A stretch of 64,000 bases of DNA from positions 372,001 through 436,000 of the forward strand of contig NZ_JAJSEC010000002.1 of the NCBI RefSeq assembly GCF_021272185.1. The letters are read 5' to 3'. The translations under genes and the position numbers were made by a program. The notes under the pieces were generated by a model. It saw nothing but the letters and a program-made list of their open reading frames with translations, did no database searches and was not told the DNA's origin. The stretch comes from Roseivivax sp. GX 12232 (GTDB lineage: Bacteria; Pseudomonadota; Alphaproteobacteria; Rhodobacterales; Rhodobacteraceae). Below, piece by piece: positions 1 through 64,000 of the stretch (positions within the stretch are counted from its first letter, which is position 1; every line of letters starts with the position of its first letter).

Positions 1-410
1 TCTCGATCCGGGCGAGCCTCGGCGGCTGGAAGATGCTTTATCTCTCGGACGACTGGGTGGTCACCGACCTCGCCGAGGGGGCCGAGACGCGCGGGCGTTA
101 CCTGGTCGAGGCGCTGGCCCATTGCGGCGAATGCCACACGCCAAGAAACGCCCTGGGCGGGCTCGATCTTTCGGCCTGGCTGACCGGCGCGCCGAACCCC
201 TCGGGCGAGGGGCGGATCCCGGGGATCACGCCCGGCACGCTGGACTGGTCCGCGACCGACATCGCCTATTACCTCGAGACCGGCTTCACGCCGGATTACG
301 ACAGCGCCGGGGGTCATATGGTCGCGGTGATCGAAAACTTCGCCAAGCTGCCCGCTTCGGACCGCGAGGCGGTGGCGGCCTATCTCAAGGCGCTGCCGGA
401 CGGATCGTAA
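1..410 (+). CDS. c-type cytochrome, C-terminal part (5' end outside window)
   Basis: The reading frame is open from the left edge (codons begin at base 3), so the ATG at 33 is internal and only the last ~135 residues are visible. They contain one haem c site, CGECH, encoded near 123-137, and a downstream GGHM segment whose Met is a plausible sixth ligand. The ending (…AAYLKALP…) matches the COG2010 mono/dihaem cytochromes that serve as electron-accepting subunits of membrane dehydrogenases. Further haem domains may lie upstream. The partner enzyme cannot be seen. A strong hairpin follows the stop codon. Confidence 0.85.
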   Translation, partial: SIRASLGGWKMLYLSDDWVVTDLAEGAETRGRYLVEALAHCGECHTPRNALGGLDLSAWLTGAPNPSGEGRIPGITPGTLDWSATDIAYYLETGFTPDYDSAGGHMVAVIENFAKLPASDREAVAAYLKALPDGS

Positions 411-422
411 AGGCCGAGACGA

Positions 423-456
423 AAAACGCCCGGGACCAAGCGGCCCCGGGCGTTTT
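423..456. terminator. bidirectional intrinsic terminator between cytochrome c and lipA
   Basis: Arms AAAACGCCCGGG (423-434) and CCCGGGCGTTTT (445-456) pair perfectly over 12 bp around a 10-base loop. The stem has an A-run on one side and a T-run on the other, so it can end transcription from both convergent genes. Confidence 0.8.
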
Positions 457-480
457 CGCGTTACTCTCGGACAGGCGCGC

Positions 481-1431
481 TCAGGCGCGGGCCAGCTGCG
501 CCTCCCGGGCGGCGCGCAGCCGGGCGAAATCCTCGCCCGCGTGGTAGGACGACCGCGTCAGCGGCGTCGCGGAGACCATCAGGAAGCCCTTGCCCCAGGC
601 CGCCTTTTCGTAGCTCTGGAACTCTTCCGGGGTCACGAAGCGGTCGACCGCGTGGTGCTTGCGGGTCGGCTGCAGGTATTGGCCGATGGTCAGGAAATCG
701 ACATTGGCCGAACGCATGTCGTCCATGACCTGGTGCACCTCGGCGCGGCCCTCGCCGAGGCCCGCCATGATGCCCGACTTGGTGAAGACCGAAGGGTCGA
801 TTTCCTTCACCCGCTGCAGAAGCCGCAGCGAGTGGAAATAGCGCGCGCCCGGACGCACTGAGGGATAAAGCGCCGGCACCGTCTCGAGGTTGTGGTTGAA
901 GACATCCGGCTTGGCACGGACCACCACTTCCAGCGCCTCGGGGCCGCATTTCAGGAAGTCCGGGGTCAGGATCTCGATGGTGGTGCCCGGCGCGCGGTGG
1001 CGCACGGCGCGGATGGTCTGGGCGAAATGCTCGGCCCCGCCGTCGTCGAGGTCGTCGCGGTCGACCGAGGTGATGACCACGTGGTTCAGCCCCAGCTTCT
1101 GCACCGCGTCGGCGACCCGGCCCGGCTCGAAGACATCGAGCGCATCGGGCCGGCCGGTGGCGACGTTGCAGAAGGTGCAGCCGCGGGTGCAGACCTCGCC
1201 CATGATCATCATGGTGGCATGGCCCGCCGACCAGCATTCGCCCACGTTGGGGCAGCCCGCCTCTTCGCAGACCGTGGTGAGGTTGTTGTCGCGCATGATC
1301 TTGCGGGTGTCGGCATAGCCCTTGCCGCCGGGCGCGCGCACGCGGATCCAGTCCGGTTTCTTCGGCTGGGGATTGTCGGGGCGATGGGCCTTTTCCGGGT
1401 GACGCTCTCCGGGGATCTTGAGGTCGCGCAT
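481..1431 (-). CDS. lipA: lipoyl synthase
   Basis: Radical-SAM enzyme that inserts two sulfurs into the octanoyl chain on lipoyl domains of 2-oxoacid dehydrogenases and GcvH. The 316-residue protein has the family's two iron-sulfur sites: the auxiliary-cluster cysteines C55, C60 and C66 ([12 protein letters not shown]) and the radical-SAM motif CTRGCTFC (C81, C85, C88). The C-terminal RSSY (293-296) supplies the serine ligand of the auxiliary cluster. Length and motifs are complete. lipB is not adjacent. The gene converges on the cytochrome gene across a shared terminator. Confidence 0.98.
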
Positions 1432-1664
1432 CTTGAGGGTCCACGCAATTTCTTAATGGTTGTGGCGCAACATAAAGCCCAGCGGGCCGATTTGCCAGTG
1501 CTGCCGGCCGCATAACGGACATGCGACGCACCCGAGCGCCGTGACGAGTTCGGCTCGCGCCTCAGGCGGTTTCGCGGCGCTTGCGGGCCTCGCGCGGCTC
1601 TGGACGGCCCCTGCGTCACTTCCGCGCCGCGCGCCGCCGGGCGGGCCGCGCGCCCTGCCCCGGC

Positions 1665-2666
1665 TCAGCCGATCATCTCCGCCGCCTGCCCTTCGTCCGA
1701 CCGGTAGAACTGCGCCAGCCGCTCCAGCGCGATGCGCAGCACCACCTTGCCCGAGCGCGCCGACCAGCCGAGCCGCTTCTCGATGGTCTCGATCCCCTCG
1801 AGCAGGCAGCAGCAGCGCAGCGCCACGTCGCCGAGCCCCGGGCCGAGCCGCTCCAGCACCGCGAGGAACCGCGCCCGCGCCGGGCCGTGGCCGGGCCCGG
1901 CCTGGGCCAGCGCGCGCTCGGCCGGGGTGCCGCGCAGGATCGCCAGGGCCGCGCGCGGCGGCACGCCCGAAAGCTCGAAATCCTCGCGCAGGAGCCGCCC
2001 GGCCGTGACATGGCGTTCCTGCAGGAACGGCCGCCCGTCCGGGCTGCGCCGCCGCGCCAGAAGCGTCAGCGGCGCCTCGGCGGCGCAGAACCGCGGGCCC
2101 GGCGCGGGGTCGTCCTGCGCACAAGGTCGACAGGGCGCGCCCGGCGCCTCCGGCACCTGCCGCGCCAGCGCCTGCCGGCCCGCGGCGGTGATCCGGTAGC
2201 GCGAGATCCGCCCGGGGCTCGCGCAGGCGATCCAGTCGCGCAGCGCCATGGCCTCGGCCTCCTCGGCGCGCAGGACCGCGAGCCGCGCGCTACCGCCGCC
2301 CGCCTCGTCGCGGACCACCACCGCCTTGTCCATGTCGCGCGCCACGGCCAGGACCGCGCCCGGTTCGGCCAGCCGCGCCAGCGCGCCGATCATGGCCTGT
2401 TCCGCCGCCTCACCGCCGCCGCCCGCGCTTTTCGTCTCGAGCGCCGGCATCTCTCCGAGCCGGGTCAGCGCGGCATCGACCAGCGGGTCGTCGCGGCGCA
2501 TCTCGAGCCGCCGGATCTGCCGCAGGATCGTCGAGGCATGCACGCCCGAGCGCCGCGCCAGGGCCCGGAGCGAGATCCCGCCCTCGGTGTGTTCCAGGTA
2601 GTGCAGCGCCGCCGCGGGCACCCCGCCCGGAAAGCGCGTCCCGCGCGTCTGTTCTGTGACCGGCAT
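1665..2666 (-). CDS. DUF6456 domain helix-turn-helix protein
   Basis: I chose the ATG at 2666 (333 aa) rather than the longer open frame because GAGGGG lies about 6 bases upstream and the extra 54 codons look untranslated. Residues ~30-55 (SLRALARRSGVHASTILRQI…) form a helix-turn-helix, suggesting DNA binding. The C-terminal ~140 residues carry the RLLREDFE signature of DUF6456, a domain seen mainly in Rhodobacterales proteins of unknown role. A C..C pair near the middle (PCRPC) could bind metal or be incidental. The target is unknown and the neighbours give no functional hint. Confidence 0.75.
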   Translation of the reverse strand: MPVTEQTRGTRFPGGVPAAALHYLEHTEGGISLRALARRSGVHASTILRQIRRLEMRRDDPLVDAALTRLGEMPALETKSAGGGGEAAEQAMIGALARLAEPGAVLAVARDMDKAVVVRDEAGGGSARLAVLRAEEAEAMALRDWIACASPGRISRYRITAAGRQALARQVPEAPGAPCRPCAQDDPAPGPRFCAAEAPLTLLARRRSPDGRPFLQERHVTAGRLLREDFELSGVPPRAALAILRGTPAERALAQAGPGHGPARARFLAVLERLGPGLGDVALRCCCLLEGIETIEKRLGWSARSGKVVLRIALERLAQFYRSDEGQAAEMIG

Positions 2667-2881
2667 CCAATTCCCCTCGCTCAAAAGGCCCGGACCGCGA
2701 AAGCCGCTCAACCCAGGCGCGTTTCTCCACCCACGCGGCAAGGATGCCACATTCGAAAAAGTGTTTGTTTCCTGATCGTAAACAATTCTTAACCAACCGC
2801 GCGCTGCGGGATGCGCGCAACGCAACACCCGCTTGGGTTGACTAGACTTTCCGGGATGCAGCGGCGGATCGGGAGGTGAAG

Positions 2882-3199
2882 ATGGGACAGGACATGGGGC
2901 CGGGCACGGCGGAAGGCACAGGGCTGAAGCGCCCGCGGCTCCTGGTAGAGACGGCGCGGATCAGCGCCGCGCGCTACCGGCGCGAGCGGCACCTGCGCGG
3001 GCTTCTGGGCGGAGAGAGCGCCGAGGATACCGCCCCGCTGGGCGTCCTGCGCGCGCTCGAAGAGGCCGAGGAGACCAGCCGCCGCGCCGGCGCGGCGGGC
3101 TACCGCGCCACCCGGCACGTCGCACTTCTGGGCGCGCTTCTCGGCGAGATGCGGCGCGCGGCGCAGGAGGCGCCCCGCGCGCCCGGGGGTCAGGAATAG
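2882..3199 (+). CDS. DUF6477 family small protein
   Basis: A 105-residue helical, Arg/Ala-rich protein. The start is placed at ATG 2882 because GGGAGG sits 5 bases upstream; a GTG at 2876 overlaps that site and is less likely. The pattern PRLLVETARISAARYRR followed by a Leu/Glu helix and an HVALLGALLGEMR helix matches the DUF6477 family of Rhodobacterales, whose function is unknown. It is transcribed divergently from the DUF6456 gene. Its last 10 bases overlap the end of the convergent MttB-family gene. Confidence 0.7.
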   Translation: MGQDMGPGTAEGTGLKRPRLLVETARISAARYRRERHLRGLLGGESAEDTAPLGVLRALEEAEETSRRAGAAGYRATRHVALLGALLGEMRRAAQEAPRAPGGQE

Positions 3200-4737
3200 G
3201 CGTCGGACATCTCGGATTTGCGGCGCGCGACGAAGTCCGACAGCGCCTCTGCGATGCCGGGATCGAGCGTCGGCGTCACATAGGCGTCGAGCTTCTGGCG
3301 CACCTTGATCTGCGCCAGGCTCGCGCTGTCGCGGGCGCCTTCCTCGGACCAGGTCTCGAAGGGTTTGTAGTCCAGCACCTCGGAGCGCCAGAAGGCGGTC
3401 TTGAAGTTGCGCTGGGTATGCGCGCAGCCCAGGTAGTGCCCGCCGGGCCCGACCTCGCGGATGGCGTCCATCGCCTGGTGCTCCTCGTCGATCATCACGC
3501 CCTTGGCGAGCTGGTGCAGCGCGCCCAGCTGATCGGCGTCGAGCACGAATTTCTCGTAGGAGGACACCAGCCCGCCCTCGAGCCAGCCGCAGGCGTGCAG
3601 CATGAAGTTCACCCCCGACAAGAGCCCCATGTTGAGCGAATTCGCCGTCTCATAGGCGGCCTGGGCGTCGGGGATCTTCGAGCCGCAGAAACTGCCCGAG
3701 GAGCGGTAGGGCAGCCCCAGCCGCCGGGCGAGCTGCCCCGCACCATAGGTGATATGCGCGGCCTCGGGCGTGCCGAAGGTCGGCGCCCCGGAGTTCATGT
3801 CGATCGAGGTCACGAAGGCGCCCATGATCACCGGCGCGCCGGGGCGCACGAGCTGCGAATAGGCGACGCCCGCCAGCACCTCGGCCAGCACCTGGGTCAG
3901 CGTGCCTGCGACCGAGACCGGCGCCATGGCCCCGCCGACGATGAAGGGCGAGATGATCGCCGCCTGGTTCGCCGCGGCATAGGTCTCGAGCGCGCCCATC
4001 ATCACGTCGTCGAAGGTCAGGGGCGAGTTGATGTTGATCAGGCTGGTCATCACCGTGTTCTCGGCGATGAAATCCGCCCCGAAGAGCAGCTTGCACATCT
4101 CGACCGAGTCGGCGGCGCGACCGGGGTCGGTGACCGAGCCCATGAAGGGCTTGTCGGTCAGCGTCATGTGGGCGTGCAGCATGTCGAGGTGGCGCTTGTT
4201 CACCGGCACGTCGGTCGGCTCGCAGACCGTGCCGCCGGAATGGTGCAGCCATTTCGACATATGGCCGAGCTTCACGAAGTTGCGGAAATCCTCGATGGTG
4301 GCGTAGCGCCGCCCGCCTTCGAGGTCATGCACGAAGGGCGGGCCGTAGACCGGGGCCAGCACCAGGTTGCGGCCGCCGATCTCGACGTTCTTCTCGGGGT
4401 TGCGGGCGTGCTGGGTGAACTGGCTGGGTGCTGTGGCGCAAAGCTGGCGCGCCAGCCCGCGCGGGATGCGCACCCGTTCACCTGTGACATCGGCGCCCGC
4501 GGCGCGCCAACGCTCCAGCGCGGCGGGGTTGTTCACGAAGTTGACGCCGATCTCCTGCAGGACCGTTTCGGCGTTCTCCTCGATGACGGCGAGGGCTTCT
4601 TCGTTCAGCACCTCGAAATTGGGGATGTTGCGCTCGATGTAGCGGGCGGTCTCGATGGTGGTGGCGGTCCGTTCCGCCCGGCGCGCCGCGCCACCGCCGC
4701 CTCCCCGTCCGCGCCTGCGTGCCGCTGCTTCGCTCAT
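3190..4737 (-). CDS. MttB-family (non-pyrrolysine) methylamine/betaine methyltransferase-like protein
   Basis: Start ATG 4737 gives 515 aa; the open frame extends further but lacks a ribosome site there. The N-terminus is unusually basic and glycine-rich (RRRGRGGGGG) before the MttB-fold TIM barrel begins near residue 35. The chain is read through without an in-frame TAG, so it is one of the pyrrolysine-free relatives of trimethylamine methyltransferase. Characterised members demethylate quaternary amines such as glycine betaine and pass the methyl to a corrinoid protein. No corrinoid protein or second methyltransferase lies nearby, so the substrate is unassigned. Alphaproteobacteria often carry many paralogues. 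Confidence 0.85.
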   Translation of the reverse strand: MSEAAARRRGRGGGGGAARRAERTATTIETARYIERNIPNFEVLNEEALAVIEENAETVLQEIGVNFVNNPAALERWRAAGADVTGERVRIPRGLARQLCATAPSQFTQHARNPEKNVEIGGRNLVLAPVYGPPFVHDLEGGRRYATIEDFRNFVKLGHMSKWLHHSGGTVCEPTDVPVNKRHLDMLHAHMTLTDKPFMGSVTDPGRAADSVEMCKLLFGADFIAENTVMTSLININSPLTFDDVMMGALETYAAANQAAIISPFIVGGAMAPVSVAGTLTQVLAEVLAGVAYSQLVRPGAPVIMGAFVTSIDMNSGAPTFGTPEAAHITYGAGQLARRLGLPYRSSGSFCGSKIPDAQAAYETANSLNMGLLSGVNFMLHACGWLEGGLVSSYEKFVLDADQLGALHQLAKGVMIDEEHQAMDAIREVGPGGHYLGCAHTQRNFKTAFWRSEVLDYKPFETWSEEGARDSASLAQIKVRQKLDAYVTPTLDPGIAEALSDFVARRKSEMSDAYS

Positions 4738-4977
4738 GACCCCAGCTCTCCGATCTGTCCCGGGGCGGTCGTCCCGCCCGTTTTGCTGCTGTCTAGCCCA
4801 GCCGGAGCGCCCTGCCCTGTCCCGATTGCGCCGCTCCAGGTGGAAAAGCGACATTCAGCGTCCCGGGCCGCCTTAAGGGATCGGATCGCGCCGCGCCGCC
4901 CCGGGAAGGGCCACAGCAGCGCACCGCGGCACAGAGCGGCCCTTGCGGAGCGGGATTGTCGGGCTTAAGCGACAGAC

Positions 4978-6552
4978 ATGGAAGAACATGCCCGCCACCA
5001 CGAGCGCCTGCTCATCGTCGACTTCGGCAGCCAGGTCACGCAGCTCATCGCGCGCCGCCTGCGCGAGCTGAAGGTCTATTGCGAGATCCACCCCTACCAG
5101 AAGGTGACCGATGCCTTTCTCGAGGACTTCGCGCCCAAGGCGGTGATCTTCTCGGGCGGGCCCGACTCGGTGACCCGCGAGGGCTCTCCGCGCCCGCCGG
5201 CCCGGGTCTACGACCTCGGCGTGCCGATCCTTGGCATCTGCTACGGCCAGCAGGTGATGATGCAGGACCTCGGCGGCGCGGTAAAAGGCGGCGAGGGCAC
5301 TTCGGAGTTCGGGCGCGCCTTCGTGGAGCCCACCGAAGAGCGCATCGACCTTCTGAACGGCTGGTTCCTCGACGGCTCACACCGCGAGCAGGTCTGGATG
5401 AGCCACGGCGACCACGTCGCGGCCATCGCGCCCGGCTTCAAGCCTTACGGCACCTCGCCCGGCGCGCCCTTCGCGGTGACCGCCGACCTCGAGCGGCGCT
5501 TCTACGCGGTGCAGTTCCACCCCGAGGTGCACCACACCCCGAACGGCCGGACGCTCTACGAGAACTTCGTGCGCGACGCGGGCTTCTCGGGCGACTGGAC
5601 CATGGGCGCCTACCGCGAAGAGGCGATCCGCAAGATCCGCGAACAGGTCGGCGACGCCAAGGTGATCTGCGGGCTCTCGGGCGGGGTCGACAGTTCGGTC
5701 GCGGCGATCCTCATCCACGAGGCCATCGGCGACCAGCTGACCTGTGTCTTCGTCGACCACGGGCTGCTGCGCCTGAACGAGGCCGACGAGGTGGTCTCGA
5801 TGTTCCGCGACCACTACAACATCCCGCTGATCCACGCCGACGAGAGCGACCTGTTCCTGGGCGAGCTCGAAGGCGTCAGCGACCCCGAGGAGAAGCGCAA
5901 GACCATCGGGCGGCTCTTCATCGACGTCTTCCAGAAGCACGCGGGCGAGGTCGGCGGCGCCGAGTTCCTGGCCCAGGGCACGCTTTATCCCGACGTGATC
6001 GAAAGCGTCAGCTTCTCGGGCGGCCCCTCGGTCACGATCAAGTCGCACCACAACGTCGGCGGCCTGCCCGAGAAGATGGGCCTGAAGCTGGTGGAGCCGC
6101 TGCGCGAGCTCTTCAAGGACGAGGTCCGCGCGCTCGGCCGCGAGCTGGGCCTGCCCGACAGCTTCATCGGCCGCCATCCCTTCCCCGGGCCCGGCCTCGC
6201 GATCCGCTGCCCCGGCGAGATCAGCACCGACAAGCTCGAGATCCTGCGCAAGGCCGACGCGGTCTATATCGACCAGATCCGCAAGCACGGCCTTTATGAC
6301 GAGATCTGGCAGGCCTTCGTGGCGATCCTGCCGGTGCGCACCGTGGGCGTCATGGGCGACGGCCGGACCTACGACTACGCCTGCGCCCTGCGCGCGGTGA
6401 CCTCGGTCGACGGTATGACGGCGGATTACTACCCCTTCAGCCACGATTTCCTGGGCGAGACCGCCACGCGGATCATCAACGAGGTGAAGGGCATCAACCG
6501 CGTCACCTACGACGTGACCTCGAAACCTCCGGGCACCATCGAGTGGGAGTGA
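4978..6552 (+). CDS. guaA: GMP synthase (glutamine-hydrolysing)
   Basis: Converts XMP to GMP using glutamine ammonia and ATP. The 524-residue protein has the class I glutamine amidotransferase half with catalytic C88 (GICYGQQ), H181 and E183 (HPEVHH). It is followed by the N-type ATP pyrophosphatase P-loop SGGVDSS (233-239) and the GMP-synthase dimerisation domain ending in [11 protein letters not shown]. All expected domains are present. The start is the first ATG; its ribosome site is weak. It is followed after 7 bases by the yrbL-like gene, so the two may share a transcript. Confidence 0.98.
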
Positions 6553-6559
6553 GGGCGCC

Positions 6560-7219
6560 ATGCCGCACGCGCTTTTGCTCAATCTCAGGGACACCCAGCG
6601 CCTGGCCGGCGGGTCGGAGCGCCACGTCTTCCGCATCGAGGGGCGGACCGACGTGGTGGTCAAGGTCATGCGGTCGAAATACCTGCGCAGCCTGCGCATG
6701 GCCGACGACCGGACGCTGCTGGGCTGGCTGAAGGTGCGCCGCGCCTATGCGCTTTTCCGGCGCGAGCAGAAGGCGCTGGGCGACGTGATGCTGCGCGCCG
6801 CCATCCGCGAGGAGATGCCGCCGGTCATGGGGTTCCGCGGCTACATCCTGACCGAAAAGGGCCTGGGCCAGATTGTCGAGATGATCGCAGACGAAAACGG
6901 CGGCGTCGCCCCGAGCCTGCACGACCAGCTGCAGGACGGCAGGGTGACCGAGGCGCAGATCGGAGCGCTCAATACCTTCGTGGCGCAGCTCTACGACTGG
7001 CACGTCGTGGCCCATGACCTCAGCCCCAAGAACATCGTCTGGAACGGCCCGCAGGCGCGTTACGTGCTGGTCGACGGCTTCGGCGACCGCGCACTCCTGC
7101 CGCTCAAATCCTGGAACCGGCGCCTGAACAACCGCCGCCTCGACCGCGCCTTCAAGGAGATGGGCGAGAAGTCTGGGCTGACCTGGATGCGCGAGAAGCG
7201 GGCCTTCGCGCGTGACTGA
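6560..7219 (+). CDS. YrbL-like protein-kinase-fold protein
   Basis: A 219-residue member of the PhoP regulatory network protein YrbL family. It has the kinase-like core: VVVKVM (possible ATP-binding lysine, ~37-42), a helix-rich middle, and HDLSPKNIVW near residue 152, which resembles the catalytic HxDxxxxN loop of small-molecule/protein kinases, followed by VLVDGFGD in place of DFG. The enzymatic activity of the family is not established to my knowledge. It lies 7 bases after guaA and overlaps the next gene by 8 bases, which suggests an operon. Confidence 0.8.
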   Translation: MPHALLLNLRDTQRLAGGSERHVFRIEGRTDVVVKVMRSKYLRSLRMADDRTLLGWLKVRRAYALFRREQKALGDVMLRAAIREEMPPVMGFRGYILTEKGLGQIVEMIADENGGVAPSLHDQLQDGRVTEAQIGALNTFVAQLYDWHVVAHDLSPKNIVWNGPQARYVLVDGFGDRALLPLKSWNRRLNNRRLDRAFKEMGEKSGLTWMREKRAFARD

Positions 7220-8135
7220 CCAGAGCCGCCCCCTGCCCGCCCAGCCCCGGAGCGACACGATCCGCGCGGCGATCTGGATGATCGGGGCGATCGTGTCCTT
7301 CATCTCCATGGCGATCGCCGGACGCGCGGTCAGCATCGAGCTCGACACCTTCGAGATCATGCTTTTCCGCAGCCTGATCGGCATTTTCATCGTCTGGGCT
7401 CTGGCGGGTCTCTTCGGCCGCGCCCACGAGATCCGCCGGGCCCGCATGGGGCTGCACCTGGTGCGCAACATCAGCCATTTCGCGGGCCAGAACTTCTGGT
7501 TCTACGCGATCACGGTGATCCCGCTCGCGCAGGTCTTCGCGCTGGAGTTCACCTCGCCGATCTGGGTGATGCTGCTCTCGCCGCTGATCCTGGGCGAAAG
7601 GCTCACCAAGACGCGCGGCATCGCGGCCTTCGCGGGCTTCATCGGGGTGCTGGTAGTGACCCGCCCCTCGCCCGAGACGTTCCACTTTGGGTTGATCGCC
7701 GCGGCGCTGGCGGCTCTGGGCTTCGCGGGCTCGGCGGTCTTCACCCGGCGGCTGACGCGCAGCGAGAGCATCGTCTCGATCCTGTTCTGGCTGACGGTCA
7801 TGCAGGCGGGCCTCGGGCTGATCTGCGCGGGCGCCGACCTCGACATCGCGCTGCCCTCGGCGGCGAGCTGGCCCTGGGTGGCATTGATCGCTTTCGCGGG
7901 ACTCGTGGCGCATTTCTGCCTGACGACCGCGCTCAGCCTCGCGCCCGCGACCGTGGTCATGCCGATCGATTTCACCCGCCTGCCGCTGATCGCCGTGGTC
8001 GGCATGCTGCTTTACGCCGAACCGCTCGATCCCTTCGTGCTTCTGGGGGCGGCGGTGATCTTCGCGGCCAATTACTTCAACATCTGGTCCGAGACCCGCG
8101 GCGGCGCTCGCGCAAAAGCTGTGACAGAAAAGTGA
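7212..8135 (+). CDS. EamA-family (DMT) transporter
   Basis: A 307-residue inner-membrane protein with ten hydrophobic segments in two repeated EamA halves (about residues 15-145 and 155-295). The start is a GTG at 7212, inside the end of the YrbL-like gene (8-base overlap), so it is probably translationally coupled. DMT transporters of this kind export or import metabolites; S-adenosylmethionine, amino acids and drugs are known substrates in relatives, but nothing here fixes the substrate. Confidence 0.9.
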   Translation: MTDQSRPLPAQPRSDTIRAAIWMIGAIVSFISMAIAGRAVSIELDTFEIMLFRSLIGIFIVWALAGLFGRAHEIRRARMGLHLVRNISHFAGQNFWFYAITVIPLAQVFALEFTSPIWVMLLSPLILGERLTKTRGIAAFAGFIGVLVVTRPSPETFHFGLIAAALAALGFAGSAVFTRRLTRSESIVSILFWLTVMQAGLGLICAGADLDIALPSAASWPWVALIAFAGLVAHFCLTTALSLAPATVVMPIDFTRLPLIAVVGMLLYAEPLDPFVLLGAAVIFAANYFNIWSETRGGARAKAVTEK

Positions 8136-8190
8136 CGTTACGACCCTCCCCCGGTAGCTGACGCCGGGTCAAAATTGCTGCGACGCACCC

Positions 8191-8213
8191 CCTGGCGGTA
8201 TTGAGGCGCCAGG
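8191..8213 (+). promoter_or_regulatory. hairpin in the leader of the FadL-type porin gene
   Basis: CCTGGCG (8191-8197) pairs perfectly with CGCCAGG (8207-8213) around a 9-base loop, 27 bases before the start codon. It could stabilise the mRNA or bind a regulator; this is inference. Confidence 0.4.
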
Positions 8214-8240
8214 AGGAGTTACCCAGGGAAGAGGGACACC

Positions 8241-9359
8241 ATGAAATACGCACTACTCGGCGCCTCGGCTCTCGCCATGGCCGCCGCATCGGCGCAGGCC
8301 GGCGGTGTTGATCGCTCGGGCCAAAGCCTCGATCCGATCTTCGAAGACGGAAACTACGTCGAACTGAGCTTCGGCTCGGTGAACCCGAGCGTTTCGGGTT
8401 CGGAACTGCCTGGCCTCGGCCAGGGCGGCTCCGGCTCGGACGACATGGCCACCGGCTATCTCCAGCTCGGCCTGGCCTACAAGCGCCAGATCACCGAGGA
8501 TTTCTCGCTCAGCCTGATCTACGACCAGCCCTTCGGCGCGGACGTCGATTACCCGACCGGCACCGGCTACTACGCCGCCGGCTCGAACGCCGAGCTGAAC
8601 TCGCACGCGATGTCGCTGATCGGCCGCTACATGCTGAACGAGAACTTCAGCGTGCACGGCGGCGTGCGCTACCAGACGCTCGCGGGCAAGGTCGAGATCG
8701 ACAACTTCGTCGGCCCGGCACAGGTCCTGAACTACGAGGGCGACCTCGAGAAGGACGGGGCCTTCGGCTACTCGGTGGGCGCGGCCTACGAGATCCCCGA
8801 CATCGCCCTGCGCCTGGCGCTGACCTACAACTCCGAGATCACCACCGACCACGAGTCGCCGGAGAACGTGAACGGCGCGGCGGTGAGCTCCTCGACCGAG
8901 ATCACCACCCCGCAGTCGGTCAACCTGACCTTCCAGTCGGGCGTGGCCAAGGACACGCTGGTCTTCGGCGGTGTGCGCTGGGTCGACTGGAGCGAGTTCG
9001 ACATCACGCCCATCGGCTACCAGAACGCGACCGGTGCCTCGCTCGTCTCCTATGACGACGACACCTACAGCTACACGCTGGGCGTCGGCCGCCGCTTCTC
9101 GGAAGCCTGGGCCGGGTCCATCTCGGTTGGCTACGAAGAGCAGCAGGGCGGCATCGCCTCCAACCTCGGCCCGACCGACGGTTACTGGTCGCTCGGCCTG
9201 GGCGGCGCCTATACCTACGAGGGCGTCGAGATCTCGGCCGGCATGCGCTACGTCTGGATCGGCGACGCCGAGACCCAGAACGCCGTGGCGAACCCCGCCG
9301 CCGAGTTCGAGGACAACAACGCCCTTGGCGTGGGTGTGAAGGTCGGCGTGACCTTCTGA
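8241..9359 (+). CDS. OmpP1/FadL-family outer membrane channel
   Basis: A 372-residue exported beta-barrel. Residues 1-20 are a signal peptide ending ASAQA before GGVDRSG, and the chain ends in an amphipathic strand with terminal Phe (GVKVGVTF), the usual outer-membrane insertion signal. The N-terminal plug-like segment (SGQSLDPIFEDGNY) and the repeating aromatic strands match the FadL/TodX family, which passes long-chain fatty acids or hydrocarbons. It is shorter than E. coli FadL, as is usual in this order. It stands alone with its own leader and terminator. Confidence 0.9.
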   Translation: MKYALLGASALAMAAASAQAGGVDRSGQSLDPIFEDGNYVELSFGSVNPSVSGSELPGLGQGGSGSDDMATGYLQLGLAYKRQITEDFSLSLIYDQPFGADVDYPTGTGYYAAGSNAELNSHAMSLIGRYMLNENFSVHGGVRYQTLAGKVEIDNFVGPAQVLNYEGDLEKDGAFGYSVGAAYEIPDIALRLALTYNSEITTDHESPENVNGAAVSSSTEITTPQSVNLTFQSGVAKDTLVFGGVRWVDWSEFDITPIGYQNATGASLVSYDDDTYSYTLGVGRRFSEAWAGSISVGYEEQQGGIASNLGPTDGYWSLGLGGAYTYEGVEISAGMRYVWIGDAETQNAVANPAAEFEDNNALGVGVKVGVTF

Positions 9360-9385
9360 TCCGACGCGGGTCTTGCGAGATTTAG

Positions 9386-9425
9386 ACGGCCCGGTTGCCT
9401 TGGTGGTGACCGGGCCGTTTTCTTT
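9386..9425 (+). terminator. intrinsic terminator of the FadL-type gene
   Basis: ACGGCCCGGT (9386-9395) pairs with ACCGGGCCGT (9409-9418), followed by TTTTCTTT. It lies 27 bases after the stop. Confidence 0.85.
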
Positions 9426-9641
9426 GGTTTTGCGCGGGGTAGAGCGGACCGAGGGGCTCTGCCTGAGGTGGGCGGAGCGCGACCGCGTTTCTTCGCAGCT
9501 TCGGCCACACCCCCGGAAGCCAGCCACAACGGCTCCGCAGCCCCAGGGCCCGCCCACAAGCCGCCACCCTCACCACGCCCACCCCCACCAACCCGCAGGA
9601 TTCGGATCGCGCGCCCCCGCGCCCTCGGCTAAGCCTGTGCC

Positions 9642-10565
9642 ATGGCACCGCAAACCAGCATCTCCGCCCGCGCCTGGATCGAGCTCACGCTGCTCGCGAT
9701 CATCTGGGGCGCCTCCTTCCTGGCGATCCGCACCGCGCTTGACGAGATCGGGCCGCTGACCGTCGTCTTCTTCCGCGTCGGCATCGCGGCCGTGGTCCTC
9801 TGGGGCTGGATCTGGCTGCGCGGCCTGCCGCTGCCCAAGGGGGCCGCGCTCTGGCGGGCGGGGCTGGTCATGGGACTTCTGAACAACGTCCTGCCCTTCA
9901 CGCTCATGGCCTGGGGGCAGCTGCATATCACCACCGGGCTGACCTCGATCTTGAACGCCACCACGGCGATCTGGGGCGCGCTGGTGGCGAGCCTCGCCTT
10001 CGCCGACGAGCGGCTGACCCCGCGCCGGGCCCTGGGCATCGCCCTGGGCTTCGGAGGCGTCGCCATGGCGATCGGGCCAGCGGCGCTTGGCGGGTTGGAG
10101 CTGGCCAACCTCGGGCAGTTCGCGGTGATCGCGGGGACGCTCTCCTACGCGCTGGCGGGCGTCTGGGGGCGGCGGCACCTGTCGAACCTGCGCCCCGAGG
10201 TGGCGGCCGCCTTGATGCTCACCGGCGCCAGCGCGCTGATCCTGCCCTTGATGCTGGCTGTCGAGGGCCTGCCGCCGCTGCAACTCGCCCCCATCACCCT
10301 GACGGCGGTCCTCTACTACGCGGTGATCGCCACGGCCTTTGCCTATCTGCTCTATTACCGCATCCTCGCCATGGCGGGCGCCTCGAACCTGATGCTGGTC
10401 ACGCTGATGATCCCGCCCATTGCCATTGCGCTTGGCGCGCTGGTCCGTGGCGAGACGCTGCCGCCCAACGCCTGGGCCGGTTTCGGGCTCCTGGCGCTGG
10501 GGCTGCTGGTGCTCGACGGTCGCGTCTGGGCCCGGCTCGCGCGGCGGGGCGTCACAAGGGTTTGA
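9642..10565 (+). CDS. EamA-family (DMT) transporter
   Basis: A 307-residue protein with ten predicted membrane helices in two EamA repeats; the first begins IIWGASFLAIRTALDEIGP, the second after residue ~155. The pattern is that of YdcZ/RhaT-like permeases of unknown substrate. It is only distantly similar to the EamA protein at 7.2 kb, so not a recent duplicate. The next gene begins about 50 bases beyond the stop on the same strand. Confidence 0.9.
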   Translation: MAPQTSISARAWIELTLLAIIWGASFLAIRTALDEIGPLTVVFFRVGIAAVVLWGWIWLRGLPLPKGAALWRAGLVMGLLNNVLPFTLMAWGQLHITTGLTSILNATTAIWGALVASLAFADERLTPRRALGIALGFGGVAMAIGPAALGGLELANLGQFAVIAGTLSYALAGVWGRRHLSNLRPEVAAALMLTGASALILPLMLAVEGLPPLQLAPITLTAVLYYAVIATAFAYLLYYRILAMAGASNLMLVTLMIPPIAIALGALVRGETLPPNAWAGFGLLALGLLVLDGRVWARLARRGVTRV

Positions 10566-10615
10566 CGCCGATGCGCGCTCTGGCTAGGCCTCCGGAACGC
10601 AAGGGGGCGAGGCAG

Positions 10616-11494
10616 ATGCGACGGATCTACGAGACAGCGGAAGACTGGCGCCAGGCGCCTGAGAAGCGGGTGCTGCTCTTTGCCATGTCGGGCCTGGGCA
10701 AGACCCATGTGGGCAACATGCTGCGGGCCGGCGGCGGCTGGTTCCACTACTCGATCGATTACCGCATCGGCACCCGCTACATGGGCGAATACATCGCCGA
10801 CAACGCCAAGCGCGAGGCGATGAAGAACCCCTTCCTGCGCGACCTGCTGCTGTCCGACTCGATCTACATCGGCTCGAACATCACCTTCGACAACCTCGCG
10901 CCGGTCTCCACCTACCTCGGCAAGCCCGGCGATCCCGAGCAGGGCGGCATGGAGATCGCCACCTACCGCCAGCGCCAGAAGCAGTTCCGCCGCGCCGAGA
11001 TGCAGGCGCTGCTCGACACCGGCTATTTCATCGATCGGGCGCAGGACCTTTACGGCTACCCGCATTTCCTCTGCGATACCGGCGGATCGATCTGCGAATG
11101 GGTCGACCCGGAAGATCCCGAGGACCCGATCCTCTCGGCGCTGTCGCGGCGCTGCCTGATGGTCTGGATCGAGGGCAGCGAGGCCCATACCGAAGAGCTG
11201 GTCCGCCGCTTCGACCGGGCGCCGAAGCCCATGGCCTACCAGCCGGAGTTTCTCGAGACGGTCTGGGCCGACTATCTCGCCGAGATGCAGATCGCGCCCG
11301 ACAAGGTGAACCCCGACGCCTTCATCCGCTGGACCTATGCCCGCGCCCTGGCGCACCGCCAGCCGCTCTATGCGGCCATGGCGCGGAACTGGGGCGTCAC
11401 CGTCACCGCCGAGGAGATGGCCAGCGTCACCAGCGAGGCGGGCTTCACCGAGGTCATCGCCGCGGCGCTCGACCGCGCGGCACCCTCGGGCTGA
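10616..11494 (+). CDS. P-loop ATPase of unknown function
   Basis: 292 residues from ATG 10616, chosen because GGGGCGAGG precedes it closely; the frame is open from 10562. Near the N-terminus VLLFAMSGLGKTH is a Walker A motif (G-x4-GKT type), and FLCDTGGSICEW near residue 145 could hold the Walker B aspartate. The rest (RYMGEYIADNAKREAMK, QRQKQFRRAEMQALL) is helical. It looks like a nucleoside/metabolite kinase-like or AAA-type NTPase conserved in Rhodobacterales. I do not recognise a specific function. It is followed by a GC hairpin and metA. Confidence 0.7.
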   Translation: MRRIYETAEDWRQAPEKRVLLFAMSGLGKTHVGNMLRAGGGWFHYSIDYRIGTRYMGEYIADNAKREAMKNPFLRDLLLSDSIYIGSNITFDNLAPVSTYLGKPGDPEQGGMEIATYRQRQKQFRRAEMQALLDTGYFIDRAQDLYGYPHFLCDTGGSICEWVDPEDPEDPILSALSRRCLMVWIEGSEAHTEELVRRFDRAPKPMAYQPEFLETVWADYLAEMQIAPDKVNPDAFIRWTYARALAHRQPLYAAMARNWGVTVTAEEMASVTSEAGFTEVIAAALDRAAPSG

Positions 11495-11512
11495 GGCGAA
11501 CACAGTCGCATG

Positions 11513-11532
11513 AGCCGCCCGCCCGGGCGGCT
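11513..11532 (+). other. GC-rich hairpin upstream of metA
   Basis: AGCCGCCC (11513-11520) pairs with GGGCGGCT (11525-11532). No T-run follows. It may be a weak terminator of the ATPase gene or part of the metA leader. It does not match SAM-II or other known SAM riboswitch signatures that I could check by eye. Confidence 0.5.
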
Positions 11533-11595
11533 TGAGACCGGTCCGGCCATGGCCTATCTCTGGCCCTCGCCCGCATCCCCCCTGAAGGTGATCCC

Positions 11596-12546
11596 ATGCC
11601 GATCAAGCTGCCCCGCACCCTGCCCGCCTACGAGGTTCTCGACCGCGAGGGCGTCATGGTCATGGGCGAGGATGCGGCGGACCAGCAGGACATCCGGCCC
11701 TTGCGCATCGGGCTTCTGAACCTGATGCCGAAGAAGATCGCCACCGAGAACCAGTTTGCCCGGCTGATCGGCGCGACGCCGCTGCAGATCGAGCTGTCGC
11801 TGATCCGCATGACCGAGCACCAGACGCGCAACACCGCCGCCGACCACATGGAGAGCTTCTATCGCCCCTTCGCCGAGGTCGAAGCCTCGGGCGAGAAGTT
11901 CGACGGGCTGATCATCACCGGCGCCCCGATCGAGCACCTGGAGTTTCCCGAGGTCACCTATTGGGACGAGCTGCAGCGCGTCTTCGACTGGACCCAGAGC
12001 CATGTGCACTCGACCTTCGGCGTCTGCTGGGGCGGCATGGCGATGATCAACCACTTCCACGGGGTGCCGAAGCACCTCCTGAACCAAAAGGCCTTCGGCT
12101 GCATCCGGCACCGCAACTGCGCGCCGGCCTCGCCCTACCTGCGCGGCTTCTCCGACGACATGGTGATCCCGGTGTCGCGCTGGACCGAGCTCAAGCGCGA
12201 GGAGATCGAGGACGTGGGCCTGCGCATCCTGATCGACAGCTCCGAGACCGGCCCCTGCCTCGTCGAGGACATCGATCACCGTGCGGTCTACATCTTCAAC
12301 CACCTGGAATACGACAGCCACACCCTGAAAGAGGAATACGACCGCGACGTCGCCGCGGGCCAGCCGATCAACGTGCCGGCCAATTACTACCCCGGCGACG
12401 ACCCGGCCGAGCCGCCGCAGAACCGCTGGCGCAGCCACGCGCATCTTCTTTATGGAAACTGGATCTCCGAGATTTACCTGACCACGCCGTATGACATGGC
12501 CGAGATCGGCCGCTCCTCGACCGACCTGCGGAAAAAGGGTCTCTGA
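11596..12546 (+). CDS. metA: homoserine O-acyltransferase (probably acetyl-CoA specific)
   Basis: First committed step of methionine synthesis: acylates homoserine. 316 residues with the MetA triad C144 (FGVCWGG), H236 and E238 (FNHLEYD), plus K47 in MPKKIATEN. At the position equivalent to E. coli Gly111 it has Glu113 (GAPIEHLEF). In studied MetA proteins Glu at this site goes with acetyl-CoA and Gly with succinyl-CoA, so the product is predicted to be O-acetylhomoserine; the family name 'succinyltransferase' may mislead. Length and C-terminus are complete. Followed immediately by a lipoprotein gene. Confidence 0.95.
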
Positions 12547-12547
12547 C

Positions 12548-13525
12548 GTGGCGATGATGGGAAAACTGGCACTGGCGTTTGGGCTGGTGGCGCTGGCGGG
12601 CTGCGCGGCGGGCGGGCTCGGCACCGCGCGGTCGGCCAAGACGCAAGAGACCTGGCCGCCGATCGGGCGCTTCGTGACGCTCGACGACGGGCGGCGGGTG
12701 CATGCCTTCGTGACCGGCGAGGGCCCGGACCTCGTGCTGATCCACGGCGCCAGCGGCAACGTGCGGGATTTCACCTTCTCCTTCCTCGAGGAGGTGAAGG
12801 ACGACTACCGCGTGATCATCTTCGACCGGCCCGGGCTGGGCTATACCGACCGCGCCAGCCCCGAGGTCGCGGGCGCCTTCACCACCGAGGCCGAGACGCC
12901 CTTCGAGCAGGCCGCCATGCTGAAGGAAGCCGCCGACAAGCTCGGGGTCGAACGCCCGGTCGTGCTGGGCCATTCCTACGGCGGCGCGGTGGCCATGGCC
13001 TGGGGGCTCAATCACGATCCGGCGGCCCTGGTGGTGGTCTCGGGGGCGACGATCCCCTGGTCGGGCGGGCTTGGTCCGCAATACCGGGTGCTGGGCTCGG
13101 CGGTCGGCGGGGCCATCGTGCCTTACATCGCCCGGCCCTTCGCCACGCGCGGGCGCATCGAGACCGTGACCGAGGCGATCTTCGAGCCGCAGCCGATCCC
13201 CGAGGGCTACCTCGACTACGTGGGCCCGGGCCTGACGCTGGAGCTGGGCGCGATCCGGGCCAACGCGCGGCAGGTGAACACCCTGCATGCCGCCGTCTCG
13301 GAGATGGCGCCGCGCTACCGCGAGGTCACCGTCCCGATCGAGATCCTGCATGGCGCCGAGGACGAGGTGGTCCCCCCGCAGGTCCATGCCGAACCGCTCA
13401 TGTCCCTGGTTCCCAACGGCAATCTGACCCTGGTCGAGGGCATCGGACACATGCCGCACCACTGGGCCCCGGGCGCGGTCCGCGCCGCCATCGACCGCGC
13501 CGCGGCGCGCGCCGGGCTGCGCTGA
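12548..13525 (+). CDS. alpha/beta-hydrolase fold lipoprotein
   Basis: 325 residues from GTG 12548, one base after the metA stop; AAGGG lies 8 bases upstream. ATG 12554 is an alternative. The N-terminus has a lipoprotein signal with lipobox LAGC, so the protein is probably membrane-anchored. The hydrolase core has the nucleophile elbow GHSYGGA, an oxyanion HGASGN motif, an acidic residue near EDEVVPP and the catalytic His in EGIGHMPHH. The substrate is unknown. Its position directly after metA could reflect co-transcription, but no link to methionine synthesis is evident. Confidence 0.85.
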
Positions 13526-13590
13526 GCGTTTGCGTTAATCCTTTTCACATCCCATATTCGCGAGACCCCGAGGCCCGCGAGGAACCCGCC

Positions 13591-14460
13591 ATGTCCAAGC
13601 CCTTCGACGGCGCCATCAGCGCCTTCTACCAAGACGGCGCCCCCGAAGAGATCCGCCGCGCCATCGCCGGGGCCGACCGCAAGGACATGCTCGATCCCGA
13701 CTATCCGCACGCCCGCCGACTGGGTCGCGACACCTACGAGGACCAGCTCGCCGCGCTGCAGATCGAGCTGGTCAAGATGCAGGCCTGGGTGAAAGTAACG
13801 GGCGCGCGGGTCGTGGTGGTCTTCGAGGGCCGGGACGCGGCGGGAAAAGGCGGCACGATCAAGCGCTTCCGCGAGAACCTGAACCCCCGCGGCGCGCGGG
13901 TGGCGGCCCTGCCCAAACCCTCGGACACCGAGGCCTCGCAGTGGTATTTCCAGCGCTACATCCAGCATCTACCGGCCGCCGGAGAGATCGTCTTCTTCGA
14001 CCGCTCCTGGTACAATCGCGGCGTGGTCGAACATGTCTTCGGCTTCTGCACGCCAGAGGAGCGCGAGCTCTTCTTTGCCCAGGTCGCGGATTTCGAACGG
14101 ATGTTGGTCAACGACGGCATCCGGCTCACCAAGTTCTGGCTGAACGTCGGCCGGGCCGAGCAGCTGCGCCGTTTCCTCGCCCGCGAGGGCGATCCGTTGA
14201 AACACTGGAAGCTGTCCTGGATCGACGTCGAAGGGCTGAAGAAATGGGACGCCTATGGCGCCGCCATCAGCGAGACGCTGGAGCGTTCCGACAGCCCGCA
14301 TGCGCCCTGGACGGTGATCCGCAGCGACGACAAGCGCCGCGCGCGGCTCGCCGCGATCCGGCACGTGCTGACCGGGCTCGACTACGATCAGAAGGACCCC
14401 GCCGCCCTGGGCACGCCCGACGGCGCGATCTGCGGAGGGCGCGACATCTGGCATGTCTAA
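13591..14460 (+). CDS. ppk2: polyphosphate kinase 2
   Basis: Transfers phosphate between polyphosphate and nucleotides. 289 residues, one PPK2 domain, with Walker [10 protein letters not shown] (80-88), FDRSWYNR (136-143) as the Walker B/lid region, and the conserved KFWLNVG and HWKLSWID segments. Single-domain length and the VEHVFGF motif suit class I enzymes (ADP/GDP phosphorylation), though class cannot be settled by eye. The stop overlaps the start of the TetR gene by 8 bases, so that regulator is coupled to it. Confidence 0.95.
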
Positions 14461-15070
14461 ACGCGGCTATCATCACGGCAACCTCAAGCAGGCGCTGATC
14501 GACGCGGCGCTCGAGCTGATCGAGGAGCGCGGCCCCACCGGCTTCACCCTGTCCGAGGCAGCCAAGCGCGCGGGCGTGACCCCGGCGGCGATCTACCGGC
14601 ATTTCGACGGCCGCGAAGCGCTGATCGCCGAGGCCGCCCGGCAGGGCTACGAGATCTTCGTCGACGTCATGGAATACGCCTACGAGTCGCGCCAGCCCTC
14701 GGCGCTGGCGGCCTTTGAAGCCACCGGCGAGGCATACCTCGCCTTCGCGCGGCGCTACCCGGGCCATTACATCGCGATGTTCGAATCCGGGGTCTCGGTG
14801 AACCACAGTCCTGCGCTCGCCAGCGTCGCCAACCGCGCCTGGTCGGTGCTGGAGCGCGCGGCGGCGGATCTCTCCAAGCACATCCCCGAGGACCGGCGCC
14901 CGCCGGCGCAGATGTTCTCGGCCCATATCTGGGCGATGTGCCACGGGGTGGTGGAGCTGTTCGCGCGGAACTCGCCGGGCAACAAGTCGCCCTTTCCGGC
15001 CGATCAGCTGCTCGAGACCGGCATCGGCGTCTACCTGCGCGGCCTCGGGCTGATCCCGCCGGACAATTGA
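14453..15070 (+). CDS. TetR/AcrR-family transcriptional regulator
   Basis: 205 residues. The N-terminal helix-turn-helix ([20 protein letters not shown], ~29-48) is typical of TetR proteins. The C-terminal ligand domain (…[15 protein letters not shown]…) resembles the WHG/TetR_C_33 type. The ATG lies inside the end of ppk2 (ATGTCTAA), indicating co-translation, which is uncommon for a regulator and suggests it may be autoregulated with ppk2. Ligand unknown. Confidence 0.9.
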
Positions 15071-15106
15071 GCCATCACGCGAGGAACGCGCGCCAGCCCC
15101 TTGTTC

Positions 15107-15129
15107 CGCCGCGCTTTCCCGGCGCGGCG
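15107..15129. terminator. hairpin between convergent TetR and der genes
   Basis: CGCCGCGC (15107-15114) pairs with GCGCGGCG (15122-15129) across a short T/C loop. Either gene could use it, but no T-run follows on either strand, so it is only terminator-like. Confidence 0.4.
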
Positions 15130-15137
15130 CAAAGCGC

Positions 15138-16598
15138 CTAGCCGGTGTTCTTCTTCAGGTGCTTCTTCAGCGCGCCGGCGTTCTTCTGGCGCCGCGCCCG
15201 GTAGGGGTTCTTGTCGCCCTGTCCGCGCATCACGAGCCGGATCGGCGTGCCGGGCATGTCGAAATCCGCGCGCAGCCCGTTCACCAGGTAGCGGGTGTAG
15301 CTGTCGGGGATGCGGTCGGGATGCGAGCACATCACCACGAAATGCGGCGGCCGGGTCTTGGCCTGGGTCATGTAGCGCAGCTTGATCCGGCGGCCCTGCG
15401 GCGCGGGCGGCGGATGCGCCTCGACCATGGCGCCGAGCCAGCGGTTGAGCTGCGCCGTCGGCACCCGGCGGTTCCAGACCTCATGGGCGCGGATCACCGC
15501 TGCCTGCAGCCGGTCGAGCCCGCGCCCGGTCTTGGCCGAGACGGTCACCAGGGGCGCGCCCCTGAGCTGCGGCAGGAGCCGCTCGAAGGCCTCGCGCAGC
15601 GAGGACAGCTTGGCGTTTTTCTCGGGCTCGAGGTCCCATTTGTTCACCGCCACGACCACCGCACGGCCCTCGCGCTCGGCCAGGTCGGCGATGCGCAGGT
15701 CCTGCTGCTCGAAGGGGATCGCGGCGTCGAGCAGGACCACCACGACCTCGGCGAACTTGACCGCGCGCAGCCCGTCGGAGACCGACATGCGCTCGAGCTT
15801 GTCCTGCACCTTGGACTTCTTGCGCATGCCTGCGGTGTCGAAGATCCGCGTCGGCGTGCCACCCCAGTCGAGGCTGAGCGAGATCGCGTCGCGGGTGATG
15901 CCCGCCTCGGGGCCGGTGAGCAGCCGGTCCTCGCCCAGAAGCGCGTTGATCAGTGTCGACTTGCCGGCGTTCGGGCGGCCCACCACGGCGACCTGCAGGG
16001 GCTTGTCCTCGGTCGGCACCGGCATGGCCTCGTCGGCCTCCTCGGAGACCGGCAGGCTCAGCTCGGGCATGGCCGCCTCGGCTTCGGCCTCGACCTCGGC
16101 GAAGCGGTCCGAGATCGGCAGCAGCGCGGAATAGAGGTCCGGCATGCCTTCGCCGTGTTCCGAGGACAGCGCCAGCGGCTCGCCGAGCCCGAGGTTCCAG
16201 GCCTCGATCACGCCGGCCTCGGCGGCGCGGCCCTCGGCCTTGTTGGCGACCAGGATCACCTCGCCCGCGCGCTTGCGCAGGATGTCGGCGAAGATCTCGT
16301 CGGTGGGGGTGATTCCGGTCCGCGCGTCGACCATGAACAGGCAGACGTCGGCCTCGTCCACGGCGCGTTCGGTCAGCCGCCGCATCCGCCCCTCGAGCGA
16401 GTCGTCGGTGGCATCCTCGAGGCCCGCGGTATCGACCACGGTGAAGTTCAGGTCGCCCAGCCGCGCCTCGCCCTCGCGCAGGTCGCGGGTCACGCCCGGC
16501 TGGTCGTCGACAAGCGCCAGCCGCTTGCCCACCAGGCGGTTGAACAGCGTGGACTTGCCCACGTTGGGGCGGCCGACAATGGCTAGTTTGAAGGACAT
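15138..16598 (-). CDS. der: ribosome-assembly GTPase Der (EngA)
   Basis: Essential double GTPase for 50S subunit maturation. 486 residues with two G domains: GRPNVGKST at residue 8 and GRPNAGKST near 213, each followed by DTAG. The specificity motif is NKAE in the first domain and NKWD in the second; a Glu at the first site is seen in other alphaproteobacterial Der proteins as I recall. The KH-like C-terminal domain follows. It is the last gene of the yfgM-bamB-der cluster, the same order as in E. coli. Confidence 0.97.
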
Positions 16599-16670
16599 GG
16601 GCGCACCGGCCTTTCGGATCGCGTCAGAGCCACGCGACCTAATCGATTTGTCCTGCCGTGAAAAGGGGCC

Positions 16671-18011
16671 TCAGCGGAAGGCGTGCAGCCGGCCCCGCTT
16701 GGAGACCACGTAAAGCGTGCCATTGGCCACGATCGGCCGCGTGGTCGCCCCGCCCGGCACCTCCACCGAGCCCGCCAGCGCCCCGTCCGAGGGCCGGAAG
16801 AAGCGGATCAGCCCATCCGAGGAGGCCACCGCCAGGTGGCCGCCCACGAGGATCGGCCCGTGGTTGGCATAGGCCCGGTCGCGGCGCCGCATGGGGCGGC
16901 GGCTCTCGACCCAGCCGGGCAGTTCCACCGCCCAGATGCGCTCGCCGGTCTCGGCGTCGATGCGCACCAGTTCGTGCAGGTCGGAGACCACATAGACCGA
17001 GCCGCCAGCGGCCCAGGGCATGTCGAAGGCGCCCATGGGCACGGTCCAGCGGCGTTCGCCGGAATAGAGATCGAAGGCCGCGAAGCGCCCCGAGTGGCTG
17101 CCCGCGTAGACGGTCTCGCCCGCGATCAGCGGATCGCCCGAGATGTCGTCCACGGTCGAGAGCGCCCGGCCCGTGCGCCGCCCGGCGAGATCCGCCGACC
17201 AGAGCGACAGCCCGCCCTGCTGGAAGGTCGACTGCATGGTGCCCGCGCCGAAGGAGAAGATCACCCGGTCGCCGCCAAGCGCCGGGGCCGGCGCGCCCGC
17301 GACGTTGTTCACGTCGCCCGCGGCCCCGTCGAACTGCCAGCGCACGCGGCCGTTGCCGGTCTCGATGGCCCAGGCGATATTGTCGCCCGAGGTCACATAG
17401 ACCAGCCCGCCCGAGACGGTGGGCGCCCCGGTCGCCGTGGCGTCGAGCTCCTGGCGCCAGATCGGCGCACCGCTCGAGGCATCAAGCGCGGTCAGCACGC
17501 CGAAGCCCGAGGAGACGTAAAGCACCCCGTCGGCCACCGCGAGCCCGCCGCCCTGCGCCTGGCGCGCGCCGTCGCGCGGCGGCACGACCGAATGGCTCCA
17601 GGCCTGCGCGCCGTCGGGCGTGGTGGCGGTGACGGTGAAATCCGAGGACATCGTGTAGATCGCCCGGCCATCGGTCACCGGGTCGACGTTCAGCCGGACC
17701 TTGCGGCCGTCGCCGTCGCCGATGTTCGCCGACCAGAGCGGCGCGACCGGCAGCGACAGGTCCGCATGGGTGGTCCGCAGGGCCTGGGTGACCGGGCTTT
17801 GCGCCCATTGGGCGTTGCGCTGCGCGGCGGGCAGCGCCGCGGGCAGGCTCTGGTTCTCGGTCTCGGCGTAGCGATAGGGATCGGCCGCACCTTCGGTGGT
17901 GAGCACCTCGCGCAGGCCCATGCGTTCGCCCGGAAGGATCGCCTCCGGTCCGCCGCAGGCCGCAAGCAGCGTCAGGCCCGCGAGCCCTGCCAGTATCGTC
18001 CCGTTCCGCAC
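16671..18011 (-). CDS. bamB: BamB-like PQQ-repeat outer membrane assembly lipoprotein
   Basis: 446 residues from GTG 18011, preceded by GGGGG. Residues ~1-18 are a lipoprotein signal ending LLAAC. The rest is an eight-bladed-type beta-propeller of PQQ-binding-like repeats (for example GVLYVSSGFGVLTALDASSG, NGRVRWQFDG, GTLYVVSKRGRLHAFR). In E. coli BamB is the BAM-complex lipoprotein that helps insert beta-barrels. Synteny with yfgM upstream and der downstream supports the assignment over other PQQ-repeat proteins. Confidence 0.9.
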   Translation of the reverse strand: MRNGTILAGLAGLTLLAACGGPEAILPGERMGLREVLTTEGAADPYRYAETENQSLPAALPAAQRNAQWAQSPVTQALRTTHADLSLPVAPLWSANIGDGDGRKVRLNVDPVTDGRAIYTMSSDFTVTATTPDGAQAWSHSVVPPRDGARQAQGGGLAVADGVLYVSSGFGVLTALDASSGAPIWRQELDATATGAPTVSGGLVYVTSGDNIAWAIETGNGRVRWQFDGAAGDVNNVAGAPAPALGGDRVIFSFGAGTMQSTFQQGGLSLWSADLAGRRTGRALSTVDDISGDPLIAGETVYAGSHSGRFAAFDLYSGERRWTVPMGAFDMPWAAGGSVYVVSDLHELVRIDAETGERIWAVELPGWVESRRPMRRRDRAYANHGPILVGGHLAVASSDGLIRFFRPSDGALAGSVEVPGGATTRPIVANGTLYVVSKRGRLHAFR

Positions 18012-18072
18012 GCTATCGCCCCCGTTCGCCCGTGTTCGTCGTGCCGTCCCTGCCCCTCGGGGCGCGCCGGGA

Positions 18073-18735
18073 TCAGCCGGTCTGCAGCTCTCCGCCGAGC
18101 GCAACAATCAACTGAGACGCCCGCTGGCGCAAGCCCTGCGTCACCTCCGAATCCGACAGGATCGCGGTCAGCCGCTCAAGCGCCGCCTCGCGGTTGCCGG
18201 TTTCGATCTCGATCAGCGCGAGCTGCTCGCTGGCCAGCAGTCTCAGCGGGTTACCGGGCTGGGACAGCGCCTCGAAGCCCTGGCGGCGTTCTTCGGGGGC
18301 CATGGTGGCCGCGCCCTCGGTCAGCGCCTTGAAGCTCGCGATGTTGCGGTAGATCTCGGCCACCTCGCCATTGGTGGCGACCTGTTCCAGCGCGGCGACG
18401 GCGGCGTCGCTTTCGCCCGCCTCGGCGCTCTGGCCGGCCTCGATCAGGCGCAGCATGGCCGCGGCGCTGTCGTTCGGCGGGGTGATCTCGGAGAGCGCCG
18501 CGCGGCGGTCGGCCAGTTCCTCGGCCTCCAGCGCGGCGAGGATCGCCGAGCCGAAGCTCTGCGCCTCGGCGCGGGCCGTGGCCGCCTGGTATTCCCGCCA
18601 GGCCGCGCCGCCGACGATCAGAAGGACCACGAGGACCGCGATCCAGCCGTAGCGCCGCAGATAGCCGTAAAGCCGGTCGCGGCGGACTTCCTCGGTCACT
18701 TCGTTGATGAAGCTGTCGGTGTCGGTATTGCTCAA
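18073..18735 (-). CDS. yfgM: YfgM-like tetratricopeptide membrane protein
   Basis: 220 residues from TTG 18735 with AGGGAG about 8 bases upstream; the open frame runs further but through non-coding-looking sequence. A cytosolic stretch (FINEVTEEVRRDRLYGYLRRYG) leads into one membrane helix (WIAVLVVLLIVGGAAW, ~28-45), then periplasmic helical TPR-like repeats with Ala/Glu bias. E. coli YfgM is an inner-membrane partner of the PpiD/SecYEG chaperone system; a PpiD-like gene is also in this window at 48.9 kb. It is the first gene of the yfgM-bamB-der cluster. Confidence 0.85.
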   Translation of the reverse strand: MSNTDTDSFINEVTEEVRRDRLYGYLRRYGWIAVLVVLLIVGGAAWREYQAATARAEAQSFGSAILAALEAEELADRRAALSEITPPNDSAAAMLRLIEAGQSAEAGESDAAVAALEQVATNGEVAEIYRNIASFKALTEGAATMAPEERRQGFEALSQPGNPLRLLASEQLALIEIETGNREAALERLTAILSDSEVTQGLRQRASQLIVALGGELQTG

Positions 18736-19021
18736 AGCCGGCTCCCTGCTCGCCCGCGTTTCGGCCCCTCTTACACGCAGCTTCCGGGCCTCACAAGCGG
18801 GCCGCCCGGGGGCGATTTGCCCAATTTTCGTGCTTTTCCCGCGACAGAGCGCGCAAAACCCGGGGGTGGGCGGCATTTTGCGCCTTGCATGGTGGGGCCT
18901 CTGACTTGAAGGCCAATGGCGCGACACTTAATCTAAACGGAACGGTTCAGCGTATCTCACGCAGACGTTGCCAACCACAGGCGGTGCGCCCCCGGCGCCT
19001 GCCGAGATCCAGGACGACCCG

Positions 19022-20347
19022 ATGCGCCTCTTGCCCCTCCTGACCGCGCTCCTCGTCGCTGCCGCGCTTTATGGCATCGTCATCGAACGGGACCGCCTTC
19101 TGAACTTTGCCCGCGACATCGCGCCTTCGGCGCTGTCGGGCGAGGCGCCCGCCGCCCCCGAGGAGACCGCCGCCGAGGCCGCGCCGGAGCCCGAAGCCCA
19201 ACCCGAGGCCGAGACCGAGGGCGCGGTGAAGGTCATGGCGCGCGCCAGCACCGCGCAGGAGATTGACGCCCAGGTGCTGCTGCGCGGCGAGACCGAGGCC
19301 GCCCGCATGGTCGAGGTCATGGCCGAGACCACTGGCCGTGTGATTTCGGACCCGCTGCGCAAGGGCGCTTTCGTCGAGGCCGGAGAGGCGCTCTGCGTGC
19401 TCGACCCCGGCACCCGCGAGGTCTCGCTGGCCGAGGCCGAGGCCTCGCTTGCCGATGCGCGCTCGCGCGTGCCCGAGGCCGAGGCCCGCATCCCCGAGGC
19501 CGAGGCCCGGGTCGCCGAGGCCGAAGCCGCACTCGAGGAAGCCAATATCAACGCCAATGCCGCCAACCGCCTGTCGGAAAGCGGTTTCGCCTCCGACACC
19601 CGGGTTGCGGCGACCACCGCGGGGGTGCGCTCGGCGGAGGCGGCGGTCAGCTCGGCCCGCGCCGGGCTCGAAAGCGCCCGCGCCGGGGTGGAAAGCACCA
19701 AGGCCGCGATTGAGAGCGCCGAGGCCGCCGTGGCCCGCGCCGAGGACGAACTGGCCAAGACCACCATCAAGGCGCCCTTCGCAGGGCTTCTGGAAAGCGA
19801 CACCGCCGAGCTTGGCGCGCTGATGCAGTCGGGCGGCATGGGCGGCGCGCCCTGCGCCACGATCCTGCAGCTCGACCCGATCAAGCTGGTCGGCTTCGTC
19901 CCCGAGACCGAGGTGGGCCGCATCGAGGTCGGTGCCCCCGCCGGCGCGCGGCTGACCGAGGGCGGCGAGATCGCGGGCCGGGTGACCTTCGTCTCGCGCT
20001 CCGCCGATCCGGTGACCCGCACCTTCCGCGTCGAGGTCACCGCCGACAACGCGGGCCTCGCCATCTCCGCCGGGCAGACCGCCGAGATCGTGATCGAGGC
20101 CGAGGGCGAGCCCGCGCATCTCTTGCCGCAATCGGCGCTGACGCTGAACGACGAAGGCCAGATCGGCGTGCGCACGGTCACCGAGGAGCGGACCGCGCTG
20201 TTCCTGCCGGTCGAGATCCTGCGCGACACCGCCCGCGGCATCTTCGTCGGCGGGCTGCCCGATGAGGTCGACGTGATCCTTCTGGGGCAGGAATACGTGA
20301 CCGACGGCGTGCCCGTGGCACCCTCCTACGAGGAGATCCTGCAATGA
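19022..20347 (+). CDS. RND efflux periplasmic adaptor (HlyD/MFP family)
   Basis: 441 residues from ATG 19022. An N-terminal membrane anchor (LLPLLTALLVAAALYGIVI) is followed by an acidic, Pro/Ala/Glu-rich linker, a lipoyl half-motif, and a long heptad hairpin (~130-250) made of near-repeats of PEAEARIPEAEARVAEAEA. The second lipoyl half (ELAKTTIKAPFAGLLES) and beta-barrel domain close the fold. It bridges the permease to an outer-membrane channel; none is encoded nearby. The stop overlaps the permease start by 4 bases. The low-complexity Glu/Ala hairpin is unusually regular. Confidence 0.92.
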   Translation: MRLLPLLTALLVAAALYGIVIERDRLLNFARDIAPSALSGEAPAAPEETAAEAAPEPEAQPEAETEGAVKVMARASTAQEIDAQVLLRGETEAARMVEVMAETTGRVISDPLRKGAFVEAGEALCVLDPGTREVSLAEAEASLADARSRVPEAEARIPEAEARVAEAEAALEEANINANAANRLSESGFASDTRVAATTAGVRSAEAAVSSARAGLESARAGVESTKAAIESAEAAVARAEDELAKTTIKAPFAGLLESDTAELGALMQSGGMGGAPCATILQLDPIKLVGFVPETEVGRIEVGAPAGARLTEGGEIAGRVTFVSRSADPVTRTFRVEVTADNAGLAISAGQTAEIVIEAEGEPAHLLPQSALTLNDEGQIGVRTVTEERTALFLPVEILRDTARGIFVGGLPDEVDVILLGQEYVTDGVPVAPSYEEILQ

Positions 20348-23300
20348 CGGGAATCGTCGACTGGGCCGCGGGCCGCGCCCGGATGGTGCTGGCCTTCATC
20401 GCCCTGTCGCTGGCCGTCGGCGCCTTTGCCTATATCACCCTGCCGAAAGAGGGCGAGCCGGACATCGAGATCCCGGCGCTTTTCGTCTCGGTGCCCTTCC
20501 CCGGCATCTCCGCCGAGGACGCCGAGACGCTGCTGGTGAAGCCGATGGAGACCGAGCTGGCCGATCTCGACGGTCTCGACCGGATGTCGGCCACCGCCGC
20601 CGAGGGCTATGCCGGCGTGGCGCTGGAGTTCGAGTTCGGCTGGAACAAGACCCAGATCATGGCCGATGTGCGCGACGCCATGTCGAACGCCGAGGCCAAG
20701 TTCCCGGCTGGCGCCGAGCAATATTCGATCAACGAGATCAACTTCTCGGAATTCCCCATCGTCATCGTGAACCTCACCGGCGACCTGCCCGAACGCACCA
20801 TCGTGCGCGTTGCGCAGGACCTGCAGGACCGGCTCGAGGCGCTGGACCCGATCCTCGAGGCCGCCATCGCGGGCAACCGCGACGAGATGCTCGAGGTGAT
20901 CATCGATCCGCTGAAGCTCGAAAGCTACAACGTCACCGCGGGCGACCTGATCAACGTGGTGCAGAACAACAACCAGCTGATCGCCGCGGGCGAGGTCGAG
21001 ACCGAGACCGGCGCCTTCGCGGTGAAGATTCCGTCCAGCTTCGACGACGCCCGCGACGTCTATGACCTGCCGGTCAAGGTAAACGGCGACCGGGTGGTGA
21101 CGCTGGGCGATCTGGCGACGATCAACCTCACCTTCGAGGACCGCGCCTCCACGGCGCGTTTCGACGGCCAGCCCTCGGTCGCGTTGCAGGTGGTCAAGCG
21201 CAAGGGCTTCAACATCATCGACACCGTCGACCAGGTCGAGGCGGTCATCGCCGAAGCCGAGGCCGGCTGGCCCGACGAGCTGCGCGCCGCGGTCGACCTC
21301 GGCACCTCGAACGATCAGTCGCGGCAGGTGGCGTCCATGGTCAGCCAGCTCGAGGGTTCGGTGCTGACCGCCATCGCGCTGGTGATGATCGTGGTGCTGG
21401 CCGCGCTCGGCACCCGGCCCGCCTTCCTGGTGGGTTTCGCCATCCCGACCTCCTTCCTTCTGTGCTTCGTGCTGCTTGCCGTCATGGGGGTCGCGGTCTC
21501 CAACATCGTGATGTTCGGGCTGATCCTCGCGGTCGGCATGCTGGTCGACGGCGCCATCGTGGTGGTCGAATACGCCGACAAGCGCATCTCCGAGGGCTCG
21601 GGCCCGATGCGCGCCTATGTCGAGGCCGCCAAGCGCATGTTCTGGCCGGTGGTCTCTTCCACGGCGACGACGCTCTGCGCCTTCCTGCCGATGCTCTTCT
21701 GGCCCGGCGTGCCGGGCGAGTTCATGGGCATGCTGCCGGTGACGCTGATCTTCGTCCTCTCAGCCTCGCTGGTGGTGGCGCTGGTCTATCTGCCGGTCAT
21801 GGGCGGGGTCACGGGCCGCTTCTCGCGCACGCTGGAGAACGCCAGCCAGGGGCTGCGCGCCGCCCTGCCCTGGGTGGTCCGCGCCGCACTGGTGCCGGTG
21901 GTCCTTTTCGGGCTGTTCCTCGGCGCCATGATGGTGCTGAACCCGGCCTATCTTTTCCCGCCGGTGGCCGAGGGCTGGGCGGGCCGTCTGCCCGGCGCCC
22001 TGGTCTTCGTCCTCTCGGCCGTGGCCGCCTCCATCGTCCTCGACGCCGCCGCGATCCGCCGCCAGCAGAAGCGCGTCCGCGCGGGTTACCGCCGCTCGCC
22101 CTTCGGCTGGTTCGTCGCCGCCATCGTCGCCAACCCGGTGGGCCCGATCGTCGCCATCGCCACGGTCGGCTTCTTCGTGGTCTCGACCTTCAGCTACTTC
22201 GGCGAGAACAACAACGGCGTGGAGTTCTTCGTCGAGAGCGAGCCCGAGCAGGCGCTCCTCTACGTCCGCGCCCGCGGCAACCTGAGCCTCGCCGAGAAGG
22301 ACGCGCTGGTGCGCCGCGCCGAGGCCATCGTCATGGCCCATCCCGGCACCCGCAACGCATTCGCCTTCGCCGGCGACGGCGGGCTGACCTCGAACACCGG
22401 CGGCGCCGAGGCGCCCAAGGACACCATCGGCCAGATCCAGTTCGAGACCATCCCCTGGGAGGACCGCAAGGACGACCCATCGCTCGACGGCGACCGGGTC
22501 ATCGCGGAGCTCTCCGAGGCGCTGCAGGTGATCCCCGGCATCCAGACCGAGGTGCTGAACCTCGCCATGGGCCCGGCCTCGGCCAAGCCCGTGCACCTGC
22601 GCATCAGCGGCGACAGCTGGACCGACCTTCTGGAGGCCGCGACCCGCGTCCGCGGCCAGTTCGACGCCACTCCGGGGCTGCGCCTGATCGAAGACAGCCG
22701 CCCCCTGCCCGGCATCGACTGGCAGATCGACGTCGACGTCGAGAAGGCCGGCCGCTACGGCGCCGATGTGGCCACCGTGGGCGCCATGGTGCAGCTCGTC
22801 ACCCGCGGGCTCCTGCTCGACACCATGCGGGTCGACAGCTCCGACGAGGAGATCGACATCCGCGTGCGCCTGCCCGAGGAGGACCGGGTCCTCTCAACCC
22901 TCGACACGCTGAAGGTGCGCACCGCCGAGGGGCTGATCCCGCTGTCCAACTTCACCACCCGCGAGCCGGTCGCCAAGCTCGCCGAAATCAGCCGCGTCGG
23001 GCAGAAGCGTTATTTCGACGTGAAGGCCGATGTGGCGCCGAACCTCTTCAAGGCCGTCACCCCGGGCCCCGAGGGCACCACCGAGGCCACGCTGCGCCTT
23101 CTCGAGGGCGCGGCCAGCGCCGAGGACGCCCCCGTGGTGACGGCCCAGGGCGGCGCGCGCTACGCGGTCCTCGACATTGGCGCCGAAACCACCCCCGAGG
23201 CGGTCTCCGACGCGCTCCAGGCCGGCGATCTGAGCCTCGTGCCGGTCACCCCCAACGAGCGCATCGCCACGCTGACCGCCTGGCTCGAGGCCAACCCGCT

Positions 23301-24063
23301 GGCTCCGGGGCTCGACTGGGAATGGACCGGCGACCAGGAGGACCAGGCCGAGAGCCAGGCCTTCCTCGGCCAGGCCTTCGCGGCGGCGCTGGGGCTGATG
23401 TTCATCATCCTGCTGGCGCAGTTCAATTCCTTCTACAACGCCGTGCTGGTGCTGCTGGCGGTGGTCTTGTCCACCACCGGGGTGCTGATCGGCATGCTGG
23501 TCATGGACCAGACCTTCTCGATCATCATGACCGGCACGGGGATCGTCGCGCTCGCGGGGATCGTGGTGAACAACAACATCGTGCTGATCGACACCTACCA
23601 GGAATACGAGCGATACATGCCGCGCACCCAGGCGATCATCCGAACCGCCGAGGACCGCATCCGCCCGGTGCTCCTGACCACGATCACCACCATGGCGGGC
23701 CTCGCGCCGATGATGTTTGGTCTCTCGCTCGACTTCTTCGGCGGCGGCTATTCGATCGACAGCCCGACCGCGCTCTGGTGGAAGCAGCTGGCCACCGCGG
23801 TGGTCTTCGGGCTCGGCATCGCGACCTTCCTGACGCTGCTCTTCACGCCCTCGATGCTGGCGCTGCGGGTCTGGGTGACCACCTATGCCCGCTGGATCGC
23901 CCGCGCCTTCGCACGGCTCTCCATGGGCCGCTCGAGCCGGGTCGCCCGCGACTGGGCGCTCAACCGCGAGGCCCGGCGGGTGCGCGCGCCGACCATCCTC
24001 TGGGAAGAGGCCGCCCCGGTCCCCGCCGAGGCCCGCGCGGCACCCTTGCGCGCCGCCGAGTGA
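20344..24063 (+). CDS. RND-family efflux permease
   Basis: 1239 residues, about 200 longer than AcrB. The N-terminal helix, periplasmic porter domains (~35-330 and ~700-1000) and TM4 motif GMLVDGAIVVVEYAD are typical. A single Asp replaces the usual Asp pair in TM4, so proton coupling may use a variant relay. Between TM6 and TM7 there are two extra hydrophobic stretches (about residues 512-540 and 560-580), absent from AcrB. Long permeases of this type occur in alphaproteobacteria; the substrate is unknown. Co-translated with the adaptor upstream. Confidence 0.93.
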   Translation: MTGIVDWAAGRARMVLAFIALSLAVGAFAYITLPKEGEPDIEIPALFVSVPFPGISAEDAETLLVKPMETELADLDGLDRMSATAAEGYAGVALEFEFGWNKTQIMADVRDAMSNAEAKFPAGAEQYSINEINFSEFPIVIVNLTGDLPERTIVRVAQDLQDRLEALDPILEAAIAGNRDEMLEVIIDPLKLESYNVTAGDLINVVQNNNQLIAAGEVETETGAFAVKIPSSFDDARDVYDLPVKVNGDRVVTLGDLATINLTFEDRASTARFDGQPSVALQVVKRKGFNIIDTVDQVEAVIAEAEAGWPDELRAAVDLGTSNDQSRQVASMVSQLEGSVLTAIALVMIVVLAALGTRPAFLVGFAIPTSFLLCFVLLAVMGVAVSNIVMFGLILAVGMLVDGAIVVVEYADKRISEGSGPMRAYVEAAKRMFWPVVSSTATTLCAFLPMLFWPGVPGEFMGMLPVTLIFVLSASLVVALVYLPVMGGVTGRFSRTLENASQGLRAALPWVVRAALVPVVLFGLFLGAMMVLNPAYLFPPVAEGWAGRLPGALVFVLSAVAASIVLDAAAIRRQQKRVRAGYRRSPFGWFVAAIVANPVGPIVAIATVGFFVVSTFSYFGENNNGVEFFVESEPEQALLYVRARGNLSLAEKDALVRRAEAIVMAHPGTRNAFAFAGDGGLTSNTGGAEAPKDTIGQIQFETIPWEDRKDDPSLDGDRVIAELSEALQVIPGIQTEVLNLAMGPASAKPVHLRISGDSWTDLLEAATRVRGQFDATPGLRLIEDSRPLPGIDWQIDVDVEKAGRYGADVATVGAMVQLVTRGLLLDTMRVDSSDEEIDIRVRLPEEDRVLSTLDTLKVRTAEGLIPLSNFTTREPVAKLAEISRVGQKRYFDVKADVAPNLFKAVTPGPEGTTEATLRLLEGAASAEDAPVVTAQGGARYAVLDIGAETTPEAVSDALQAGDLSLVPVTPNERIATLTAWLEANPLAPGLDWEWTGDQEDQAESQAFLGQAFAAALGLMFIILLAQFNSFYNAVLVLLAVVLSTTGVLIGMLVMDQTFSIIMTGTGIVALAGIVVNNNIVLIDTYQEYERYMPRTQAIIRTAEDRIRPVLLTTITTMAGLAPMMFGLSLDFFGGGYSIDSPTALWWKQLATAVVFGLGIATFLTLLFTPSMLALRVWVTTYARWIARAFARLSMGRSSRVARDWALNREARRVRAPTILWEEAAPVPAEARAAPLRAAE

Positions 24064-24131
24064 GCGCCGCCCCTCTGGCATCCCGGGCCGTCAGGGATTA
24101 AGCCGTCGCCAAGAGCGTGACAGGAGAGCCG

Positions 24132-25970
24132 ATGCCCAGCGACGCCCGTGCCGAAGCCGGCCCCGAGGCCCGTCAGATCGCCCGCGAGGAACGCCGCTCG
24201 GGGCTGCGCACCATCCGCAAGGCGGCGCCGCATCTCTGGCCCGCCGACAAGCCCTGGGTGAAGCGCCGCGTCTCGGTGGCGCTGGGGCTCCTGGTGCTGG
24301 CCAAGCTGATCGCCGTGGTCACGCCCTTCTTCTACAAGGCCGCCGTCGACGCGCTCTCGAACGAGCCCAGTGCCGCCTGGACGCTCGGCGCGGGCGCGGT
24401 GGCGCTGACCGTGGCCTACGGCATGTCGCGGCTGCTCAACACCGGCTTCCAGCAACTCCGCGACGCGGTCTTCGCCAGGGTCGGGCAGAACGCGCTCAGA
24501 AAGCTCGCACTCGACACCTTCCGCCACATCCACGCGCTCTCGCTGCGCTATCACCTGACCCGGCGCACCGGCGGGCTCAGCCGGATCATCGAGCGCGGGG
24601 TCAAGGGCGTCGACTTCCTCTTGCGCTTCCTGGTCTTCTCCATCGGCCCGCTGATCCTCGAGCTGACGCTGGTCGGGCTGGTGCTGCTCTTCCTCTTCGA
24701 CGTCTGGTACCTGGTGGTCGTGGCCGCCACCATCGGCGCCTATGTCTGGTTCACCTTCAAGGTGACCGAATGGCGGGTGAAGCTGCGCCGCCAGATGAAC
24801 GACCAGGACACCGACGCCAACCAGAAGGCGATCGATTCGCTCCTGAACTACGAGACGGTGAAATACTTCGGCGCCGAGGACCGCGAGGCGCGGCGCTACG
24901 ATGGCGCCATGGAGGGCTACGAGCGGGCCGCGGTGAAAACCGCCACCTCGCTGGCCTTCCTGAACTTCGGCCAGGCGCTGATCATCACCACCGGGCTGGT
25001 GCTGGTCATGGTCATGGCCGCACGGGGCGTCGCCGCGGGCGCCATGACCGTGGGCGATTTCGTCATGGTCAACGCCTATATGATCCAGATCATCACGCCT
25101 CTGAACTTCCTCGGCACGGTCTACCGCGAGATCCGCCAGGCGCTGGTCGACATGGGCGAGATGTTCGACCTGCTCGAACAGCCCGCCGATGTCTCCGAGG
25201 CCCCCGACGCGCGCCCCCTCGCGGTCAAGGGCGGCGCGGTCAGCTTCGAGGACGTGCGCTTTTCCTACGACGGCGACCGCGACATCCTGAAAGGCGTCTC
25301 GATCTCCGTCGGCGCGGGCGAAAGCGTGGCGCTGGTCGGGCCTTCGGGCTCGGGCAAATCCACCATCGGGCGGCTGCTCTTCCGCTTCTACGACGTGACC
25401 GGCGGGGCGATCCGCATCGACGGGCAGGACCTGCGCGATCTGACCCTCGACAGCCTGCACGGCGCCATCGGCGTGGTCCCCCAGGACACGGTGCTCTTCA
25501 ACGACACGATCCGCTACAACATCGCCTACGGCCGCGAGGAAGCCAGCGAGGCCGAGGTGATCGAGGCCGCCCGCGCCGCGCAGATCCACGACTTCATCCT
25601 CTCCCTGCCCGAGGGCTACGACACCCAGGTCGGCGAACGCGGGCTGAAGCTCTCGGGCGGCGAGAAACAGCGCGTCGGCATCGCCCGGACGCTCCTGAAG
25701 AACCCGCCGATCCTGCTTCTGGACGAGGCCACCTCGGCGCTCGACACCGACACCGAGGCGGGCATCCAGGGCGCGCTCGCCCGCGCCGGCGAGGGCCGCA
25801 CCGTGCTGACCATCGCGCACAGGCTCTCGACCATCGCCGATGCCGACCGGATCGTGGTCCTGCAGGACGGCCAGGTGATCGAGGAAGGCAGCCATGCCGC
25901 GCTCCTCGATGAGGGCGGGCGTTACGCCCAGCTCTGGCACCGCCAGCAGGCCGAGGACGACGCCGCCTGA
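24132..25970 (+). CDS. Atm1-type ABC exporter (ATPase fused to permease)
   Basis: 612 residues from ATG 24132, with AGGAG 6 bases upstream; a GTG at 24117 is possible. One six-helix membrane domain is followed by an ATPase with Walker A GPSGSGKST (~residue 402), signature LSGGEKQR and Walker B LLLDEAT. The segment RRTGGLSRIIERGVKGV is characteristic of Atm1/ABCB7 relatives, which export glutathione persulfide or glutathione-metal conjugates and support iron-sulfur or metal homeostasis. Full length. The next gene starts within its stop codon. Confidence 0.93.
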   Translation: MPSDARAEAGPEARQIAREERRSGLRTIRKAAPHLWPADKPWVKRRVSVALGLLVLAKLIAVVTPFFYKAAVDALSNEPSAAWTLGAGAVALTVAYGMSRLLNTGFQQLRDAVFARVGQNALRKLALDTFRHIHALSLRYHLTRRTGGLSRIIERGVKGVDFLLRFLVFSIGPLILELTLVGLVLLFLFDVWYLVVVAATIGAYVWFTFKVTEWRVKLRRQMNDQDTDANQKAIDSLLNYETVKYFGAEDREARRYDGAMEGYERAAVKTATSLAFLNFGQALIITTGLVLVMVMAARGVAAGAMTVGDFVMVNAYMIQIITPLNFLGTVYREIRQALVDMGEMFDLLEQPADVSEAPDARPLAVKGGAVSFEDVRFSYDGDRDILKGVSISVGAGESVALVGPSGSGKSTIGRLLFRFYDVTGGAIRIDGQDLRDLTLDSLHGAIGVVPQDTVLFNDTIRYNIAYGREEASEAEVIEAARAAQIHDFILSLPEGYDTQVGERGLKLSGGEKQRVGIARTLLKNPPILLLDEATSALDTDTEAGIQGALARAGEGRTVLTIAHRLSTIADADRIVVLQDGQVIEEGSHAALLDEGGRYAQLWHRQQAEDDAA

Positions 25971-26311
25971 TGGCGCGCAAGGGACACCCGGAAACCCCGG
26001 ATGGCCGCTATTTCGTCGCCAAATCGCGGCTCTGGCGCAAAACCAACCCCGGCCTCGACGCGGCGACCCGCCGCGCGGAAGTCAAATCCCTGATGCAGGC
26101 CCGCCGCGCCGTGGGCCAGGCGCAAACCCCCGAGGCAGAGACCGAGGCCCGCGCCGCCGTCGATGCCGCCAAACGCGCGCTCGGCGAACGCGGCCCGGTC
26201 TGGTGGCAGGACGGCGCCCCCGACGAAGGCGGCAAACACCCGCAGAACTCCAGCTACGCAAGCTGGTGGCAGACCCTCCCGCCCGAGGCCCGCGCCGCCG
26301 GCGAAAGCTGA
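25970..26311 (+). CDS. conserved hypothetical protein
   Basis: 113 residues, starting in the overlapping TGATG at the end of the ABC exporter gene, so probably co-translated. It reads GRYFVAKSRLWRKTNPGLD, a charged helical middle (MQARRAVGQAQTP…), then GERGPVWWQDGAPDEGG and a Trp-rich end. Similar small soluble proteins occur across Alpha- and Gammaproteobacteria and are sometimes labelled 'biopolymer transporter Tol', a name not supported by any domain I can see. Function unknown. Confidence 0.75.
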   Translation: MARKGHPETPDGRYFVAKSRLWRKTNPGLDAATRRAEVKSLMQARRAVGQAQTPEAETEARAAVDAAKRALGERGPVWWQDGAPDEGGKHPQNSSYASWWQTLPPEARAAGES

Positions 26312-26421
26312 CGCCTCCACCCTCACAGCGCCTGGGCGCAGCCCCTCAAGAAGCGCCACCCCTTGAGGCATGGCCGGGCCCAAAATACTCCCGGAGCGCG
26401 AGGGCAGCGCCCTCGCCCGCG

Positions 26422-26442
26422 GGCCGATCGGCACGATCGGCC
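26422..26442. repeat. perfect inverted repeat
   Basis: GGCCGATC (26422-26429) and GATCGGCC (26435-26442) around GGCAC. It lies in the gap between two convergent genes, 13 bases from a second hairpin. Confidence 0.6.
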
Positions 26443-26454
26443 TGCCAGAGAAGA

Positions 26455-26487
26455 CGGCCCCGCCACTTGGGCGGGGCCGACCTTCAA
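26455..26487 (-). terminator. probable terminator of bdhA
   Basis: CGGCCCCGCC (26455-26464) pairs perfectly over 10 bp with GGCGGGGCCG (26470-26479), loop ACTTG. On the minus strand a pyrimidine-rich tail (TCTTCTCT) follows. It lies 65 bases past the bdhA stop. Confidence 0.65.
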
Positions 26488-26543
26488 ATCAGCGACCAGT
26501 CACCAACCAACCCACCGGCAAACCCTCACCGGCACACCCATAT

Positions 26544-27317
26544 TCACAAGGCCGTCCAGCCCCCGTCGACCGAGATCGTCGTCCCGGTGATCTGGTCCGC
26601 CGCCGGCGAGCAGAGGAACACCGCCGTGCCGCCGATCTGGTCGACCGTGGCGAACTCCTTCGAGGGCTGGCGGTCGAGGATGACCTTCTCGGTCACCTCC
26701 TCCTCGGTCATGTCGTATTTCTTCGCGGTGTCGGGGATCTGCGCCTCGACCAGCGGCGTGCGCACGTAGCCCGGGCAGATCGCATTGGCGGTGATCGGCT
26801 CGCGCGCGGTCTCGAGCGCGACGGTCTTGGTCATGCCCACCACCCCGTGTTTGGCCGCGATATAGGCGGATTTGTAGGGCGAGGCGGTCAGCCCGTGCGC
26901 CGAGGCGACGTTGACCACCCGGCCCCAGCCCGCCTTGCGCATCAGGGGCAGCGCCGCGGCGGTGCAATGGAAGGCCGAGGACATGTTGATCGCGATGATC
27001 GCGTCCCATTTCTCGACCGGGAACTCGTCGATCGGCGCGACATGCTGGATGCCGGCGTTGTTGACCAGGATGTCGCAGGCCCCGGCCTCCTCGATCAGCC
27101 GGCGGCAGTCCTCGCCCTTCGACATGTCGGCCGAGATGTAGCGCGCGGTGACGCCGAACTCGGCGCCGATCTCCTCGGCCAGCTTGTGGTCCTCGTCCCG
27201 ATCGGTGAAGGAGTTCAGCACCACGTCGGCGCCGGCGCCCGCCAGCGCCCGCGCGACGCCCAGCCCGATGCCGGAATTGGAGCCGGTGATGACGGCGGTC
27301 TTGCCCTTGAGGTTCAT
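26544..27317 (-). CDS. bdhA: 3-hydroxybutyrate dehydrogenase
   Basis: NAD-dependent short-chain dehydrogenase interconverting 3-hydroxybutyrate and acetoacetate, used in polyhydroxybutyrate turnover. 257 residues from ATG 27317 with GGAGAG upstream. Cofactor site TGSNSGIG (11-18), NNAG (87-90), catalytic S139, Y152 and K156 (YIAAK), and the family-typical C-terminus ITGTTISVDGGWTAL. The features LNSF and QHVAPIDEFP match bacterial BdhA rather than FabG. A predicted promoter followed by an intrinsic terminator lies upstream at 27433-27544, so expression may be attenuated. Confidence 0.92.
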   Translation of the reverse strand: MNLKGKTAVITGSNSGIGLGVARALAGAGADVVLNSFTDRDEDHKLAEEIGAEFGVTARYISADMSKGEDCRRLIEEAGACDILVNNAGIQHVAPIDEFPVEKWDAIIAINMSSAFHCTAAALPLMRKAGWGRVVNVASAHGLTASPYKSAYIAAKHGVVGMTKTVALETAREPITANAICPGYVRTPLVEAQIPDTAKKYDMTEEEVTEKVILDRQPSKEFATVDQIGGTAVFLCSPAADQITGTTISVDGGWTAL

Positions 27318-27428
27318 CTGGTAGGTCTCTCCTGCTCTCTCGCGGCGCCGGGCGTCCCGGCGCGATGCTGCAACTGCGAGACTATCACCCGAGACCGGGG
27401 GCGGCTTCCACCCGCCGGGGAAGCGCGC

Positions 27429-27510
27429 GACCAAAAAAAAACGCCGGCACGAGGCCGGCGTTCAGTTATTGAGGCAGGTTTCATACAGGCAAGAAACCTA
27501 TCGAGCAGTG
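27429..27510 (-). ncRNA. candidate small RNA, or terminated leader of bdhA
   Basis: About 80 bases between a predicted minus-strand promoter (27516-27544) and a strong intrinsic terminator. The transcript would fold into stem 1, AGGTTTC/GAAACCT (27476-27482 with 27493-27499 on the plus strand, 10-base loop), then the terminator stem AACGCCGGC/GCCGGCGTT ending in about nine U. No start codon with a ribosome site was seen inside. It is divergent from the YejA-like gene and lies upstream of bdhA on the same strand, so both a free-standing sRNA and an attenuator leader are possible. Confidence 0.6.
27433..27462 (-). terminator. strong intrinsic terminator upstream of bdhA
   Basis: AACGCCGGC (27440-27448) pairs with GCCGGCGTT (27454-27462), loop ACGAG. 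An A9 run at 27433-27441 becomes T9 on the minus strand. No annotated gene ends here, so it must terminate a short transcript that starts to its right. Confidence 0.85.
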
Positions 27511-27515
27511 CCTTA

Positions 27516-27544
27516 GTGATAAGCGAGAATGACCTGACTGCCAA
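27516..27544 (-). promoter_or_regulatory. predicted sigma-70 promoter for the short RNA
   Basis: On the minus strand TTGGCA (27544-27539) and TATCAC (27521-27516) are separated by 17 bases; matches to TTGACA/TATAAT are 5/6 and 4/6. Predicted start near 27509. Confidence 0.5.
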
Positions 27545-27622
27545 GCTAAAAGTTTGATAACCCTCCGGCCCCCCGTTACTTTTGCATCACAAGCACGCGG
27601 GCAGAAAAGGACCGGGCAGATC

Positions 27623-29443
27623 ATGGCAGCACTTCACTTCCACAATTTCGCCCGGGGCGCGGCGCTGGCGCTTCTCGCCGGGCTGGCCGGGCCGGCCTTT
27701 GCCGAGCCGCAGCATGGCATCGCTATGTATGGCGATCCCGCGCTCCCACCGGATTTTGTGGCCCTGCCCTATGCCAACCCCGAGGCGCCCCAGGGCGGGC
27801 GCATCATCACCGCCGAGGTCGGCAGCTTCGACAGCCTCAACCCGCATATCCTCAAGGGCTCCACCCCCTGGGCGCTGCGCTTCCTGGCCTACGAGAGCCT
27901 GATGGGGCGGAACTGGAACGAACCCTTCTCGCTCTACGGTCTGCTGGCCGAATCGATCGAGGTGCCCGAGGACCGCTCCTGGGTCGAATTCACCCTGCGC
28001 GAGGAGGCCGCCTTCTCGGACGGCAGCCCGGTCACCGTCGAGGATGTCATGTGGTCCTACGAGACCCTCGGCACCGAGGGCCACCCGCGCTACCGCGGCG
28101 CCTGGGCCAAGGTCGAGACCATGGAGCAGACCGGCCCGCGCTCGCTGCGCTTCACCTTCAACGTCGAGGACCGCGAGCTGCCTCTGATCCTCGGGCTGCG
28201 CCCGATCCTGAAGAAGGCGCAATGGGCGGAGGCGGAGTTCACCGAATCGGGGCTCGACACCATCCCGCTCGGCACCGCGCCCTATGTGGTCTCGGATTTC
28301 GAGGCCGGACGGCATGTCACCCTGACCCGCAACCGCGACTACTGGGGCGACGATCTGCCCTTCATGAACGGCCAGGCCAATCTCGACGAGATCCGCATGG
28401 AGTTCTTCGGCGACGCCCAGGCGATGTTCGAGGCGCTGAAGGGCGGCATCATCAACTCTCACCGCGAGACCAACGCCGACAAATGGGAGACGCAATACGA
28501 CTTCCCCGCCGTCGAGCGCGGCGAGATCGTGAAATCGGTGATCCCGCACCAGCGCCCCTCGGGCATGATCGGCTTCGTGATGAACACCCGCCGCGACCAG
28601 TTCGACGACTGGCGGGTGCGCTCGGCCATGCTGCATGCCTTCAACTTCGAGTTCATCAACGACGCCATGACCGGCGGCCGGCAGGAGCGCATCACCTCCT
28701 ATTTCTCGAACTCGATCCTGGGCATGACCCCGGGGCCCGCCGAGGGCCGGGTGCGGGAGTATCTCGAACCCTATGCGGATGAGCTGCTGCCCGGCGCGCT
28801 CGAGGGCTACGAGCTGCCCAAGGGCGACGGCTCGGCGCGCAACCGCGGCAATATCCGCAAGGCCATCGGGCTCATGGAAGAGGCCGGCTATACCATCGAG
28901 GACGGCGTGATGACCGGCCCCGACGGCCAGCCCTTCAGCTTCGAGATCCTGCTCGCCCAGGGCAGCCAGGAGAACCAGGCGGTGATCGACATCTACGTCC
29001 AGGCGCTCGAGCGCATGGGCATCACGCCGAAGATCACCGCCATCGACCCCGCCCAGCACACCGAGCGGCTCAATGCCTTCGACTTCGACATGGCCTATTA
29101 CCAGCGCGGCCTGTCGCTCTCGCCCGGCAACGAGCAGAAGCTCTATTTCGGCGCCGAGGCGGCCGACCAGGAGGGCTCGCGCAACCTCATGGGCGTGAAG
29201 AGCGCCGCGGTCGACGGGCTGATCGACGAGATGCTGAACGCCGGCTCGACCGATGATTTCATCGCCGCGACCCAGGCGCTCGACCGGGTGCTGACGACGG
29301 GGCGCTACGTGATCCCGGTCTACCAGTGGAACGTCAGCCGCATCGCCCATGCCAAGGAGCTGAGCTACCCCGAGACGGTGCCGATCTACGGCGACTGGTT
29401 CACCTGGCAGACCGACGTCTGGTGGTGGGACGAGAGCAAGTGA
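27623..29443 (+). CDS. YejA-like oligopeptide ABC transporter substrate-binding protein
   Basis: 606-residue family 5 extracellular solute-binding protein. The signal peptide ends near residue 25 (LAGPAFA before EPQHG). Mature motifs include GGRIITAEVGSFDSLNPHIL, WVEFTLREEAAFSDGSPVTVEDV and KKAQWAEAEF, typical of YejA/microcin C-type peptide-binding proteins. Related systems keep yejB-yejE-yejF beside yejA, but here both sides are non-coding, so this is an orphan unless the permease lies elsewhere. ATG 27623 was chosen because it begins the signal peptide. It is divergent from the short RNA and bdhA. Confidence 0.92.
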   Translation: MAALHFHNFARGAALALLAGLAGPAFAEPQHGIAMYGDPALPPDFVALPYANPEAPQGGRIITAEVGSFDSLNPHILKGSTPWALRFLAYESLMGRNWNEPFSLYGLLAESIEVPEDRSWVEFTLREEAAFSDGSPVTVEDVMWSYETLGTEGHPRYRGAWAKVETMEQTGPRSLRFTFNVEDRELPLILGLRPILKKAQWAEAEFTESGLDTIPLGTAPYVVSDFEAGRHVTLTRNRDYWGDDLPFMNGQANLDEIRMEFFGDAQAMFEALKGGIINSHRETNADKWETQYDFPAVERGEIVKSVIPHQRPSGMIGFVMNTRRDQFDDWRVRSAMLHAFNFEFINDAMTGGRQERITSYFSNSILGMTPGPAEGRVREYLEPYADELLPGALEGYELPKGDGSARNRGNIRKAIGLMEEAGYTIEDGVMTGPDGQPFSFEILLAQGSQENQAVIDIYVQALERMGITPKITAIDPAQHTERLNAFDFDMAYYQRGLSLSPGNEQKLYFGAEAADQEGSRNLMGVKSAAVDGLIDEMLNAGSTDDFIAATQALDRVLTTGRYVIPVYQWNVSRIAHAKELSYPETVPIYGDWFTWQTDVWWWDESK

Positions 29444-29704
29444 GCCTGCCGCCGGGGGTGATCCCGCGGAGGGTGAGAGCGTGGCGCGCCGGGCCGGCCT
29501 GGGAGGGGTGGCCCGGCGTGGTTCGTTTGGGGGGTGCGCGCGGGTGCGGCGGCGGCGTAATTCGACGCGCCGGAACATCATTCTCGGGGACGCTGACGCC
29601 TAACCTTGCGGGTGGGCGCCGAATTACCGAGAGTCCGGTGTTCCATACCGTGTCATCCAGAGACGCCTTCGGTGCAACAGACCACAGGTCACCGCCAAGC
29701 CCCC

Positions 29705-29957
29705 TCACACCCCGCACCAACAGAGGGCGCGCGCCGGACCGGGGGCCGGCGCTGCTGACCTCCGAGCGAGGCGCTTAATCCCAGCAAGGTCAGGACTAGA
29801 GGCAAACTAGGCGCGCCATCCCAAGGAGCGCCGGCCCAAGGGGCCGGTCCGGCGCGCGCCCGGCACCTTCGGTGCTATTCGGGCGCAAGGAGGTGCGCGG
29901 GGTGATTGGGTTCGGGAGACCTTAGAGGGCATGGGCGGTAAGGCGCGGTGCCGGGGC
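29705..29957 (+). repeat. structured intergenic repeat, copy A
   Basis: Core 29722-29890. The left arm GGGCGCGCGCCGG… (29725-29753) is the reverse complement of the right arm …CCGGCGCGCGCCC (29827-29861) over ~27 pairs, enclosing 73 bases with the motif GCAAGGTCAGGACTA. The right arm also forms its own hairpin CCGGCCC/GGGCCGG with loop AAG. After it comes GCACC-TTC-GGTGC (29863-29875) and ATTCGGGCGCAAG. Sequence similarity with copy B extends on both sides to the limits given. No open frame in it is credible. Confidence 0.85.
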
Positions 29958-29973
29958 GTGGCGCCGGCCCCCC

Positions 29974-30226
29974 TCACAACTCGCACCAACAGAGGGCGCG
30001 CGCCGGGCCGGGGGCCGGCGCTGCCGACATCCGAGCAATGAGATTTATCTCGCAAGGTCAGGACTAACGGCGAACTAAGCACGCCACACCAAGGAGCGCC
30101 GGCCCATCGGGCCGGTCCGGCGCGCGCCCGGCACCTTCGGTGCTATTCGGGCGCAAGGAGGCGCGTGGGGTGATTGGGTTCGGGAGACCTCGGAGGGCAT
30201 GGGCGGTAAGGCGCGATGCCGGAGCC
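29974..30226 (+). repeat. structured intergenic repeat, copy B
   Basis: Second copy in the same orientation, offset by 269 bases from copy A. Core 29991-30157; left arm 29994-30022, right arm 30095-30129, 72 bases between. One arm difference from copy A leaves a G:U-type pair, and the right-arm hairpin keeps its CCGGCCC/GGGCCGG stem while its loop changes to ATC. Together A and B fill most of the gap between the YejA-like and XRE-cupin genes. Confidence 0.85.
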
Positions 30227-30390
30227 TGCGAGCCCGCTTATTGTCTCAAAAAAGGCAGCATTTCCTTGGCTCTCAGGGTTTGGCCGGTGATCTGGATCAG
30301 TCACCCGATTACGCGCCTCCGTAGCCCCGGTGGGCCGCATCACCGACGGCAACGCTCCACCCGAACAACCCCGGCGCCCGCCCCCCCGCC

Positions 30391-31014
30391 TCACGCCAGC
30401 GCCGTCACCCAAAGGATCGTCGCATCGTCCTCGGAGACCGAGATCACGTTGTGCCCCATGGTCGCGTCGTAATAGGCGCTGTCGCCCCGGCGCATCTCGA
30501 TCGGCTCGTAGAACTCGGTGTAAAGCCGGATCACCCCGGTCAGCACGTAGAGGAACTCTTCCCCGTCGTGGCGCACCCAGCCGTCGAACTCCTCCATGGA
30601 GCGCGCCCGGATCCGCGCCTGGTAAGGCAGCATGGCCTTCTTGGTCAGCCCCTCGGCCAGCAGCACGTGCTCGTAGGTGGCCGTCGCCTGCGCCAGCCCC
30701 TGCCCGGCCTTGGCGCTCACCAGCCGGCCGTTGATCTGGTCGCGCTTCGGCGGCGTGAAGAGCTGCGGCACCGAGATCTGCAACCCCGTCGCCAGCTTCT
30801 TCAGCGCGTCGTAGGTCGGCGACATCTGCCCGTTCTCGATCTTCGAGAGCGTCGACCGCGCGAGCCCCGCCTGCCGGGCCGCCTGTTCCAGCGTCCAGTC
30901 GCGGGCCTTGCGCAGCTCGCGCACCCGCTCGCCAAGGTTCAGCGGCTCGCCGAAGGCATCGGCGCCGTTCTCCCGGGCGATCCGGATCAGGGTCCTGGGG
31001 TCTCTGTCGGACAT
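30391..31014 (-). CDS. XRE-family regulator with cupin domain
   Basis: 207 residues from ATG 31014. Helix-turn-helix at ~28-82 (LGERVRELRKARDWTLEQAA…LARSTLSKIENG) and a C-terminal cupin (~115-205; DGEEFLYVLTGVIRLYTEF, MRRGDSAYYDATMGHNVISV) that probably senses a small ligand. This HTH_3-cupin layout is typical of regulators of amino-acid, polyamine or aromatic metabolism (PuuR/SutR-like). No target gene is adjacent. The gap upstream, 31015-31380, holds no gene or motif that I can support, apart from the TTG start signals of the next gene. Confidence 0.9.
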   Translation of the reverse strand: MSDRDPRTLIRIARENGADAFGEPLNLGERVRELRKARDWTLEQAARQAGLARSTLSKIENGQMSPTYDALKKLATGLQISVPQLFTPPKRDQINGRLVSAKAGQGLAQATATYEHVLLAEGLTKKAMLPYQARIRARSMEEFDGWVRHDGEEFLYVLTGVIRLYTEFYEPIEMRRGDSAYYDATMGHNVISVSEDDATILWVTALA

Positions 31015-31380
31015 GACAAGGCTTCTATGGCGGCCACGGGAGGCTTGCAAGCGCGGCCGCATATCGCCTAGGGGCGCTCTATGCTGGCGATCCGTGACAC
31101 CTGCGCGCCCGGCGCGACGTCGATGCCTGTCCCCGGCCAAGCCGAGGCCCCTGCTCCCTGCATGGCCGCAGCACCGCGGCGGCCGCGGTGCTGCGGCCCC
31201 GCACCCGCGCCAAAACGGCCCGCGCCCAAAGCGTCACCACGCCACCCCAAACCCACCACCCCGCCGCCCAATCCCGGCACAAACCTTGTGCCCGCGGCCC
31301 CGGGGCCCATCTAATCGTCAAACCCCACGCCTGAAACGCGCGGGCCCGAGGGCCTGCCCGATCCCCCGAAAGGAGCCCTT

Positions 31381-32028
31381 TTGGCCAAGCTCGACATCTT
31401 CTCCGATCCGATCTGCCCCTGGTGCTACATCGGCAAGGCCTTTCTCGACCGCGCGCTCGAGGCCAACCACGACCACCCCTTCGAGATCGCCTGGCACCCC
31501 TTCCAGCTGAACCCCGACATGCCCGCCGAGGGCATGGACCGCCGCGCCTATCTCGAAGGCAAGTTCGGCGGCGAGGAAGGCGCGGTCCAGGCCTATATGC
31601 CGGTCGTCGAACGCGCCAAGGACGCCGGGCTCGACATCGACTTCGAGGCCATCGAGCGCACGCCCAACACGCTGGACGCGCATCGGCTGATCCACTGGGC
31701 CGGCATCGAGGGCCGCCAGACCGCGGCGGTCTCGGCGCTGTTCCGGGCCTATTTCAAGGAAGGCCGCGACATCGGCGCCCATGACGTGCTGGCCGATATC
31801 GCCGACCAGATCGAGATGGACGCCGCGGTGATCCACCGGCTCCTGGCCAGCGAGGCCGACCGCGAGGAGATCCAGAACCGCGACAAGGCCGCGCGCGACA
31901 TGGGGCTGAGCTCGGTGCCGACCTTCATCGTCGCGGGCCGCCACGCGGTGCCCGGCGCGCAGCCGCCGGAGCTCTGGGAAAAGGTCATCAGCGAGATCAA
32001 GTCCGGGGCGCTCGACGCCGCCGAGTGA
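31381..32028 (+). CDS. DsbA-family (FrnE-like) thiol oxidoreductase
   Basis: 215 residues starting at TTG 31381; AAGGAG (31370-31375) sits 5 bases upstream and no ATG fits. Active site CPWC (C12, C15) right at the N-terminus and cis-proline loop SSVPTF near residue 179, in the thioredoxin fold with helical insertion of the FrnE/2-hydroxychromene isomerase-like DsbA group. There is no signal peptide, so it is cytoplasmic. FrnE homologues act in disulfide exchange and oxidative stress; the partner is unknown. Confidence 0.9.
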   Translation: MAKLDIFSDPICPWCYIGKAFLDRALEANHDHPFEIAWHPFQLNPDMPAEGMDRRAYLEGKFGGEEGAVQAYMPVVERAKDAGLDIDFEAIERTPNTLDAHRLIHWAGIEGRQTAAVSALFRAYFKEGRDIGAHDVLADIADQIEMDAAVIHRLLASEADREEIQNRDKAARDMGLSSVPTFIVAGRHAVPGAQPPELWEKVISEIKSGALDAAE

Positions 32029-32085
32029 GCCTCGGCGCATCGGGCGGTCGCCCCGCCCGTCGCCCAACCTTGTCTCTACGAATTT

Positions 32086-32095
32086 CGGTATACCG
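32086..32095. promoter_or_regulatory. palindrome upstream of icd
   Basis: CGGTATACCG, a perfect 10-base palindrome 91 bases before icd in a locally AT-richer stretch. It could be an operator or part of the promoter; nothing ties it to a known factor. Confidence 0.3.
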
Positions 32096-32185
32096 CCGCA
32101 TACAACACTTCCCGTAGCGCCCGCGATGCGCTAGGGGAGGCCCCAGGCGATTCAGGCCCCACACCCGGCCCAGCGGAGCGAACCC

Positions 32186-33400
32186 ATGTCCAAGATCAAG
32201 GTAGAGAACCCCATCGTCGAGATGGATGGCGACGAGATGACCCGCATCATGTGGGCCTTCATCAAGGACAAGCTGATCACGCCCTACCTCGACCTCGACC
32301 TGCTCTATTACGACCTCGGCATCGAGGAACGCGACCGCACCGAGGACCAGGTGACCGTCGAGGCCGCCGAGAAGACCAAGGAGGTCGGCTGCGCGGTCAA
32401 ATGCGCCACGATCACCCCCGACGAGGCCCGGGTCGAGGAGTTCGGCCTGAAGAAGATGTGGCGCTCGCCCAACGGAACGATCCGCAACATCCTCGGCGGC
32501 GTGGTCTTCCGCGCGCCGATCATCTGCCGCAACGTGCCGCGCCTCGTGCCGGGCTGGACCCAGCCCATCGTGATCGGCCGCCACGCCTTCGGCGACCAGT
32601 ATCGCGCCACCGACTTCAAGTTCCCCGGCAAGGGCAAGCTCTCGATGAAATTCGTGGGCGAGGACGGCACGGTGATCGAGGAAGAGGTCTACGACGCCCC
32701 CGACGCCGGGGTCTTCATGGGCATGTACAACCTCGACGCCTCGATCCGCGACTTCGCGCGCGCCTCGCTGAACTACGGGCTGAACCTCGGCTGGCCGGTC
32801 TACCTCTCGACCAAGAACACCATCCTGAAGCAATACGACGGCCGCTTCATGGAGATCTTCCAGGAGGTCTATGAAGCCGAGTTCCGCGAGGCCTTCGAGG
32901 CCAAGGGCATCGAGTACCAGCACCGCCTGATCGACGACATGGTGGCCTGCGCGATGAAGTGGAACGGCGGCTTTGTCTGGGCAACCAAGAACTACGACGG
33001 CGACGTGCAGTCCGACACCGTGGCGCAGGGCTTCGGCTCGCTGGGGCTGATGACCTCGCAGCTGATGACGCCCGACGGCCAGATCGTCGAGGCCGAGGCC
33101 GCCCATGGCACCGTCACCCGCCACTACCGCCAGCACCAGGCGGGCGAGCAGACCTCGACCAACTCGATCGCCTCGATCTACGCCTGGACCGGCGGGCTGA
33201 AGCACCGCGCCAAGCTCGACGGCAACGCCGCGCTGCAGACCTTCGCCGAGACGCTGGAGCGGGTCGTGGTCGAGACCGTCGAGGCCGGCCATATGACCAA
33301 GGACCTGGCGCTGCTCGTCGGCCCCGACCAGGGCTGGCTGACCACCATGGGCTTCCTCGAGAAGGTCGACGAGAACCTGAACAATGCGCTGACGCTCTGA
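32186..33400 (+). CDS. icd: NADP-dependent isocitrate dehydrogenase
   Basis: Oxidative decarboxylation of isocitrate to 2-oxoglutarate in the TCA cycle. 404 residues of the homodimeric eukaryote-like type: [14 protein letters not shown] at the start, substrate-site SPNGTIRN (~93-100), [10 protein letters not shown] and the NADP site [14 protein letters not shown]. This form is usual in alphaproteobacteria, unlike the E. coli type. GGAG precedes the ATG. A GC hairpin with arms CACCCCGG (33416-33423) and CCGGGGTG (33437-33444) follows the stop but has no T-run. Confidence 0.97.
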
Positions 33401-33769
33401 GGCTGTGACGCGCGGCACCCCGGGCCGGAGGTCGGGCCGGGGTGGCGTGGTGCGTGTGGTTTAAGGGCGTGCTGAGGGGCACCTCGGTGTGAGTTGTGGG
33501 GCGTCCGGCTGTCGGGCGCTGTGATGGCTCTGGTGGCTGTGAGCGCGGCGCTTGCGCGGTGTCCCGAGGGAGCACCGAAGCCCGCGCTTTCACCGTCCCT
33601 GAGAGCCGCCCCTCTCCGCCAAAACCCAAGCGCCCGCCCTGCCCGGCTCCGCCGCACGCGCCCCGCACCGCCCAATTTCCGGGCGAATGCTGCGGCGCAG
33701 CGACGCGGGACCCCGGGGAATTGCCCCCGGGCCCTTGCCTTCTGAGCCCCGAGGCCCAGAACAGCGCCT
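33401..33769. other. intergenic region with no supported gene
   Basis: Apart from the hairpin just after icd I see no gene, RNA or repeat in these 369 bases. The short open frames here have no ribosome sites and read as Pro/Arg/Ala-rich GC noise. Confidence 0.5.
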
Positions 33770-34390
33770 ATGATCCTGCTCGAGACACCCCCCGCCGACC
33801 GGCACACGCTGGCCGAAGACATCCAGGGCATGATGATCGGCTGCACGCTGGTCGCGCTCTCGATCCAGTTCCTGCGCGCCTCGGAGCTGATCACCGGCCA
33901 GATCGCCGGCCTTGCGCTGGTGGTCTCCTATCCGACCGGCTGGTCCTTCGGCATGGTCTTCTTCGTGCTGAACCTGCCCTTCTACGTGCTGGCGATCCGC
34001 AAGATGGGCTGGATCTTCACGGTGAAGAACTTCATCGCGGTGACCACCATGTCGGTCATGGCCGACCTGATGCCGCTGGTGCTGACAATCGAGCCGCTGC
34101 ACCCGGCGGTCGGCGCGAGCCTCTTCGGGCTCTGCGCGGGCATGGGGCTTCTGGGGCTCTTCCGCCACGGCGCGACGCTGGGCGGCGTGGGCATCGTGGC
34201 GCTCTGGCTGCAGGACCGGCGCGGCATCCCGGCAGGCAACACGCAGCTCGCCTTCGACCTTTGCGTCTTCACGCTGGCGATCTTCCTCTTCTCCTACGCC
34301 CAGGTGCTCTGGTCGCTCCTCGGCGCGGTGATCCTGAACGCGATCATCACCATCAACCACCGCCGCGACCGCTACATCGCCCGCTCCTGA
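33770..34390 (+). CDS. YitT/YczE-like integral membrane protein
   Basis: 206 residues with five to six hydrophobic helices. The pattern MMIGCTLVALSIQFLRASELITGQIAGLALVVSYPTGWSFG is that of the YitT family (DUF161): the short N-terminal cytosolic piece, TGQIAGLAL near a helix end, and GMVFFVLNLPFYVLAIRKMG. The family has unknown function. It lies directly upstream of the TPP-riboswitch operon but is separated from it by a terminator-like hairpin, so it is probably not thiamine-regulated. Confidence 0.8.
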   Translation: MILLETPPADRHTLAEDIQGMMIGCTLVALSIQFLRASELITGQIAGLALVVSYPTGWSFGMVFFVLNLPFYVLAIRKMGWIFTVKNFIAVTTMSVMADLMPLVLTIEPLHPAVGASLFGLCAGMGLLGLFRHGATLGGVGIVALWLQDRRGIPAGNTQLAFDLCVFTLAIFLFSYAQVLWSLLGAVILNAIITINHRRDRYIARS

Positions 34391-34412
34391 GCGGGCCGCG
34401 CGGGGGATTTTT

Positions 34413-34438
34413 CCTCCCCGAGGGGTGAGAATTTTTTT
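34413..34438 (+). terminator. weak intrinsic terminator after the YitT-like gene
   Basis: CCTCCCC opposite GGGGTGAG forms an imperfect hairpin at 34413-34429, followed by ATTTTTTT (34431-34438). The T-run is convincing, the stem less so. Confidence 0.5.
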
Positions 34439-34611
34439 GAAGCGCGTGGGGCCGAAGGCGCTCCGCGCGCTTCATTCTTTGCGCGAATTATGAACCGCAA
34501 ATAACTGAAATAAATACCTTTTATGCGACACCTCATCCACCACAGAGCCACGCAATCCCGCGCCCAAAATCCACGCATTGACACCGGCGCGCTGCCGTCC
34601 CAACCTGCCGC

Positions 34612-34704
34612 CCACAACCAGGGGTGCCCCGACGAGGGGCTGAGATGCGCGGGTCCCGCGCGAACCCTTCAAAGCTGATCTGGGTCATGCCAGCGGAGCG
34701 AGGT
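34612..34704 (+). promoter_or_regulatory. TPP riboswitch (THI element)
   Basis: Conserved aptamer parts appear in order: ACCAGGGGTGCC (34618-34629), GGCTGAGA (34638-34645), a GCGCGGG/CCGCGC hairpin (P3a), ACCCTT (34664-34669), CTGATCTGGGTCATGCCAGCG, and GGAGCGAGG at the 3' end. It senses thiamine pyrophosphate. The putative Shine-Dalgarno GAGG (34700-34703) is inside the aptamer's 3' part and the ykoF ATG is at 34710, so ligand binding probably blocks translation directly, without a separate expression platform. Confidence 0.96.
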
Positions 34705-34709
34705 ACAGC

Positions 34710-35321
34710 ATGTTCATAGGCGCGCAGGTGTCGCTTTATCCGATGACGTCCGATTTCGTCGGCGTCATCGAAACCGGGCTCGAGGGCCTGTCCCCCTATC
34801 GCGAGAAACTGAGGATCGAGACCGACGACATGTCGACGCTCATGGTCGGCGCGCCGGAGCCGCTCCTCGATGCGATCCGCGATCTTTTTGCCGCCGCCGC
34901 GCGCCGGCCGGAACATGTGACCATGCATGTCACCCTCTCGCGCGGCTGCCCCGGAGAGCCCGACGACCCCAGTTGCCGCTGCGAGACGCTGACCGAGGCG
35001 CAGCACTTGCCGCTCGCCACCCGACAGACCCGCGCCCTGGAGGCCGTCGCCGCGGCGCCCGAGACCGGGGTCACCATCGACGTGCAGTTCTCGCTCTACG
35101 TGCTGGGCCAGGACGGCCATATGGACGAGATCTACGGCTGCATCGACTTTCTGAAGTCCTCGGGCACCTTCCTGAAGGCCAAGAACTTCTGCACCCGGCT
35201 CCGGGGCGACGCGGGCGCGGTCTTCGAGACGCTGCGCCAGGCTTTCCTGCGCTTCGGCCCGGCCGAGGGGCATGTGACCATCGACCTCACCGCCTCGGCC
35301 AATTCGCCCAGCCTGAGCTGA
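34710..35321 (+). CDS. ykoF: YkoF-family thiamine/HMP-binding protein
   Basis: 203 residues with two tandem YkoF ferredoxin-like domains (FIGAQVSLYPM…YREKLRIETDDMSTLMVG at the start; IDVQFSLYVLGQDGHMDEIYGCIDFLKSSG in the second half). B. subtilis YkoF binds thiamine or its hydroxymethylpyrimidine (HMP) precursor and belongs to a thiamine-regulated uptake operon. The TPP riboswitch directly upstream and the thiXZY transporter downstream support a precursor-scavenging role. No signal peptide, so cytoplasmic. Confidence 0.92.
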   Translation: MFIGAQVSLYPMTSDFVGVIETGLEGLSPYREKLRIETDDMSTLMVGAPEPLLDAIRDLFAAAARRPEHVTMHVTLSRGCPGEPDDPSCRCETLTEAQHLPLATRQTRALEAVAAAPETGVTIDVQFSLYVLGQDGHMDEIYGCIDFLKSSGTFLKAKNFCTRLRGDAGAVFETLRQAFLRFGPAEGHVTIDLTASANSPSLS

Positions 35322-35393
35322 TCCGCGCCGCATAAGCCCCCGGGCCCCGTCGCGGGCCCCGGGAGGCCCTGCCGCGCGGCCCGGAGGTCGCCC

Positions 35394-36161
35394 ATGTCGC
35401 TTGTCCACCGCATCGCCCCGGCGCTGTTCTGCGCCGCGCTCCTGCTTCTCGGCTGGGAGGTTTATTGCACCCGCGCCGGGGTCTCGCCCTTGGTGCTGCC
35501 GCCGCCGAGCGGGGTCCTGCGCGCGCTGCAGGTCGAACGCGCCGAGATCCTGCGCCACGCGCAGAGCACGCTGACCGTGGCGGCCTTGGGCTTCATCCTC
35601 TCGGTGAGCTTCGCCTTCCTGACCTCCGTCGCGCTTTATTTCACACCGCTCCTGCGGCGCGGGCTCATGCCGCTTCTGGTGGCGAGCCAGACCGTGCCGC
35701 TGGTGGCGCTGGCGCCCCTGATGATCCTCTGGTTCGGCTTCGGGCTCCTGCCCAAGGTGCTGCTGGTCATCCTGGTGACCTTCTTCCCGATCCTGGTGAG
35801 CCTTCTTTCGGGCTATCGCGCCGCCCCCCGGCCCTTCACCGAGCTTCTGACCGCCATGGGCGCGGGCCGGCTCTCGGTCTTCCGCCGGGGGATCCTGCCC
35901 GCCGCCCGGCCCAGCTTTTTCGCCGGGCTCCGCATCTCGGCGACCTATGCCATCGTGGCGACGATCTTCGCGGAATACGCAGGCGCCCGCAGCGGCATCG
36001 GGATCTACATCCTGACCGCCAAGAACACCTTCCGCGCCGACCTGGTGCTGGCCGGCGTTGTGGTCTCGGCCTGCCTGACGCTGATGCTTCTGGGCACGCT
36101 GGCGGGGATCGACCGGCTGACCGCGCGGCGCTTCCGGGAGGCCCCGCATGCTGCGCATTGA
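35394..36161 (+). CDS. thiX: thiamine-precursor ABC transporter permease
   Basis: 255-residue BPD-type permease with about six membrane helices. The ABC-interaction loop (~150-175: LLTAMGAGRLSVFRRGILPAARPSFFAGLR) is of the SsuC/ThiX class. Context, namely the TPP riboswitch and ykoF upstream with an ATPase and THI5-like binding protein downstream, makes it the permease of a pyrimidine-precursor importer rather than a sulfonate or nitrate system. Its end overlaps the ATPase gene by 14 bases. Confidence 0.9.
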   Translation: MSLVHRIAPALFCAALLLLGWEVYCTRAGVSPLVLPPPSGVLRALQVERAEILRHAQSTLTVAALGFILSVSFAFLTSVALYFTPLLRRGLMPLLVASQTVPLVALAPLMILWFGFGLLPKVLLVILVTFFPILVSLLSGYRAAPRPFTELLTAMGAGRLSVFRRGILPAARPSFFAGLRISATYAIVATIFAEYAGARSGIGIYILTAKNTFRADLVLAGVVVSACLTLMLLGTLAGIDRLTARRFREAPHAAH

Positions 36162-36882
36162 GGGTCTGACGATCACCGCAGGCACCGCGCCCCTGGTCGA
36201 GGGTCTGGGCGTCGATCTGCCCGAGGGCCAGCTCTGTTGCCTGATCGGCCCCTCGGGCTGCGGCAAGACCTCGGTCATCAAGTGGCTCGCGGGCATCCTG
36301 CCGCCGGGGCTTGGCGCCCAAGGCCGGGTCACCCGCGACGGCGCGCCCATGGCGCGGCCCGATCCGGCGCTGGCCTATCAGCCGCAGGCCGATGCGCTCT
36401 TTCCCTGGCTGACCGTAGCCGAGAACGCCGGGCTCGGCCTCGAGATCGCGGGCCGGAGCCGCCGCGCCGCCCGCGCAGCCGTGGCACCGCTTTTCGCGCC
36501 CTTCGGGCTTGCCGGGACCGAGGATCTCTTTCCCGGCCAGCTCTCGGGCGGGATGCGCCAGCGCGCGGCCTTCCTGCGCACCATCGTGCAGGACAGCCGC
36601 TACGTGCTTCTCGACGAACCCTTCTCGGCGCTCGACGCGGTGACCCGGCTGCGCATGCAGGACTGGCTCTGCGCGCGGCTCGCCGAGACGCCGCGCGGCG
36701 TGCTCATGGTCACCCATGACCTGCACGAGTCCACCCAGATGGCCGACCGCATCCTCGTCATGTCGGCCCGGCCCGGCCGGATTGTCGCCGACATCCCCCT
36801 GACCACCCCGCGCGCCGCGCGCAGCGAGGCTGCCCTGGCCGAGACGCGCATGACGCTGAAATCCCTGCTATTGGAGGACTGA
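36148..36882 (+). CDS. thiZ: thiamine-precursor ABC transporter ATPase
   Basis: 244 residues with Walker A GPSGCGKTS (~31-39), Q-loop QPQADALFPW, signature LSGGMRQR (~132-139), Walker B VLLLDEPF and switch His in VTHD. It belongs to the SsuB/TauB/ThiZ group. The start lies inside the thiX end, so translation is coupled. Substrate inferred from the operon. Confidence 0.92.
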   Translation: MLRIEGLTITAGTAPLVEGLGVDLPEGQLCCLIGPSGCGKTSVIKWLAGILPPGLGAQGRVTRDGAPMARPDPALAYQPQADALFPWLTVAENAGLGLEIAGRSRRAARAAVAPLFAPFGLAGTEDLFPGQLSGGMRQRAAFLRTIVQDSRYVLLDEPFSALDAVTRLRMQDWLCARLAETPRGVLMVTHDLHESTQMADRILVMSARPGRIVADIPLTTPRAARSEAALAETRMTLKSLLLED

Positions 36883-36886
36883 CCCC

Positions 36887-37861
36887 ATGATCCGATCCCT
36901 GATGACCAGCGCGCTTCTGGCCCTGCCCGCGAGCGCCAGCGCCGAAGACCTGAGCATCGCGCTCGACTGGACGCTCAACACCAACCACGTCGGCCTGATC
37001 GCCGCCCGCGACCGGGGCCTTTACGAGGCCGCGGGCCTCGAGGTCGAGATCCTGCCTTATTCCGACACCAGCTCGACCGCGCTTCTGGCCGCGGGGGTGG
37101 CGGATTTTGCCTATATGACCTCGCTCGGGTTCATGAGCGCGCGGGCCTCGGGCGCCGGGATCACCGCGCTCTGGGCGACCATGCAGCAGGAGACCGGGCG
37201 GCTGGTCTACAACAGCGACAACCGCGAGATTTCCACGCCCGCCGATCTTGAGGGCAAGACCTACGCGGGCTTCGGCAGCGCCTGGGAGGACGCGCTGATC
37301 TCGACCATGATCGAACACGACGGCGGCACGGCGGAGTATGACACGGTGACGCTTGGCACCGGCGCCTACGAGGCGCTGGCCACGGGTGCGGTGGATTTCA
37401 CCCTCGAAGTCGCCACCTGGGAAGGCGTGAACAGCGAGCTTCTGGGCCGCGATCAGTCGTCCTTTGCCTATGCCGATTACGGTATCCCCGAGCAGCAGGG
37501 CGGCTATATCGGCACGCGGTCGGACTATCTGGCCGAGGCGCCCGCGCTGGTGGCACGCTTCATGCGCGCGACGCAGGAGGGTTATGCCTGGGCGGCGCGG
37601 CACCCCGAGGAGGCGGCGGAGCTGCTCCTGGCGGCGGGCGATTTCCCCAACCCCGCGCTGGTGCGGGGCTCCATGCAGGCCATCGTCGCGGGAGACTACC
37701 TGACCGACGGAGAGACCCCGGTGGGGTCGATCGACCGCGAGCGGTTCTCGGGCATGGCGCAGTTTCTCTACCAGAGCGGGGTGCTGAAGGACGGCTCGGG
37801 CGAGGTCTTGGGCTGGCCCGGGGATGTGTCGGGCTGGGTGGACCAGGGGTGGATGGAATAG
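36887..37861 (+). CDS. thiY: thiamine-precursor (HMP-type) substrate-binding protein
   Basis: 324 residues with a signal peptide ending PASASA near residue 20. The mature start LSIALDWTLNTNHVGLIAARDRG is the NMT1/THI5-like pattern of ThiY, which binds pyrimidine precursors such as formylaminopyrimidine or HMP. The residues between ~85 and 280 follow the two-lobed periplasmic-binding fold. Last gene of the riboswitch operon. The gap that follows to 38386 contains repeat copy C. Confidence 0.92.
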   Translation: MIRSLMTSALLALPASASAEDLSIALDWTLNTNHVGLIAARDRGLYEAAGLEVEILPYSDTSSTALLAAGVADFAYMTSLGFMSARASGAGITALWATMQQETGRLVYNSDNREISTPADLEGKTYAGFGSAWEDALISTMIEHDGGTAEYDTVTLGTGAYEALATGAVDFTLEVATWEGVNSELLGRDQSSFAYADYGIPEQQGGYIGTRSDYLAEAPALVARFMRATQEGYAWAARHPEEAAELLLAAGDFPNPALVRGSMQAIVAGDYLTDGETPVGSIDRERFSGMAQFLYQSGVLKDGSGEVLGWPGDVSGWVDQGWME

Positions 37862-38035
37862 TGAGGGGGGTGGCCCCGCGCTCAGGCGGCGATGCGCGTT
37901 GCTGGTAACCGCTCCGACGCGGCGGTGCTCGGACGGCGGTAGGCTATGGTTCGTCGCCGGTTCGGTCGCCCCTTTTGCCACGGTCCGACCAGCGCTTGCC
38001 TTCCTGTCTCACGCAGCCCGTGCCACCACCCACGT

Positions 38036-38222
38036 CGCAACCCCTCACAGCAGAGGGCGCGCGCCGGACCGGGGGCCTGCGCTGCTGACTGCTGAGCGAG
38101 GCGCTTTATCCATGCAAGGTCAGGACTAGGGTTGATCTATGCACGCCACCACAAGGAGCGCCGGCCCATCGGGCCGGTCCGGCGCGCGCCCGGCACCTTC
38201 GGTGCTATTCGGGCGCAAGAGG
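38036..38222 (+). repeat. structured intergenic repeat, copy C
   Basis: Third copy, same orientation, 8 kb from A and B. Core 38052-38220; left arm 38055-38083, right arm 38157-38191, 73 bases between, with the shared GCAAGGTCAGGACTAG motif, the CCGGCCC-ATC-GGGCCGG hairpin and the GCACC-TTC-GGTGC hairpin. Homology with A/B stops near GGGCGCAAG, which marks the natural right boundary. One arm base differs (GGCCTGCGCT for GGCCGGCGCT). Confidence 0.85.
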
Positions 38223-38386
38223 GTGCGGGGTGGAGAGCGGGGGGTCGCAACCCCAACGGATCGGCGTCGCGCTGCCACCCACACACCCTCCCCCTCAGCC
38301 CCATCCCGCCGCCGCCTCGGCTTCGCTCTTTCGCCACGCTCGCGCGGCCAGTAAGGAGAGCGGACCACGACAACACGAGGGGTTCC

Positions 38387-40741
38387 ATGGATCGCGCCAC
38401 CCGCATCAACACCACGATCGGCTCGGATATCGGCGCCAGCGCGGCGCAGGTCGCAGCGGCGGTGAAACTCTTGGACGAAGGCGCCACGGTGCCCTTCGTG
38501 GCGCGCTACCGCAAGGAGGCCACGGGCGGGCTCGACGACACCCAGCTGCGGCGGCTCGCCGACCGGCTGGGCTACCTGCGCGAGATGGACGAGCGCCGCG
38601 ACGCCATCGTGAAATCCATCCGCGAGCAGGACAAGCTGACCGAGGAGCTCTCGCGCGCGATCGCCAAGGCCGAGACCAAGGCCGAGCTCGAGGACATCTA
38701 CCTGCCCTACAAGCCCAAGCGCCGCACCAAGGCGATGATCGCGCGGGAAAACGGGCTGGAACCCTTGCGCGACGCGATCCTCGCCAACCGCGGCACCCCG
38801 CCCGAGACCCTGGCCGAGGGCTATCTCTCCGAGGCCGTGCCGAGCGTGAAGGAGGCGCTCGCCGGGGCCCGCGACATCATCGCCGAGGAGCTGGCGGAAA
38901 ACGCGGGCCTCGTGGGCGACCTGCGCGGCTTCCTGCAGAAAGAGGCGCTGGTCAGTGCCAAGGTGGTCAAGGGCCAGGAAGAGGCTGGCGCCAAGTTCTC
39001 GGATTATTTCGACCATGCCGAGCCCTGGGCACGGGTGCCCTCGCACCGGGCGCTGGCGATGATGCGCGCCTGGAAGGAAGGCGTCGTGCAGCTCGAGATC
39101 GGCCCCGAGCCCGAGACCGGCCAGCCGCGCTGCGAGGCGATGATCGCCGCGCGGCTCGACCTCAAGGGCGGCGGGCCGGGCGACGCTTGGCTGCGCGAGG
39201 TGGCGGCCTGGGTCTGGCGGGTGAAGCTCTCCTCGACGATGATGCTGGACCTCATGGCCGAGCTGCGCGCCCGCGCCCACGAGGAGGCCATCGCGGTCTT
39301 CGCCCGCAACCTGCGCGACCTCCTGCTGGCCGCGCCCGCGGGCGCCCGACCGACGCTGGGGCTCGACCCGGGCATCCGCACCGGGGTCAAGGCGGCGGTG
39401 GTCGACGCCACGGGCAAGCTGGTGGCGACCGAGACGCTTTATCCCTTCCAGCCGAAACGCGACATGCGGGGCGCCCAGGCGGCGATCCTCGACATGATCG
39501 CGCGGCACGGCATCCAGCTCATCGCCATCGGCAACGGCACCGCCTCGCGGGAGACCGAGAAGATGGTCGCCGACACGCTGGCGATGCTGCCGCGCGACGT
39601 GCAGAAGCCCACCAAGGTGGTGGTCAGCGAGGCCGGCGCTTCGGTCTATTCCGCCTCGGAGCTTGCGGCGCGGGAGTTTCCCGATCTCGACGTCTCGCTG
39701 CGTGGCGCGGTCTCCATCGCGCGGCGGCTGCAGGATCCCCTGGCCGAACTGGTGAAGATCGAGCCCAAGAGCATCGGCGTCGGCCAGTATCAGCACGACG
39801 TCGACCAGCACCGGCTGGCGCGCTCGCTGGCCGCCGTGGTCGAGGACGCGGTGAACGCGGTGGGCGTCGATCTCAACACCGCCTCGGCGCCGCTTCTGGC
39901 GCATGTCTCGGGGCTGGGCCCCGGGCTCGCCGAGGCCATCGTCGCCCATCGCGACAGCCATGGCGCCTTTGCCGCGCGCAAGGACCTGCTGAAGGTGACG
40001 CGGCTCGGGCCTCGCGCCTTCGAGCAATGCGCGGGCTTCCTGCGCATCCGCGACGGCGGCGAGCCGCTCGACGCCTCGGCGGTGCACCCGGAAGCCTATG
40101 ACCTTGCCCGCCGGATCGTCGCCGCCTGCGGCCGCGACCTGCGCGCGATCCAGTCCGACCCGAAGGCGCTGCAGGCGCTGTCGCCCGAGGAGTTCGCCGA
40201 CGACCGCTTCGGCCTGCCGACGGTGCGCGACATCCTCTCGGAGCTGGAAAAGCCCGGCCGCGACCCGCGCCCCTCGTTCAAGACCGCGACCTTCGCCGAG
40301 GGCGTGGAAGAGATCACCGACCTCAAGCCCGGGATGCGGCTCGAGGGCACGGTGACCAACGTCGCGGCCTTCGGGGCCTTCGTCGATGTGGGCGTGCACC
40401 AGGACGGGCTGGTGCATGTCAGCCAGCTCGCCGACCGCTTCGTGAAGGACCCCCACGAGGTGGTGAAGGCCGGCGACGTGGTGCAGGTCCGGGTGACCGA
40501 GGTCGACGTGCCGCGCAAGCGCATCGGGCTCTCGATGCGCAAGGACGGCGGCGCCTCGGCGCGCGAGGACCGCACCGCCCGCGAGGCGCAGCGTCCCGGT
40601 GGCGGCAAGCCTGGGCCCGGCAAGGGCAAGGGCGCGCGCGGTCCCAAGGGCGGCGGCAAATCCGGCGGCCAGCCGCGCGGCGGGTCGGATCAGACCGGTT
40701 CGCTGGGTGCGGCGCTGATGGATGCGATGAAGAAGCGCTGA
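38387..40741 (+). CDS. tex: Tex-family RNA-binding transcription accessory protein
   Basis: 784 residues from ATG 38387 (GAGGGG upstream; the frame is open further but runs through repeat copy C). Order: helical Tex N-domain, YqgF-like RNase H fold (TLGLDPGIRTGVKAAVVD, ~320), helix-hairpin-helix (~500-560) and an S1 RNA-binding domain (~645-715, GMRLEGTVTNVAAFGAFVDVG). A Gly/Lys/Pro-rich basic tail (~730-784) extends the protein and likely aids nucleic-acid binding. Tex/Spt6-like proteins act in transcription and stress tolerance. Confidence 0.95.
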   Translation: MDRATRINTTIGSDIGASAAQVAAAVKLLDEGATVPFVARYRKEATGGLDDTQLRRLADRLGYLREMDERRDAIVKSIREQDKLTEELSRAIAKAETKAELEDIYLPYKPKRRTKAMIARENGLEPLRDAILANRGTPPETLAEGYLSEAVPSVKEALAGARDIIAEELAENAGLVGDLRGFLQKEALVSAKVVKGQEEAGAKFSDYFDHAEPWARVPSHRALAMMRAWKEGVVQLEIGPEPETGQPRCEAMIAARLDLKGGGPGDAWLREVAAWVWRVKLSSTMMLDLMAELRARAHEEAIAVFARNLRDLLLAAPAGARPTLGLDPGIRTGVKAAVVDATGKLVATETLYPFQPKRDMRGAQAAILDMIARHGIQLIAIGNGTASRETEKMVADTLAMLPRDVQKPTKVVVSEAGASVYSASELAAREFPDLDVSLRGAVSIARRLQDPLAELVKIEPKSIGVGQYQHDVDQHRLARSLAAVVEDAVNAVGVDLNTASAPLLAHVSGLGPGLAEAIVAHRDSHGAFAARKDLLKVTRLGPRAFEQCAGFLRIRDGGEPLDASAVHPEAYDLARRIVAACGRDLRAIQSDPKALQALSPEEFADDRFGLPTVRDILSELEKPGRDPRPSFKTATFAEGVEEITDLKPGMRLEGTVTNVAAFGAFVDVGVHQDGLVHVSQLADRFVKDPHEVVKAGDVVQVRVTEVDVPRKRIGLSMRKDGGASAREDRTAREAQRPGGGKPGPGKGKGARGPKGGGKSGGQPRGGSDQTGSLGAALMDAMKKR

Positions 40742-40960
40742 GGCTTGGCCGGGCGGCGTGACGCGGCGCCGCCCGGTGGGTCTCCCGGGCAGCGGCGCGC
40801 TTCATGTATTGCGCGAGAAAGCACCCTTAACGCGTTGATTTTGAATTATTAGCCAAAGAATCGCGCTCTCACCGCGCTCTTCTTTGGCCTCTTATTCGGC
40901 CCTTCCAAAGCGACCGCTCCGCGCCAACCCGGGCGCTCCATTCCACATCCCAACCCACGA

Positions 40961-40984
40961 AAAAAGGGCCCCCGCGGGGGCCCT
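40961..40984 (-). terminator. intrinsic terminator of nrdJ
   Basis: AGGGCCCCCGCGGGGGCCCT (40965-40984) is a perfect palindrome; the A-run at 40960-40965 becomes U6 on the minus strand. It lies about 105 bases beyond the nrdJ stop. The remaining tex-nrdJ gap (40742-40960) holds only a small inverted motif near 40795. Confidence 0.85.
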
Positions 40985-41089
40985 GTTCAGTCGTGCCGGT
41001 CGGGCTCACTCTTGGTCACCGCCCAAAGTTCTCTGCCTGCGGCCCGGCCGGGGTCCGAGGGCAGGGTCACCCGCCCCCGGAGAGTATGA

Positions 41090-44000
41090 TCAGCTACAGC
41101 CCGAGGTGCCGCCGCAGGTGTTGCACTTCATGCAGGTGCCGTTGCGGACCAGCGTGTAGTTGCCGCATTCGCCGCAGGGATCGCCCTCGAAGCCCTGCAT
41201 CCGGGCCTTGGTCGAGGCGTCGATCTGCCCCGCGCCTTCGCTGCGGCTCGCGACCGTGGTCGCCCCGCCGGTCTCGGGCGCCAGCGTCGCCAAGGCCGCC
41301 GAGCGGCCCTCGGGTGCGGCGAAGCCCATGGGCTGGCCGCCACCCTGCAGCACCACCAGTTCCTGCGGCACCCGCTTGCGCAGGTAGCCGGTGGAGCTGA
41401 TCTGCTTCAGCACCTCGAGCGATTTCGACGCGGCGCTTTCGGTCACCTCCTGGATGTTCGAGGCGCTCTCGGCCTCGCCGCGGCCAATGTCGTCGAAGGT
41501 CGCGCCCTCGGGCTTCACATGCGCCAGGTCCGTGCGGTCGAGATAGGAGACCGCCAGTTCCCGGAAGATGTAGTCGAGGATCGAGGTCGCGTTCTTGATC
41601 GAGTCGTTGCCCTGCACCATGCCCGCGGGCTCGAACTTGGTGAAGGTGAAGGCGTCGACGAACTCCTCGAGCGGCACCCCGTATTGCAGGCCGACCGAGA
41701 CCGCGATGGCGAAGTTGTTCATCATCGCCCGGAAGCCCGCGCCTTCCTTGTGCATGTCGATGAAGATCTCGCCCAGCGAGCCGTCGGAATATTCGCCTGT
41801 CCGCAGGTAGACCTTGTGGCCGCCGACAACCGCCTTCTGGGTGTAACCCTTGCGGCGCTCGGGCATCTTCTCCCGCGCGGCGGCGCGTTCGACCTCCTTG
41901 ACGATGATCTTCTCGACCACCTTCTCGGCCAGGACCGCGGCCTTCTCGTGGGTCGAGCCGGTCTCGAGCACCTCGGCGGCCTCGTCGTCGTCCTCGACCA
42001 GGGCGGCGGCCAGCGGCTGGCTCAGTTTCGAGCCGTCGCGATAAAGCGCATTGGCCTTCACCCCCAGCGACCAGCTCAGCTCATAGGCTTTCTGGCAATC
42101 CTCGATGGTGGCGTCATTGGGCATGTTGATCGTCTTGGAGATCGCGCCCGAAATGAAGCTCTGCGCGGCGGCCATCATGCGGATGTGGCTTTCCACGCCG
42201 AGGTAGCGTTTGCCCTTCTTGCCGCAGGGGTTGGCGCAGTCGAAGACCGGGTAATGCTCTTCCTTGAGGTGCGGCGCGCCCTCGAGGGTCATGGTGCCGC
42301 AGACGTGGTCGTTGGCGGCCTCGATCTCGGCCTTGGAGAAGCCGAGGTGGCGCAGCAGGTCGAAGGAGGGATCGTTGAGCTTCTCGGCCGGGATGCCCAG
42401 GACCTCGCGGCAGAACTCCTCGCCCAGGGTCCACTGGTTGAAGACGAAGCGGATGTCGAAGGCCGAGGCCAGCGCGCCGTCGATCTTCTCGAGCTGGGCC
42501 GGGCCGAAGCCGTGACCCACCAGCGAGGTGTGGTTGATGCCCGGCGCGTTGCCGATGGAGCCATGGCCCACCGCATAGGCCACGATCTCCTCGATCTGGG
42601 CCGAGCTATAGCCAAGCTTCTCCAGCGCGCCCGGGACCGAGCGGTTGATGATCTTGAAGTAGCCGCCGCCGGCGAGCTTCTTGAACTTCACCAGGGCGAA
42701 GTCGGGCTCGATGCCGGTGGTGTCGCAGTCCATCACCAGGCCGATCGTGCCCGTCGGCGCGATCACCGTGGACTGGGCGTTGCGGTAGCCGTGCTGCTCA
42801 CCGAGCTTCAGCGCGTCGTCCCAGGCCTTCATCGCCAGGTCCACCAGCGCCCCGTCGGGGCAGTTGCCGTGATCGAGCGGCACCGGCTTGACCGCCAGCT
42901 CCTCGTATCCGGTGGTCGCGCCGTAAGCGGCGTTGCGGTGGTTGCGCATGACCCGCAGCATGTGGGCCTTGTTGCGCTCGTAGCCCGAGAAGGCGCCCAG
43001 CTCGCCCGCGATCTCGGCCGAGGTCGCGTAGGAGACGCCGGTCATCAGCGCGGTCAGCGCGCCACAGAGCGCGCGGCCCTCGTGGCTGTCGTAGCTGAAG
43101 CCCATGTTCATCAGGAGCCCGCCGATATTGGCATAGCCCAGGCCCAGCGTGCGGAAGTCGTAGGAGAGCTGCGCGATCTCCTTCGAGGGGAACTGCGCCA
43201 TGGTCACCGAGATTTCCAGCGTCAGCGTCCAGAGCCGGGTGGCGTGCATGTAGGTCTCGGCGTCGAACTTGCCGTCCTTCAGGAAGGTCAGCAGGTTCAT
43301 CGAGGCCAGGTTGCAGGCCGTGTCGTCGAGGAACATGTATTCCGAACAGGGGTTCGAGCCGCGGATCGCGCCGTCCTCTGGGCAGGTGTGCCAGGCGTTC
43401 ACGGTGTCATGGAACTGGATGCCGGGATCGGCGCAGGCCCAGGCCGCATGGCCCACCTGCTCCCAGAGCTCGCGCGCCGAGACGGTCTTGGCGACCTTGC
43501 CGTCGGTGCGGTTCACCAGCTCCCAGGGCTTGTCCTCGCGGACCGCCTCGAGGAAGGCGTCGGTGACCCGGATCGAGTTGTTCGAGTTCTGGCCCGAGAC
43601 GCTGGCATAGGCCTCGCTGTCCCAATCCGTGTTGTAGGTCGGGAACTCGATCGAGGCATAGCCCTGCTTGGCGTAATCCAGCACGCGCTTGACGTAGGTC
43701 TCGGGGATCTGCGCGCGCTTGGCCGCCCGCACGGCGGTCTTCAGCGCGATGTTCACCGCGGGGTCATAGGCCCCGTCCTCGGAGCCGTCGAACTCGCGGA
43801 TGGCGGCGAAGATGCCGTTCAGCATCTGCTCGTGCATCTTCGAGCCCGCGACGATGGAGGCCACCTTCTGCTCCTCGCGGACCTTCCAGTTGATGAACTC
43901 CTCGATGTCCGGGTGATCCGCGTCGCAGATCACCATCTTGGCGGCGCGTCGGGTCGTTCCGCCCGACTTGATTGCGCCCGCCGCCCGGTCGCCGATCTTC

Positions 44001-44752
44001 AGGAAGCCCATCAGACCGGACGAACGGCCCCCGCCCGACAGGGGTTCGCCCTCAGCCCGAAGGCTGGAGAAATTGGTGCCGGTGCCCGAACCGTATTTGA
44101 ACAGCCGCGCCTCGCGGATCCAGAGATCCATGATCCCGCCTTCCTGCACCAGGTCGTCCGAGACCGACTGGATGAAGCAGGCATGGGGCTGCGGGTGCTC
44201 GTAAGCCGACTTCGACTTGGTGAGCTTTCCGGTCTTGTAATCCACGTAGTAGTGGCCCTGGCCGGGGCCGTCGATGCCATAGGCCCAGTGCAGGCCGGTG
44301 TTGAACCACTGGGGCGAGTTCGGCGCCGCGGTCTGGCTGGCGAGCATGTGGCGCATCTCGTCGTAATAGGCGCGGGCGTCTTCCTCGGTGGTGAAGTAGC
44401 CGCCCTTCCAACCCCAGTAGGCCCAGGCGCCGGCGAGCCGGTCGAAGACCTGCTTGGAGGAGGTCTCGCCCTGCCGCTCGGTGGTCTTGGCCGCCGGCTC
44501 GGAGCGCCACAGGAACTCGGGCACGTCCTTCTCGGGGACGCGCTTGAGCTCGACCGGGACGCCGGCCTTGCGGAAGTATTTCTGCGCGATCACGTCCGAG
44601 GCGACCTGGCTCCACTTGGCCGGCACCTCGACGTCGTCGAGGCGGAAGACGATCTTGCCGTCCGGGTTGCGGATCTCGGATGCGGTGGTCACGAAGTCGA
44701 TGCCGGCATAGGCATCCTGACCGGCCTTGGTGTAGCGACGTTCGATTTTCAT
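41090..44752 (-). CDS. nrdJ: adenosylcobalamin-dependent (class II) ribonucleotide reductase
   Basis: Makes deoxyribonucleotides using a B12 radical, with or without oxygen. 1220 residues. The N-terminal part holds the reductase barrel with the NPCSE finger loop (~466-470, radical cysteine) and partner cysteines in HACFIQ and DTACNL. The C-terminal extension ends in a CGECG…CMKCNTCGG zinc-binding/redox tail typical of alphaproteobacterial NrdJ. Full length. No nrdA/nrdB is present here. Its upstream region carries NrdR-like and DnaA-like boxes. Confidence 0.97.
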
Positions 44753-44890
44753 GTTCTGCCTCGTCTCGCGTAATGCCCCATCTCGTCCGGCCCGCGCGGG
44801 AGCACACAGAACCTCAGCGCGCGCCGAAGCGGCGTTCCGGGCGCGCGCCGCGCGCCCCGCTGGTATTGCTGATCTTGCCCCTGCGACGGC

Positions 44891-44906
44891 CCACTAAATC
44901 TTGTGG
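44891..44906. promoter_or_regulatory. NrdR box candidate 1 (nrdJ leader)
   Basis: CCACTAAATCTTGTGG matches the NrdR consensus acaCwAtATaTwGTgt at most conserved positions and has palindromic ends (CCAC/GTGG). It is 139 bases upstream of the nrdJ start. Confidence 0.65.
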
Positions 44907-44973
44907 GTTCTGAGCCGGTAGACACCACACTACGTTGGCTGCTCTTCGGGTCAATCAAATTTTTGACGAAGGG

Positions 44974-44989
44974 CATCTATATTTTGTGT
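44974..44989. promoter_or_regulatory. NrdR box candidate 2, over a putative -10
   Basis: CATCTATATTTTGTGT keeps 12 of the 13 best-conserved NrdR-box positions. Read on the minus strand it contains TATAGA, a candidate -10 element for nrdJ, so a bound NrdR repressor would cover the promoter. Confidence 0.65.
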
Positions 44990-45032
44990 TGACCGAGAGG
45001 GGTCACCACAACGGGCGGCGTGGCCTCTCGAT

Positions 45033-45118
45033 TCATCCACAATGGGCCCGCGCCCTCATCCGCTGGTTTTTGGGGTTATCCGTCGGGTTATCCACCTGCC
45101 CCCGGGGCCTGTGGACAA
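45033..45118. promoter_or_regulatory. cluster of DnaA-box-like sites upstream of nrdJ
   Basis: Three 8-of-9 matches to TTATCCACA occur in 86 bases: TCATCCACA (45033-45041), TTATCCACC (45088-45096) and, inverted, TGTGGACAA (45110-45118). A weaker TTATCCGTC is at 45076. They flank the AT-rich stretch 44948-44995. E. coli nrdAB also has DnaA boxes, so a DnaA-linked control of nrdJ is possible; a replication origin is a less likely alternative. Confidence 0.55.
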
Positions 45119-45350
45119 GGGCGAAAAACATGGGGAAAACTGGTGCAGGCGCGCGACATTTGCGGATGCGCCCGCGCCCGGCGGGCCCGTCTTTCGACCC
45201 TGCCCGCGAATCGCGCAGGCCCGCGAAGGCAGCGGGCCCCATATCTAGGGGGTGCCGCGCGGATAGGCCCCCTGCCCCAAAATCTGGCACATTGCGAAGG
45301 GCCCGGCGCCCGAGCGGCCCGAGAAACGGGGACTCATAATTTACCGGAAG

Positions 45351-45427
45351 TGGTCGGGGCGGCGAGATTCGAACTCACGACCTTCTGTACCCAAAACAGA
45401 CGCGCTACCAGGCTGCGCTACGCCCCG
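45351..45427 (-). tRNA. tRNA-Pro (anticodon TGG)
   Basis: 77 bases with encoded CCA. Acceptor CGGGGCG pairs with CGCCCCG, the D-arm GCGC…GCGC, anticodon loop TTTTGGGTA with TGG, and the T-arm GTTCGAATC are all present. The initial C and the sequence match bacterial tRNA-Pro. Confidence 0.97.
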
Positions 45428-45471
45428 AACGGCGCCTGCCTACCCGCAGGCGCGAAGATTGAAAAGAGAGA

Positions 45472-45948
45472 TTATCCCGCGCAGGACCAGGCCGCGCCGG
45501 AGATCGCGGGATGGCGCATCTCGCTGCCCGGCGCGATGCCGAGCCGCGCCGCGAGCCCGCCGTTGATCTCGAGCACATATTGCGTGTCGGGCGTGCCGGG
45601 GATCGCGGTCTCGTCATGCGGCACGGCATTTGCGTGCACCTTCTGCACCACGCCCCGGGCATCGGCGAAGATCAGGTCGAGCGGGATCAGCGTATTGCGC
45701 ATCCAGAAGGCGACGGGCTGGGGATTGTCGTAGACGAAGAGCATGCCGGCGAAACGGTCCATCTCCTCGACATGCATGAGCCCCTGCGCGCGTTCGGCGG
45801 CGTCATCGGCCACCTCGACCCGGAAGCTCGCCGCGCCGAAATCGCCGCGCAGCGCCAGACGGTCCTCGCGGCAGGTCTCGGCCTGGGCCGCACCGGCCCA
45901 AAGCGCCGAGACCGTCAGAAGGGTTAAAGAGACAATGCGCTTTCCCAC
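45472..45948 (-). CDS. DUF192 family exported protein
   Basis: 158 residues from GTG 45948 with GGAGA upstream; an N-terminal signal peptide ([21 protein letters not shown]) precedes a DUF192 domain ([22 protein letters not shown]…[19 protein letters not shown]). DUF192 proteins are small exported proteins of unknown role. Its start lies inside the preceding cold-shock gene (25-base overlap), indicating translational coupling. Confidence 0.85.
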
Positions 45949-46448
45949 GCGGCGATCTCCGTTGCCATGCGGCCGCGCTTGCCCTCGACCACCCTGAGGC
46001 CGATGGCCTCTCCGGGTTGCAGGTCGGCCAGCCCCGAGCGGCGCAGCACCTCGATGTGAATGAAGACGTCCTCGGGCCGGCCGAAGACATTGGCGAAGCC
46101 GAAGCCCTTGTTCTTGTCGAACCATTTCACCCGCCCGGGCTCGAGCGGCGCGGCGCGCAGTTCCTCGGGGTCCATGCCTTCGAAATCGGCAAGCGGCGGC
46201 CCCTCGGTTTCCGCAGGCGGTTCGATGTCATGCACGGTGATCGCCTGAAATCCGCGCGGCGTTTCCTGGATGGTGATGTCGACAAGCGCGCCGTCGGCGA
46301 CGGAGGATTGGCCGAAATTCCGCAATACATTCGCATGAAGCAATATGTCGCGATCATCGTTATCGATGACGACGAATCCGAATCCCTTGCCGGGATCGAA
46401 CCATTTGACCTTGCCGCGAACCCGTCGGCCTACATCAGCGGTCGCCAT
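45924..46448 (-). CDS. double cold-shock-domain protein
   Basis: 174 residues from ATG 46448. Two cold-shock domains: GKVKWFDPGKGFGFVVID (~10-70) and GRVKWFDKNKGFGFANVF (~108-172), each with the RNP1-like KGFGF, joined by an acidic linker (EPPAETEGPPLADFEG). The second half of RNP2 in both domains (ILLHANVL, VFIHIEVL) is conserved. Tandem CSD proteins are common in alphaproteobacteria and bind RNA/ssDNA. The ~110 bases upstream may form a structured leader as in other csp genes. The end overlaps the DUF192 start. Confidence 0.92.
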   Translation of the reverse strand: MATADVGRRVRGKVKWFDPGKGFGFVVIDNDDRDILLHANVLRNFGQSSVADGALVDITIQETPRGFQAITVHDIEPPAETEGPPLADFEGMDPEELRAAPLEPGRVKWFDKNKGFGFANVFGRPEDVFIHIEVLRRSGLADLQPGEAIGLRVVEGKRGRMATEIAAWESALSL

Positions 46449-46556
46449 CTTGAATCTCTTTTTTGTCAGCGTTGCCGCCGAGTTGCGGCGGAGCATGGCG
46501 TTTAGATTAACACTACCCCCTCTGCAACCATCCATGTAACGCGAAATGGGTCAAGG

Positions 46557-47162
46557 TTAAGGCGAAAGCCGCTCTACATTCCACGTTAAATCGATTGCAT
46601 CGCGTCTCCACACAAAACGGTCGTGCAGTCGGAAAGCCCCGTCGGCCCAGAACTCGATTTCCAGAGGGCGAATCCGAAATCCACCCCAGAATGGCGGACG
46701 CGGCGGATTATTGCCATAACGCGCAGTGACGCGGGCCACCTCGGCCATGAGCGCCGAGCGGCTCGACAGCGGCCGCGACTGCTCGGAGGCCCAGGCCCCC
46801 ATGCGGCTCTTCAGCGAGCGCGAGGCGAAATATTCGTCGGCCTTCTCGCCTTCCTCGCGTTCGGTCAGCCCGCGCACGCGGATCTGCCGGCGCAGCGACT
46901 TCCAGTGCATCACGAAGGCGGCCTTGCCGGCCTGTTCGATCTCCTGGGCCTTGGCGCTGCCGTAGTTGGTGTAGAAGACGAAGGCGTCCGCCTCGATCTC
47001 CTTCAAGAGGACCATGCGGGCGTTGGGCAGCCCCTGGGCATCCACGGTGGAGAGCGCGATGGCATTGGGGTCGTTGACCTCATGGTCCTCGGCCTCGGCC
47101 AGCCACTCCCGTGCAATCGCGAAGGGATCCTCGCCCGCGAATTTTCCCGTTCTGTCACTCAT
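46557..47162 (-). CDS. pdxH: pyridoxamine 5'-phosphate oxidase
   Basis: FMN-dependent oxidase making pyridoxal 5'-phosphate from PNP/PMP. 201 residues from ATG 47162 (AAGGATC upstream). Family motifs: ARMVLLKEI (~48-57), [29 protein letters not shown] (FMN/PLP-binding), and the terminal ERLSP. It is divergent from fabI. Confidence 0.96.
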
Positions 47163-47282
47163 CGCCTGATCCTTTCGTGGGCGGAAGGCCACGCGGGCGA
47201 GATCCCGCGCGTCGCTGCCCTTGATGGTCCCTGCCCCATAACCTAAAGGACAGCGAAACAGATGTCGGGTTGGAGAGGGGCG

Positions 47283-48089
47283 ATGTCAAACGGACTTATG
47301 GCAGGCAAACGCGGCCTAATCATGGGGCTCGCAAACGACAAATCCATCGCCTGGGGCATCGCGAAGGCCTGCGCGAACGCCGGGGCGGAGCTTGCGTTCT
47401 CCTATCAGGGCGAGTCGCTGAAGAAGCGCGTGGGGCCCCTGGCCGAGAGCCTCGGCTCTTCGATCGTGCTGCCCTGCGACGTGGGCGACGAGGCCTCGAT
47501 CGACGGGCTCTTCGAGGGGCTGGCGCAGGAATGGGACCAGCTGGATTTCATCGTCCATGCGATCGGCTATTCCGACAAGACCCAGCTGCGGGGCCGCTAC
47601 GTCGACACCACGCGGGACAATTTCGCAATGTCCATGGACATTTCGGTCTATTCCTTCACCGCCGTCATGCAGCGCGCGGCGCGGATGATGACGCAAGGCG
47701 GCTCGGCCGTGACGCTGACCTATTACGGCGCCGAGCGGGTCATGCCGCATTACAACGTCATGGGTGTCGCCAAGGCCGCGCTCGAGGCCTCCGTGCGCTA
47801 CCTGGCCGAGGACCTCGGCAAGGACGGTATCCGCGTCAACGCGCTCTCGGCCGGGCCGATCCGCACGCTCGCGGCCTCGGGCATCGGCGACTTCCGCTAC
47901 ATCATGAAGTGGAACGAGCTGAACTCCCCGCTGCGGCGCAATGTCACCACCGATGACGTGGGCAATTCCGCCCTCTACCTGCTGTCCGACCTCGGCGCGG
48001 GCGTCACCGGCGAGACCCATCACGTCGACGCCGGCTACCACGTCGTCGGCATGAAGGCGGTCGACGCCCCGGATATCGAGAAGACGTGA
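47283..48089 (+). CDS. fabI: enoyl-ACP reductase (NADH)
   Basis: Last reductive step of fatty-acid elongation. 268 residues from ATG 47283 (GAGAGGGG upstream). NAD site [13 protein letters not shown] (~15-27), catalytic Y157 and K164 (YNVMGVAK, equivalent to E. coli Y156 and K163). The second conserved Tyr is Y147/Y148 in LTYYGAE. Full length. Target of triclosan-type inhibitors in other bacteria. Confidence 0.97.
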
Positions 48090-48334
48090 CGGAGATGGGC
48101 TGGCCCCACCTCCTCGCGTTCACCCTCACGCTTCCGGCCGCCATGGCGGCGCCTGTTCCGGCGCGCATCCCCCTCAACCATCTCGCAGTTGACCTTGTGG
48201 TCCGCGCGGTCCTGGCCGCCCTTTGGGCGACGCCAGCGGCCCGCGCGGGCCATCTGCGCCTCAAGCCCGCGCGCGACCGCGCCACCGGCGCCGTCCCGGG
48301 CGCGCCCGGCCTGCGACTGCTCTTCGACCGATAG
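48086..48334 (+). CDS. possible small membrane or exported hypothetical protein
   Basis: 82 residues starting at a GTG that overlaps the fabI stop by 4 bases (GTGA) and ending 9 bases before gpt, with its stop codon just before the gpt ribosome site AGGAGA. The N-terminal stretch MGWPHLLAFTLTLPAAMAA could be a membrane helix or signal; the rest is Ala/Arg-rich with no recognisable domain. The tight spacing favours a real gene, but GC-rich noise could produce such a frame. Confidence 0.4.
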   Translation: MTEMGWPHLLAFTLTLPAAMAAPVPARIPLNHLAVDLVVRAVLAALWATPAARAGHLRLKPARDRATGAVPGAPGLRLLFDR

Positions 48335-48343
48335 GAGACCAAG

Positions 48344-48847
48344 ATGTCCGACCGTCTGCCCCACGAAAAAGGATTTCACGTCAGCTGGGACCAGCTGCAC
48401 CGCGACGCCCGCGCGCTGGCCTGGCGGCTGCAGGGCAATGAGCCCGAGGGCGGCTGGCGCGCCGTCGTGGCGATCACCCGCGGCGGCATGGCCCCCGCGA
48501 TGATCGTCTCGCGCGAGCTCGACATCCGCACCGTCGATACGATCAGCGTGAAAAGCTACAACCACCAGACCCAGGCCGCGCCGCAGATCATCAAGAGCCC
48601 CGACGCCGAGGTGGTGGGCGACGGCACCGGCGTCTTGATCGTCGACGACCTCGTCGACACCGGCAAGACGCTCGAGGTGGTGCGCGAGGCCATGCCCAAG
48701 GCGCATGTCGCCACAGTCTACGCCAAGCCCAAGGGCCGGCCCATGGTCGATACCTTCATCACCGAGGTCAGCCAGGACACCTGGATCTTCTTCCCCTGGG
48801 ACATGGCGCTGCAATACGTCAAACCCTACCACGGCACCGACGACTGA
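48344..48847 (+). CDS. gpt: xanthine phosphoribosyltransferase
   Basis: Salvages xanthine/guanine to nucleotides using PRPP. 167 residues with the PRPP-binding loop [13 protein letters not shown] (97-109), the active-site TRGGMAPA loop (~45-52) and the C-terminal WIFFPWDM segment typical of Gpt. Ribosome site AGGAGA overlaps the end of the preceding short frame. Confidence 0.95.
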
Positions 48848-48925
48848 GGGCCGCGCCCTTGCGGGCTGTGACCCCCGCGTCTAGACAGCCGAACAGCTAG
48901 TTTTCACGACCAACCGGAGGGCCCG

Positions 48926-50773
48926 ATGGCACTCAAGGCCGGCCGCCTGTCCAAAGTCTTCGTCTGGATCCTGATGGGTCTTCTCCTGGTGGGCCTCGCC
49001 GGGTTCGGAGCCACCAATCTCTCGGGCACCGCGCGGTCCGTGGGCGCCGTCGGCGACCAGGATATCGGCGTCGACGCCTATGCCCGCGCCATGCAGCAGG
49101 AGCTGCGCGCGCTTCAGGCCGAACGCGGCGGCGCGGTGAGCTTCGCCGAGGCCCAGCAGATGGGGCTCGACACCCGCGTCCTGAGCCAGCTGGTACTGAC
49201 CCGAGCGCTCGACTGGGAGGCCGAGCGTGTCGGCATCTCGGTGGATGACGACCTGGTGGCCAACGAGCTGGCGCAGATCGGCTCCTTCCAGGGCCCCGAC
49301 GGCCAGTTCAACCGCGAGTCCTACCGCTTCGCGCTGGAGAACGCCGGTCTGACCGAGGGCGAGTTCGAAGAGGACTTGCGCGACGAGGTCTCCCGCACCG
49401 TGCTGCAGGCGGGCGTGTTGACCGGGCTCGACATGCCCACGGCCTATGCCGACACCATCGTGGCCTTCGCCGGCGAGCGGCGCGACCTGAGCTACGCGGT
49501 GCTGACCGGCGCCGACCTCGCGACCGGCATCCCCGCCCCGAGCGAGGACGAGCTGCGCGCCTTCTACGAGGCGAACATCGACGATTACACCCGCCCCGAG
49601 ACCAAGCGCGTGACCTATGCCTGGGTGACCCCCGAGATGCTGCTCGACAGCGTCGAGGTTCCCGAGGAGACCCTGCGCGAGGCCTACGAGGAGCAATCCG
49701 ACCGCTTCAACATGCCCGAGCGCCGGCTGGTCGAACGGCTGGTCTTCTCGGACGAGGCCGCCGCCGAAGAGGCCGCAGGGCGCATCTCCGCGGGCGAGAC
49801 CAGCTTCGAGGAGGTGGTCGAGGCACGCGGCCTGGCGCTGGCCGACGCCGATCTGGGCGAAGTGACCCGCCGCGACCTGGGCGAGGCCGCCGAGCCGGTC
49901 TTCACCGCCGAGACCGGCAGCGTCGTGGGCCCGGCGCCCTCGCCGCTTGGCCCCGCGCTTTTCCGCGTCAACGCCGAGCTGGCCGCCGTCGAGACGCCCT
50001 TTGAGGAAGCCGTGCCGATGCTGCGCGACACGCTGGTCCTCGACCGCGCGCGCCGGGTGATCGAGTCGCAGGCCGAGAGCTACGACAACGAGCTGGCCGG
50101 GGGCGCCACCCTCGAGGAGCTGACCCAGGGCAGCGAGATGCAGCTTGGCCAGATCGACTGGACGCCCCGCACCGACGAGGAGATCGCCGCCTATCCCGCC
50201 TTCAACGCCGCCGTGCGCGGTGCCGAGCCGGGCGACTACCCCGAGATCGCCGAACTGGGTGACGGCGGCGTCTTCGCGCTGCGCGTCGACGGCATCGACG
50301 AGCCCGCGCCGATCCCCTTCGAGGAGGTGCAGAACGCCGTCGAGACCGCCTGGGAAGAGGCCCAGGTGACCGAGGGCCTCGAGGCGCTCGCCGAGGATCA
50401 CGTCGCGGCGCTTGCCGATGGCGCGAGCTTCGAGGAGCTGGGCCTGAACGCCCGCGAGCTGACCGCGCTCGACCGCAACGCGCGGCGCGACGCCCTGCCC
50501 CGCGGCGCGATCCAGGCGGCCTTCGAGACCGAGGAAGGCGGCGCCACCTACGCGAGCGGCGCGGGCCGGGTCGCGGTCCTGCGCACCGACCGGGTGCTGC
50601 CCGCCGACATGCAGGACGAGGACGCCAACCGGCTGCGCCAGCGGCTGAACCAGCAGGCCCAGGGCGCGCTGGCCGAAGACCTCTTCCGCGCGCTCTCGGC
50701 TGACATCCAGTCCCGCGCCGGGGTCACGATCAACCGCGACACGCTGAACGCGGTCAATTCCAACCTGCAGTAA
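48926..50773 (+). CDS. ppiD: PpiD-like periplasmic chaperone/peptidyl-prolyl isomerase
   Basis: 615 residues with an N-terminal membrane anchor (VFVWILMGLLLVGLAGFGA, ~11-30), SurA-like chaperone helices (~35-200), one parvulin-type isomerase domain (~245-365, ERRLVERLVFSDEAAAEEAA…) and an acidic, repetitive C-terminal region. In E. coli PpiD works with YfgM at the Sec translocon; a yfgM homologue is at 18.1 kb. It precedes trpE by 8 bases, so the two may share a transcript though no functional link is evident. Confidence 0.92.
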   Translation: MALKAGRLSKVFVWILMGLLLVGLAGFGATNLSGTARSVGAVGDQDIGVDAYARAMQQELRALQAERGGAVSFAEAQQMGLDTRVLSQLVLTRALDWEAERVGISVDDDLVANELAQIGSFQGPDGQFNRESYRFALENAGLTEGEFEEDLRDEVSRTVLQAGVLTGLDMPTAYADTIVAFAGERRDLSYAVLTGADLATGIPAPSEDELRAFYEANIDDYTRPETKRVTYAWVTPEMLLDSVEVPEETLREAYEEQSDRFNMPERRLVERLVFSDEAAAEEAAGRISAGETSFEEVVEARGLALADADLGEVTRRDLGEAAEPVFTAETGSVVGPAPSPLGPALFRVNAELAAVETPFEEAVPMLRDTLVLDRARRVIESQAESYDNELAGGATLEELTQGSEMQLGQIDWTPRTDEEIAAYPAFNAAVRGAEPGDYPEIAELGDGGVFALRVDGIDEPAPIPFEEVQNAVETAWEEAQVTEGLEALAEDHVAALADGASFEELGLNARELTALDRNARRDALPRGAIQAAFETEEGGATYASGAGRVAVLRTDRVLPADMQDEDANRLRQRLNQQAQGALAEDLFRALSADIQSRAGVTINRDTLNAVNSNLQ

Positions 50774-50781
50774 GACCCCAG

Positions 50782-52296
<1,515 letters not shown>

Positions 52297-52385
52297 GCGC
52301 GGGGCGCGCTGGCGGCATTTCCGAGATAGAACGGGGCTCGCGGGCCTGACTGCGCGCGACATCCGCCGTCTGACCATTTTCTCAG

Positions 52386-52409
52386 AAAAAACGGGCCCCG
52401 CAGGGCCCG
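52386..52409 (-). terminator. intrinsic terminator of sufE
   Basis: CGGGCCC (52392-52398) pairs with GGGCCCG (52403-52409), loop CGCA, preceded by A6 (52386-52391) that becomes U6 on the minus strand. It may also slow trpE transcription. Confidence 0.8.
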
Positions 52410-52462
52410 CCATTCAACGGTAAATCCAAATCCCGCCTTGGCGCAGGCCCCTGCCCGCGTGC

Positions 52463-52870
52463 TCAGGACACCTTGCTGTAGCCGCGGATGCGCTCGACCA
52501 TGGCGCGCAGCCCGTTCGAGCGCTGCGCCGAGAGGTGATCGTTCAGCCCCAGCCGGCCCAGCTCGGCGCGGGCGTCCACACTCTCGACCTCCTCGACCTT
52601 CAGCCCGTCGTAGAGCCGGCGCAGCACCGCGATCAGCCCGCGCACGATCATCGCGTCGCTGTCGCCCTCGAAGTGGAAGCGCCCAGACTCGACCCGGGGG
52701 TGCAGCCAGACCTGGCTGGCGCAGCCCTCGACCTTGGTCGCAGGCACCTTCAGCGCATCGTCGAGCGGGTCCATGTCGCGGCCCATCTCGATCACCATGC
52801 GGTAGCGATCTTCCCAATCCTCGAGGAACTCGAAATCCTCGACCACCTCTTCGAAGGCCGGCTGTGCCAT
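52463..52870 (-). CDS. sufE: SufE sulfur-acceptor protein
   Basis: 135 residues from ATG 52870. Catalytic Cys50 in VEGCASQVW accepts persulfide from cysteine desulfurase SufS for iron-sulfur cluster assembly. The helical C-terminus (GLNDHLSAQRSNGLRAMVERIR) matches the family. No suf operon is nearby. Convergent with trpE. Confidence 0.95.
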   Translation of the reverse strand: MAQPAFEEVVEDFEFLEDWEDRYRMVIEMGRDMDPLDDALKVPATKVEGCASQVWLHPRVESGRFHFEGDSDAMIVRGLIAVLRRLYDGLKVEEVESVDARAELGRLGLNDHLSAQRSNGLRAMVERIRGYSKVS

Positions 52871-53011
52871 CCTGTCATCGTCCTTGCTGCCGGAATGTCT
52901 GTTTGATGCAGACCTATGCGCCCGCATGGCGCGCGTCCAGTGCATGGCTTGGGCTTTTCACGCGGGCGCAAACAGGCTAGTCCGTTGGAAACAGGGATCG
53001 AGGGGCCCGCC

Positions 53012-53521
53012 ATGGCGTTCAATGCGTTGAGAAAACCGGTAATCGTCTGCCTCGTCGCGGGGCTGACGCTGAGCGCCTGCGGCACGCGGCTCAATCCCTT
53101 CAACTGGTTCGGTCCGGCGCGCTCGGTCCCCGTTGAAGCGGGCAGCGAAACCAATCCCCTGATCCCCGCGCGGCGCGCCTCGGTCTTCCGCACCGAACGC
53201 GAAGAGGTCTACCTCGGCCAGCCCATCGCCGAGCTCTCGGATCTCACCATCGAGCGCCGTCCCGGCGGTGCCATCGTGCGCGCCAGCGGCATCGCCCGGG
53301 TGCCGGGCCGCTACGAGGCCCAGCTGACGCCGATCGAGGCGGAAAGCACCGGCGAACGGCTGGTCTACGCGCTGGAAGTGCGGCTTTACCGCAGCTCGGC
53401 GGGCACCGGCCCCAAGGCGCGGCGGGTGACCGTGGCGACCTTCCTGACCGACCAGGAGCTCTCCGAGATCGCCGAGATCGAGGTCCGCAGCGCGAGCAAC
53501 GCGCTCGCGACGCGGCGCTGA
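53012..53521 (+). CDS. conserved hypothetical lipoprotein
   Basis: 169 residues from ATG 53012 (GAGGGG upstream). Signal peptide with lipobox LSAC and a mature start CGTRLNPFNWFGP. The rest is a beta-rich domain (GQPIAELSDLTIERRPGGAIVRASGIARVPGRYEAQLTP) without a recognised function. Similar short lipoproteins beginning RLNPFNWFG occur in Rhodobacterales. It is divergent from sufE. Confidence 0.8.
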   Translation: MAFNALRKPVIVCLVAGLTLSACGTRLNPFNWFGPARSVPVEAGSETNPLIPARRASVFRTEREEVYLGQPIAELSDLTIERRPGGAIVRASGIARVPGRYEAQLTPIEAESTGERLVYALEVRLYRSSAGTGPKARRVTVATFLTDQELSEIAEIEVRSASNALATRR

Positions 53522-53548
53522 GGGCGTCTACCCTTCCGACAATGTGAA

Positions 53549-53581
53549 ACGCGCGCCCGGGGATCGGAGCGCGCGTTTTTT
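53549..53581 (+). terminator. intrinsic terminator of the lipoprotein gene
   Basis: ACGCGCGC (53549-53556) pairs with GCGCGCGT (53569-53576), followed by TTTTT. Confidence 0.8.
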
Positions 53582-53685
53582 GTTGTGGGGATGTCGGCAG
53601 GCGTCCGGCGGTCAGGCGGCGTTGAAAAGCGACGTGCCCCAAGACCCCGCCCGCGCAGGCCCGCCAAAGCGGGCCCCCGCGCCGA

Positions 53686-54843
53686 TCAAAGCTCGATCAC
53701 GTCGATCTTGCTGCCCTTGGCGGCCAGCGCGATCTGGCCGTCGCAGAGCCGCAGCGCATCGGCCCCGAACAGCTCGCGCCGCCAGCCCTTGAGCGCGGCC
53801 ACGTCGCGCTCGCCGCTGGCGATGGCGTCGAGCTCGGCCGAGGGCGCCACCAGCTTCGGGGCCACGCCCGAGCTTTCGGTCCGCGCCTTCAGGAGCACGC
53901 GCAGAAGATCCGCCAGCGCCGGGTTCACCTGGGCCTTGTCGCGGCCTTCCTGGACCTCGGGCAGCTCTTCCTTGGGCAGTTCCTGGGCCTGTTTCACCGC
54001 CGCGAGGATGCCCTCGGCGATGTCGCCGCGCCGGGCCTCGCGCAGAAGCAGCCGCGAGCGGCCGAGGTCGCTGTGGCTCGCGGGCTTGGTCGCCGCCAGC
54101 TCCAGCAGCGCGTCATCCTTGTAGACCCGGCTGCGCGGCACGTTGCGCTCCTGGGCATAGGCCTCGCGGAAGCGCGCCAGCTCGCGCACCACCGCCAGGA
54201 AGCGCGGCGAGGTATTGCGCGTCTTGACCCGGCGCCAGGCCTCGGCGGGCCGGGTCACATAGGTCTCGGGATCTGTGAGCTGGGCCAGCTCCTCGGCGAC
54301 CCAGCGGTGCCGCCCGGTGTCGCGCAGCTTCTTCTCGAGGAACTCGTAGATCTTGCGCAGATGGGTCACATCGGCCAGCGCATAGGTCTTTTGCGCGTCC
54401 GTCAGCGGGCGCCGCGACCAGTCGGTGAAGCGCGAGGACTTGTCGAGGCTCGCCCGCGCGATGCGCTTGACCAGCGTCTCGTAGCCGACCTGTTCGCCGA
54501 AGCCGCAGACCATGGCCGCGACCTGGGTGTCGAAGAGCGGCTCGGGGATCACCCCGTAGTCGACGCAGAAGATCTCGAGGTCCTGCCGCGCGGCGTGGAA
54601 GACCTTGACCACCGAGGTGTCCCGGAAGAGCGCGACCAGGGGATCGAGCGACAGGCCCTCCTCCAGCGGGTCGACCAGCACCGCGTCGCCCTCCTCCTCG
54701 CCGGGGATGGCGAGCTGCACCAGGCAGAGCTTGGAGTAATAGGTGCGTTCGCGCAGGAACTCGGTGTCGACGGTGACGTAAGGGGCGGCCTTGGCGCGAT
54801 CGCAGAACGCGGCGAGGTCTTCGGTCCGGGTGATCGTCTGCAT
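53686..54843 (-). CDS. rnd: ribonuclease D
   Basis: 3'-exonuclease for tRNA maturation and RNA processing. 385 residues with the DEDD catalytic pattern: DTEF (~21-24), HAARQDLEIF (~80-89) and YALADVTHL (~153-161), followed by an HRDC domain (~205-290) with PRSRVYKDDALLELA. The C-terminal part after ~300 is typical of the family. Complete. Confidence 0.95.
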   Translation of the reverse strand: MQTITRTEDLAAFCDRAKAAPYVTVDTEFLRERTYYSKLCLVQLAIPGEEEGDAVLVDPLEEGLSLDPLVALFRDTSVVKVFHAARQDLEIFCVDYGVIPEPLFDTQVAAMVCGFGEQVGYETLVKRIARASLDKSSRFTDWSRRPLTDAQKTYALADVTHLRKIYEFLEKKLRDTGRHRWVAEELAQLTDPETYVTRPAEAWRRVKTRNTSPRFLAVVRELARFREAYAQERNVPRSRVYKDDALLELAATKPASHSDLGRSRLLLREARRGDIAEGILAAVKQAQELPKEELPEVQEGRDKAQVNPALADLLRVLLKARTESSGVAPKLVAPSAELDAIASGERDVAALKGWRRELFGADALRLCDGQIALAAKGSKIDVIEL

Positions 54844-54944
54844 CGCGGCCTTTCTTGATCGGAGATTGCAGCGGACACTACCCTACATGGCGCCGGGCGC
54901 AATGCGCCAGCGCCGGGCGGCGCGCTGGGGGGCTCAGGGGTGCA

Positions 54945-55535
54945 TCAGGGAAACATCACCGGGCGCCGGTCGCCCGCGGCGAAGCGGGCCAGCACCGCGG
55001 GATAGAGCCGGTGCTCCTGTTCGAGCACCCGGGCGGCCAGGTCTTCCGGCGTGTCGCCGGGGGTCACGGGCACCCGCGCCTGACCGAGGATCGGCCCGTC
55101 ATCGAGCGCCGGCGTGACCTCGTGCACGGTGCAGCCGTGTTCGCTGTCGCCCGCGGCAAGGGCGCGGGCATGGGTGTCGAGCCCGCGATACTTCGGCAGA
55201 AGCGAGGGGTGGATGTTCAGCATCCGGCCCTGCCAGCGGCTCACGAAACCCTCGGTCAGGACCCGCATGAAGCCCGCGAGGCAGAGGATGTCCGGCGCCG
55301 CCGCCTCGAGCTTGTCCTGCAGCGCCGCCTCGAAGGCCGCCCGGTCGCCCTTGTAGGGCCGGTGGTCCACGGCGGCGGTCGGAATGCCCATGGCGCGGGC
55401 CTTCTCGAGCCCGCCCGCGGTCTCGGAATTGGCCATGACCAGAACAGGGCGCGCGGGGTGATCGCCGGACATGCTTTCGGCCAGCGCCTGCATGTTCGAC
55501 CCGCCGCCCGAGATCAGGATCGCGACACGCTTCAT
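54945..55535 (-). CDS. purN: phosphoribosylglycinamide formyltransferase
   Basis: 10-formyl-THF-dependent third step of purine synthesis. 196 residues with GGGSNMQAL (10-18), catalytic N107, H109 and D145 ([20 protein letters not shown]). Start ATG 55535 overlaps the purM stop by 4 bases (ATGA), so the two are co-translated in the order purM-purN. Confidence 0.96.
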
Positions 55536-56578
55536 GCAAGCTGGCCCGCGTAGCGGATGCCCGCGCCCGCGACCACGGTGCCGAGCCGGGTCACCCGCTC
55601 CTCGGCTTCCTCGAGAAGCGCGCTCAGCGCCTCGGCGCGGTCGGGATCGACCACCAGCACCATGCCGATGCCGCAGTTGAAGGTCTTGAGCATCTCGGCC
55701 TGGTCCATGCGGCCCTGCTCCTGCAGCCAGGCGAAGACATCGGGCAGCGCGAAGGCATCGAGGTTCACCTCGGCGCCGAGCCCCTCGGGCAGAACGCGCG
55801 GCAGGTTCTCGGTCAGCCCGCCGCCGGTAATATGCGCGAGCCCGTGCACCCCGCCCGCGCGCACCGCCGCCAGGGCCGGGGTCACGTAGAGCCGCGTCGG
55901 CGCGAGCAGCGCCGCGCCCAGCGTGCCCTCGCCCCAGGGGCAGGCCGCGCCCCAGTCGAGCCCCGAGGCCTCGACCAGCTTGCGCACCAGGCTGTAGCCG
56001 TTGGAATGCACCCCGTTCGAGGCGAGCCCCAGCAGCACGTCGCCCTCGGAGACGCCCTCGGGCAGCGCCGTGCCGCGCTCCATCGCGCCCACCGCAAAGC
56101 CCGCGAGGTCGAAATCCCCGGCCGGATACATGCCCGGCATCTCGGCGGTCTCGCCGCCGATCAGCGCGGTATTGGCCGCCTCGCAGCCCTGGGCGATGCC
56201 CTCGATCACCCGCGCCGCGGCCTCGATCTCGAGCTTGCCGGTGGCGAAATAATCCAGGAAGAACAGCGGCTCGGCGCCCTGGCAGACCAGGTCGTTGACG
56301 CACATGGCGACAAGGTCGATGCCGACGCTGTCATAATAGCCGGTGTCGATGGCGATGCGCAGCTTGGTGCCCACCCCGTCGGTCGCGGCGACGAGGACCG
56401 GATCCTCGTAGCCCGCCGCCTTCAGATCAAATAGCGCGCCGAAACCGCCGAGCCCGGCCATGGTGCCGGGTCTATCGGTGCGCTTCGCCGCCGGTTTGAT
56501 CCGTTCGACAAGCGCGTTGCCGGCGTCGATATCGACGCCCGCATCGGCATAGGTGACGCTGTTCTTGCCCTCGCTCAT
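55532..56578 (-). CDS. purM: phosphoribosylformylglycinamidine cyclo-ligase
   Basis: ATP-dependent fifth step of purine synthesis. 348 residues from ATG 56578. Motifs GVGTKLRIA, the [11 protein letters not shown] segment, [12 protein letters not shown] and [13 protein letters not shown] are typical. Full length. Forms an operon with purN downstream. Confidence 0.97.
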
Positions 56579-56695
56579 CGGCGGCCCCCGGGTAACGGTT
56601 CTTGTCTCGATGCCGCAGGCGATAGCCCATCGCCCCGGGCGCTGCAACGACACGCTTGACGCCCCCCGCGCGTCTGGGTAGCCCGATCCCGCTGG

Positions 56696-56772
56696 GGGCC
56701 TGTAGCTCAATTGGTTAGAGCAGAGCGCTCATAACGCTTTGGTTGCGGGTTCAAGTCCTGCCGGGCCTACCA
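56696..56772 (+). tRNA. tRNA with CAT anticodon, probably tRNA-Ile2
   Basis: 77 bases ending in encoded CCA. Acceptor GGGCCTG pairs with CGGGCCT; anticodon stem GAGCG/CGCTT encloses CTCATAA; the T-arm is GCGGG-TTCAAGT-CCTGC. C4-G69 and C5-G68 are pairs used by TilS to recognise tRNA-Ile2, whose C34 is changed to lysidine, so the tRNA probably reads AUA. An elongator tRNA-Met cannot be fully excluded. Confidence 0.93.
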
Positions 56773-57082
56773 GCTTTCATTGGTTATGGTGGGGCTGGAA
56801 GGCTGCTTTGCGGGTTGCGCTTGGGGTCAGTGAACCTAGGGCCTCGCGCAGGACGTTTCAGAGGCGACTTCGGCCAGCGCGGCGCGGGTCGCTGAGCGTC
56901 TTGGGTTAGGCGTAGAGGCGGGCCTGAGCGGACGCTCGCAGTATGAGCCATCGCTGCAGCGCGGCTTCACCGAACCGGACGTTCGTTCATCGCGCAGCAT
57001 TTCCACCGCTTGATAACCGTTGTGCGCGCTTGCCAAACGTCATTTCGACGGAGCAAGGTTTGTTTTTAACCGGAGGTAGCCC
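56773..57082. other. non-coding spacer after the tRNA
   Basis: Base composition falls from GC-rich to more AT-rich here. No gene or second copy of the tRNA 3' end is visible. A short minus-strand open frame (56836-57036) has no ribosome site and looks like chance. Confidence 0.5.
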
Positions 57083-57457
57083 ATGACCATCGATGAGCAG
57101 GAGCTGGCGAAGCAAATTGGAGGAAACACTTCAGCCGCCGCTGGCACCGTCTACCAAATTTTCGCCCGAGCCAATCTTCCTTGTGCCCTTTCCTCGCAAT
57201 TTGGTGGCCACGGATATATCGATCGGGAGCTCCGCTTTGTCAGAGGTGAACGCTGGTACTTCGCAGCCGTGCTCAACAAGTCCTGGGTTCTTTGGTACTT
57301 CCGGCGCCCTGCAATTTCAGACCTGAACCTTAGCATTGAGGACCTCATTCAAACTTTTCCCGGCGCCGAAGTTACGACTGGTGCCGAGGTGAAAATTCGG
57401 GTCGAAAATCCGGTATTGGCTTATGCAATCATTGGCTGGGTCTTTCAGGCGTTATGA
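57083..57457 (+). CDS. hypothetical protein in an AT-richer region
   Basis: 124 residues with a good ribosome site (GGAGG, 57072-57076). It begins MTIDEQELAKQIGG and contains the beta-rich, aromatic FGGHGYIDRELRFVRGERWYFAAVLNKSWVLWYFRRP segment split over ~45-80. No domain recognised; no signal peptide or clear membrane helix. Composition and codon use are visibly unlike the housekeeping genes to its left, which suggests recent acquisition together with the next gene. Confidence 0.65.
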   Translation: MTIDEQELAKQIGGNTSAAAGTVYQIFARANLPCALSSQFGGHGYIDRELRFVRGERWYFAAVLNKSWVLWYFRRPAISDLNLSIEDLIQTFPGAEVTTGAEVKIRVENPVLAYAIIGWVFQAL

Positions 57458-57694
57458 GCTCAAACGGCCGCTTTGACGCCAGACGCGACATTCGCATAAG
57501 GTGCGCTTCACGCCCGAAGACACCTTTGGACGCAGATAATTTTTCTTAAGGTTGGCGGCACCTCTGGTGGTTACACTGTCACCGTGTTGCATAAATGATT
57601 TTCTGACGATCGCATTGAACGGTTCTGGTGGATGAACGGCGCCGACTAAGCGGCGTCAAAATGCAAGTTTAATTTAGGTAAGTGAGAGACATCA

Positions 57695-58318
57695 ATGCAA
57701 GCCAGGTCAAAAGACTCAGGCATAACAGCATACGGTGACCTCATTAAAGCAATATATTTTCGGCTTTTAGCAGCCGAGGAGCACTTGAAGCGAGGGCGCG
57801 AACTCTACGCAGAGCCCAATTTGATTGATTTAGAGATGGCAGCACTGCAGCTTCGGCAGGTCTGTGAAACGACACTTTTGGCATCATTCGTTTTACATGC
57901 TGATTTCGTTGAAGACTTCACCCTTCGTTTACGAAAGAATGACGCATGGGATAAGTTGAAGAAGCTGCTTGCTGCGCAAAATGAACGGTTCATGCCAGAA
58001 CCCGTGAGAGTTGTTATAGACCCAGATGGATCAAAATTCTTAGAAATCATCGACGAGGATGTAATTTCTTCAGGTGAGTTATTCCGAATGTGGGGACGCT
58101 TCAGTGAGGCACTGCACTATCGAAATCCACTAAAGGGTCCAATTGACCTTAACGCTTATCTGAACGAGCTATCAACTGCACTGGTTAGGCTGACAAAGCT
58201 ATTGCGGCATCATGCAGTTCATCTACCAGACCTCAGTGTCATTTTCTTGGTAATGGTTGAACTAAGAGATGGGGTCCCACGGGTCACTTGGACTCCTTTG
58301 AACCGAATTTATGATTAG
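57695..58318 (+). CDS. hypothetical helical protein, AT-rich
   Basis: 207 residues, mostly alpha-helical (YGDLIKAIYFRLLAAEEHLKRG; LEMAALQLRQVCETTLLA), with a charged middle and RHHAVH near residue 170. The Rx4H spacing resembles the HEPN ribonuclease motif but one such match is weak evidence. GAGAG precedes the ATG. Its G+C is clearly below the window average, like that of the preceding gene. Function unknown; a defence or stress role is only a guess. Confidence 0.65.
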   Translation: MQARSKDSGITAYGDLIKAIYFRLLAAEEHLKRGRELYAEPNLIDLEMAALQLRQVCETTLLASFVLHADFVEDFTLRLRKNDAWDKLKKLLAAQNERFMPEPVRVVIDPDGSKFLEIIDEDVISSGELFRMWGRFSEALHYRNPLKGPIDLNAYLNELSTALVRLTKLLRHHAVHLPDLSVIFLVMVELRDGVPRVTWTPLNRIYD

Positions 58319-58513
58319 GCCCGGAGAGCATAGCTACCGTTGGCGGATGGTGCAGCGAACGTCCACTCCCCCCACCCTCAACCCCATACCACCACCCCCG
58401 CCAACACTCCGACACGCCTCCTTCCAACCTTACCGCTTCATCCATGCCGACTTGATGGTATCAGCAAGACAGGACCACCCCCCGCTGCACGCCTCAACCA
58501 TGGAGATCGACCC

Positions 58514-59401
58514 GTGGACAAGCTCTCCGTCATGCAAGCCTTCCGTCGCATTGTCGAACGCGGGAGCTTCGCGCGGGCGGCGGAGGATCTGGGCGTCTCC
58601 CCGGCGCTCCTCAGCAGGGAGGTCAAGCTGCTGGAAGAAAGCCTCGGCAGCACGCTTCTGACGCGGACCACCCGGTCGATGTCGCTCACCGATGCCGGGC
58701 GCCTCTACTACGACGAAGCCATCAACATCCTCGAGGCGGTCGGAGCGGTCGAGACGCGCATACGCGAGGGGGCCGGCGCCGTGGCGGGCCACCTGAAGGT
58801 GAACGCCTCCAGTTCCTTCGGGCAGACCGTCATCGCCCCGATGCTGCCCGGGTTCCTCGATCGATATCCGGATCTGAAGCTCACCCTCTCGCTCGATGAC
58901 CGGGTGGTCGACATGGTCGAGGGCGGGTTTGATCTCTCCATCCGCATCCGCGCCGTGATGCCGGATTCAGCCCTGGTCGCGCGCAAGATCGGGACCATGC
59001 GGCAACGCATCTTTGCCTCTCCGGCCTATCTGGACGCGGTCGGGGCCCCTCGGAGGCCGGAGGAAATCCCCGATCATCGGGTTGTCGGTTTCCTCCTGGC
59101 CGATCACCTGACCACCTGGGAGCTTCACGGCCCGGAGGGCAAGCGCACCATCGCGATCGATCCCCCCGTGCGTGTCGGCAGCAGCCTTGTGCTGCGCGAC
59201 CTGCTGGTGGCGGGACACGGCATTGGCACCCTGCCCGATTTCGTCTCCGCCGAGGCGGTCGCGCGGGGGGACCTGGTGCGGGTTCTGCCGGAGTGGGAGT
59301 TGCCCTCGCCGGAGATCTTCGCGGTCACGGGCTCCCGCCTGGGCATGGATGCCAAGGTGACCACCTTTCTCGAGCACCTGCGCCGCGCGCTCAACCGCTG
59401 A
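58514..59401 (+). CDS. LysR-family transcriptional regulator
   Basis: 295 residues from GTG 58514 with GGAG 8 bases upstream. The N-terminal winged helix-turn-helix (AFRRIVERGSFARAAEDLGVSPALLSREVKLLE) and periplasmic-binding-like effector domain (from ~90) are typical. It ends 171 bases before an EamA transporter gene on the same strand and may regulate it. Confidence 0.92.
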   Translation: MDKLSVMQAFRRIVERGSFARAAEDLGVSPALLSREVKLLEESLGSTLLTRTTRSMSLTDAGRLYYDEAINILEAVGAVETRIREGAGAVAGHLKVNASSSFGQTVIAPMLPGFLDRYPDLKLTLSLDDRVVDMVEGGFDLSIRIRAVMPDSALVARKIGTMRQRIFASPAYLDAVGAPRRPEEIPDHRVVGFLLADHLTTWELHGPEGKRTIAIDPPVRVGSSLVLRDLLVAGHGIGTLPDFVSAEAVARGDLVRVLPEWELPSPEIFAVTGSRLGMDAKVTTFLEHLRRALNR

Positions 59402-59572
59402 GATTGTTCAATCCCCGTAAAGAATGAAGTGAGAACGCGGCGGTTATTCCGACGCGCCATCGCGCCGATCTTCCGTCCCACACCCTGCGCGACCTCGGTC
59501 TGCCGCCTAGGCAGGATCGTCCGCGCATCCCCCTCACCCCGCTCTGGTGAGCCTTTCACGGAGGAATGGCCC

Positions 59573-60475
59573 TTGTCCCGCACCACCGACATTGTCCTGA
59601 CGGCGCTGGCCCCGGCCGTCTGGGGCAGCACCTATCTCGTGACGACCGAGGCGCTGCCCGCCGGCTACCCGATCACCCTGGCCGCGCTTCGGGCCCTGCC
59701 TGCCGGGCTTTTGTTGCTGGCCGTGACGCACCGCCTGCCCGGCCGCGCCTGGCTTGGGCGCGTCTTTCTGCTGGGGAGCTTCAACTTCGCGCTCTTCTGG
59801 GTGCTGCTCTTCGTGGCGGCCTACCGGCTGCCGGGCGGCGTGGCCGCGACGCTTGGCGCCCTTCAAGCGATGATGGTGATCGGCATGGCGCGCGGCTGGC
59901 TCGGCACACCGATCCAGGCGGGAGCCGTTGTCGCCGCCGCGACCGGGGCTTTTGGCGTTGCGCTCTTGCTGATCGGGCCGGACGCGCGGCTTGACCCGAT
60001 CGGGATTGCCGCCGGGCTTGGCGGTGCGGCCAGCATGGCTGCGGGCACGGTCCTCAGCCGCAAGTGGCAGCCGCCCGTCTCCGCGCTGACCTTCACCGCC
60101 TGGCAACTGACCGCGGGCGGGTTGATCCTGCTCCCGCTTGCCCTGCTCTTGGAACCGCCGCTGCCCGCGCTGTCCGGCGCGAACCTCGCGGGTCTCGCCT
60201 GGCTCGGCCTGATCGGTGCGGCGGCCACCTATGCGATCTGGTTCCGGGGCGTGGCGCGGCTCGAGCCTGGCGCCGTCTCCATGCTGGGCATGATGAGCCC
60301 GGTCACCGCGGTGGCGCTTGGCTGGCTCTGGCTCGGGCAATCCCTGTCCTTGTTGCAGGGGCTCGGGGCGGTCATCGTTCTGGGATCGGTCTGGGCTGGC
60401 CAGCGCGCGAACCGGCAGGCCACCCTGGCGCCGACGTCCCGGGCACCGCTTGCGATGAACAAGATGATGACCTGA
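59573..60475 (+). CDS. EamA-family (DMT) transporter
   Basis: 300 residues from TTG 59573; GGAGGA (59560-59565) fits this start, while the ATG at 59566 is in another frame. Ten membrane helices in two EamA halves; the start DIVLTALAPAVWGSTYLVTTEALP resembles RhtA/PecM-type exporters of amino acids or drugs. Paired with the LysR gene upstream. Confidence 0.88.
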   Translation: MSRTTDIVLTALAPAVWGSTYLVTTEALPAGYPITLAALRALPAGLLLLAVTHRLPGRAWLGRVFLLGSFNFALFWVLLFVAAYRLPGGVAATLGALQAMMVIGMARGWLGTPIQAGAVVAAATGAFGVALLLIGPDARLDPIGIAAGLGGAASMAAGTVLSRKWQPPVSALTFTAWQLTAGGLILLPLALLLEPPLPALSGANLAGLAWLGLIGAAATYAIWFRGVARLEPGAVSMLGMMSPVTAVALGWLWLGQSLSLLQGLGAVIVLGSVWAGQRANRQATLAPTSRAPLAMNKMMT

Positions 60476-60524
60476 CGCCCGCCGGGCCGCGTCTGATACA
60501 GCCGCAGTTGCACAGGAGACAGCA

Positions 60525-60971
60525 ATGGAAACACCAAACTTCAAAGTTCGGGCCATCGGAGAAATTGCCATTAGGTGCATCGACCATGGTGCCATGGTGG
60601 CCTTCTACCGGGATGTGATCGGGCTAAGCCTCATGAACGACCCGAAGGAAAGCCCGATCGTTTTTTTCCGGGTTGCCGACGGCTTCGAAGGACATACGGC
60701 GGTCCTGGCCTTGTTCCGGCATGACGTGGAGGGTGCTGGCGGCGTTAACGGCAGTCCGCAGCCACCCGGAACGGGATCAGCCTCCTCGCTGCACCATCTG
60801 GCCCTCAGCCTCGCCTGGGACGATCAGGATGCGGTCATGGATTGGTATGACCGCCTCGGACTGGCCTACGACATCGAGTATTTTGACTGGGTCGGATGGA
60901 GAGGGATCTTCACACGCGATCCCGACGGCAACACCGTGGAACTGGTCGCGAAAGACCCGGACTATCGGTAG
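60525..60971 (+). CDS. VOC (glyoxalase/bleomycin resistance) fold protein
   Basis: 148 residues, start supported by AGGAG. Two betaalphabetabetabeta units: IGEIAIRCIDHGAMVAFYRDVIGL and LHHLALSLAWDDQDAVMDWYDRLGL, ending GIFTRDPDGNTVELVAKDPD. His and Glu residues at the usual metal positions (HHLAL, VELV) are present in the second half. Substrate unknown; it may be co-transcribed with the EamA gene 50 bases upstream. Confidence 0.9.
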   Translation: METPNFKVRAIGEIAIRCIDHGAMVAFYRDVIGLSLMNDPKESPIVFFRVADGFEGHTAVLALFRHDVEGAGGVNGSPQPPGTGSASSLHHLALSLAWDDQDAVMDWYDRLGLAYDIEYFDWVGWRGIFTRDPDGNTVELVAKDPDYR

Positions 60972-61199
60972 TTCCCTACAGAGGGGTCGGATCGGATGTC
61001 GGCTGGGGTCGTTCGAACGATTTCTCCTGCCATCGCGACAGCGCGGAGGGGATCAAGGACACGAGGCGGATGAGGCAGACATTCAATCCTTCGATCAATC
61101 AGCTTCTTTCGCCTATTCAACCCTCGGGATCGGTCGGCTTTAGTGCCAAAAATTGCTATATTTACGGAGCTTCCCGCGAAATGAGCAAGCGGAGCACCC

Positions 61200-61910
61200 T
61201 CATCCCATACTGCTTTCACGACCACCGCCGCGATGTATGGCGCGTTTGCGGTCGTGTTCGTAGCTCCAGATCGCCATACTGACTGCGGCGAGCACGTAAA
61301 GAACACCAAGCGTTACCATGACCGCACCGGGCACCGGGCCCACGCTGGCTCGTGCGAAAATCTGGTCGACTGACTCGGCAGGTGCGGGGTGAACGACAAT
61401 TTTCCCCAAATAGGCAAGGCCCTGGATGAGCAGAATCCACAAGTATGTGCTCCGAACCCGTCGGCCGATCGCGACCATCAAGCTGACATGGTATTCCGGC
61501 CGCCAATAGTCCTCGGCCAGTGTCTTTTGCCAATTCTCTTCAAGATGAAGGTCGCCATCGTGCAGCATCGGCGCGTAAAAATGTGTTTCCATCCAACGGC
61601 AGCGCGCGCGCCAGACGTTGAAAAACCGATAGCGGCGCGCTTCGAGAACCAGAAAGAAAAGCAACAGCACGCCCACAAGAACCAAAGGCAATGCCGAGGC
61701 CGCAGGGGCAGCGTAGGTGATCGACAAAGCGATCCCCAAAGTCACCACCGCCCAGTTCGTCGTGGTGTCCAGCCGTGTCCGCCAAATCGTCGACCGATAC
61801 ACTTCGGCGCGGTAGAGATGCGCGACAGCCCCAATTTCCGCAGCCTGCAATTCCTTGCGCGGACGGTCTCTTTGTGATGTCTCCACCCCGACTCCTCCCC
61901 TCGACATCAT
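61200..61910 (-). CDS. DUF2270 integral membrane protein
   Basis: 236 residues with four predicted membrane helices. LYRAEVYRSTIWRTRLDTTTNWAVVTLG and RRYRFFNVWRARCRWMETHFYAP (both shortened here) are hallmarks of the DUF2270 family, of unknown function. Two adjacent ATGs (61905 and 61908, minus strand) are possible starts. The gap 60972-61199 before it shows nothing recognisable. Confidence 0.88.
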   Translation of the reverse strand: MMSRGGVGVETSQRDRPRKELQAAEIGAVAHLYRAEVYRSTIWRTRLDTTTNWAVVTLGIALSITYAAPAASALPLVLVGVLLLFFLVLEARRYRFFNVWRARCRWMETHFYAPMLHDGDLHLEENWQKTLAEDYWRPEYHVSLMVAIGRRVRSTYLWILLIQGLAYLGKIVVHPAPAESVDQIFARASVGPVPGAVMVTLGVLYVLAAVSMAIWSYEHDRKRAIHRGGGRESSMG

Positions 61911-62196
61911 GACATCTTATGCGCTGAGCGGTCAAAGTGCGCTCGGCCCTCGCAGCGGAGATGCGGAGCCGCAGCGAGCGAGGGCGATGCCCACAGCGAG
62001 GCGCGCCGTGGTTTGCGGCCCTTGGCCGAATTTGCTGACCGACGCAGCGAAGGTGCAGATCAAGCCCGCTTCGCCGAATACTGCGGAGCAAATGAATGCC
62101 AGATTTCGCGGAGTGCCATGAGCGCGCCCTTTATCATCGGGTTTTCATCGTCACCGCCGCGCTTTAAGATCAAATGGTAGTTTGGAAGGTGATCAT

Positions 62197-62550
62197 ATGA
62201 CGGTGCTGCGTATTGTTGCGAATATCGCGGCAGAGGCTCCGAGCGAGGTGCAGACGTTCTATACTGACCTGTTCGGTCTCGAATGTCTGATGGACCTCGG
62301 GTGGATAATCACACTTGGTTCCGAGAAACGTGCAACCGCACAGGTCAGCCTGATGAGCGACGGCGGCTCGGGGACGCCGGTTCCCGACCTGTCCATCGAA
62401 GTCGACGACGTGGATACGGTTTATGATCGAGCGACGGCAATGGGCTGCGAAATTACATATACCATGACGGATGAGCCGTGGGGCGTGCGTCGGTTCTTCG
62501 TTGCCGATCCCACTGGCAAGGTTCTGAACGTGCTCTCGCATAAACGGTAA
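62197..62550 (+). CDS. VOC-fold protein
   Basis: 117 residues from ATG 62197 (GGAAGGTGA upstream). One VOC module pair: IVANIAAEAPSEVQTFYTDLFGL and DLSIEVDDVDTVYDRATAMG, then FFVADPTGKVLNVLSHK. It belongs to the short glyoxalase-like/dioxygenase superfamily; substrate unknown. The 61911-62196 gap to its left has no gene I can support. Confidence 0.88.
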   Translation: MTVLRIVANIAAEAPSEVQTFYTDLFGLECLMDLGWIITLGSEKRATAQVSLMSDGGSGTPVPDLSIEVDDVDTVYDRATAMGCEITYTMTDEPWGVRRFFVADPTGKVLNVLSHKR

Positions 62551-62709
62551 TGCGAACGGACACCTGACGCGGCAAACCCAATTGCCGCACGCCCGAAGCA
62601 ACCGCTTTTCCGCGCGAAACGGACAGTCAGTCCACGTGCCCCCCCGGAAACGGGTCATCCGCTGAGTGGGCCTTCGCCCGGACAGCAGCGAAGCTCGCAT
62701 GCCCGCCCC

Positions 62710-63603
62710 TTATTCTCCTTCGGAGAGGATGTCTCCCAACCAGTCGAGGAAAACCGCCAGACGGCGCAGACCAGAGGTGCGGGTCAGATAAAGCGCGCTG
62801 ATCTCCAGTGGTTCGGCATCAAGCTGCCCCGGGAAGAGCTCTACCAGCCGACCGGCCGCAAGGTCCTCTGCCACCATGAACTCGGAGAACCGCGCGATGC
62901 CGAGGCCGCCGAGGACAAGCCGCCGCACCGCCTCGCCATTGCCCGCGGTCACCGCGGCAGGCAGGCGCAGGGGCTCGGCCAGGCCGCGGAAGCGCAACGT
63001 GTTGATGTGGTCGGGGGCGGCGAAGCGCACCTGTTCCAAACCCGCGAGCTCGGCGGGGGTGGCGGGCCAGCCGCGAGCGTCGAGATAGCCCGGCGCGGCC
63101 ACCAGCTTCCATGGCGTGCGGCCCAGCCGCCGATGCAGCATGTCACTGTCAGGCAGCGGCCCGAAGCGGATCGCGACGTCGGCATGCGCGCCGATCAGGT
63201 CGACGAGGCTGTCAGTCATGTCGAGGGAGAGCTGCACCTCCGGATAGGCCGCGTGAAACTCTGCCAGCCGCGGTGCCAGCCTGTGCAGGACGAAGGGCAC
63301 CGGCGCGTTGATCCGAAGGAGCCCTCGGGCGCGGCGGTTGCCCAGGGACAGATCTGCCAGGGCCTCGGTCCGGGCGAGAATGCCGCGCGCCGCCTCCAGA
63401 AGGTCGCGGCCCTCGGGCGTCATCTCGATCGACCGCGTCGTGCGGCGCAACAGCGTCACGCCGAGTTGCGCCTCGAGCCGGCTCACCGTCCGGCTGAGCG
63501 TCGAGGGCGCGACGCCGAGACGACGCCCGGCCTCGGCGAATCCGCCATCTTCGACCACCGAGACGAAGGCCGCCAGGTCGCGGGTTTGCGGTATTTCGTG
63601 CAT
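62710..63603 (-). CDS. LysR-family transcriptional regulator
   Basis: 297 residues from ATG 63603. Helix-turn-helix GGFAEAGRRLGVAPSTLSRTVSRLE (shortened) and effector domain from ~90. It is divergent from, and 99 bases away from, the MFS transporter gene, the usual arrangement for a LysR regulator and its target. Confidence 0.92.
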   Translation of the reverse strand: MHEIPQTRDLAAFVSVVEDGGFAEAGRRLGVAPSTLSRTVSRLEAQLGVTLLRRTTRSIEMTPEGRDLLEAARGILARTEALADLSLGNRRARGLLRINAPVPFVLHRLAPRLAEFHAAYPEVQLSLDMTDSLVDLIGAHADVAIRFGPLPDSDMLHRRLGRTPWKLVAAPGYLDARGWPATPAELAGLEQVRFAAPDHINTLRFRGLAEPLRLPAAVTAGNGEAVRRLVLGGLGIARFSEFMVAEDLAAGRLVELFPGQLDAEPLEISALYLTRTSGLRRLAVFLDWLGDILSEGE

Positions 63604-63702
63604 CTGACGCAAAGGACCGTTCCGAAGTCGTTCATTCCCGCAAAGGCTATGACCTGCCATCTCCGGCGTCGACCCTCAATGCGACACCAAGGAGACCACG
63701 TC

Positions 63703-64000
63703 ATGCCACTCGCGCTCTGGGCGCTGACCATCAGCGCCTTCGCCGTCGGGACGACCGAGTTCGTCATCGTCGGCTTGATCCCGACCATCGCCGCAGATCT
63801 CGGCGTTTCGCTGCCGAATGCGGGCTTGCTGGTCAGCCTCTACGCGCTCGGCGTCACCATCGGCGCGCCGGTGCTGACCGCGCTTGCAGGCCGCATGCCG
63901 CGCAAGACGCTGCTGCTGTCACTGCTCGCGCTGTTGATCGCCGGAAATGCCTTCGCCGCCTTTGCGCCAGGCTATGGCAGCCTGATCGCGGCGCGTTTCA
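63703..64000 (+). CDS. MFS transporter, DHA1-type, N-terminal part (cut by window end)
   Basis: Only the first 99 residues are visible, starting at ATG 63703 with AAGGAG upstream. Three membrane helices are seen, with the pattern ALWALTISAFAVGTTEFVIVG and AGRMPRKTLLL after helix 2, which matches the AraJ/PbuE-like drug or sugar efflux group. Probably controlled by the divergent LysR gene. Confidence 0.9.
   Translation, partial: MPLALWALTISAFAVGTTEFVIVGLIPTIAADLGVSLPNAGLLVSLYALGVTIGAPVLTALAGRMPRKTLLLSLLALLIAGNAFAAFAPGYGSLIAARF

Follow-up and report, generated by a model that had tools for sequence, protein, structure and literature searches.

A structured intergenic repeat of Rhodobacteraceae and its association with exchangeable foreign genes

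Three copies of a structured repeat

The window, the whole 64,000-nucleotide stretch of the Roseivivax sp. GX 12232 genome that was analysed, contains three copies of a structured intergenic repeat, all on the + strand. They lie where the first-pass annotation had placed them and match the covariance model at 159-161 bits: copy 1 at 29722-29884 (160.5 bits, model R1), copy 2, in tandem to it, at 29991-30152 (158.6 bits), and copy 3 at 38052-38214 (160.0 bits). A core of about 170 bases had been proposed; in all three we found a structured repeat that measures about 163 bases, and in copy 1 the conserved core extends to 29889. Copies 1 and 2 share 89% identity over 253 bases and are, on sequence grounds, a tandem duplication. 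Copy 3 is flanked by 36887-37861 (+) and by a gene starting near 38387 (+). Comparison with relatives also pointed to the gap at 26303-26546, which holds no repeat in the window; the orthologous gap has one in G005 and G007.

The architecture of the element is illustrated by copy 1 (all features on the + strand). The 5' arm forms an outer helix, P1, in which 29725-29742 pairs with 29844-29861, and an inner helix, P2, in which 29743-29753 pairs with 29827-29837; both right-arm partners are supported by the predicted fold and by covariation. The motif GCGCTTAAT at 29771-29779 (GCGCTTTAT in most copies) is unpaired and is conserved across genera in the alignment. The 3' hairpin, at 29858-29884, consists of GCCCG, an upper stem GCACC-TTC-GGTGC, a bulge TATT and the tail CGGGC. 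The arms described earlier, with a centre of 72-73 bases containing GCAAGGTCAGGACTA, are present in the window copies, as are both the CCGGCCC-loop-GGGCCGG hairpin and the GCACC-TTC-GGTGC hairpin. Across 130 unique copies in the GX 12232 genome the loop varies (variable bases AG in 72, TC in 50 and TA in 8) and the stem is kept, as had been claimed.

For none of the three cores did any of 200 dinucleotide shuffles fold as well as the native sequence (z -3.6, -6.0 and -3.9); a longer stretch of copy 2, of 263 bases, was beaten by 2 of 200. In the predicted fold the base-pairing is between the 5' arm and the right arm, with the right-arm hairpin as an alternative. The right arm has a further partner in the 3' tail (CGGGC), which pairs with the end of the P1 segment of that arm. 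In 57 copies (set A2), 97.6% of P1 cells and 90.3% of P2 cells were paired, and 266 cells were compensated, compared with 76.2 after shuffling, a level reached by none of 500 shuffles. The last five rows of this set, one short copy and four antisense matches, are included in the count of 266 cells; they are excluded from the analyses of tail pairing, motif alignment, strand counts, end tags and direct repeats. Twenty fresh copies (set A3) gave 57 compensated cells against 15.9. The right arm covaries with two partners, the 5' arm and the 3' tail; in 49 of 52 copies the tail and that arm have complementary sequences. The conservation of structure that the first-pass annotation noted is therefore well supported: arms covary well above shuffles, strongly and in two sets of copies. 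Two extensions of this structure were rejected. A longer stem formed by the flanks found no support, because the upstream and downstream stretches of 130 GX 12232 copies paired no better than swapped partners (-29.1 versus -29.5). Nor did the centre behave as a covarying structure in the copies from this genome, where the top signals fell between near neighbours, except for the known hairpin pair 146:152.

Distribution, placement and strand

A search for further copies, in the genome and in relatives, showed that the repeat is genome-wide and family-wide. The GX 12232 genome holds at least 150 copies, and extrapolation gives a total of about 230-250. With the covariance model, the repeat was detected in 94 of 149 Rhodobacteraceae genomes, representing 51 of 73 genera, and in two of 115 genomes drawn from across the class, both of them Rhodobacteraceae. 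Copy number within one genus ranged from 0 to at least 150. A blastn search of PLSDB plasmids with one GX 12232 copy gave no match, and viral contigs contained no exact match to a 39-base pattern that represents only some subfamilies. No Rfam family matched over the repeat at E values up to 1, either in the window (25000-42000) or at seven loci of relatives. In the open literature we found no description of the repeat, subscription journals and preprints being mostly outside this coverage; as far as the open literature shows, the bare repeat would be new to annotation.

In the GX 12232 genome the repeat avoids divergent gaps (10 of 87 copies, compared with 108 of 432 gaps), which fits the earlier proposal of an mRNA 3'-end element. 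The rest of that proposal fared less well: where the neighbouring genes run in the same direction, only 32 of 48 copies are oriented with them, and no T run follows the hairpin in the copies inspected. The repeat could be a cis-acting RNA that serves 3'-end processing, termination or insulation near gene ends, and the foreign genes found beside it in other genomes might be tolerated because the transcript of the core gene is insulated. We consider this improbable. Loops of the TTCG type speak for it together with the gap preference, as does an excess of G.U over A.C pairs in set A2 (35:2 over 27 pairs; 37:12 over 29 pairs, when P2 pairs 4 and 11 are included). This strand signal, however, fails in the fresh set A3 (12:8) and in the GX 12232 copies (25:26). 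Moreover, gene orientation is weakly biased, the orientation of the foreign cargo is unfixed, and many relatives have no copy at all.

The repeat also shows a strand preference relative to GC skew. Of 40 GX 12232 clusters with clear skew, 28 lie on the C-rich strand, as do 18 of 25 copies in G017 among the matches listed (25 of 31); genes are near 50%. A polar chromosome-organising site, read in replication or segregation, would account for such a preference, but the bias is modest and is weak in G250 (47 of 83 among the matches listed, of 103 in all), and many relatives lack any copy; we regard this explanation as very unlikely. Replication polarity as the main story was rejected on the same ground of a modest bias.

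Foreign genes beside the repeat

In genomes with few copies, an AT-rich stretch lay no more than 1 kb from the repeat at 16 of 22 loci and then at 12 of 20 fresh loci, compared with 4 of 23 loci in high-copy genomes, 8 of 84 GX 12232 copies and 11.5% of random positions in the same genome. These stretches mostly hold one foreign gene each, and in the low-copy genomes this gene often sits between the 3' hairpin and a core gene; pyrG, rplW/rplB, pheS and gyrB are frequent neighbours. Five of 30 cargo ORFs strongly matched phage-defence families, and a strong defence match was absent from the other 25. Of 28 cargoes, 19 lay 3' of the repeat (9 of 16 in the first set and 10 of 12 in the fresh one), with a two-sided binomial p of about 0.09 overall and about 0.04 for the fresh set alone. 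At uvrB, the cargo was on the side away from uvrB at two of three loci. Neither the MITE-like nor the mRNA 3'-end reading of the first-pass annotation predicts a link with swapped foreign genes.

Related species have different genes in the same slot between retained flanks. In the closest pairs the repeat is kept as well, with the break at or inside the 3' hairpin. Between L296 and L299, flank and repeat are 95.6% alike, the cargo is different, and the break falls 3 bases past the repeat; between L304 and L305, the outer flanks are 98.5% and 96.5% alike, the cargo again differs, and the break is within the 3' hairpin. At pheS in five genomes, the 3' end of the repeat lies 15, 267, about 510, 575 and 595 bases away from the conserved pheS side, and the slot therefore exists with and without cargo; L298 has the repeat there almost without an insert. 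At pyrG in nine congeners, an AT-richer insert is present in eight and the repeat in seven, one of them partial. Repeat type and orientation vary between species at this locus, so that the repeat is not always the constant part of the slot.

We looked for an enzyme that might move the element. The GX 12232 genome contains no Y1 transposase (PF01797), a family found in 5 of 14 control genomes, and no RVT_1 reverse transcriptase; a retro-element was rejected on the latter ground. No integron integrase (TIGR02249) exceeded the curated cut-off in 100 family genomes, and the attC core pair (RYYYAAC at one end, GTTRRRY at the other) occurred in none of 72 copies; together these results led us to reject an integron. 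Weak general tyrosine-recombinase matches occurred in all 100 family genomes and in all 14 controls. Within the 17-base stretch at each end, 4 of 72 copies carried GTAG and 8 carried CGTC, so a REP tagged in either way was rejected, as was a RAYT/REP system, given these untagged ends and the lack of a Y1 transposase. Target-site duplications, which had been proposed as a check, gave no signal above expectation: direct repeats of at least 6 bases accompanied 7 of 130 GX 12232 copies, where 7.1 were expected, and 7 of the 66 other copies, against an expectation of 6.7. Of the suggested MITE-like nature, variable copy number and solo intergenic copies stand; the missing duplication signal, the lack of Y1 and RVT_1, and the asymmetry of the repeat, which is due to its extra 3' hairpin, tell against it.

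The reading that we favour, to about the same degree that we doubt it, takes the repeat for a structured, non-autonomous Rhodobacteraceae element that forms the fixed edge, or attachment side, of gene-exchange slots. One strand would fold, with the 5' arm paired to the right arm or the right arm paired to the 3' tail, and a putative trans-acting enzyme would use the 3' hairpin as the joining side; from the positions of the breaks, we infer that this hairpin is where cargo joins in other species. Whole slots may be carried between strains by homologous recombination, through transformation or gene transfer agents. In some genomes, GX 12232 included, the repeat would have multiplied alone, and its solo intergenic copies would number in the hundreds, the three in the window included. 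In favour of this reading are the frequent AT-rich neighbours at low-copy loci, the two swaps with breaks just past or inside the 3' hairpin, the pheS slot with and without cargo, the inserts and repeats at pyrG, the covariation in two sets and of the right arm with two partners, and the five ORFs with strong defence matches. If the repeat is the fixed edge of exchange slots, orphan defence genes could be found by looking beside it, and it would help to explain single foreign genes inside essential operons, for example between rplW and rplB. It would also point to a recombination or transposition activity not described so far.

Homologous recombination between conserved flanks could also swap cargo without using the repeat, and this counts against a role as slot edge. 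So do the failure to find an enzyme, a cargo side that is 3' in only 19 of 28 cases, the variability at pyrG, and the 25 of 30 ORFs without a strong defence match.

A rather unlikely alternative, in our judgement, is a plain selfish MITE- or REP-like repeat, moved by a putative transposase, that shares permissive places by core genes with foreign genes and has no mechanical link to them. The range of copy number within one genus, the solo intergenic copies, the strand bias relative to GC skew, the nearly empty pheS locus of L298 and the lack of excess AT-rich neighbours in high-copy genomes would all be expected of such a repeat. It is harder to reconcile with an asymmetric, strictly sized element that has a third covarying strand and shows no duplication signal in 130 GX 12232 and 66 other copies, with its strong association with foreign genes in genomes of low copy number, and with breaks that fall exactly at the repeat.

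Comparison with known systems

Like REP and BIME sequences, as PMC3733652 describes them, the repeat is an intergenic, high-copy imperfect palindrome, and both involve pairs of inverted hairpins; REPs measure 20-40 bases, whereas the repeat has 163 bases, an extra 3' hairpin and a link to cargo. The same source says that CGTC-tagged REP families are without a dedicated transposase. With MITEs, as portrayed in PMC10969869 and PMC5896051, the repeat shares short length, non-coding character, inverted arms and many copies, but it differs in having no target-site duplication signal and a third covarying strand outside the arms. STAXI, according to PMC2864571, is likewise a repeated structured motif with UUCG loops for which a single-stranded DNA role has been considered; STAXI are pseudoknot repeats of Enterobacteriales, whereas the repeat described here matches no Rfam family.

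It is possible, and we suggest it only tentatively, that the repeat belongs to an integrase-less cassette system of Rhodobacteraceae, in which a putative enzyme would insert and exchange single genes, some of them for phage defence, at the 3' hairpin of a folded 163-base site next to core genes, and the site could also multiply alone through a genome. Integron attC sites are folded, conserved in structure, and located beside single exchangeable genes, many of them for defence. The likeness to integron cassettes thus lies in a folded, conserved site next to single exchangeable genes; the repeat differs from attC in that its orientation to the cargo is unfixed and its solo copies are dispersed genome-wide.

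Three copies of a folded element

The three cores that the first-pass annotation described are present as it drew them, at 168-169 bases from CAGAGGGCG through GGGCGCAAG; in each, the predicted fold pairs the two arms with each other around an asymmetric bulge and beats 200 of 200 shuffles. Within these cores lies a 163-base element (29722-29884, 29991-30152 and 38052-38214, all on the + strand) composed of a 5' arm, a centre, a right arm and a 3' hairpin with its tail. Copies 1 and 2 are a tandem duplication. In an Rfam scan of window positions 25000-42000 the cores had no family match, the sole match above gathering score being a TPP riboswitch at 34610-34718 (73.5 bits), with an apparent transport operon downstream.

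Covariation in the arms, the check suggested by the same annotation, was evident. In an alignment of 57 matches fitted to a covariance model, 94.2% of cells were paired, two-sided change affected 25 of 34 pairs, and compensated cells numbered 266, where shuffled controls gave 76 and slid controls no more than 56. A fresh set of 20 copies gave 90.5% paired and 57 compensated cells against 15.9. Fitting to the model favours its structure in both alignments, a concern limited by the slid controls and by an unfitted MAFFT alignment, in which 10 of 33 pairs showed two-sided change. G.U outnumbered A.C by 35 to 2 (27 pairs) or 37 to 12 (29 pairs) in the 57 matches; the fresh set had 12 to 8, and copies of the genome holding the window 25 to 26.

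Each arm contains an imperfect internal hairpin, and the centre of most copies carries GCGCTTTAT or a near form. The 3' tail carries the complement of a right-arm 4-mer in 49 of 52 copies, and in 21 of the 23 whose arm is not of the commonest form; the 5' arm carries it in 47 of 52. The right arm therefore has two alternative partners. Short forms of about 65 bases, with arms and 3' hairpin and lacking the centre, were seen at three loci (L104:14700-14764, L132:3477-3540 and L069:1408-1471).

Amplification and range

Further copies, which the first-pass annotation had proposed seeking, proved abundant. The covariance model (163 positions, built from 5 copies of the window's own genome and 6 from relatives) found at least 150 in that genome, the weakest of these at 146 bits; a DNA search that scored 40 of 258 candidates gave at least 57 matches, of which 52 were full-length. 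Across 79 stretches of 20 kb at even spacing, which cover 1.58 of the 4.12 Mb, the model made 95 matches above 60 bits, two of them short and lacking the centre, and a sequence profile found 88 copies. Extrapolation from this sample gives a total of about 230-250.

All 87 placeable copies of those 88 fall between genes; by our own gene caller, 87% of the sampled sequence is coding. The gaps that hold these copies are convergent in 29 cases, co-directional in 48 and divergent in 10, compared with 107, 217 and 108 among background gaps of at least 150 bases, so that divergent gaps are under-used (p 0.005). In co-directional gaps the element follows gene direction in 32 of 48 cases (p 0.03), and copies less than 1 kb apart share orientation in 15 of 15 neighbour pairs. 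Gaps with an element are longer even after its length is subtracted (median 511 versus 249 bases). In the 88 sampled copies, about 50 bases of flank are C-rich upstream and G-rich downstream, with the opposite beyond 100 bases. Among 130 copies of this genome the stems are near-invariant and the centre differs in short words (CC/GG, GG/TT, AG/TC), whose association falls off with distance and is weak at long range; this pattern suggests recombination between copies. The centre words CTTTATGG and TCATTGCTC are shared with another species.

Counting the window's own genome each time, the model matched 51 of 100 genomes drawn one per genus of the Rhodobacteraceae, 94 of 149 genomes (51 of 73 genera) in a second family draw, and 7 of 9 genomes of its genus, with 0 to at least 150 copies each. 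In a class-wide draw of 115 genomes, matches were listed for two, the window's own genome and another member of the family. A 39-base pattern occurred, among the matches listed, in Wenxinia saemankumensis, Roseicyclus mahoneyensis, Allosediminivita pacifica and Antarcticimicrobium luteum. We conclude that the repeat is genuine, structured and spread widely through a single family; we found no description of it in the open literature searched.

Exchanged genes at recurrent sites

A search for empty sites gave orthologous positions with or without the element: the gap at window 26303-26546, empty here, holds one in two other genomes (G005 and G007). At another such position, the pyrG 3' end, congeners carry an AT-rich gene between stop codon and element. 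To qualify as AT-rich, a 300-base stretch within 1 kb of the element had to fall 10 points or more below the median of its locus; because the link was first noticed post hoc, we counted it in two sets. Among 45 loci of other genomes, such a stretch occurred at 16 of the 22 whose genomes have up to 7 copies and at 4 of the 23 whose genomes have more; the window's genome had it at 8 of 84 copies and at 11.5% of random positions (n=1580). In the second set, 12 of 20 further low-copy loci, some orthologous to one another or to earlier loci, had it (p 3e-7 against the 11.5% baseline, which is from the window's genome only). With pyrG loci outside the genus as baseline (2 of 13), Fisher p was 0.013. 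Of 28 low-copy cases, 19 had the AT-rich side 3' of the element (9 of 16 in the first set and 10 of 12 in the second).

The same sites turn up across different genera. The element lies between rplW and rplB in the S10 operon, with both flanks at five loci and the rplB side alone at a sixth (L293); at pheS, with both flanks at five loci; beside uvrB at three and gyrB at two; at the pyrG 3' end within the genus; and once each at thyX, rpoD and argH. At the pheS loci, 15, 267, about 510, 575 or 595 bases separate the conserved pheS side from the element's 3' end, the 15-base case (L298) being without an AT-rich stretch. The Rfam L2-Alphaproteobacteria leader of rplB directly follows the cargo at L296:4871-4948 and L304:2024-2091, and the slot therefore lies inside the ribosomal protein operon, ahead of the leader.

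Pairs of loci show the swaps with single-base resolution. L296 and L299 are 95.6% identical over left flank plus element (85-92% over the element alone), diverge 3 bases past it and become similar again upstream of rplB; the cargo of one is an AbiP2-type reverse transcriptase gene and that of the other a pair of different genes. L304 and L305 have outer flanks 98.5% and 96.5% identical, an element-bearing block at 86.6%, unmatched cargo and a break within the 3' hairpin; the lower identity of the block points to a joint replacement of element and cargo at this site. A second, better conserved small ORF lies between rplW and the element (L305:2430-2950, with a counterpart in L304). At pheS, L294 and L295 differ in cargo.

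Past the pyrG stop codon, 8 of 9 congeners carry an AT-richer insert, with ORFs unlike each other by eye. The element is present in 7 of 9 (partial in G007, at 46 bits), its type and orientation varying from species to species; G008 has neither insert nor element, and just the 3' hairpin's right half seems to be present there. The window's genome has a pyrG element that belongs to another subfamily (L244, contig C22, 111.6 bits; same site as L124:16382-17666), and its slot holds a gene with an HSDR_N domain. By eye (L237-L259), the last pyrG codons tend to read TTGGT(T/G) with an insert and CTGGTC or CTCGTC without; the end of the gene may be renewed by the insertion. Outside these nine genomes the model matched at none of 21 pyrG loci, one with just 132 bases past pyrG. 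In some cargo genes the start codon touches or overlaps the stop of pyrG.

We scanned 30 ORFs beside elements, inspecting part of them. PADLOC gave strong specific matches in five (Drt5, 4e-195; AbiP2, 4e-188; TIR-TM, 2e-61 and 2e-42; AbiJ, 3e-8) and one further weak match; of ten ordinary window ORFs used as a control, two had matches, one to a general HTH protein and the other to an ABC ATPase. Twelve reached the curated Pfam cut-off, with Abi_C, RVT_1, DUF4062, TNT, HSDR_N, TIR_2, DUF900 and pentapeptide repeats among their domains; 13 had no Pfam match at E up to 0.01. In low-copy genomes the tie of the element to exchanged single genes is well supported.

A possible mechanism

What the data show is a structured element that is found repeatedly next to swapped genes and has multiplied in the window's genome. 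Our hypothesis is that a trans-acting enzyme would join genes at the 3' hairpin and that the resulting slots would spread by homologous recombination. Searches for such an enzyme as a Y1 transposase or RVT_1 protein in this genome, or as an integron integrase over the model's cut-off in 100 family genomes, found none; nor did 130 copies of this genome and 66 others give a target-site duplication signal. No copy was found in PLSDB plasmids (blastn, one copy of this genome as query) or in viral contigs (exact match to one 39-base pattern covering some subfamilies). Strand bias is modest: 28 of 40 clusters with clear skew and 46 of all 73 in this genome and, among the matches listed, 18 of 25 in G017 and 47 of 83 in G250, with genes near 50%. 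Such a bias would agree with one strand being exposed during replication but proves nothing. An integron site, a tagged REP and an Rfam family were each rejected by the tests run; the element works like a cassette boundary.
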